This document shows, in pieces, positions 1 to 35,369 of a DNA stretch of 35,369 nucleotides. The stretch covers positions 1-35,369 of the forward strand of contig JAFTVW010000006.1 of NCBI GenBank assembly GCA_017465605.1. Direction: 5' to 3'. Each line of letters opens with the position of its first letter. Position 1 is the stretch's first letter. Both the position numbers and the translations under genes were made by a program. The notes under the pieces are model-generated. The model was given only the letters and a program-made list of their open reading frames with translations, made no database searches and was not told the origin of the DNA. The stretch is from Alistipes sp. GTDB taxonomy: Bacteria; Bacteroidota; Bacteroidia; Bacteroidales; Rikenellaceae.

Positions 1-47
1 ACGCCGCGCTTGTTTTTTGGTAAATCTACACCAACTATACGTGCCAT
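1..47 (-). CDS. rpsM: 30S ribosomal protein S13, N-terminal fragment (cut by window edge)
   Basis: Only the first 15 codons are inside the window. They read MARIVGVDLPKNKRG, the conserved start of S13, which sits in the head of the 30S subunit and contacts the P-site tRNA and the 50S bridge. It follows rpmJ by 31 nt in the usual spc/alpha order. The rest of the gene lies beyond base 1, so nothing can be said about its integrity. Confidence 0.93.
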   Translation of the reverse strand, partial: MARIVGVDLPKNKRG

Positions 48-78
48 AAATTCTTTACTTTAATTAATCGTTTGAATA

Positions 79-195
79 TTACCCTTGGCGCATTTTGAAT
101 TTAGGATTCTTCTTGCAGATAACGTAGAGCTTACCTTTACGCTTTACAATCTTGCAATCCTCGCTTCTCTTCTTGATTGATGCTTTTACTTTCAT
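79..195 (-). CDS. rpmJ: 50S ribosomal protein L36
   Basis: A 38-residue ORF beginning [14 protein letters not shown] and ending in MRQG. Length and sequence fit L36, a small late-assembly protein of the large subunit. Of the usual zinc ligands (C11, C14, C27, H33) only C14 and C27 remain; positions 11 and 33 are Ser and Phe. This is therefore a zinc-independent form, which to my knowledge is normal in Bacteroidota. It lies between infA (19 nt) and rpsM (31 nt). Confidence 0.95.
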
Positions 196-214
196 AATTT
201 TCAAGCAATCTTAA

Positions 215-433
215 TTATTTGTACCTAAAGGATATGCGACCCTTACTCAAATCGTAGGGGGTCATCTCCACTTTGACTTTATCTCCGGGCAGAATCTTGA
301 TATAGTGCATACGCATCTTGCCTGAGATATGAGCCGTGATAACGTGTCCGTTATCCAATTCGACACGGAACATTGCATTAGACAATGCCTCGATAATTGT
401 TCCGTCTCGTTCAATAGCAGTTTGTTTTGCCAT
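215..433 (-). CDS. infA: Translation initiation factor IF-1
   Basis: 72 residues with the single OB-fold of IF-1. Visible family marks are the [17 protein letters not shown] start, the [23 protein letters not shown] core and the [10 protein letters not shown] end. IF-1 binds the A site of the 30S subunit during initiation with IF-2 and IF-3. It is 11 nt downstream of map and 19 nt upstream of rpmJ, the standard spc-operon position. Full length, no anomalies. Confidence 0.97.
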
Positions 434-444
434 AGAGTCTTTAC

Positions 445-1218
445 TTAATTGTTAAGTGCCTGTTCGATTATATTAAAGTCTGTAAGTACGTCGGGACCAT
501 CTCGGCGGATTGCCACTGCATACTCGAAGTGAGCCGATGGTTTGCGGTCACGAGTGCGAACAGTCCAACCGTCGCGCTCGAAAACCACTGCTTTTGTACC
601 CATATTAATCATAGGTTCGATGCAGATAACCATACCCTCCTTCAACAGTGGGCCTCTGCCGCGTGCGCCAAAGTTGGGAACTTCGGGGTCTTCGTGCATT
701 TTTCTTCCCACACCGTGACCAACCAGTTCGCGCACTACGCCGTAGCCAAAGCTTTCGGCGTGTTGTTGCACAGCTGCTGATATGTCGCCTATGCGATTAC
801 CAACCTTTGCTTGTGCTACACCTTTACAAAGAGCTTCTTTGGTGACTTCAAGAAGTCGGCGCGCCTCTTCGCCTACATCACCTACGGCAAACGTATATGC
901 CGAATCACCAACAAACCCCTTCAAAAACGTGCCTAAATCAACCGACACAATATCACCATCTTCGATGACTCTATCACTGGGGATTCCGTGAACCACCTGC
1001 TCGTTTACCGATATGCAGGCTGATGCTGGAAAACCTTGATAGCCGAGGAATGCGGGTTCTGCGCCATTCGAGCGGATAAACTCCTCTGCAATCTTGTTAA
1101 GGTAGCCTGTGGTTACGCCCGGGCGGATATTGCGTCCTACCTCGGCGAGTGCGCGGCTAACCAAGAGATTATTCTCTCGCAAGATTTCAATTTCCTCGTC
1201 AGTTTTCAGATAAATCAT
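445..1218 (-). CDS. map: Type I methionine aminopeptidase
   Basis: 257 residues. It removes the initiator methionine from nascent proteins when the next residue is small. The dinuclear-metal ligands of the pita-bread fold are present: D94 (VSVDLG), D105 (VGDSAYTF), H168 ([12 protein letters not shown]), E201 (CIEPMINMG) and E232 (HFEYAVAI); H78 in VVHGIP matches the substrate-binding histidine. There is no N-terminal SH3-binding or zinc-finger extension. It lies between secY (102-nt gap with weak hairpins) and infA (11 nt), as in many spc operons. Confidence 0.97.
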
Positions 1219-1320
1219 CTTTGGTAATATATTTTACTCTTACTGTCCCGCTCTCGCGGGTTTGACTTTAATTCCTTTTACAGACTCCGATTACATTACA
1301 TACATTGAAATCGGTGACTC
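1219..1320 (-). other. secY-map intergenic spacer with small inverted repeats
   Basis: A 102-nt spacer, long for this cluster. It holds a CCCGC-tctc-GCGGG hairpin near 1247-1260 and a CCGATT/AATCGG pair around 1288-1315. Neither is followed by a T tract in the transcribed direction, so I do not call a terminator. It may be a processing site or simply a relaxed spacer. Confidence 0.4.
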
Positions 1321-2694
1321 TTAGTAGCGTCCCTGAATTCGACCAGTCTTCATCAAACCGTCGTAGTGACGCATCAACAAGTAGCTCTCAATCTGCTTTA
1401 GAGTGTCAAGAACTACACCCACCATAATCAACAACGATGTACCTCCGTAGAAGTAAGCAAACTGCTGCTGAACACCCAAGAACTTCATTGCCATACCGGG
1501 CATAATTGCCACCAAGGCCAAGAAGATTGAGCCGGGGAGAGTGATTCTTGTCATAATGGTATCGATATAGTTAACGGTCTGCTTACCGGGCTTAACACCT
1601 GGGATAAAACCACCGTTGCGCTTCATATCGTCTGCCATCATTTGGGGGTTGATGATAATCGCGGTATAGAAGTATGTAAAGGCGATTACCAACACTGCAA
1701 GTGTAAAATTGTACCAGAAGCTCTGAATGTTTGAGAACGCTGCCTGCAATCCTGGGATAAAGGCAGGAACCATAACAAGAGCCTGAGCAAAGATGATAGG
1801 CATTACGTTTGCCGCATTCATCTTCAATGGGATATACTGACGTACACCACCATACTGCTTGTTACCAATGATACGCTTTGCATACTGTACAGGTACCTTA
1901 CGAACTGCCTGAATAACAGCGATAGATACCAAGAACACCAAGAACAGCAACGCTAACTCGACGATAAACATAATGAGGCTACCCGATGAGGTCTGAACAC
2001 GAGCAGAGAGCTCGGCCAAGAGAGCCTGAGGCAGACGGGCAACAATACCAATCATAATGATCATCGACACACCGTTACCGATACCCTTATCGGTGATACG
2101 CTCGCCCAACCACATAGTGAACATAGTACCGGCGATAAGGATTACCGTAGCATACGCATAGAAGCCGAATGTTCCGCCATATACGAATGCAGTAGGCATT
2201 TGGTGATAGAGGTTGGCCACATAGGCCGGACCCTGAATGCACAATACTCCGATTGTGAGCAAACGAGTCCACTGGTTCATCTTGCGGCGGCCACTCTCAC
2301 CCTCTTTCTGCAACTTCTGAACTGCGGGAACCATAATACCCAACAGCTGAATGATGATAGATGCGGTGATGTAGGGCATAACTCCGAGAGCAAAAATTGC
2401 TGCGTTGGCGAATGCACCACCAGAGAATACGTCAAGCAAACCCAACAGGGTGTTGCTGTTCATCTGGTCTGCCAATGCCGAACCCGCGCCCAAAGCGTTG
2501 GGATCGATACCCGGAATTACCACAAAACAGCCCAAACGATATACAAGAAGCAAGCCGATAGTGTAGGCGATACGCTTACGTAGCTCCTCAATCTTGTATA
2601 TGTTTTTCAATGTTTCAACGAGTTTCTTGTTGGTCACCATCAATAGCGCGATAACGGCTACGATAATCAAACCAGCAATAACATACACGTTCAT
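1321..2694 (-). CDS. secY: Preprotein translocase subunit SecY with an extra N-terminal hydrophobic segment
   Basis: 457 residues; SecY is the channel of the Sec translocase in the inner membrane and works with SecE, SecG and SecA. The conserved body starts at about residue 23 (KKLVETLKNIYKIEELRKRI) and shows the plug-region VVIPGIDPNAL, TM7-8 and the C-terminal LLMRHYDGLMKTGRIQGRY. Before it lies an in-frame stretch, residues 1-22, with about 16 consecutive hydrophobic residues, enough for another membrane helix. The ORF is closed by TAA two codons before the ATG at 2694, so that ATG is the furthest possible start. An ATG at codon 19 (2640) would give a conventional N-terminus but leave 74 nt after rplO instead of 20. 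I favour the long form. Confidence 0.95.
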   Translation of the reverse strand: MNVYVIAGLIIVAVIALLMVTNKKLVETLKNIYKIEELRKRIAYTIGLLLVYRLGCFVVIPGIDPNALGAGSALADQMNSNTLLGLLDVFSGGAFANAAIFALGVMPYITASIIIQLLGIMVPAVQKLQKEGESGRRKMNQWTRLLTIGVLCIQGPAYVANLYHQMPTAFVYGGTFGFYAYATVILIAGTMFTMWLGERITDKGIGNGVSMIIMIGIVARLPQALLAELSARVQTSSGSLIMFIVELALLFLVFLVSIAVIQAVRKVPVQYAKRIIGNKQYGGVRQYIPLKMNAANVMPIIFAQALVMVPAFIPGLQAAFSNIQSFWYNFTLAVLVIAFTYFYTAIIINPQMMADDMKRNGGFIPGVKPGKQTVNYIDTIMTRITLPGSIFLALVAIMPGMAMKFLGVQQQFAYFYGGTSLLIMVGVVLDTLKQIESYLLMRHYDGLMKTGRIQGRY

Positions 2695-2714
2695 AATTCG
2701 TTACTCTTTTTATA

Positions 2715-3161
2715 TTACAACTTTTCTACGCTACCGCCAGCAGCTGCAATAGCAGCCTCTGCGCTCTTCGAGAAAGCGTGTGCAGTAACTGTAAGAGCCT
2801 TAGTTACGTTGCCGTTACCCAAGATCTTAACCTTATCGTTTGATGAGATAAAGCCAGCTGCAATCAAAGTCTCTACGTTGATTACGTTAAGCTCCTTCTT
2901 TGCTGCCAACTCCTCCAATGTTGAGAGGTTGATAGGCTTAAACTCTACACGCTTCAAGTTCTTGAAACCGAACTTTGGCAAACGACGCTGCAAAGGCATC
3001 TGACCACCCTCGAAACCAAGCTTGCGAGAGTAACCCGAACGAGACTTAGCACCCTTCAAACCACGTGTAGAATAGCCACCGTGACCTGAACCTGCGCCTC
3101 GGCCCACGCGCTTGTCGTGGTGTGTTGAACCCTGAGCGGGCTTCAAATTATTGAGTTCCAT
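2715..3161 (-). CDS. rplO: 50S ribosomal protein L15
   Basis: 148 residues. The basic Gly-rich N-terminus (DKRVGRGAGSGHGGYSTRGLKGAKSR) that threads into 23S rRNA and the folded C-terminal half with VKILGNGNVTKALTVTAHAFSK are both present. L15 is a late-assembly large-subunit protein. It lies between rpmD (27 nt) and secY (20 nt). Normal length, intact. Confidence 0.97.
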   Translation of the reverse strand: MELNNLKPAQGSTHHDKRVGRGAGSGHGGYSTRGLKGAKSRSGYSRKLGFEGGQMPLQRRLPKFGFKNLKRVEFKPINLSTLEELAAKKELNVINVETLIAAGFISSNDKVKILGNGNVTKALTVTAHAFSKSAEAAIAAAGGSVEKL

Positions 3162-3188
3162 TTTCAGTAATTCTTTTTTTCGTTAAAC

Positions 3189-3371
3189 TTACTTTACCTC
3201 CTCGACCTTTACGAGGTGCTTCACGCGCTCAATCATACCCTTGATGATAACTGAGTCGTCGTGCTCTACGGTCTGGTTAATCTTGCGAAGTCCCAAAGCC
3301 GCGAGGTTCTTGCGCTGCTGCGCTGTTGTGCCAATCTGGCTACGAACCTGTGTAATCTTCAATCTTGCCAT
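3189..3371 (-). CDS. rpmD: 50S ribosomal protein L30
   Basis: 60 residues, the typical bacterial L30 length. The start MARLKITQVRSQIGT and the LAALGLRKINQTVEH block identify the family. It sits between rpsE and rplO as in most spc operons. No anomalies. Confidence 0.96.
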   Translation of the reverse strand: MARLKITQVRSQIGTTAQQRKNLAALGLRKINQTVEHDDSVIIKGMIERVKHLVKVEEVK

Positions 3372-3388
3372 AGTTGTTCGCTCATTTA

Positions 3389-3907
3389 TTAACCGTTAAA
3401 CACCTTAGTCATTGAAATACCGCGAAGCTGTGCTACGCTGTGTGCATCACGCAACTCACACAATGCTGATACAGTAGCCTTTACAAGGTTGTGAGGGTTT
3501 GATGAACCCTTGCTCTTTGCAAGCACGTTCTTTACTCCTGCTGACTCCAATACGGCACGCATCGCACCACCGGCGATAATACCTGTACCCGGAGCTGCCG
3601 GACGAATCATAACCTCTGAACCACCGAAACGCATCTCCTGCTTGTGAGGAATTGTGCCGTTGATAATGGGAACCTTTACAAGATTCTTCTTTGCGTCCTC
3701 TACACCCTTGGCGATTGCCGAAGTAACCTCTGATGCCTTACCGAGGCCGTAGCCTACAACACCATTCTCGTTACCTACTACAACAATAGCCGAGAAGCTA
3801 AAAGTACGACCACCCTTTGTTACCTTCGTAACTCGGTTGATAGCCACGAGTCTATCCTTCAACTCGAGGTCGCTTGTACGAACTTTCTTTATGTTTGTAT
3901 TTGACAT
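3389..3907 (-). CDS. rpsE: 30S ribosomal protein S5
   Basis: 172 residues. The N-terminal double-stranded RNA-binding-like domain ([30 protein letters not shown]) is followed by the C-terminal domain with [27 protein letters not shown]5 sits at the mRNA entry side of the 30S subunit and affects decoding fidelity. The ATG is 5 nt from the rplR stop, so translation is probably coupled. Confidence 0.97.
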
Positions 3908-3912
3908 ATCGC

Positions 3913-4275
3913 TTAGAATTTAAGGCCACCCTCACGAGCAGCGTCGGCCAACATTTTTACTCTACCGTGATAGAGGTATCCGTTACGGTCGAATGACACT
4001 GTTGAGATACCCTTCTCGATTGCGCGCTGTGCAGCCAACTTACCTACCAAAGCGGCTACCTCACACTTATTCTTACCTGCTACCTCGGCAGCCAACTCCT
4101 TATCGAGTGATGAAGCTGTTGCCAAAGTTACGCCTGCAAGGTCATCGATAAACTGAACGTATATCTGCTTGTTGCTGCGGAATACGGTCATACGAGGCTG
4201 TTCGGGCGTTCCGTTTACAATCTTACGGATACGCATCTTAATCCTCTCTCTTCTTTCTATCTTTGTTAATGACAT
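3913..4275 (-). CDS. rplR: 50S ribosomal protein L18
   Basis: 120 residues with the L18 signature [19 protein letters not shown] and the C-terminal [27 protein letters not shown]18 binds 5S rRNA and, with L5, anchors it to the central protuberance. It is 18 nt after rplF and 5 nt before rpsE. Intact. Confidence 0.97.
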
Positions 4276-4293
4276 AATGCTTTGCTTATTTTA

Positions 4294-4878
4294 CTATTTT
4301 GATGCAGACTTACCGGCCTTGCGACGCAATACCTCGCCTACGAACTTAATACCCTTACCCTTATAAGGCTCTGGCTTACGCAATGAACGAATCTTCGCTG
4401 CTACCTGACCTACGAGCTGCTTATCAATACTCTTCAAGGTTACGATAGGGTTACCCTTCTTCTCTGTTACAGCTGTTGCGCTAACCTCAGCGGGAAGCAT
4501 CAACGCTACGTCGTGTGAGTAACCAAGGCTCATCTCCAAGATGTTGCCCTTTACCTCGGCCTTGAAACCTACACCTACGAGCTCCTGCTTGATCTCGTAG
4601 CCCTTAGATACGCCGATAACCATGTTGTTGATAAGTGCGCGGTACAAGCCGTGCATTGAACGGTGACGGGGCTGATTTGTAGGACGGCTAACCATTACGG
4701 CAGCGAGCTCCTTGCCCGTCTTAGCGTCGGTGTGAGTACCAACCTCTACCTTAATGTCTGAATCAACCTTCTGACTCAGTGTCCCAAGTGGCCCTTTCAC
4801 GCTTACCGTGTTGTCTGCCGCAACCTCTACGGTTACGCCTGCCGGTAAGATTACAGGTAATTTACCAATTCTTGACAT
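4294..4878 (-). CDS. rplF: 50S ribosomal protein L6
   Basis: 194 residues, slightly longer than the common 177-180 because of an Ala/Ser/Lys-rich C-terminal tail and a small insert near residue 50. The paired L6 folds are visible: MSRIGKLPVILPAGV at the N-terminus and PEPYKGKGIKFVGEVLRRKAGK near the end. L6 lies near the factor-binding site of the 50S subunit. It follows rpsH by 44 nt. Confidence 0.97.
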   Translation of the reverse strand: MSRIGKLPVILPAGVTVEVAADNTVSVKGPLGTLSQKVDSDIKVEVGTHTDAKTGKELAAVMVSRPTNQPRHRSMHGLYRALINNMVIGVSKGYEIKQELVGVGFKAEVKGNILEMSLGYSHDVALMLPAEVSATAVTEKKGNPIVTLKSIDKQLVGQVAAKIRSLRKPEPYKGKGIKFVGEVLRRKAGKSASK

Positions 4879-4922
4879 TTGTTTGTGTTTTTTAATTAAT
4901 TACTGCGTTTTGATTGCATCGA

Positions 4923-5321
4923 TTAGTAGATGTAGCACAATACCTCACCACCTACGTTCTCCTTGCGAGCCTTAGCGTCGGTCATTATACCCTTTGATGT
5001 TGAAAGGATTGCGATACCCAAACCGTTCAACACGCGAGGCATTGAGTCAACCGAAGCATACTGACGCAAACCTGGACGGCTTACACGCTTCAAATTCTTG
5101 ATTGCATTTGTCTTGGTTGCTGCGTCCCACTTCAAAGCGATCTTGATGGTTGGGTGACCCTTCTCGTCTGTGTCGAACTTGTAAGCCAAGATGTAACCCT
5201 GCTCGTAGAGAATCTATGTAATCTCTCGCTTAATTTTTGAGCCGGGAGCTTCAACCACTTTGTGGTTGGCTTTCACCGCGTTTCTAATTCGCGTGAGAAA
5301 ATCCGCAATTGGATCTGTCAT
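4923..5321 (-). pseudogene. rpsH: 30S ribosomal protein S8 gene with an in-frame amber codon at codon 36
   Basis: Read from the ATG at 5321 the frame gives [20 protein letters not shown] and continues to a normal S8 end ([12 protein letters not shown]), 132 codons in all, exactly family length. Codon 36 (5214-5216) is TAG where S8 relatives carry Lys in KEITKIL. The frame is otherwise perfect, so a single A-to-T change is the whole lesion. The only downstream start seen is a TTG at 5187-5189 ([10 protein letters not shown]), with GAGCAGGG just before it, which would lose the first 44 residues. S8 is a primary binder of 16S rRNA and is expected to be essential, so this is either a sequence error, a real pseudogene covered by another copy, or a suppressed codon. 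TAG acts as a normal stop in rplC and rpsN nearby. Codons before the TAG use ATT/AAA/CGA/AGA; codons after it use ATC/AAG/CGT. Confidence 0.85.
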
Positions 5322-5530
5322 AGTTGAATTAAAAGTTAAAAATTAATAAATCTGTTAATAATATTTTGCTTTCTCAGTGCTCCTCCTCATCTCCCCGCTC
5401 CCTCCATTGCATTTCACCTTTCTTCAACCCTCCCGTCTTCATTCACCATCGTACACCGACAGGCCAAACGGAGAATCTTCTGAAACTATGCGAGTTAGGG
5501 CAAAATTCGTTGGCACCCTGAAAATGCGCG

Positions 5531-5557
5531 CAAATATACGCATAAAATTTCAATAAA
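5531..5557 (-). promoter_or_regulatory. Putative promoter for rpsH and downstream spc genes
   Basis: On the minus strand a perfect TATATTTG (5531-5538) matches the Bacteroidota -7 box TAnnTTTG. The -33 element is weak (GGTTTATTG region instead of TTTG at 19-21 nt). Transcription would start about 200 nt ahead of the rpsH ATG. With the terminator after rpsN, it would make rpsH onward an independent unit. Confidence 0.55.
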
Positions 5558-5818
5558 CCGCGTATTTCGGACTTATAATTAGGCATTTGCGACGATTATT
5601 GCAAAAAATAACGTAAAGATAACATTAGCGACACGCGCAACCGCCACTTCTGGGCACAACAAAAGGTGCAACCGAAACCATACGCATAGTACGGCACTGC
5701 CACTACCTCTCGTCACATAACCCACACATAGGCTCTACAACAACCCGACTACTCACAAAAGCATCGTCGGTTCATCATCTGCTATGCATACGTTATTCTT
5801 CCATTATCGCCTAAGCCA

Positions 5819-6052
5819 TCAGCCACCGCGATCATTGAAAGTGTAACTCGACACCGCACCCTTCACCTGCACCTGTACCGAGAAGTTATCGCCGTATGAC
5901 GACACTTTCCCCGATACTCGGCCACAAGTTACTTGGGACACTGTATCCGTATAGAACTCGCCTTTGCCATCGTAGCATCTGAGGTCATAAAGATATTCAC
6001 CTACGCCCCATCTCCCACGCCCCATCTCCCACGACATTGGCACCAATGGCAC
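5819..6052 (-). pseudogene. Unidentified ORF remnant between rpsN and rpsH
   Basis: 77 codons without an assured start (GTG/TTG/ATG options cluster at the 5' end), ending in TGA. The translation alternates polar and hydrophobic residues (YLYDLRCYDGKGEFYTD, VSGKVSSYGDNFSVQVQVKG), which looks like beta-rich protein rather than noise, and codon choice is coding-like. I do not recognise the family. The 5' end is preceded by a duplicated CGTGGGAGATGGGG unit and then stop codons, so it is most likely the C-terminal end of a lost gene. Confidence 0.35.
6003..6032. repeat. 15-bp tandem duplication
   Basis: CGCCCCATCTCCCAC occurs twice head to tail. It sits at the 5' end of the ORF remnant and gives the odd Gly/Arg/Trp-rich start of its translation. 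Probably a slippage product in non-functional DNA. Confidence 0.6.
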
Positions 6053-6182
6053 CTACAAATAGCGGATTCTAGAACTCCCAACTAAACCATATGCCCGCAG
6101 CAAATCAATTTGCCAAAGCAAATAGCTCATTTGGAGAGATAAATCAACGGGGTAAGGCTCGCGCCTTCCGCACGTCGATTGC

Positions 6183-6220
6183 AAAAAAGTCGCTCGGGGC
6201 GCACTCCGCGCCCCTGCGAC
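6183..6220 (-). terminator. Intrinsic terminator after rpsN
   Basis: Minus-strand reading gives a two-part stem, GTCGC outside and GGGGCGC inside, closing on a 5-nt GGAGT loop, followed at once by TTTTTT. It starts 10 nt after the rpsN stop. This is a strong rho-independent terminator by eye and is misplaced for a gene cluster normally transcribed straight through. Confidence 0.8.
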
Positions 6221-6230
6221 ACTGTAACTA

Positions 6231-6527
6231 CTACCAGCTAGCCTTCTTCACACCGGGAATCAGACCGCTTGATGCCATCTCACGGAACTGAATACGGCTG
6301 ATACCGAACTGGCGCATATAACCCTTCGGACGACCCGTCAGCTTACAACGGTTGTGCTGGCGGATAGGGTTAGAGTTGCGGGGCAACTTTGAGAGGGCAA
6401 TCCAAGCCTCCTCGTGATCCATCTCACCACTCTTAACCTTAGCTGCAATCTCCTCACGCTTGTGAGCGTAGCGGTTTGCAAGTTTCACACGCTTAACCTC
6501 GCGTGCCTTCATTGATTCTTTTGCCAT
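6231..6527 (-). CDS. rpsN: 30S ribosomal protein S14 (zinc-free form)
   Basis: 98 residues. The long form without the CxxC zinc motifs, ending [40 protein letters not shown]14 is a late-assembly protein of the 30S head. Its ATG is 3 nt from the rplE stop. It ends in TAG (6231-6233) followed within 10 nt by a strong terminator hairpin, so it may be the last gene of the upstream transcript. Confidence 0.97.
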
Positions 6528-6530
6528 ATC

Positions 6531-7094
6531 CTATTGGTTGTTCTTTTTAGCGTTCTTGAAAGGAAGACCGAACTCGCGAAGAAGAGCATAACCCTCCTCG
6601 TCTGTATTAGCGGTTGTAACAAATGTAATCTCCATACCGAAAATCTTTGTGATCTTGTCGATATCGATCTCGGGGAAGATAATCTGCTCGGTGATACCGA
6701 GTGTGTAGTTACCACGACCATCGAACTTCTCGTTAATACCCTTGAAGTCGCGGACACGAGGCATAGCCACAGCGATAAGACGCTCCAAGAACTCGTACAT
6801 ACGATCTGCACGAAGCGTTACACGAACACCGATAGGCATTCCCTTACGCAACTTGAAGTTAGAAATATCCTTGCGTGACTTTGTCTGAACCGCCTTTTGG
6901 CCGGTAATCTGAGTAAGCTCTGCCTGAGCCACGTCGATAAGCTTCTTATCGGCTACGGCCTGACCCATACCCTGATTGATGACAATCTTCTCCAGTTTGG
7001 GACACTGCATTACGCTGGTGTATCCAAACTCCTTCATAAGAGCAGGAATAATCTGCTCCTTATACTGCGTTTTGAGTGTTGGTACGTATGCCAT
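6531..7094 (-). CDS. rplE: 50S ribosomal protein L5
   Basis: 187 residues. L5 binds 5S rRNA and contacts S13 across the subunit bridge. Visible blocks are [18 protein letters not shown], the [26 protein letters not shown] loop and the [26 protein letters not shown] core. The ATG overlaps the rplX stop codon by one base (TAATG), a classic coupling arrangement. Intact. Confidence 0.97.
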
Positions 7095-7417
7095 TATTTA
7101 ATCTCCTCTCCTGACTTTTTAGCGTAACGAACTAATTTACCTTTTGCATCTGCCTTACGACCTACGCGAGTGGGCTTGCCGCTCTTGGGGTCGAGAACCT
7201 GCAAGTTTGAGATGTGAATAGGAGCCTCCTGCTCTACAATTCCACCCTGGGGATTCTGCGCATTAGGCTTAGTAGCCTTCTTACACATATTTACGCCCTC
7301 TACGATAGCACGCTGCTTGGCAGCCTCTACCTTCAAGACTTTACCCTGCTGGCCTTTGTTATCGCCCGCATTTACGTAAACAATGTCCCCTTTCTTGATA
7401 TGTAACTTAACTGACAT
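7094..7417 (-). CDS. rplX: 50S ribosomal protein L24
   Basis: 107 residues with an N-terminal KOW motif ([24 protein letters not shown]) and the [23 protein letters not shown] segment. L24 is one of the two assembly initiators of the large subunit and lies near the exit tunnel. It follows rplN by 20 nt and overlaps rplE by one base. Confidence 0.97.
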
Positions 7418-7437
7418 CTTGAAATCTGTTTTTAATA

Positions 7438-7803
7438 TTACAATACTTCAGGGGCCAATGAGATGATCTTCATATACTGATCACGAAGCTCACGAGCTAC
7501 CGGACCGAAGATACGGGTACCACGCATCTCACCCTGATTGTTAAGGAGAACTACTGCATTCTCGTCGAAACGAATGTAAGAACCGTTTGCACGGCGAATC
7601 TCCTTAGTTGTTCTTACTACTACCGCCTTTGAAACGGTGCCCTTCTTAACGTCGCCAGAGGGGCTTGCGCTCTTCACTGTTACGACAATCTTATCGCCGA
7701 TTGACGCATAACGACGCTTTGTTCCGCCAAGCACGCGAATGCAAAGAACCTCTTTTGCACCGCTGTTGTCTGCTACTACGAGTCTACTTTCTTGCTGTAT
7801 CAT
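7438..7803 (-). CDS. rplN: 50S ribosomal protein L14
   Basis: 121 residues, the standard length. [27 protein letters not shown] and [18 protein letters not shown] are diagnostic. L14 forms part of the intersubunit bridge and the docking site of silencing factor RsfS. It starts 2 nt after the rpsQ stop. Confidence 0.97.
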
Positions 7804-7805
7804 AA

Positions 7806-8060
7806 CTACTTAGCTCTTTCAATAATTTGTACTAATCTCCAACGCTTGGTTTTGCTCAACGGGCGAGTCTCCATAATGCGAACTGTATCGCCCTCCTTTA
7901 CGGTTTCGTCCAAGCACTCAGCAACGAACTTCGTTGTCTTGTTCATAAACTTACCGTAGATGGGGTGCTTTACCTTACGCTCTACCGCAACCACAATGGT
8001 CTTCTCCATTTTGTTGCTGACAACCAACCCAATACGCTCTTTTCTAAGATTTCTTTCCAT
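7806..8060 (-). CDS. rpsQ: 30S ribosomal protein S17
   Basis: 84 residues from the ATG at 8060 ([21 protein letters not shown]), ending [20 protein letters not shown]. An ATG five codons upstream (8075) is in frame but overlaps the end of rpmC and adds MLITT, not seen in the family, so I chose the internal start. S17 is an OB-fold primary binder of 16S rRNA. Confidence 0.95.
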
Positions 8061-8068
8061 AGTGGTAA

Positions 8069-8263
8069 TTAACATTTAGGGTTCTTTTGACGCAGAATTG
8101 TCAGCATACGAGCTATATCTCTGCGAGACTTTTTAATTATCGAAGGATTCTCAACAGGTGATACTGCGTGCTGCACCTTCAAGCTAGCGAGCTTCGCCTT
8201 CTCTGCATCGATGCGCTCCTGCAAATCCTGAACTGACATATCCTTTATTTCAGCACTTTTCAT
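8069..8263 (-). CDS. rpmC: 50S ribosomal protein L29
   Basis: 64 residues from the ATG at 8263 ([20 protein letters not shown]). The two-helix pattern and the [17 protein letters not shown] end identify L29, which lies at the tunnel exit near the docking site of trigger factor and SRP. A TTG four codons upstream would extend it but is not needed. It follows rplP by 19 nt. Confidence 0.95.
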
Positions 8264-8282
8264 CTTTATTCTCAATTAAGGA

Positions 8283-8702
8283 TTATTCAACGTAGTCACG
8301 TCTTACAATAAACTTAGTTGTAATAGGCAACTTTTGTGCGCCCAGACGGAGTGCCTCCTGTGCAATCTCCAAGGGTACACCCTCGGCCTCGAAGAGGATA
8401 CGTCCCGGTGTAACGGGAGCTACGAATCCTTCTGGATTACCCTTACCCTTACCCATACGTACCTCAGCGGGCTTCTTTGTGATGGGCTTATCGGGGAAGA
8501 TTCGAATCCAAATCTGTCCCTCACGCTTCATATAACGTGTAATGGCCTGACGAGCTGCCTCGATCTGACGACCTGTGATCCAGGTCGATTCAAGTGCCTT
8601 GATTCCGAATGAACCGTATGCAAGCTGGTTTCCTCTCTGAGCGAAACCCTTCATACGACCCTTCTGCATTCTTCTAAACTTGGTCTTTTTTGGCTGTAAC
8701 AT
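8283..8702 (-). CDS. rplP: 50S ribosomal protein L16
   Basis: 139 residues. [48 protein letters not shown] and [22 protein letters not shown] are conserved L16 blocks near the A-site tRNA and the peptidyl transferase centre. It is placed between rpsC (28 nt) and rpmC. Intact. Confidence 0.97.
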
Positions 8703-8730
8703 AATGTCTTTTCGCTTTAAAAGGTCCTAC

Positions 8731-9465
8731 TTACTTGTTGTTATTACGTCTTTTACGGGGTGCGCCCTTGCCGCCACGGTGCTGCTGTGAGCCACCCTGC
8801 TGCTGCGACGCTGCGCCCTGAATCTCAAACAGGTCACGCTTGCCGTAAACTGTTCCGTGGCAGATCCAAGTCTTGATACCGAGGATACCTACCTTTGTAA
8901 GTGCCTCTGCCAAGCAGTAATCTACATCTGCACGGAATGTGTGAAGAGGAATACGACCCTCCTTTATTGTCTCTGAACGAGCCATCTCGGCGCCGCCTAC
9001 ACGACCCGAAATCTGTACCTTGATACCCTCTGCACCCATACGCATTGTTGATGCGATAGTTGTCTTGATGGCACGGCGGTAAGATACACGGCCCTCCAAC
9101 TGACGAGCGATATTGTTGGCAACGATAACAGCATCAACCTCTGGACGCTTTACCTCGAAGATATTGATCTGTACCTCCTTGCCTGTAAGCTTCTTCAACT
9201 CCTCTTTGAGCTTGTCAACCTCCTGACCGCCCTTACCGATGATGATACCGGGGCGAGCTGTTGAGATGGTTACTGTTACAAGCTTCAATGTACGCTCGAT
9301 GATAATCTTAGAAATACTTGCCTTGGCCAAACGGACATTCAAGTACTTACGAATCTTAGCGTCTTCTACCAATTTCTCTGAGAAATCCTTACCACCATAC
9401 CAGTTAGAGTCCCAACCTTTGATGATACCAAGACGGTTTGCTATTGGATTTACTTTCTGTCCCAT
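8731..9465 (-). CDS. rpsC: 30S ribosomal protein S3
   Basis: 244 residues. The N-terminal KH domain carries [14 protein letters not shown] (the GxxG loop); the C-terminal S3 domain contains [35 protein letters not shown]3 forms the mRNA entry channel with S4 and S5. The last ~30 residues ([28 protein letters not shown]) form a low-complexity basic tail longer than in E. coli. It starts 4 nt after the rplV stop. Confidence 0.97.
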
Positions 9466-9469
9466 TTGC

Positions 9470-9880
9470 TTAGTTATTTTCTGAGGTTACCATTTTATCT
9501 ACTACGATGGTTACGTGGTTTGAACGCTTACGAATGCGGTGTGCGCGACCCTGTGGAGCGGGTTGAATGCGCTTGAGCATACGGCCTCCATCGACCATAA
9601 TCTCCTTAACACACAATGTAACGTCCTCCAAACGCTCGTTCTCGTTCTTAGCCTCCCAGTTAGCGATTGCTGACTTGAGGAGCTTCTCCAAACGGATAGA
9701 TGCCTCCTTCTTTGAGTAACGAAGGATACCCAGTGCCTTATTAATCTCTACACCGCGAATGATATCTGCTACCAAGCGCATCTTGCGGGGAGAGGTAGGG
9801 CAATCACGCATAATAGCGATTGCTTTCTGCTTCTTCTCAGCCTTTAATTTCTCGGCTCTTATTGCTTTTCTTGCACCCAT
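9470..9880 (-). CDS. rplV: 50S ribosomal protein L22
   Basis: 136 residues. The globular part ([27 protein letters not shown]) is followed by the hairpin that reaches into the exit tunnel ([33 protein letters not shown]). A basic extension of about 20 residues precedes the conserved start. No deletion is seen in the hairpin loop associated with macrolide resistance. It starts 7 nt after rpsS. Confidence 0.97.
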
Positions 9881-9887
9881 TGTCTAA

Positions 9888-10157
9888 CTATTTTTTCTTG
9901 TTACCTGCGTGACCACGGAAATTGCGGGTTGGAGCGAACTCGCCCAATTTGTGACCCACCATATTCTCTGTTACATATACGGGAATAAACTTATTTCCGT
10001 TGTGGACAGCGATTGTCTGACCTACGAAGTCAGGCGAAATCATACTTGCTCGTGACCAAGTCTTAATGACTGTCTTCTTGTTTCCCTCTGCCTGAGCTAC
10101 AACCTTAGCTTCGAGCTTGGGATCAATGAATGGTCCTTTTTTTAATGAACGGCTCAT
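9888..10157 (-). CDS. rpsS: 30S ribosomal protein S19
   Basis: 89 residues. [66 protein letters not shown]-type blocks identify S19, which pairs with S13 in the 30S head. It follows rplB by 17 nt. Intact. Confidence 0.97.
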
Positions 10158-10174
10158 TATGATACTCTATTTAA

Positions 10175-10999
10175 TTATTTTTTACGCTTTGAAATAATAA
10201 ACTTAGAGGTTGTCTTCTTAGGATTACGAGTCTTATAACCCTTAGCCAACAATCCCTTGCGTGAACGAGGATGACCTCCCGAAGCACGGCCTTCACCACC
10301 ACCCATTGGGTGATCTACGGGGTTCATCACTACGCCTCGGTTGTGAGGACGACGGCCCAACCAACGGCTGCGACCTGCCTTACCTGAGCTTTCGAGGTTG
10401 TGATCTACGTTAGATACAACTCCTACTGTTGCACGGCAAGTTACGAGTACCATACGAGTCTCACCTGAAGGCAACTTGATGATAGCGAATTTTCCTTCGC
10501 GTGCCAAAAGCTGAGCATACGAACCGGCTGAACGTGCCATTGCGGCACCCTGACCGGGGTAGAGTTCAATATTGTGCACCACAGTACCCAATGGAATCTC
10601 GCTCAAAAAGAGTGTATTTCCAACCTCAGGTGCTACGCCTGCGCCGCTCATCACGGTCTGGCCTACCTGCAAGCCGTTAGGTGCGATGATATAGCTCTTC
10701 TCACCATCGGCATATACTATAAGTGCGATACGTGCTGTACGATTTGGATCGTACTCAATAGACTTCACAGTTGCTGCAATACCGTCCTTGGCGCGCTTGA
10801 AGTCAACGTTACGGTACATCTGCTTGTGACCACCACCAATGTAGCGTACGGTCATCTTACCTGTATTGTTACGGCCACCAGAGCTCTTCTTAGGGCTAAG
10901 CAACGACTTCTCAGGTGCTGTGCGAGTTACCTCGTCGAATGTACCAATAATCTTATGTCTTGTACCAGCTGTTACTGGCTTAAACTTTCTTACTGCCAT
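10175..10999 (-). CDS. rplB: 50S ribosomal protein L2
   Basis: 274 residues. L2 is a primary 23S rRNA binder needed for subunit joining and peptidyl transfer. The N-terminal OB/SH3 region ([19 protein letters not shown]) and the C-terminal [25 protein letters not shown] are clear. The position that is the second His of HPHGGGEG in E. coli is Met here, which I believe is usual in Bacteroidota. It starts 5 nt after rplW. Confidence 0.97.
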
Positions 11000-11004
11000 A
11001 GTTC

Positions 11005-11295
11005 TTAGATGTTACTGTAAAAATCTATCTTATCTCCATCCTTCAAGGTTACGATTGCCTTCTTGAAGTTATTAGTGCGACCCTCCAAGAGACCTGCCTT
11101 GGTGTAACGGCTTTTGAGCTTACCCATATAACGGATAGTGTTTACATCGGTAACGACTACGTTGTACATCTGCTCTACGGCGTTACGAATCTGCAGCTTG
11201 TTAGCTCGTACGTCAACGATAAAACCGTAGCGGTTCAGTTTCTCGCCCTGAATCGTCATCTTCTCGGTCAAAATAGGCTTAATAATTACTTCCAT
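11005..11295 (-). CDS. rplW: 50S ribosomal protein L23
   Basis: 96 residues. [14 protein letters not shown] and [31 protein letters not shown] mark L23, which sits at the tunnel exit and docks trigger factor and SRP. It lies 13 nt after rplD and 5 nt before rplB. Intact. Confidence 0.97.
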
Positions 11296-11308
11296 CTTTC
11301 TTTCGTTT

Positions 11309-11935
11309 TTAAGCTAACATTACATTCAATACATTTTCTGCACCCTCTACCATTACCAATACATTGGCATTCATCACCTCATAAGTGTTGATGTTGGCTG
11401 CCAAGATAGGCTTAATTGAGGGGATATTGCGGCATGACAACTGAAGATTTACATTGCCCTCCGGCAGGACAAGCAACACCTTCTTGTTGGCTACCTTCAA
11501 AGCCTCAGTCAAAGCTACTACCTGCTTAGTCTTTGGAGCCTCCATTTGGAGATTCTCGATTACGCTGATAGCACCTGCCTGTGCCTTGTAAGTAAGTGCG
11601 CTACGGCGTGCCAATCGCTTGAGCTTCTTGTTAAGCTTGAAGCTATAATCGCGTGGTACTGGACCGAAGATACGGCCACCACCTGGAAACAAAGGTGACT
11701 TGATGCTACCGCAACGTGCACCACCTGTACCCTTCTGACGCTTAAGCTTACGAGTAGAACCTGCTACCTCGTTACGCTGCTTAGCCTTGTGAGTTCCCTG
11801 ACGCTGATCAGCCAAATACTGCTTAACGTCGAGGTAGATAGCGTGGTCATTAGCCTCCACGCCGAAGACTGCATCCGAAAGGACTACCTTACGACCAGTC
11901 TCTTGTCCTTGTGTGTTCAAAACAGCTAATTCCAT
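11309..11935 (-). CDS. rplD: 50S ribosomal protein L4
   Basis: 208 residues from the ATG at 11935 ([19 protein letters not shown]). A TTG four codons upstream would overlap rplC and is not used. The tunnel loop ([32 protein letters not shown]) is intact. In E. coli, L4 represses its own S10 operon; no equivalent leader structure could be recognised here. It starts 1 nt after the rplC TAG stop. Confidence 0.96.
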
Positions 11936-11936
11936 A

Positions 11937-12551
11937 CTACTTCTCAATTGTTAAATAAGCACCCTTAGCCCCGGGAATTGAACCCTTAACCAAAATAAGG
12001 TTGTTCTCGGGAATTACCTTTAATACTTTGAGGTTAAGAATCTTAACCTGATCACCACCCATACGGCCGGCCAAACGCTTGCCTTTGAATACGCGTGATG
12101 GATAAGACGAAGCACCAAGTGAACCTGGCTTACGCTGACGGTTGTGCTGACCGTGAGTCTGACCACCCACACCACCAAAACCGTGACGCTTTACTACGCC
12201 CTGAAAGCCTTTACCCTTAGAGATCCCTGTTACGTCAACCCAGTCCTCCTCTGTGAACATATCAACGGTCAAAGTATCACCAAGGTTCACCTCTGGCATC
12301 TCCTTAAATTCAGCCATCTTGCGCTTGGGAGTTGTGCCCGCTTTCTTGAAGTGACCTAACAAACTGTTGCTGGTGTGCTTTTCACTCTTGTCGTCATAGG
12401 CAATCTGAACAGCCTCGTAAGAATCCTTCTCGAGGGTCTTGATTTGCGTAACTACACACGGACCAGCCTCAATGACAGTGCATGGTATATTCTTACCCTC
12501 GGCACTGTAAACGGAAGTCATTCCGATTTTCTTTCCAATTAGTCCTGACAT
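11937..12551 (-). CDS. rplC: 50S ribosomal protein L3
   Basis: 204 residues. [28 protein letters not shown] and [33 protein letters not shown] identify L3; the last block carries the extension that reaches the peptidyl transferase centre and the glutamine methylation region. It ends in TAG (11937-11939), showing that amber is a genuine stop in this genome. It is separated from rpsJ by an unusual 218-nt spacer. Confidence 0.97.
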
Positions 12552-12769
12552 TTTTCTGTCGAATTACGTTTGTTAAATTAAAAGTGATTTGTGTTTATAA
12601 TAAATATATGTATATTCATTTTCATTACCCCAAACTCTCACCTGCTGAACTCCTCTTCCTCCTCTTAATCAAAGGCCTCGATTCTCATTTTGGCTGCTCG
12701 TTTGGGACCGCACAACCCTGGGGCGCAACAAATCAATGCGCCCCACGTTGGCTATATTTTAGCTTAATA
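12552..12769 (-). other. rpsJ-rplC spacer with a strong stem-loop
   Basis: On the minus strand the spacer holds a perfect 9-bp stem (12719-12745), a purine-rich tract containing AGGAGG (around 12645-12670) and an AT-rich run up to the rplC ATG. A TATATTTA sequence near 12600-12608 is one base off the -7 box, with TTTG 22 nt upstream, so a secondary promoter is possible but weak. No ORF is supported. Confidence 0.5.
12719..12745 (-). promoter_or_regulatory. Perfect 9-bp stem-loop downstream of rpsJ
   Basis: TGGGGCGCA and TGCGCCCCA flank a 9-nt loop. No T tract follows, so it is not a standard terminator. It could be an RNase processing or RNA stability element, or a protein-binding leader for rplC. 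Confidence 0.55.
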
Positions 12770-13075
12770 TCAGACCTTAATCTCAACCTCTACGCCTGAT
12801 GGAAGCTCCAACTTCATCAATGCGTCGATTGTCTTGGGTGTTGACGAATAGATGTCGATAATACGCTTGAAAGTGCAGAACTGGAACTGCTCACGAGCCT
12901 TCTTGTTTACGAAAGTAGAGCGGTTAACCGTAAAAATCTGCTTGCGTGTTGGCAGGGGTACCGGACCGCTTACCATAGCATCGGTAGCCTTCACTGTCTT
13001 CACGATCTTCTCAGCCGACTTGTCAACCAAGTTGTGGTCGAAAGATTTAAGCTTAATTCTAATCTTCTGGTTCAT
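12770..13075 (-). CDS. rpsJ: 30S ribosomal protein S10
   Basis: 101 residues with the S10 pattern [54 protein letters not shown] and the [11 protein letters not shown] end. S10 also serves as NusE in transcription antitermination with NusB. It lies 14 nt after fusA. In this cluster the S10 and str parts are joined, so no separate S10 promoter is evident. Confidence 0.97.
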
Positions 13076-13089
13076 ATTGTTTACTCTTA

Positions 13090-15198
13090 TTATTCTAAAT
13101 CCTTACGTTTGCCGCTCTTCTCGATGATCTCCTTTGCCAAGTTAGCAGGAACCTCCTCGAAGTGCGAGAACTCCATAGATGATGTTGCACGGCCTGATGA
13201 AATGGTACGCAATACTGTTACATAACCAAACATCTCTGAAAGGGGAACCTTGGCCTTAACCACGCGGGCTGTACCCTTAGACTCCATACCCTGAATCTGA
13301 CCGCGACGCTTGTTCAAATCACCGATGATATCACCCATATTCTCCTCAGGAGTTACAACCTCCACTGACATAACGGGCTCCATAATTACTGAACCTGCCT
13401 TTGGAGCTGCCTGACGGAAACCGTTGCGGGCGCAAATCTCGAATGAGAGCTGGTCTGAATCGACTGGGTGGAAAGAACCATCTTTCAAGGTAACCTTCAT
13501 CGCGTCGATTGTGTAGCCGGCCAAAGCACCATTTGCCATAGCTGACTCGAAGCCCTTCTGAACTGCGGGGATAAACTCCTTAGGAACGTTACCACCCTTA
13601 ACCTCGTCAACGAATGTAAGACCTGTCTTACCCTCCTCTGCGGGACCAATCTCGAAGATGATATCGGCGAACTTACCACGACCACCAGTCTGCTTCTTGA
13701 ATACCTCACGGTGCTGAACAGTCTGAGTAAGAGCCTCCTTGTAGTTAACCTGAGGTGCACCCTGATTGATCTCTACACCGAACTCGCGACGCAAACGGTC
13801 AACGATGATATCCAAGTGGAGCTCACCCATACCGCTGATGATAGTCTGACCAGACTCCTCGTCGGTACGAACTGTAAATGTTGGATCCTCCTCTGCGAGC
13901 TTAGCCAATGCGATACCGAGCTTATCCAAATCCTTCTGAGTCTTAGGCTCAACTGCAAGACCGATAACGGGCTCGGGGAATGTCATCTGCTCCAATACGA
14001 GTGGTGCGTTCTCTGCTGTAAGAGTATCACCTGTGCGAATCTCCTTGAAACCTACTGCTGCGCAGATATCACCTGCCTCAACACGCTCCAAAGGATTCTG
14101 CTTGTTAGCGTGCATCTGATAGATACGGCTGATACGCTCACGCTTACCGCTACGTGCGTTCAAAACGTATGAGCCAGCGTCCAATGCTCCTGAGTAAACA
14201 CGTACGAATGCCAAACGACCTACGAAAGGATCGGTTGCAATCTTAAATGCCAATCCGCAGAATGGCTCTGACACACTAGCCTGACGTGTCTCTGTCTCGT
14301 CAGTCTTAGGGTTAACACCCTCAACTGCGGGAACGTCCAATGGAGATGGAAGGAACGCCATAATATAATCGAGCAACTTCTGTACACCCTTGTTGTGGAA
14401 TGAAGAACCACACATCATAGGTACCAATGACATATTCATTGTTGCTGTACGGATAGCTGCGATAAGCTCATCGGGAGTGATTGAATCGGGATCCTCGAAG
14501 AACTTCTCCATAAGAGCATCGTCAGTTGCTGCAACCTCCTCGATAAGCTTTGCACGCCACTCGGCTGCCTCAGCCTTCATATTCTCGGGAATCTCTTTAA
14601 TCTCGAAGTTATCGCGAACGGTCTTGTCGTCGTAGTAGTAGATTGCATTATTATATATAAGGTCAATCAAACCCTCGAACTTATCCTCAACACCGATAGG
14701 CAATACTACGGGAAGAGCAGTTGCTCCGAAGTGCTCCTTAATCTGAGCGCAAACTGCCAAGAAGTCAGCACCTGTACGGTCCATCTTGTTAACGTAACCG
14801 ATACGAGGAACGTTGTACTTATCAGCCTGACGCCATACTGTCTCTGACTGAGGCTCTACACCGCCCACTGCACAGAAAGTTGCAACAGCACCGTCCAAAA
14901 CACGCAATGAACGCTCTACCTCTACGGTAAAGTCAACGTGTCCCGGAGTGTCAATCAAGTTGATCTGATACTGGTTGCCTTTGTAGTTCCAGAACGCTGT
15001 TGTAGCGGCAGAAGTGATGGTAATACCACGCTCCTGCTCCTGAGCCATCCAGTCCATTGTGGCCGAACCCTCGTGAGTCTCACCAATCTTGTGGGTCTTA
15101 CCCGTATAGAAAAGGATACGCTCTGAGGTCGTTGTCTTACCGGCATCGATGTGAGCCATGATACCGATATTACGAGTATATTTAAGATCTCTTGCCAT
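13090..15198 (-). CDS. fusA: Translation elongation factor G
   Basis: 702 residues. The GTPase domain has the P loop [14 protein letters not shown], switch [10 protein letters not shown] and [10 protein letters not shown]; later blocks include GMGELHLDI in domain III and the domain IV region [14 protein letters not shown] drives translocation and, with RRF, ribosome recycling. It is cotranscribed with rpsG upstream (16 nt) and rpsJ downstream. Length and motifs are those of the main housekeeping copy. Confidence 0.98.
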
Positions 15199-15214
15199 TT
15201 AACTCTCTGTTTTA

Positions 15215-15691
15215 TTAGAATCTGAAGTGTGCAAACGCCTTGTTAGCCTCCGCCATACGATGCATCTCCTCCTTACGCTTGAATGCAGCACCCTGCTGGT
15301 TGTAGGCATCAACAATCTCCGATGCGAGCTTCTCTGCCATTGACTTGCCGGCGCGCTTACGCGAATAAAGGACAAGGTTTTTCATTGAAATTGAAACTTT
15401 GCGCTCCGGTCTAACCTCCATAGGTACCTGGAATGTTGCACCACCGATGCGCTTTGACTTAACTTCGACTTGGGGTGTGATATTCTCAAGAGCCTGTTTC
15501 CAGATTTCCAGCGGAGATTTATCAGCATCCTTCATCTTCTTGCTTACCAACTCCAAAGAATCATAGAAGATGGTGTAAGCAATACTCTTCTTTCCATCCA
15601 GCATCAAATTGTTCACGAAACGAGTTACCTCAACATCGTTGAACTTAGGATCCGGAAGTAGAATTCGCTTTCTAGGCTTAGCTTTTCTCAT
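15215..15691 (-). CDS. rpsG: 30S ribosomal protein S7
   Basis: 158 residues starting [19 protein letters not shown] and containing [26 protein letters not shown]7 nucleates the 30S head and lines the E site. In E. coli it autoregulates the str operon. It follows rpsL by 31 nt. Confidence 0.97.
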
Positions 15692-15722
15692 TTTGTTTTC
15701 CTGATTTAGTTCTGTTTAATTT

Positions 15723-16106
15723 TTACTTCTTTGCAGCCTTGGGACGCTTAGCACCGTACTTAGAACGACGCTGACGACGACCATCTACACCTGCTGAATC
15801 CAAAGCACCGCGTACTAAGTGGTAACGTACACCTGGGAGGTCCTTAACACGACCACCGCGTACCAACACAATTGAGTGCTCCTGCAAGTTGTGACCTTCA
15901 CCGGGGATGTAGGCGTTGACCTCCTTGCCATTGGTCAATCTTACACGCGCCACCTTACGCATAGCCGAGTTCGGCTTCTTTGGGGTCGTAGTGTACACAC
16001 GGGTACATACGCCACGACGCTGGGGACACGCTGCGAGTGCTGGAGACTTACTCTTATCCTCCATGCTAACTCGACCGTTTCTTACTAACTGTTGAATAGT
16101 TGGCAT
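15723..16106 (-). CDS. rpsL: 30S ribosomal protein S12, first gene of the cluster
   Basis: 127 residues. [37 protein letters not shown] and [26 protein letters not shown] are diagnostic. Both lysines at which streptomycin resistance usually arises (in PKKPNSA and GGRVKDLPG) are unchanged. The Asp in VKDLPG is the known RimO methylthiolation site. A promoter box lies about 70 nt upstream, so this is the lead gene. Confidence 0.98.
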
Positions 16107-16175
16107 TGTAAAAACTTTTGTCCTTTAAACTTGTTAATAATCAATATCCGTTATCAAAACGTCCATTTCGGACTG

Positions 16176-16206
16176 CAAAGGTAATGAAAAAATTTTATTA
16201 ACACTA
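16176..16206 (-). promoter_or_regulatory. Promoter of the ribosomal cluster
   Basis: Minus-strand TACCTTTG (16176-16183) fits the -7 box TAnnTTTG, followed by GCAGT where transcription would start. The -33 region reads GTGTTA, a weak match, with an A/T-rich stretch upstream. Predicted leader to the rpsL ATG is about 65 nt. Confidence 0.65.
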
Positions 16207-16807
16207 TATATATGACTCTTTTTTCGGCATTTTTCAGCATTTTAGCCTATTTCCGATTCTTTTTACTTATGGTTTTTACGAAATTATAAGCATTTATTTA
16301 TACACAGGCGATTAATAGCATATTTTTCAGCGTCTTAACGTTTTGTTAACATTGGGGTTAGGAAACAATATTTCACCTCCAAAAACGCCCCAAAATTGAT
16401 ACAAAAAACCTCAAAAAAGAAAAACTCAACAGATAAAAAACTATGTGAAAAAGTATCAAAAAACGCTTGCAAACAAGACGACAAGAGAACACCGAAAACA
16501 AACAAAAAAGAGGAGTAAAAGTCCAATAAATGGAGGGTGAAAACTCTCGAAAATTCACAATAAAAGATGGGTAACAGTAGTCCAAAATTTGAGAAAATCA
16601 AACACCAAACAGAGACAAATTGGGCTAAATTTGGGGCAAATTCACGATATATCTTCGCACTTAAACACAGCAAAACTTTCTTCTAAGAATCGGGTTGCAC
16701 GTTATCGGATTGTAATCCACTACGCCAAAACAAAAGAAAAAACATCATTTTTTCAGCACGCAAGAGAAAATATTTGCAACCCAATAGGGGATTAATCAAC
16801 AATAAAT

Positions 16808-16838
16808 TTTGAACTGCGGTCAAGTTATTATATATTTG
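16808..16838 (+). promoter_or_regulatory. Promoter of leuS
   Basis: TTTG (16808-16811), 19 nt, then TATATTTG (16831-16838): a match to both boxes of the Bacteroidota primary sigma factor consensus with ideal spacing. The start point should be near 16843, leaving a leader of about 130 nt. No T-box was recognised. Confidence 0.8.
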
Positions 16839-16972
16839 CAAATTGAATTTTTATATATAATAAGGTGCAGGTGGGTACGCGCGTATATACGCACACACGA
16901 AACGACTGTTCGCTTGCAATAACCACCAATCCTCAACCCGACAGAAAACAATAAACAAAAACATATAGAGAA

Positions 16973-19726
16973 ATGGAATACAATTTCAAACAAATTGAGA
17001 CCAAATGGCAAAAGCTGTGGGAGCAGCGCAAGACCTATCACGTGGAGGTTGACAACAGCCGCCCAAAATATTATGTACTCGATATGTTCCCTTACCCCTC
17101 AGGTGCGGGACTTCACGTTGGACACCCTCTGGGATACATCGCATCGGACATCTACTCTCGCTACAAGCGTTTGTGCGGATTCAACGTTTTGCACCCTATG
17201 GGATACGACGCATTCGGACTTCCTGCCGAGCAGTACGCTATTCAGACAGGTCAGCACCCCGCAGTAACCACCGAGCAGAACATCAACCGCTATCGTGAGC
17301 AGATGGATAAAATTGGTTTCTGCTACGATTGGGACCGCGAGGTACGCACCTGCGAGCCCGAGTACTACAAGTGGACACAATGGGCATTTTTGAAGATGTA
17401 CGACCACTACTACTGCCGCAAGGCCCAAAAGGCACTCCCGATTGAGGATTTGAAGGCTGCATTTGCAGCAAACGGCACCGAGGGCGTTGATGCTGCTTGC
17501 ACTACCGAGATGACATTCTCGGCCGAAGAGTGGAATGCGTGGGACGAAGTGAAACGTGAACAGGTATTGCAGAACTACCGCTTGGCATATCGCGCCGACA
17601 CGATGGTTAACTGGTGTCCACAACTGGGTACGGTGTTAGCCAACGATGAGGTTAAGGACGGATTGTCGGTACGCGGTGGATTCCCCGTAGAGCAGAAGCG
17701 AATGAAGCAGTGGAGCTTGCGCGTAACGGCTTACGCACAGCGTATGTTGGACGGCCTCGACAGCTTGGAGTGGAGCGACTCACTCAAAGAGATTCAGCGT
17801 AACTGGATTGGCCGCTCGGAGGGTGCGCAAGTATTTTTCGACGTGAAGGATTCGGAGCGTAAGTTAGAGATTTTCACCACTCGCCCCGACACAATCTTCG
17901 GTGTAACGTTTATGGTTATCGCACCCGAGCACGAGTGGGTCGAGGAGCTTACGACTGCCGAGAACAAGGCTGCCGTAGAGGCCTACATCGCCGAGACAAA
18001 GAAACGCTCGGAGCGTGAGCGCATTGCCGAGACTCGCCGCGTGAGTGGTGTTCAGACTGGCTCTTACGCCATCAACCCCTTCACCGGCAACGCTATTCCA
18101 ATCTATATTTCAGACTATGTATTGGCTGGTTATGGTACAGGTGCAATTATGGCCGTTCCTGCACACGACTCGCGTGACTACGCTTTCGCTCGTCACTTCG
18201 GCATTGAGATTATCCCCGTTGTAGAGGGTGGTAATATCGAGGTTGAGTCGTATGACGCAAAGGCTGGCAAGATGATTAACTCAGGTTTCCTTACAGGTAT
18301 GGACGTTAAGGAGGCTATCCCCGCAATGTTCGCCGAGGTAGAGAAGCGTGGTTTGGGCAAGAAGCTCATCAACTATCGTCTGCGCGACGCTATCTTCTCA
18401 CGTCAGCGTTATTGGGGTGAGCCATTCCCCGTATATTACAAGGGCGACACAGCATATCCACTCAGCGAGGACAAGCTCCCATTGGAGTTACCTCCTATCG
18501 AGAACTTTGGCCCGACTGAGCAGGGCGAGCCACCTTTGGCACGCGTTGCAGATTGGTCATTCGATGGTTGCCCATTGGAGCTCTCGACAATGCCCGGCTT
18601 TGCAGGCTCATCGGCATACTACCTGCGCTATATGGACCCACGCAACTCGGAGGCATTGGTATCGAAGGAGGCCAACGACTACTGGCGTAATGTGGACCTC
18701 TATGTAGGAGGTATTGAGCACGCAACAGGCCACTTGATGTACTCTCGTTTCTGGAATATGTTCCTCTACGATTTGGGTTATGTATGCGAGTCGGAGCCAT
18801 TCAAGAAGTTGGTAAATCAAGGTATGATTCAGGGCCGCTCAAACTTCGTTTACCGTGTGGTAGGCACAAACAAGTTTGTTTCGCTCGGTTTGAAGGGTGA
18901 CTACGAGACTCAGGAGATTCACGTCGATGTAAACATCGTGAAGAACGACCAACTCGACCTTGATGCGTTCCGCGCGTGGAGACCAGAGTTCAAAGATGCT
19001 GAGTTTATTTTGGAAGATGGCAAGTATGTTTGCGGCTGGGCAATCGAGAAGATGTCGAAGTCGATGTTCAACGTGGTAAATCCCGACAATATTGTGGAGA
19101 ACTACGGTGCCGACACTCTGCGTATGTATGAGATGTTCCTCGGCCCATTGGAGCAGTCGAAGCCCTGGGATACAAATGGAATCGACGGTGTACACAAATT
19201 CTTGCGTAAGTTCTGGCGTTTGTTCTACGACCGCGAGGGTGCATTTGCTCTTACAGATGAGCAGCCGACACCTGCCGAGTTGAAGACTCTTCACAAGACC
19301 ATAAAGAAGATTCGCGAGGATATCGAGAACTTCTCGTTCAACACCTCTATTTCGGCATTTATGATTTGCCTCAACGAGCTTGGCATTTGCCACAAGCGAG
19401 CAATCTTGGAGCCACTCACAATCCTTATTGCTCCATTTGCTCCGCATATCGCCGAGGAGTTGTGGGAGGCAATGGGTCACTCGGAGACTATCTTCGATGC
19501 GACCTATCCTACACACGAGGAGAAGTATTTGGAGGAGAGCGCATTTGAGTATCCCGTAATGGTCAATGGCAAGTTGCGTTTCAAGCAGACCTACGCTCTT
19601 GCGATGAAACCAGCCGAGATTCAGGCAGCAATCGTTGAGACCGAGGGTGCGCAGAAGTGGCTCGAAGGCAAAGCTCCGAAGAAGATTATCGTTGTTCCGG
19701 GCAAGATTATCAACATCGTAATCTAA
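16973..19726 (+). CDS. leuS: Leucine-tRNA ligase
   Basis: 917 residues. Class Ia synthetase that charges tRNA-Leu. The HIGH motif appears as HVGH at residues 48-51 ([10 protein letters not shown]); the editing CP1 domain includes [20 protein letters not shown] and [24 protein letters not shown] is at 693-697 (EKMSKSMFN). The anticodon-binding and C-terminal domains complete the protein, with [12 protein letters not shown] at the end. A perfect promoter precedes it, and four exported enzymes follow on the same strand without a visible terminator, starting 40 nt after the stop. Confidence 0.98.
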
Positions 19727-19766
19727 TCCCGCCGAACCCTATCACCAATCTAAAACTACTACAACT

Positions 19767-21515
19767 ATGAAGACTAAGTGGATTGTTTTAATATTTGGCC
19801 TATTGAGCATCACCTGTGCCAATGCATTGGAGAGAGTGCCCGTATGGCCAAAAGGCAAGATGCCTAACCGTCAAGAGCATCAAATTGCGGCAATGACCGA
19901 CGAGGTTAAACAAGAGGGATTCAAGGCCGACAAACATCGTGTGGCATACCTCGAATGGGGCGATAAGCCTGCCAAAGAGGTGGACAACGACGCTTGTATG
20001 ATTCTCATTTCGGGCGGCAGCTATCAGAATTGTTGCGACGTGGGACTTATCAAGATGTGGCGCGAGAAGCTCACCGAGCTCGGTTTTCAGACCGTGAACT
20101 TTGTCTATCGTACACCTCGTCCTGTGGATTTGCCTATCTACCAAACTGCTTGGGAAGATGGACAGCGCGCAGTGCGTATGGTGCGCAACGAGGCCGCAAA
20201 GCGAGGTTACGACCCCGAAAAGATTGGAGTTATCTCGATGTCGGCAGGCTCACACCTCGCCTTGATGTTGGCTACAAGTTCGCAGACGCCTGCTTACGAG
20301 AAAATCGACAAACTCGACGATGTTCCTTGCCACATCAATTGGGCCGTAGTGAATGCTCCTGCATACGTTACAACCGATGCCGAGACTGGCACACCAGCCA
20401 TCAGAGATGGATATGGCGTTGATGTGAAGCTCTCAAAAGCCTTTAAGTTCGACGAAAAGACTTGTCCTATGACTCTCCAACACGGAGGTACCGACCCTTA
20501 TAGCCCCAACGGCTCAACTCTCGTCTATCGTAAATTGCGCGAGATGAAGATTCCCGCCGAGCTACACCTCTACCCCAACAAGGGACACGGAGCATTCGGT
20601 TTTGAGCGCGCTGTGGATTTTATGCGTCAGATGGGTTATATGGGCGAACTGGACGAGGATAAGGAGGTAGTTTTGATGGAGCGCTTCGCAAGTGATGATG
20701 CTCGCGCTGACAAGATTACACAAGATGTATGGCCAGAGGGCCGAACTCCCGATTTTCAGGAGCATCAGTGCAAGCCCTATATTGAGTGGCATATGCCAAA
20801 AAACCTCAAAACCAAAGGTATTCAGATTATCTATTCGGGTGGCGGCTACAACTCTAACCACCCCGACAGCTTTGAGGTTGCACCCATACGTCGCCATCTG
20901 AACAGTTTGGGTATTACGGTCGTGACATTGAAATACCGCACGCCACGCCCCACGCCTGAGAGTGGACTTGCAAAACATACCACCGCTTGGCAGGATTTGC
21001 AGCGCACGATTCGTTTGGTACGCAGTCAGGCCGAGAGCTACGGTCTTGACCCCAACAACATCGGTATTATGGGTAGCTCGGCGGGTGGTCACCTTACTTT
21101 GATGGGAGTTACAAGCTCTCGTCACCAATCATATCTGCCTATCGACAAGGTGGACAAGTTGCCTTGCAACGTGCAGTGGGGTGTGGGAGTATATCCTGCA
21201 TACGCACTGACCGATGGTCACGATATGCACAACACAACGGGTGGTAATGCCGACAGCGCGGTACTTGTACCCGATTTCAGTTTCGACTTGGATACTGCTC
21301 CGATGTTCTTTATTCACGGCGACGCAGACCCCTGGGCTGCTATGAACTCTGTGAAATTGTGGGAGAAGATGCGCAGTATGGGAATCCAATGCGAGTTGCA
21401 CACGTTGGCTTTGCAAAAGCACTGCTTCCAGATGGCTGCTTCGCCTGGCACGGGAGCATACAACTATGTGGACCTTATCGCAGAGTACATCAAGGGTCGC
21501 TTGAAAATGGAGTAA
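19767..21515 (+). CDS. Exported tandem-domain alpha/beta hydrolase (esterase-like)
   Basis: 582 residues with an N-terminal signal peptide (hydrophobic residues 6-17, likely cleavage after ANA). Two homologous alpha/beta hydrolase domains follow, about residues 25-300 and 325-582. Each starts with PVWPKGKMPNRQEHQ / DVWPEGRTPDFQEHQ and has an oxyanion-type SGGSY/SGGGY loop and a YRTPRP strand. Domain 1 has a probable triad S159 (SMSAGSH), D243 (HGGTDP) and H274 (NKGHGAFG); domain 2 has S438 (GSSAGGH), D521 (HGDADP) and H552 (LQKHCFQ). Both sites look complete. The fold resembles the acetyl/feruloyl esterases found with glycoside hydrolases. Substrate unknown. It is the first gene of a tight four-gene set behind leuS. 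Confidence 0.85.
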   Translation: MKTKWIVLIFGLLSITCANALERVPVWPKGKMPNRQEHQIAAMTDEVKQEGFKADKHRVAYLEWGDKPAKEVDNDACMILISGGSYQNCCDVGLIKMWREKLTELGFQTVNFVYRTPRPVDLPIYQTAWEDGQRAVRMVRNEAAKRGYDPEKIGVISMSAGSHLALMLATSSQTPAYEKIDKLDDVPCHINWAVVNAPAYVTTDAETGTPAIRDGYGVDVKLSKAFKFDEKTCPMTLQHGGTDPYSPNGSTLVYRKLREMKIPAELHLYPNKGHGAFGFERAVDFMRQMGYMGELDEDKEVVLMERFASDDARADKITQDVWPEGRTPDFQEHQCKPYIEWHMPKNLKTKGIQIIYSGGGYNSNHPDSFEVAPIRRHLNSLGITVVTLKYRTPRPTPESGLAKHTTAWQDLQRTIRLVRSQAESYGLDPNNIGIMGSSAGGHLTLMGVTSSRHQSYLPIDKVDKLPCNVQWGVGVYPAYALTDGHDMHNTTGGNADSAVLVPDFSFDLDTAPMFFIHGDADPWAAMNSVKLWEKMRSMGIQCELHTLALQKHCFQMAASPGTGAYNYVDLIAEYIKGRLKME

Positions 21516-21545
21516 TAAAACCAATCGAACAAAAACTATAAAACA

Positions 21546-22445
21546 ATGTTGAATAAAATCAAATGCCTATTAGTGATTGCTACATCACTATTGGCAATAA
21601 ACACACAGGCACAAGATATGACCGTAAAATTGTGGGACAACTCATCAGCTCCCCACTCAAACAACCTTACAGGCCCCGAAAAAGATGAGGGCGAAGTGCG
21701 TATTTCAAACACCACAGAGGCCGTACTATACATCTATGAGGCTGCGGCTGATAAGGCTACGGGGCAGGCCATTGTTATCTGCCCGGGCGGTGGATATTGG
21801 TTGTTGGCAATGGGTCACGAGGGTCACGAATTGGCTAAATGGCTGGCTGAGAATGGTATCACCGCAGCCGTATTGAAATATCGTATGCCCAACGGCAATG
21901 TGCAAGTTCCGATGGAGGACGCAGCCGAGGCTGTTCGCTATATGAAGAAGGTATATCCCAAACGCGACAAGCTCTCGCAGGTGGGAATTTCGGGTTTCTC
22001 GGCTGGTGGTCACTTGGCCGCTTCGACAGGAGCGGGAGCATTGGAGGCCAATGGCGATACAAGCGAGCGAGCATTGCTTCGCCCCGACTTTATGGTTTTG
22101 TTCTATCCCGTAATTTCGTGCAGTCCTAAATACTTTCACGCAGGCTCATTTAACAACCTGCTCGGTAAAGGTTATACCGAGGAGCTAAGCCAAAAGTGGT
22201 CACCTGACTTGCTGGCATCAGAGAAGACGCCACAAGCTCTATTTATCCTCTCGGACGACGACAAGGCAGTGAAGCCTATCAATAGTATCCTGCTCTACAA
22301 CCGATTGAAGGAGTTGGGCAAGCCCGCATCATTGCATATTCTGCCAGAGGGTGGTCACGGCTGGGGTATGAAGGATTCATTCCGCTACAAGGCTGTATGG
22401 CAGCAGACTGTGCTCGACTATTTGAAGCACATTAACCAAAAATAG
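21546..22445 (+). CDS. Exported alpha/beta hydrolase, acetylxylan-esterase-like
   Basis: 299 residues with signal peptide (MLNKIKCLLVIATSLLAINTQAQ). The pattern PGGGYWLLAMGHEG forms the oxyanion region, S152 lies in GFSAGGH, an acidic trio D237-D239 (LSDDDKAV) holds the catalytic Asp, and H271 lies in EGGHGWG. This fits the small carbohydrate esterases (acetyl esterase/lipase class) that deacylate plant polysaccharides, though the substrate cannot be fixed from sequence. It is related to both domains of the preceding gene, which ends 30 nt upstream, and the next gene starts 9 nt downstream. The stop codon is TAG. Confidence 0.85.
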   Translation: MLNKIKCLLVIATSLLAINTQAQDMTVKLWDNSSAPHSNNLTGPEKDEGEVRISNTTEAVLYIYEAAADKATGQAIVICPGGGYWLLAMGHEGHELAKWLAENGITAAVLKYRMPNGNVQVPMEDAAEAVRYMKKVYPKRDKLSQVGISGFSAGGHLAASTGAGALEANGDTSERALLRPDFMVLFYPVISCSPKYFHAGSFNNLLGKGYTEELSQKWSPDLLASEKTPQALFILSDDDKAVKPINSILLYNRLKELGKPASLHILPEGGHGWGMKDSFRYKAVWQQTVLDYLKHINQK

Positions 22446-22454
22446 CAATTCGCT

Positions 22455-23732
22455 ATGAAAATTCTATCGCGCATAGCGGTCATACTGCTACTTCTCAACA
22501 CCGCCTGCACCTCCTCAAAAGCTGATTTGCCCCTGCAAGGCAAGCCAAAATATTTGTGGTTTGATGCCTCGGCCAACTTTAAGCGATTTGCCCAACGAGA
22601 TTCGATTGATTACTACCTCGACAAAGCTATTGAGGCTGGCTTCAACCGCATTGTGGTAGATGTTCGCCCCGTAGAGGGTGAGGCTCTCTATAAGAGTGAA
22701 ATTCTAACAGAGATGACTCGCATAGGAGAGACTACCATTGAGCGAGATTGGGATTATCTGCAATATTTCATCGATGGTGCACACAAGCGAGGTATGAAGA
22801 TTACTGCGGGTACAACGATGTTCCCCGTCGGCTCTCCCTATCACAACATAGGCCCAGCGTATTACGATAATCCGCAGTTCGAGGGTCGCACAACGTTGCA
22901 ATATACACCCGAAGGAATGGTCGATATCCGCACGATGGGGAAAAAGGAGGTTGCAGCATTCCTCAACCCCGCTATGCCTGAGAATCAGGAGTATGCGCTC
23001 AGTTTTGTGAAGGAAATTGTTGAGAAATACGACATCGACGGCTACTCGCTCGACTACTGCCGTTATCCCAATATGTATGGCGATTTCTCGGACTTTTCAC
23101 GCAAGGATTTCGAGAAGTATCTCGGAGAGAAGGTGGAAAATTGGCCACAGGATATATTCTCGTTCAACGACAAAAAAGAGGTTGTCCCCGGAAAATATTA
23201 CCGCGAGTGGTGGAGCTATCGTGCAAAGGTTATTAGCGACTTTGTGGGACGCACATCACAAACCATCAAGGCTATAAAACCCGACGTAGAGGTGGTGTAT
23301 TGGGCAGGAGGCTGGATTTATGGTCTCTATGGCACGGCTCAGAATTGGGCAAGCCCTCGCCACGCAATTCACCTTGACCCCTACAACGAGGTGTGGTGTA
23401 ACCGCGACTATATGAAGGCGGGATTTGCCGATAAACTCGATGCCTTTATGTTGGGCGCATACCTTAACGATATTTACGGATTGGACAACCCCAACTCGAT
23501 TGAGTACTCGGTACACCGAGCAAACAATCTGACAAAAGGCGATTGCCGAATGTATGGTACGATATACGCCCTCAACCACGAACTCAACATCGAAGATGCC
23601 GTCTATGTCTGCCTGCGCGATAGCGAGGGGTTGATGGTATTTGATATTTGTCAAGTGATTCAGTTCGACCTGTGGGACGATATTCGCCGAGGCATAGAAC
23701 GAGCAGAACCCGAATTGAAAAGCCTAAAATAA
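22455..23732 (+). CDS. Lipoprotein of the GHL10 (family 10-like glycosyl hydrolase) type
   Basis: 425 residues with a lipoprotein-type signal and Cys18 (LLNTAC). The body looks like a TIM-barrel: YLWFDASANFKRFAQRDSIDYYLDKAIEAGFNRIVVDVRP is the typical first strand/helix of GHL10 proteins, and D200 lies in the conserved YSLDYCRYP strand; EVVYWAGGW and AFMLGAYLNDIYG are later barrel strands. GHL10 proteins are predicted glycan hydrolases and are often outer-membrane anchored. It starts 9 nt after the esterase and is followed 8 nt later by another lipoprotein, so the genes are surely cotranscribed. Confidence 0.8.
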   Translation: MKILSRIAVILLLLNTACTSSKADLPLQGKPKYLWFDASANFKRFAQRDSIDYYLDKAIEAGFNRIVVDVRPVEGEALYKSEILTEMTRIGETTIERDWDYLQYFIDGAHKRGMKITAGTTMFPVGSPYHNIGPAYYDNPQFEGRTTLQYTPEGMVDIRTMGKKEVAAFLNPAMPENQEYALSFVKEIVEKYDIDGYSLDYCRYPNMYGDFSDFSRKDFEKYLGEKVENWPQDIFSFNDKKEVVPGKYYREWWSYRAKVISDFVGRTSQTIKAIKPDVEVVYWAGGWIYGLYGTAQNWASPRHAIHLDPYNEVWCNRDYMKAGFADKLDAFMLGAYLNDIYGLDNPNSIEYSVHRANNLTKGDCRMYGTIYALNHELNIEDAVYVCLRDSEGLMVFDICQVIQFDLWDDIRRGIERAEPELKSLK

Positions 23733-23740
23733 CAACCGCT

Positions 23741-24991
23741 ATGAAAAAGATTACTCTTTGGAGCTTGGCAGTCGCATCAATTGTTATGCTCGGCTCGTGT
23801 CAAAGTCAAAACCAAGAGATGGGAACAACCGACGTTGTGACCCCGCACGTCTATACCAATCCTACGGGAGATGAGTTCCCGATTTTGGCTTGGTATTCAC
23901 TCTTAAACGACCAAGTAACCAAAGAACGCTACGAGGAGATGGCCGAGGCGGGATTCAACATTTCGTTCTCGCACTTTGGCACTGCCGAGCAGGTTGAGCA
24001 GGCATTGGAGCTATCGCAGGGTACGGGAGTGAAGATTCTTATCACCTGCAAAGAGATGTACGACGACACGGAAAATACCGTAAAGCGTTTTCGCCATCAC
24101 CCGCAGACTGTGGGCTACTTCTTGCGTGATGAGCCTGTGGGAGCAGACTTCCCCAATCTGAGTGCTTTGGCCGAGAAGATTCGCAAAGCAGACGACACTA
24201 AGTTGCTATATCTTAACCTATTCCCAATATATGTTGCTCCCGAACACTTGGGCGCAAAGGATTATGCCGACCATGTATCGCAGTTTATCGAAAAGGTTAA
24301 GTTGGGAATGGTGTCGTTCGACAACTACCCCGTAACATTCGACGGCGTAAGGGCAGAATACTATGCCAATTTGGAAGATGTAATGGCCGAGACAAAAAAA
24401 GTAGGCATACCCTTCTGGGCATTCTCGCTCTCGACAGCTCACAACCCCTATCCAGTGGCCACTCGCGCAGCTATGCGTATGCAGATATTCTCGAATTTGG
24501 CCTACGGAGCGCAGGGAATACAATATTTCACCTACACTTCGCCTGGCACTGAAACTTGGAATTTCCACAATGCTCCCATCGACGCCAATAGTCAGCGCAC
24601 CGAGGTTTGGGACCGTGTGGCCGAGATTAACCGCGAGGTTAAGGCCCTGACAAAGGTATTCTTGGGTGCTGAGGTGGTGAAAGTGCGCCATACGGGAGCA
24701 AATATTCCTGTAAAGACAACAGCTCTTGCCGAGGGCGACTTGCCGAAGATGATTCGCAAGGTCGAGGCCGATGGAGGGGGAGTATTGGTATCGCACTTGA
24801 AGAATGGCAACCGTCAATATCTGATGATTGTCAACCGCAACATCTATCAGCCGCAACGAGTAACAGTAGAGACCGCAGAGGGCGTTATGCGCATTATGCC
24901 CGATGGGCGAGAACTTACGGCAAAGACCTACTCGCCATCACTCTATGTAGAGGCTGGTGATATGCTTTTGTTTGGCTGGGAGCAGGAGTAA
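23741..24991 (+). CDS. Lipoprotein with a TIM-barrel glycoside-hydrolase-like fold
   Basis: 416 residues from the ATG at 23741, giving the lipoprotein signal MKKITLWSLAVASIVMLGSC; a longer reading frame upstream overlaps the previous gene and lacks a signal. The body starts with FPILAWYSLLNDQVTKERYEEMAEAGFN, has GYFLRDEP (D130-E131, a likely acid/base position), MVSFDNYP, PFWAFSLSTAHNPYPVATRAAMRMQIFSNLAYGAQGIQYFTY, and a beta-rich C-terminal domain (MIVNRNIYQPQRVTVE). This is the layout of beta-galactosidase-like clan GH-A enzymes, but I cannot assign a CAZy family. Last gene of the cassette. Confidence 0.7.
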   Translation: MKKITLWSLAVASIVMLGSCQSQNQEMGTTDVVTPHVYTNPTGDEFPILAWYSLLNDQVTKERYEEMAEAGFNISFSHFGTAEQVEQALELSQGTGVKILITCKEMYDDTENTVKRFRHHPQTVGYFLRDEPVGADFPNLSALAEKIRKADDTKLLYLNLFPIYVAPEHLGAKDYADHVSQFIEKVKLGMVSFDNYPVTFDGVRAEYYANLEDVMAETKKVGIPFWAFSLSTAHNPYPVATRAAMRMQIFSNLAYGAQGIQYFTYTSPGTETWNFHNAPIDANSQRTEVWDRVAEINREVKALTKVFLGAEVVKVRHTGANIPVKTTALAEGDLPKMIRKVEADGGGVLVSHLKNGNRQYLMIVNRNIYQPQRVTVETAEGVMRIMPDGRELTAKTYSPSLYVEAGDMLLFGWEQE

Positions 24992-24992
24992 T

Positions 24993-25022
24993 TCAAAATT
25001 AAGAATTCAAAATTCAAAATTA
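24993..25022. repeat. AATTCAAAATT direct repeats
   Basis: Three partly overlapping copies of AATTCAAAATT just after the stop codon. The same unit reappears at 35350-35369. Simple AT-rich repeats of this kind are common at Bacteroidales gene ends. Confidence 0.6.
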
Positions 25023-25024
25023 AC

Positions 25025-25061
25025 TAATCCCCTGTCTAACATCGAGTTAGATAGGGGATTA
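25025..25061. terminator. Bidirectional terminator between convergent genes
   Basis: A 16-bp stem (TAATCCCCT... paired with ...AGGGGATTA, one G-T pair) closed by a 5-nt loop, with T-rich sequence on both sides. It separates the plus-strand enzyme cassette from the minus-strand nucleotidyltransferase gene. Confidence 0.8.
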
Positions 25062-25093
25062 ATATTTCAATCGGTGATACCAAAAGAGCCACA

Positions 25094-26527
25094 TTAGGCA
25101 GTTTTCTCCACATCGCAGACCTTTACTAAACCTCGCTCCGCCGCAAGCTTCTCCATTAGGGCGTACGCTTCGGCATAATCGTTATGAATCTCGCCATCTA
25201 AGATGGCATTCTTGATAACCTCCTTTATCTCGCCAATCACAGCACAGGGCTGCAAATCGTAGCACTTCATAATTATATCGCCCGTAATTGGGGGTTGGAA
25301 ATTGCGCACACGGTCACGCTCCTCCAAATCCTTCATCTTGCGACGCACCAACTCAAAATTGGCCAAATAACGCTTTACCTTAGCATCAATACCCGATGTA
25401 ATATCGGCTTCGCAAAGGGTCATAAGCGACTCCACATCATCTCCCGCCTCAAAGAGCAATCTTCTGACGGCCGAGTCGGTCACCATATCCTCCGACAAGA
25501 TAATTGGCCGCAGATGCAGATAGACCATCTTCTGCACAAACTTCATATGTTCGTTCATCGGCAACTTCAAACGGCGGAAAATATCACGCACCATCTTCGA
25601 GCCTAACACCTCGTGCTGATGGAAAGTCCAACCTATCTTTTTATCGTAGGCCTTCGTTAGCGGCTTGGCAATATCGTGCAGAACAGCGGCCCAGCGAAGC
25701 CACAAATCGTCGCTACGGCGCGCCACGTTGTCCAGCACCTTCAAAGTATGGCGGAAGTTATCTTTATGGGCGTGATTGCCCACTCGCTGAACACCTTTCA
25801 AGCGGTGCATTTCGGGGAAAATAATCTCCAACAGGCCCGTCAAGTCTAACAAATCGAAGCCGATAGAGGGGACAGGCGAGAGAACTATTTTATTGAGTTC
25901 CACCATAATACGCTCCTTCGACACGATATTGATTCGCTCCTTATTGCGGGCTATGGCATCGAAGGTCTCCGCCTCGATATCAAATCCGAGTTGCGAGGCA
26001 AACCTTACGGCACGCATCATTCTCAATGGGTCATCAGAGAAAGTTATATCGGGATCGCACGGAGTACGGATTATGCAATCCTCCAAATCGAATATACCCT
26101 CAAAAGGGTCAACCAACTCGCCAAAACGCTCACCATTAAGGCACCACGCCATAGCATTGATGGTAAAATCTCGGCGTCGCTGGTCGTCCTCCAACGAACC
26201 GGGCTCGACGGTAGGTTTCCGCGAATCGAAGGTATAAGACTCCTTACGCGCACCTACAAACTCCACCTCTGCGCCATAGGCTCGAACCATAGCCGTTCCG
26301 AAGGTCTTGAATACCGACACCTTCGCCTTGACCTCTCGGCCCAATGCCTCGGCCACCTCGATACCGCTTCCTACCACCACCACATCTATATCGGTCGAGG
26401 GGCGACGCAAATAGTAATCGCGCACATAACCGCCAACCACATAGGCTTCAACGCCCATACGGTCAATAATCTGCGAGATACAGCGGAATAGAGGATTCGA
26501 TAGCGGCTTAAACTCTTCCATCGGCAT
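25094..26527 (-). CDS. CCA-adding enzyme / poly(A) polymerase family protein with HD domain
   Basis: 477 residues. Class II nucleotidyltransferase head: VVGGYVRD (31-37), catalytic D46 and D48 in STDIDVV, RRRDFTINAMAW (117-128) and the nucleotide-selecting DDPLRMMRAVRFA region. An HD phosphohydrolase-type domain follows, with AVLHDIAKP at 281-289. In Bacteroidota this architecture usually maintains the 3' CCA of tRNAs. Whether it is a full CCA-adding or A-adding enzyme cannot be told by eye. An alternative ATG two codons downstream is possible. It starts 9 nt after the pdxJ stop, suggesting cotranscription. Confidence 0.9.
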   Translation of the reverse strand: MPMEEFKPLSNPLFRCISQIIDRMGVEAYVVGGYVRDYYLRRPSTDIDVVVVGSGIEVAEALGREVKAKVSVFKTFGTAMVRAYGAEVEFVGARKESYTFDSRKPTVEPGSLEDDQRRRDFTINAMAWCLNGERFGELVDPFEGIFDLEDCIIRTPCDPDITFSDDPLRMMRAVRFASQLGFDIEAETFDAIARNKERINIVSKERIMVELNKIVLSPVPSIGFDLLDLTGLLEIIFPEMHRLKGVQRVGNHAHKDNFRHTLKVLDNVARRSDDLWLRWAAVLHDIAKPLTKAYDKKIGWTFHQHEVLGSKMVRDIFRRLKLPMNEHMKFVQKMVYLHLRPIILSEDMVTDSAVRRLLFEAGDDVESLMTLCEADITSGIDAKVKRYLANFELVRRKMKDLEERDRVRNFQPPITGDIIMKCYDLQPCAVIGEIKEVIKNAILDGEIHNDYAEAYALMEKLAAERGLVKVCDVEKTA

Positions 26528-26536
26528 AGGTTTTGA

Positions 26537-27259
26537 TTAGCGCGTTACAGCAAGGCAACGTTTATATAACTGGACTGTGTTTTCCAATCCGTAATAGAGG
26601 GCATCGGCAATGAGTGCGTGGCCAATCGACACCTCGTCGCACCAATTGATACGCTCGGCAAAATAGGTGAGATTTTCAAGGCTCAAATCGTGACCAGCGT
26701 TCAATCCCAAGCCCACCCTGCGAGCAGCCTCAGCAGCCTCAACATATGGAGCAATAGCCTGCTCGCGATTGACAGCATAGCCTGCGGCGTAGGCCTCGGT
26801 ATATAGTTCAACGCGCTGTGCGCCACACTCCTTAGCTCCCTCGACCATCTCGACCACAGGGTCAACAAAGATAGAGGTGCGGATACCTGCATCGTTGAAG
26901 CGAGAACATATATCGGTCAAAAATTCACGATTGCGGATTGTGTCCCAACCTGCATTTGAGGTGATTGCATCGACGGCATCGGGCACAAGCGTAACCTGAG
27001 CAGGCTTGACCTCCAAAACCAAATCCACAAAACTCTCAATCGGGTTACCCTCGATGTTGAGTTCAGTTGAGATGGCAGCCTTCAAATCGCGCACATCGCT
27101 ATATCGAATGTGACGAGCATCGGGACGTGGGTGTACGGTGATACCCTCACTTCCGAAACGCTCAATATCGAGAGCCACCTTCAACACATTAGGCACATCG
27201 CCACCACGCGAATTGCGCAGAACGGCAATCTTATTTACGTTTACACTCAGTTTTGTCAT
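26537..27259 (-). CDS. pdxJ: Pyridoxine 5'-phosphate synthase
   Basis: 240 residues. It condenses 1-deoxyxylulose 5-phosphate with 3-amino-2-oxopropyl phosphate to make PNP in the DXP-dependent vitamin B6 pathway. The TIM-barrel markers are [30 protein letters not shown] (His and Arg of the active site), LNIEGNP (catalytic Glu), VTLVPD and [14 protein letters not shown]. It is divergent from nadK; a 10-bp palindrome lies in the shared upstream region. Confidence 0.97.
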
Positions 27260-27268
27260 AAAATCGTT

Positions 27269-27276
27269 ATATTTGC
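27269..27276 (+). promoter_or_regulatory. Putative promoter of nadK
   Basis: TATATTTG, a perfect -7 box, on the plus strand only 10 nt from the pdxJ start. No good -33 box is seen at the standard distance (a TTTG lies 12 nt upstream, too close). It predicts a leader of about 105 nt for nadK. Confidence 0.5.
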
Positions 27277-27346
27277 GTAATAATTCGCCACTTACAGGTT
27301 GTCGAAATTGGGAGTTTTGGGCGTTTTTGGCACGCCACCTTCCCGA

Positions 27347-27368
27347 TTACGTCGCCTCGGCGACGTAA
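27347..27368. promoter_or_regulatory. Perfect 10-bp inverted repeat between pdxJ and nadK
   Basis: TTACGTCGCC and GGCGACGTAA separated by 2 nt. It lies 20 nt before the nadK ATG and within the divergent region, with a smaller GGCGT/ACGCC hairpin at about 27321-27337 before it. It could be an operator for a dimeric regulator or an RNA hairpin near the nadK start. A T7 run begins 9 nt after it. Confidence 0.55.
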
Positions 27369-27388
27369 AGTTACTCATTTTTTTCGAT

Positions 27389-28279
27389 ATGAGCACCAAA
27401 ATATTACTTTTTTCCCGCCCCCAAATCGCACACACGCAGGGCGATATTGAGCGTATCTTTTCGCTCATCGAGCATTACGGATTCGATTTTGCAATAAATC
27501 AGGAGTTCGCATCGGTCGTTGAGCAACTCACCGCGCGCAAAATTCAGTGCGAAAAAATCTATGCCTTCGAGACAGGAGAACAACCCTCGAAGTCGGTGAT
27601 GTTGTGCTTTGGTGGCGATGGTACTCTTTTGGAGGGAATACACCGCCTGAGCAACAAAGCAATACCCGTTGCGGGCATCAACTTGGGGCATTTGGGATTC
27701 CTCACATCGGCCACTCGCGACAACATCGAGACCCTATTCTCAAACATCGCCGACGATAAACTCGCCATTCAACCCCGCACGATAATCAGCGTGGAGGGCG
27801 TAAAAGGCGCGGAGGCGACCGACAGGCGGTTGCTCGCACTAAACGAGGTCTCGATTCAACGTCTCGAAGCCTCTATGCTCAAAGTCGAGGCCAAAGTGGA
27901 TTCGCAAACGGTCGCACAGTACAATGGTGACGGGCTGATTGTTGCAACACCCACTGGCTCAACAGCATACTCGCTCAGCGCAGGAGGGCCGATTGTAGCT
28001 CCCGAATGTGAGTGTTTCCTGCTTACACCACTCGCACCCCACAACTTTGGAATGCGCCCTGTGGTGATACCCGACACCGCCGAAATCGTACTCAGCGTAC
28101 ACTCTCGTCACGGCGAGGCGATGCTCTCGATTGACAACCGCACATATCGTCTAAAAGATGGCGAGAAAATAACTCTGCGCAAATGTGAAGAGAAGATTTT
28201 ATTGGTACAGCCGCACAATATATCTTTCTACCAGACGTTACATAGTAAGATGATGTGGGACGTGGATATCAGAAACTGA
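27389..28279 (+). CDS. nadK: NAD kinase
   Basis: 296 residues from the ATG at 27389 (MSTKILLFSRPQ). A longer frame begins at 27299 but would run through the palindromic leader and has no family-like sequence. The enzyme phosphorylates NAD to NADP. The conserved motifs are GGDG at 75-78, NE at 152-153 (ALNEV) and GDGLIVATPTGSTAYSLSAGGP at 180-201. The last 20 codons are duplicated about 240 nt downstream. Confidence 0.96.
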   Translation: MSTKILLFSRPQIAHTQGDIERIFSLIEHYGFDFAINQEFASVVEQLTARKIQCEKIYAFETGEQPSKSVMLCFGGDGTLLEGIHRLSNKAIPVAGINLGHLGFLTSATRDNIETLFSNIADDKLAIQPRTIISVEGVKGAEATDRRLLALNEVSIQRLEASMLKVEAKVDSQTVAQYNGDGLIVATPTGSTAYSLSAGGPIVAPECECFLLTPLAPHNFGMRPVVIPDTAEIVLSVHSRHGEAMLSIDNRTYRLKDGEKITLRKCEEKILLVQPHNISFYQTLHSKMMWDVDIRN

Positions 28280-28357
28280 TTTGGGGAGGAAAGTAGCATT
28301 ACCGATTGAGATGTCGCTTCTCTCGCTTTGGAAGCCTGCATACGGCCGCTGGCCGTA
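28217..28357 (+). repeat. Direct repeat, copy 1: 3' end of nadK plus trailing hairpin
   Basis: This copy spans the last 20 codons of nadK, the stop and about 78 nt beyond, ending in the hairpin TACGGCC-gct-GGCCGTA (28341-28357). It matches copy 2 (28456-28598) almost exactly over the coding part and for about 10 nt past the stop, diverges for about 40 nt, then matches again from CGCTTTGGAAGCC to the hairpin. Confidence 0.9.
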
Positions 28358-28449
28358 ATTACAAGTGCTGACCCACCCCCTAAATCCCCCGCCTCGGGCA
28401 GGGGACTTTGGTCGCCGTTGGCTCCGAATAGAGTAAACCTTTGGTTTAA

Positions 28450-28518
28450 ATGAGTAATATATCGTTCTATCAGACGTTACATAGTAAGATGATGTGGGAC
28501 GTGGATATCAGAAACTGA
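28450..28518 (+). pseudogene. Duplicated C-terminal end of NadK, 22 codons with its own ATG
   Basis: ATG AGT, then the same 20 residues that end NadK (NISFYQTL... to ...DVDIRN) and TGA. Only two bases differ from the nadK copy inside the coding part (TCT/TCG Ser, TAC/TAT Tyr) and both are synonymous. It has no promoter and probably makes no product; the interest lies in how it arose. Confidence 0.7.
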
Positions 28519-28598
28519 TTTGGGGAGCATCGGCAAAGGCGATTTGGGTTAATGACGGCTGTTTCGCTTTGGAAGCCCGCATACGGCCCTTGGCCGTA
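28456..28598 (+). repeat. Direct repeat, copy 2: nadK tail plus trailing hairpin
   Basis: Partner of the repeat at 28217-28357, offset by 239-241 nt. It ends in TACGGCC-ctt-GGCCGTA (28582-28598). The stems are identical in both copies and only the 3-nt loop differs. Confidence 0.9.
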
Positions 28599-28632
28599 CC
28601 TTAGTGTCCGAAAAACATCAAAAAACGCCACA

Positions 28633-28657
28633 AAAAGAGCCCACAAAAGGCTCTTTT
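28633..28657 (+). terminator. Intrinsic terminator upstream of uppS
   Basis: AAAAGAGCC and GGCTCTTTT form a 9-bp stem with a 7-nt loop; its T-rich arm supplies the U tract on the plus strand, and the A-rich arm would do so on the minus strand. It should end the nadK transcript before the uppS promoter. Confidence 0.7.
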
Positions 28658-28701
28658 ATAGATAAAACGAGGAAAAATTTTAATTTCCGAGCAAAATTGC
28701 C

Positions 28702-28709
28702 TATATTTG
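28702..28709 (+). promoter_or_regulatory. Promoter of the uppS-bamA unit
   Basis: TATATTTG, a perfect -7 box, ends only 8 nt before the uppS ATG at 28718. The -33 position is T-rich but not TTTG. The predicted transcript would start within a few bases of the ATG, so the mRNA may be leaderless or nearly so. Confidence 0.6.
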
Positions 28710-28717
28710 CAAGTTAT

Positions 28718-29431
28718 ATGAGCAAAGAGAGTAAAATACCACAGCATATTGCTATCATTATGGACGGCAATGGACGATGGGCCAAGCAGCGAGGTAAGGA
28801 TCGCAGCGAGGGCCATTTTGCCGGTATGATGGCACTCCGTGAGACCGTTAAAAACGCTGCTAATGCAGGTGTTAAGTGGCTCACCGTTTACGCATTCTCA
28901 ACCGAGAACTGGGGTCGCCCCGAAGCCGAAGTAAATGCTCTGATGGAGCTGGTATGCAAAGGTGTGGAGATGAATACCCCCGATTTGGCAGCCGAAGGAG
29001 TAAGGGTACAGGTTATTGGCGACCGTACACGTTTCTCTGAGGTGGTAAACGCCTCGCTCAATAGAATCGAGTCGCAGACTGCTCAGGGAGAGGTTATGAC
29101 ACTCGTTTTGGCACTCAACTACTCTTCACGCAGCGAGATTACTGCCGCAGTGCAGAAGATTGCAAGCCGAGTAGCCGCAGGCGAGATTTCGGTGGAGCAG
29201 ATTAACGAGCAGACCATCACCGAGAGCCTCTACACCGCAGCTATGCCCGACCCCGATTTGGTGATTCGCACCAGCGGAGAGTGCCGTATGAGCAACTTCT
29301 TGATGTGGCAGGCATCTTACGCCGAATTGTATTTTACCGATGCACTTTGGCCTGATTTTAACAAGGAGGAGCTTGATAAGGCTCTCGATGCGTATGCTGG
29401 GCGTGACCGCCGCTACGGATTAGTGAAATAG
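28718..29431 (+). CDS. uppS: Isoprenyl transferase (undecaprenyl diphosphate synthase)
   Basis: 237 residues from the ATG at 28718. An in-frame ATG at 28604 would add 38 Lys-rich residues read through a terminator and the promoter box, so it is rejected. The cis-prenyltransferase motifs are IAIIMDGNGRWAKQRG with catalytic D16, YAFSTENWGRP, and DLVIRTSGECRMSNFLMWQASYAELYFTD. The product, C55-PP, is the lipid carrier for peptidoglycan and surface glycans. It stands 21 nt before bamA. Stop is TAG. Confidence 0.96.
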   Translation: MSKESKIPQHIAIIMDGNGRWAKQRGKDRSEGHFAGMMALRETVKNAANAGVKWLTVYAFSTENWGRPEAEVNALMELVCKGVEMNTPDLAAEGVRVQVIGDRTRFSEVVNASLNRIESQTAQGEVMTLVLALNYSSRSEITAAVQKIASRVAAGEISVEQINEQTITESLYTAAMPDPDLVIRTSGECRMSNFLMWQASYAELYFTDALWPDFNKEELDKALDAYAGRDRRYGLVK

Positions 29432-29452
29432 CAAGTAATTTACAAGATATAA

Positions 29453-32014
29453 ATGAGATACATCAATAAATACATTGTCGCTCTGACTGTTGCGATGTTA
29501 ATGTGCCTCTTCCAAGCATCGGCACAATCGACCTCGCAATCACAAAATCCAGTCGAGCCTATGGACACCATTTCATTCGACAAGAATGCACCTATGATTA
29601 GTCCATATGCCACTCCAAAGAAATACTATATTCGCAACGTGAATATTCACGGTACGAAGCACATTGATAAGAAGCAGTTTCTGATTACGTCGGGCATCAA
29701 CCCCGGCGACTCTATCGTCTTGCCCGGAGGTGATAGCTACATTGCCAATGCAATCGACCGCTTGTGGCGTCAACGTTACTTCTCTGATGTGAAGATGGGT
29801 GCAACAATCGAGGGTGATAGCATCGACATTGAGATTATGTTGCAGGAGCGTCCTAAGGTGCATAACTGGTATATCATCGGTGATGGTATCGGACAGGGTA
29901 AGCAGAAGGACTTGCTCGAAAAGTTGAAGCTCCGCACTGGTTTGGAGATGTCGGATTACATCATCGACAAGAACAAGAAGCTCCTTGCAAAAGAGTTCGC
30001 AAACAAGGGTTTCCGCAACACTGAGGTTACGGCTCTTATTGAGAACGATACAGCTATCAATAATGCTGTAAACGTCACCTTCAAGGTTGACCGCAAAGCG
30101 AAGGTAAAGATTGGAAAAATCTCATTCTCAGGCAACGAGCAATTCACAGAAAAGCGTCTGCGCCGTACATTCAAAAAGACAAAGCAGAAGTCACTCAACA
30201 TCTTGAAGAGTGCAAAGCTCAATGCTGATGACTACAAGGAGGATAAGAATCTGTTGGTGGACTTCTATAACTCGCGTGGTTATCGTAACGCCACAATTCT
30301 GAGCGATTCGATTTACGACATCAACGACAAACGAATCGGAATCCACATCAACCTCTCGGAGGGTAACAAATTCTATATCCGCAACATCAAGTGGGTTGGT
30401 AACTCAAAGTACGAAACCGAGGACTTGCAACGTATATTCAGCACCAAATCGGGCGACACTTATGATAAGAAATCTATGCACAAGAGTCTCGGTGTGGGCC
30501 GCGAGATGGACCCCGACCAAAACTCTATCGCATCGCTCTATCAGAACAACGGTTACTTGATGTCGCAAATCGAGCCTGCCGAGATTGTTGTAGGCCCAGA
30601 TTCAATCGATATGGAGATTCGTATCTTCGAGGGTAATCCTTTCACCATCAACGAGATTGGAATCTCGGGTAACGAGCGCGTAAACGACGAGGTTATCCGC
30701 CGCGAGATTGACATCTTCCCCGGACAGCTCTACAATCGCTCGATGTTGGTATATACAATTCGTCAGCTCTCTAATATGGGCCACTTCGACCCCGAGCAGA
30801 TGAATCCCGACATTCAGCCCGCAACTACCGATAAGGTAAATATCAACTTCCCGCTCGTTGAGCAGGCCAGCGACCAGTTCAATATCGCCGGAGGTTGGGG
30901 TTCGGGTTCGTTTGTAGGTTCGGTGGGTATCACACTCAACAACATCTCGACCCGCAATATGTTCAAGAAGGGTACTTGGGTACCTTATCCTATGGGGCAG
31001 AATCAGAAGTTCTCAATCTCAGGACAGACAAACGGTACATACTATAAGGCTATCTCGGCCAGCTTCACCGACCCGTGGGTGGGTGGTCGCAAGCCAAACT
31101 CATTGACCATATCGGCTCACTGGTCTGAGCAGAACGATGCATACTACATTTGGCAGTCGGCTTCGATGTACTTCCGTACATTCGGTATGGCAGCAGGTTT
31201 GGGTAAGCGTCTAAGATGGCCCGACCAATACTTCACAATCTACGGTGAGTTGCAGTATCGTCGCTATGGGCTTAGCAACTGGGACTACTTCATTATGAAG
31301 GACGGTAACGCCAACGAGCTTTCACTCAAATTGGCATTCGGTCGTTCAACCGTAAACCAGCCTATCTATCCTCGCGATGGTTCTGAGTTCTCGGTAACAG
31401 CAACATTTACACCTCCCGTATCATTGTGGGACGGTAAGGACTATGCCGACGAGACTCTACCCGACAGGAGCCGTTACAAGTGGATTGAGTATCACCGTTG
31501 GCAGTTGCGTGGCCGCTGGTTCCAAGCACTTACCCGCAATAGCAACCTTGTGTTGATGGCTCACGCCGAGATGGGTTACTTGGGTCACTATAATAAACAT
31601 AAGGTATCGCCTTTCCAGCGATTCGAGATTGGTGGTGACGGTATGAGCGGTTATACAATCTATGGTGTTGATATCATCGGTCTGCGTGGTTACGAGGACG
31701 GTGCGTTGGACCCAATAAATGGAAATTACTCAATTGCTTACAACAAATATACTATGGAGCTGCGTTATCCCGTTATATTAAAGCCATCGTCGCAGATTTA
31801 TGTGCTTGGTTTTTTGGAGGGAGGTAACGGTTTCAGCTCGTGGAAGGAGTTCTCGCCATTTAAGATTAAGCGTTCAGCTGGTGTGGGTGTCCGCCTGTAT
31901 CTGCCTATCGTGGGTCTGTTGGGACTCGACTGGGGTTGGGGATTCGACGCTCCTGCCGGTATGAACAAGCAGAGCGGAAGCCAATTCCACTTCACTATGG
32001 GTCAGAGTTTCTAA
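29453..32014 (+). CDS. bamA: Outer membrane protein assembly factor BamA
   Basis: 853 residues. A signal peptide (cleavage near ASA, residue 25) is followed by POTRA domains over about residues 45-470, each with the NI.I.G....... pattern (VNIHGTKHIDKKQF, ISFSGNEQFTEKRLRR, IKWVGNSKYETEDL, IGISGNERVNDEVIRR). From about 480 a 16-strand-type barrel of the Omp85 family follows, with VGVRLYLPIVGLLGLDWGWGFD near the end and a C-terminal Phe (TMGQSF) as outer-membrane signature. BamA folds and inserts beta-barrel proteins. The uppS and Skp-like neighbours fit an envelope-biogenesis operon. Confidence 0.96.
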   Translation: MRYINKYIVALTVAMLMCLFQASAQSTSQSQNPVEPMDTISFDKNAPMISPYATPKKYYIRNVNIHGTKHIDKKQFLITSGINPGDSIVLPGGDSYIANAIDRLWRQRYFSDVKMGATIEGDSIDIEIMLQERPKVHNWYIIGDGIGQGKQKDLLEKLKLRTGLEMSDYIIDKNKKLLAKEFANKGFRNTEVTALIENDTAINNAVNVTFKVDRKAKVKIGKISFSGNEQFTEKRLRRTFKKTKQKSLNILKSAKLNADDYKEDKNLLVDFYNSRGYRNATILSDSIYDINDKRIGIHINLSEGNKFYIRNIKWVGNSKYETEDLQRIFSTKSGDTYDKKSMHKSLGVGREMDPDQNSIASLYQNNGYLMSQIEPAEIVVGPDSIDMEIRIFEGNPFTINEIGISGNERVNDEVIRREIDIFPGQLYNRSMLVYTIRQLSNMGHFDPEQMNPDIQPATTDKVNINFPLVEQASDQFNIAGGWGSGSFVGSVGITLNNISTRNMFKKGTWVPYPMGQNQKFSISGQTNGTYYKAISASFTDPWVGGRKPNSLTISAHWSEQNDAYYIWQSASMYFRTFGMAAGLGKRLRWPDQYFTIYGELQYRRYGLSNWDYFIMKDGNANELSLKLAFGRSTVNQPIYPRDGSEFSVTATFTPPVSLWDGKDYADETLPDRSRYKWIEYHRWQLRGRWFQALTRNSNLVLMAHAEMGYLGHYNKHKVSPFQRFEIGGDGMSGYTIYGVDIIGLRGYEDGALDPINGNYSIAYNKYTMELRYPVILKPSSQIYVLGFLEGGNGFSSWKEFSPFKIKRSAGVGVRLYLPIVGLLGLDWGWGFDAPAGMNKQSGSQFHFTMGQSF

Positions 32015-32204
32015 GATTGGAGGTCGCCTGAGTAGAGCATAGTGAGCAAGGGGTTCAAGGTCACGCATATTGAGCTAAATGTAGTGATGTGAGATGCAAG
32101 GTGTAGCTTTGAGAGTATGGCTTTAACGGTGTGGCTTTCGGAGCATATGCGCAAAGCATAAGTAGCAGAAAAAAGTATAATTTGAAACTTAAAGAGAGAT
32201 TATT

Positions 32205-32720
32205 ATGAAACGATTGATTATGATTTTGGCCCTCACGTTGGGTCTTTCGATTTCGGCTTCGGCTCAAAACTACGCAGTCGTAAACAGCGAAAAGGTCTTT
32301 AAGTCGATAGAGAAATACAACACTGCAATCAGCCAGCTCGACGAATTGGCTAAGCAGTATCAGCAGAAGGTTGACGCAAAATTCGAGGAGGTAGAGAAGC
32401 TCTACAACACATACATTCAGCATAAGGCTTCACTCTCGCAGGCATCACAGCAGGCTAACGAGGAGAACATCATCAAGAAGGAGCAGGAGGCTACCGAGTA
32501 TCAGGAGTCGATTTTCGGCACCGATGGTGAGCTTATGAAGAAGCGCTTGGAACTTATCCAACCCATTCAGAAGCAAGTTTTTGCCGCTATTGAGGAGTAT
32601 GCAAAACAGAAGGGTTACGATATGGTGATAGACATCGCACAAAATGCAACGATGCTCTACTACTCACCTAAGGCCGACCACACCGAGGCCATAATTGCCC
32701 TGCTTAAAAACAAGCAATAA
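32205..32720 (+). CDS. Skp/OmpH-family periplasmic chaperone (copy 1)
   Basis: 171 residues. Signal peptide MKRLIMILALTLGLSISASA, then the short beta strand YAVVNSEKVFKSI typical of OmpH proteins, a long charged coiled coil (about residues 40-130) and a closing GYDMVIDIAQNATMLYYSP strand. Skp trimers hold unfolded outer-membrane proteins in their tentacles before delivery to BamA. It starts 190 nt after bamA and 26 nt before a second paralogue. Confidence 0.92.
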   Translation: MKRLIMILALTLGLSISASAQNYAVVNSEKVFKSIEKYNTAISQLDELAKQYQQKVDAKFEEVEKLYNTYIQHKASLSQASQQANEENIIKKEQEATEYQESIFGTDGELMKKRLELIQPIQKQVFAAIEEYAKQKGYDMVIDIAQNATMLYYSPKADHTEAIIALLKNKQ

Positions 32721-32746
32721 CAACAAAAACACACTTATAAAAGATT

Positions 32747-33295
32747 ATGAAAAACATTTTGAAACTAACCCTTGCGGTAGTATGCGTGATGTTCTCTACA
32801 TCACTTTTTGCACAGAAGATTGGACGTATCAACTCTAACGAGATTGTACTCACTATGCCTGAGACAATCGAGGCTCACAAGCAGGTAGAGGCATTCGAGA
32901 AGGAGTTGCAGGGACAGTACGAGACTATTATGGTCGAGTACAATACAAAGTACCAAGAGTTCCAGAAGAATTACGAGACTATGAGCGACGCAGTAAAGCA
33001 GCTCAAAGAGAAGGAGATTATGGAGCTCCAAAACCGTCTTACAGAGTTTGAGAAGGCTGCAACTGCCGATATCCAGAAGAAGTCAGCAGAGTTGATGAAG
33101 CCCGTAATCGAGAAGGCTAACAAGGCTGTTCAGGACGTTGCTAAGGCTGGCGGTTATGCCATAATCCTCGAGTCAGGCAGTATGGTTTACTACGACGAGG
33201 CTACAGTGAAGGATATCACTCCAGAGGTGAAGACTAAACTCGGCATTGACCCTAATGCTAAGCCTACTCAGCCAGCAGCTCAGCCCGCTCAGTAA
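32747..33295 (+). CDS. Skp/OmpH-family periplasmic chaperone (copy 2)
   Basis: 182 residues. Signal peptide ends at LFAQ (residue 23); KIGRINSNEIVLTMPE opens the OmpH domain, followed by a coiled coil to about residue 125 and GGYAIILESGSMVYYDEATVKDITPEVKTKLGI. A Pro/Ala/Gln-rich tail (PTQPAAQPAQ) ends the protein. Two tandem Skp genes behind bamA is the usual Bacteroidales layout. A strong terminator follows 40 nt after the stop. Confidence 0.93.
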   Translation: MKNILKLTLAVVCVMFSTSLFAQKIGRINSNEIVLTMPETIEAHKQVEAFEKELQGQYETIMVEYNTKYQEFQKNYETMSDAVKQLKEKEIMELQNRLTEFEKAATADIQKKSAELMKPVIEKANKAVQDVAKAGGYAIILESGSMVYYDEATVKDITPEVKTKLGIDPNAKPTQPAAQPAQ

Positions 33296-33335
33296 TAAAA
33301 AATTTGAGGGATATAAGTTTAGAGTTAGACAAAGG

Positions 33336-33368
33336 AATAACGAGGTCGTGCGGCCTCGTTATTTTTTT
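33336..33368 (+). terminator. Intrinsic terminator of the uppS-bamA-ompH unit
   Basis: AATAACGAGG and CCTCGTTATT form a 10-bp stem around an 8-nt loop, followed by a further run of T. It ends transcription about 40 nt after the second Skp-like gene. Confidence 0.88.
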
Positions 33369-33490
33369 GCCCTGTTTTTCTGCCCTGTTATTTTTTGCCC
33401 CGCACCTTTCGCCACGCAATTTTATACGAATAGTCCACATTTTTTTTGAATCTATACTCCCAATAGATTCCGATTCACAATAAAAATCAC

Positions 33491-33498
33491 TATCTTCG
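33491..33498 (+). promoter_or_regulatory. Possible promoter of the 384-residue exported protein gene
   Basis: TATCTTCG is one base off the -7 consensus TAnnTTTG and is followed by CATAAC; it lies about 45 nt ahead of the ATG. No -33 box is seen. Position after a terminator makes a promoter here likely. Confidence 0.4.
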
Positions 33499-33544
33499 CA
33501 TAACAATAGATAACCCAAACTACGAATCTCAAAAATTCAACAAT

Positions 33545-34699
33545 ATGAAACGATTTTCGACTTTTATCCTGTTACTTGCCGCAACACTCGGCATAGCCTC
33601 GACAACAGCGGCACAAAACAACACTATGGACTACCCCTCAGCAATAAATTCTGGGCCATTCAAGGCTGGACACATTCAGGGTATAGCAGTTGACACACAA
33701 AAAGGATATGTATATTACTCCTACACCACACAGCTCATAAAGACCGACCTAAAAGGAAACATCATCGGCTCGGTTACGGGTCTGCTCGGACACTTGGGCG
33801 ATATGGATTTCAACGAGGAAGATGGCCGAGTGTATGGCTCGTTGGAGTATAAGAACGACGCCATAGGTAAGGGAATTATGCGTATGGAGAAGAGCAGCAA
33901 ACGACTGCAAAATGCATTCTACATCGCCATCTTCGATGTTGACCGCATAACACGTCAGGGAATGGACGCCGAGAAAGACGGCATTATGACAACAGTCTAT
34001 CTGCCTACGGTGCTTAACGACTACTTGGCAAAGGTTGAGCTTGACGGCAAGCAGGTGGAGCATCGCTTGGGTTGTAGCGGTATTGACGGCGTGAGCTTCG
34101 GTCCTAAGTTTGGCAAAAAGGGCGGCAAGATGTATCTTACAACAACATACGGAATATATAGCGACAAGAGCCGCAGTGATAACGACTATCAAGTTTTACT
34201 ACAATACGACATTAAGGATTGGCGCAAGTACGAGCGTTCACTCTCGCAGGATAATATGCACACCAACGGCCCCGAGAAACCCGATGGCCAATACTTCGCG
34301 TTCACAGGCAACACGACCTATGGAGTGCAGAATATGGAGTACGACAGAGGGTTGAATGTATGGTGGCTTGCGGTATATAAGGGTACAAAATCGCAATATC
34401 CCAACTACTCGCTCTTCGCTATCGACGGCAGCAAGAAAGCCAAAAAGCAGCCATTGAAGGGTGTACCATACGTTGACAAAGGTAACGTTGTGGAACTATG
34501 GCAAGGTGGAGGTTTGACCGACTCGGCATCGGGCGTGAGCGGTTGGAACTTCGGGGTAGGTTCTACGGGATTGGTTGAGTTGGGAGGTGGCCTATACTAC
34601 ATCTCGCACAATTTCAAAGTAAAGGAGGGACAGGGCTCCACAATCCGCCTCTATCGCCTCTCTAACGACCGTAGCAAACCTTTCGAGCAGGTACGATAA
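33545..34699 (+). CDS. Exported protein of unknown function, possibly beta-propeller
   Basis: 384 residues. Signal peptide MKRFSTFILLLAATLGIAST with likely cleavage before QNNT. Repeated short beta motifs such as GHIQGIAVDTQKGYVYYSYTTQLIKTDLKGNIIG, GHLGDMDFNEEDGRVYGSLEY and QNMEYDRGLNVWWLAVYKG resemble propeller blades that read out a ligand or enzyme site. An acidic and aromatic surface is suggested, but no catalytic motif is recognised. It stands alone after a terminator and 40 nt before the MORN protein gene. I do not know the family. Confidence 0.75.
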   Translation: MKRFSTFILLLAATLGIASTTAAQNNTMDYPSAINSGPFKAGHIQGIAVDTQKGYVYYSYTTQLIKTDLKGNIIGSVTGLLGHLGDMDFNEEDGRVYGSLEYKNDAIGKGIMRMEKSSKRLQNAFYIAIFDVDRITRQGMDAEKDGIMTTVYLPTVLNDYLAKVELDGKQVEHRLGCSGIDGVSFGPKFGKKGGKMYLTTTYGIYSDKSRSDNDYQVLLQYDIKDWRKYERSLSQDNMHTNGPEKPDGQYFAFTGNTTYGVQNMEYDRGLNVWWLAVYKGTKSQYPNYSLFAIDGSKKAKKQPLKGVPYVDKGNVVELWQGGGLTDSASGVSGWNFGVGSTGLVELGGGLYYISHNFKVKEGQGSTIRLYRLSNDRSKPFEQVR

Positions 34700-34739
34700 T
34701 ACACTGCACGATTTGCACTAAACCATAAATTCGAAAAGA

Positions 34740-35342
34740 ATGAATCGCCAAGCAGCCATCGAGGAAATTGAGTGGTACGAGCAGCTTGTGGCTCGTAAGT
34801 TACGACTTTGGGGCAAGGAGTTGAAACCCTCGCACAAAGAGCGACTCTTGGGCAATATGAGCGATGTATTGGAGCGCAAGAAATTACTGCAATACAAAGC
34901 ATACCCCGATGGTTACTACGCAGGTGAACTTAACGACAAAGAGATACCGCACGGATACGGCATACGCACCTACACCACTTCGCGACGTGACCGCTGGGTG
35001 ATGCACGCAGGATTTTGGGCCAATGGTCGGCCTATGGGTTCGCACACACTATACGATGCCGACTGCCCCAACGCTCGACACTATTTGGCCGAGATTACAT
35101 ATCGGGGTGAGCGTCGTAAGGAGCGGGGAACTATCGAATACAAACTCACCGAATCGGGCATAGATGGCCGCCGACACAAGTATCGCCACTACGAAGGATT
35201 CTCGCTCTCGACAATGGCCGTAGGTTTGAGTTTTGTCTATATGCTATGTTTTGCGCTGATAAGGAATGCGAAGGTTGGACTATTCGTGACTGCAATTGTT
35301 GCCATTCTTTATATGATTGGAAACATCAGGCGCAAAGAGTAA
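34740..35342 (+). CDS. MORN-repeat-like protein with two C-terminal membrane helices
   Basis: 200 residues without a signal peptide. Residues 59-78 (YYAGELNDKEIPHGYGIRTY) match the MORN repeat; 88-106 (MHAGFWANGRPMGSHTLYD) and about 115-135 look like two decayed repeats. Two hydrophobic segments, about 155-174 and 179-194, form a hairpin in the membrane with a basic C-terminus (RRKE), so the MORN part probably faces the cytoplasm. MORN repeats bind lipids or proteins in other systems. The function is unknown; the gene is likely cotranscribed with the exported protein 40 nt upstream. Confidence 0.75.
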   Translation: MNRQAAIEEIEWYEQLVARKLRLWGKELKPSHKERLLGNMSDVLERKKLLQYKAYPDGYYAGELNDKEIPHGYGIRTYTTSRRDRWVMHAGFWANGRPMGSHTLYDADCPNARHYLAEITYRGERRKERGTIEYKLTESGIDGRRHKYRHYEGFSLSTMAVGLSFVYMLCFALIRNAKVGLFVTAIVAILYMIGNIRRKE

Positions 35343-35349
35343 GGCAAAG

Positions 35350-35369
35350 GAATTCAAAATTCAAAATTC
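35350..35369. repeat. AATTCAAAATTC repeats at window end
   Basis: Two overlapping AATTCAAAATTC units directly after the MORN gene, the same unit as at 24993-25022. They run off the window. Confidence 0.55.

Follow-up and report, generated by a model that had tools for sequence, protein, structure and literature searches.

What does an in-frame amber codon in the gene for ribosomal protein S8, an essential protein, say about the organism that carries it? The question arises from the window analysed here, a stretch of 35,369 nucleotides that makes up contig C57 of the assembly of an Alistipes-like gut bacterium (GCA_017465605.1, hereafter G000; 64 contigs, 96.14% complete, with a contamination estimate of 4.31%). 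Its rpsH gene (4923..5321, reverse strand; 132 codons) is interrupted at codon 36 by a TAG, read directly in the sequence at 5214..5216 on the same strand.

The interrupted rpsH frame

Apart from the TAG the frame from 5321 to 4923 is open and matches Pfam Ribosomal_S8 along its entire length; in a Pfam search of the assembly PF00410 scored 164.7 bits with one TAG inside the match. A preceding sequence-only reading had thus correctly described a stop within a frame that otherwise codes for full-length S8. It had also proposed a translational restart at a TTG near 5187. This codon is present at 5189-5187 and opens a frame of 88 codons (4923..5189, reverse strand). Names of window genes other than rpsH were derived from the translations alone, without family searches, and Rfam gave no match in the window at gathering scores.

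Codon 36 in the genus and in the nearest relative

S8 matches were obtained in 111 of 180 genomes of the genus, at 114 places, 106 of them full-length and 8 partial. Only one of the 106 full-length copies contains an internal stop, the one in the window, and none of the relatives examined in this set shares it. Conservation of the in-frame TAG in relatives, as would be looked for under TAG reassignment or amber suppression, was accordingly not observed. Three of the eight partial matches lack the N-terminal part (G176:C51, G169:C198 and G177:C126). The first of these (G176:C51:55-348) begins at contig base 55 and contains an internal TAA rather than a TAG, the only other stop in the genus search. 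The residue encoded at codon 36 is variable: 67 of 107 distinct relatives have K, 12 E, 10 R, 8 Q, 6 D and 4 N, as counted from 112 loci after removal of repeated DNA and of the window's own locus (one further locus, L089, ended short of the codon).

The nearest relative found, genome G149, is 97% identical at the DNA level over 501 bases and has a lysine at codon 36. Besides the stop, the window rpsH differs from that of G149 by eight synonymous codons and by no amino acid. All eight lie behind the stop, while the codons ahead of it are identical in both. The absence of amino-acid differences indicates that the frame behind the stop has not decayed. Neither additional inactivating changes nor numerous amino-acid changes, as expected of a pseudogene, were thus found relative to G149, although a very recent inactivation would look alike.

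The comparison was extended codon by codon to 17 window genes, rpsH among them, in which 292 codons differ synonymously, 29 differ in the amino acid and a single stop occurs, that in rpsH. For 14 further genes tblastn revealed no stop or broken frame; the remaining 9 of the 40 listed window genes stay open, outside this comparison. With the 16 other genes and the 14 covered by tblastn clean, a generally high error rate is unsupported. Viral contigs were scanned with a pattern for each of the two alleles of the codon 36 site, without a match, and the titles and abstract openings of the literature matches listed mention no nonsense codon in a bacterial rpsH.

Decoding of TAG

The sequence-only reading had noted TAG as an ordinary stop in rplC, rpsN and uppS. 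All three do end in TAG, and so do rplF, rplE, rpsQ, rpsS and the gene at 21546-22445; in the list of 40 window genes, from which some short genes were left out, the stops are TAA in 31 cases, TAG in 8 and TGA in one. Two of the genes ending in TAG flank rpsH directly, rpsN on its upstream and rplF on its downstream side. Release factor RF1 is also present, encoded by prfA at C17:32379-33452 (486.8 bits compared to a cut-off of 423.25). Since RF1 is there and TAG is in normal use, the doubt cast earlier on a genome-wide reassignment of this codon holds, and such a reassignment is rejected on these two observations.

The search for a tRNA with a CUA anticodon, likewise suggested from the sequence alone, detected no tRNA with a CTA, TTA or TCA anticodon among the 43 tRNA genes that Rfam located in the assembly and ARAGORN typed; as Phe-GAA, Ile-GAT and Ala-TGC were not recovered, this set is incomplete.

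A second rpsH on contig C13

The description of the interrupted gene as the only rpsH is valid for the window but not for the assembly, where the Pfam search detected an intact second copy (G000:C13:1650-2039). Contig C13 starts within rplE and continues via rpsN, rpsH and infA to rplQ and further. Its first 6,967 bases (C13:1-6967) correspond to window positions 1..7012 on the reverse strand, covering the genes from a partial rplE up to the beginning of rpsM, with 86.1% identity over 1-5358 and 87.8% over 6163-7012; the spacer between rpsN and rpsH aligns between the duplicates across only about 100 bases, at 77%. At the very end of the window's contig 99 bases (1..99, reverse strand) are identical to C13:6869-6967. 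Both C57 and C13 terminate within their overlap. Beyond it each part of the cluster occurs on one contig: within the assembly rpsM to rplQ are found on C13 only, apart from 47 matching bases at the C57 terminus, and window positions 7013-16106, from the end of the overlap to rpsL, on C57 only, save for a 192-base match of 68% in an EF-G-like gene of C13.

Two rpsH copies, on the short contigs C71 and C50, were also seen in genome G054, possibly another composite bin.

Relatedness does not stay constant along C13. When the contig was compared to G149 in steps of 500 bases, identity was 80-92% up to base 6500 (one step, in the spacer, is missing), 91-98% over 6501-13,000 and 71-92% thereafter. 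At sites that tell G149 from genome G151, C13:1-6868 agrees with G149 in 241 cases and with G151 in 495, while C13:6968-9999 agrees with G149 in 296 and with G151 in 54. The change can be placed between about 6595 and 6967, an interval whose last part is the 99-base identity with the window's end. C13 is already closer to G149 between 6595 and 6867, although a few sites differ from the window. As this stretch is G149-leaning but differs from the window, the right part of C13 need not stem from the very same strain, and room should be left for its being a sister strain of the window's. Window positions 1-9467 are 94.3% identical to G149. The simplest reading of these comparisons would be that the window continues into C13 at position 6968 and that at least the first 6.6 kb of that contig derive from another, G151-like Alistipes. 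The second rpsH then probably belongs to a neighbour lineage.

The sequence-only reading had considered a second rpsH elsewhere as one way to account for the stop. Such a gene exists in the assembly, but the segment bearing it, which is attached to sequence resembling the genome's own, leans to another Alistipes lineage; this makes admixture likelier than a backup gene. The view of the C13 copy as a plain backup is weakened by the change of relatedness within the contig.

A second switch and the composition of the bin

A similar change is seen at a second locus. The end of contig C48 (locus L059), compared to G149 in steps of 150 bases, is 94-100% identical over 601-1350 and 85% identical in the next step, and behind the tRNA-Trp gene at 1501-1574 identity falls to 62-73% save for the last 64 bases (91%). 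Contig C45 bears an overlapping stretch that is 93-99% identical to G149. Its start (locus L058) overlaps the end of C48 by about 1.1 kb at 74% identity, including tRNA-Trp and most of nusG. The nusG gene is thus present twice in the bin, the C48 copy being cut by the contig end (the names tuf and nusG rest on the translations, without a family search). C48 and C13 may owe their foreign parts to different organisms. Two changes of relatedness, both at conserved loci, argue for admixture during assembly or binning rather than for one recombination event.

Single-copy core genes in two divergent copies (rplE to infA including rpsH, at 86-88%, and nusG) and abrupt changes of relatedness at conserved stretches (C13 around 6595-6967 and C48 near tRNA-Trp) are thus both found, and the bin looks like a composite of closely related Alistipes. 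It is further of note that the other half of the window is only 74-90% identical to G149. At 30 tRNA-flanking loci of G000 identity to G149 spans 75-97%: 22 loci are below 85%, seven are at 86-97% and one is without a long match. Because the other half of the window and most tRNA loci are this divergent, G149 is not the same species, and the ribosomal half of the window, for all its likeness to G149, could consequently itself be admixed.

Composite metagenome-assembled genomes have been described by Shaiber and Eren (2019; PMC6550520). G000 resembles their case in carrying single-copy core genes twice and in combining distinct related populations in one bin. It is unlike it in that the admixture is small (contamination estimate 4.31%) and sits at contig ends as well as inside a contig.

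Origin of the stop

A patchwork assembly, together with the fact that no examined relative has the stop, makes an artefact most likely, and not new biology. From these sequence comparisons we put the probability at about 0.75 that the TAG in rpsH reflects a consensus error at one base or a minority allele that is not viable. The window would be one contig of a bin in which closely related Alistipes are mixed, and its rpsH would carry one wrong base, introduced as an error of the assembly consensus or captured with a minority allele that does not sustain growth. The amber codon would then be no working feature of the organism; living cells of the species would have an intact rpsH in the same place and produce normal S8 from it. 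The intact copy on C13 would most likely come from a co-occurring Alistipes lineage and would have been joined to the genome's downstream cluster via the conserved infA/rpmJ/rpsM stretch. We infer the join to be an assembly chimera rather than the product of recombination in vivo. Single-base nonsense artefacts and minority alleles do occur in draft assemblies, and the present case resembles them in affecting one base, as a singleton, in an essential gene that is otherwise conserved. It differs from artefacts that were confirmed by reads in that the wrong base is proposed from sequence comparison. Of the four explanations put forward in the sequence-only reading, a sequence error seems to fit best; a second rpsH is indeed present in the assembly, and suppression is left without a suppressor tRNA among the 43 found.

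It is conceivable but unlikely that the organism truly has both copies, having gained the rplE-infA block from another Alistipes by recombination, so that C13 represents a true junction and its rpsH supports growth while the native gene decays. The intact copy is after all joined to sequence that resembles the genome's lineage, and homologous recombination would also leave its junction in a stretch of high identity. On the other hand, the second switch, near tRNA-Trp, speaks for assembly or binning, C57 and C13 both end inside their overlap with the upstream cluster confined to the window's contig within the bin, and apart from the stop the native rpsH is free of signs of decay. Quite improbable to us is a genuine TAG that is read through by near-cognate decoding or by an unseen suppressor tRNA, providing enough full-length S8. 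An inserted Gln or Lys would probably be harmless since the 107 relatives vary at codon 36 and tolerate many residues there, and a suppressor might be hidden by the incompleteness of the tRNA set. Against this stand the lack of a matching anticodon among the tRNA genes that were found, the presence of RF1 together with the regular use of TAG to end 8 of the 40 listed genes (rpsN and rplF included), and the absence of the stop from all relatives examined.

Very improbable is the stricter version according to which the TAG is fixed in the species and ribosomes pass it, in the sole native rpsH, by programmed readthrough or with the help of an unrecognised suppressor. If this were true, the supply of S8 and hence 30S assembly would depend on readthrough. 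TAG recoding occurs in crAss-like phages of Bacteroidetes, and an in-frame TAG in a Bacteroidales setting recalls that system; unlike the phage cases, rpsH is a chromosomal ribosomal gene, a suppressor tRNA was not found among the 43, and TAG serves as a normal stop. Hardly credible is an N-terminally truncated S8 made by restart at the TTG at 5189-5187. The 88-codon frame does begin there, but its product would be without the first 44 residues in a genus where 106 of 114 S8 matches are full length, and G149 has the very same codons ahead of the stop.

Under the preferred reading of a wrong base or a non-viable minority allele, the amber codon carries little weight as biology and most likely falls away. 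What it does provide is a note of caution: related Alistipes lineages meet in this bin at conserved ribosomal and tuf/tRNA-Trp loci, and contig joins and 'second copies' at such loci should not be taken for duplication or horizontal transfer without read evidence.

The rpsN-rpsH spacer and an intergenic repeat

The spacer between rpsN and rpsH (5322..6230, reverse strand) measures 909 bases and is long in the genus. Its length could be measured in 100 of the 112 loci: it is 596-1201 bases in 36 loci with an S8 at least 88% identical (the window included, and a few contigs doubled), 14-285 bases in 59 loci with an S8 of at most 70% identity, and from 112 to 1945 bases in five intermediate loci. 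Two parts of the spacer are largely conserved in 31 aligned loci, a block at about 5525-5600 (reverse strand) containing TATATTTG and an AT-rich leader ahead of the rpsH start codon (5322-5350, reverse strand). TATATTTG resembles the Bacteroidetes -7 element, and in Alistipes rpsH might be transcribed from a promoter of its own.

Elsewhere in the window, the intergenic stretches 24989-25060 and 28341-28428 have matches at dozens of positions across G000, G149 and G151. The first of them lies between convergent gene ends and contains AATTCAAAATT repeats and a hairpin of 16 pairs (z -6.8); the AATTCAAAATT motif recurs at the right end of the window's contig.
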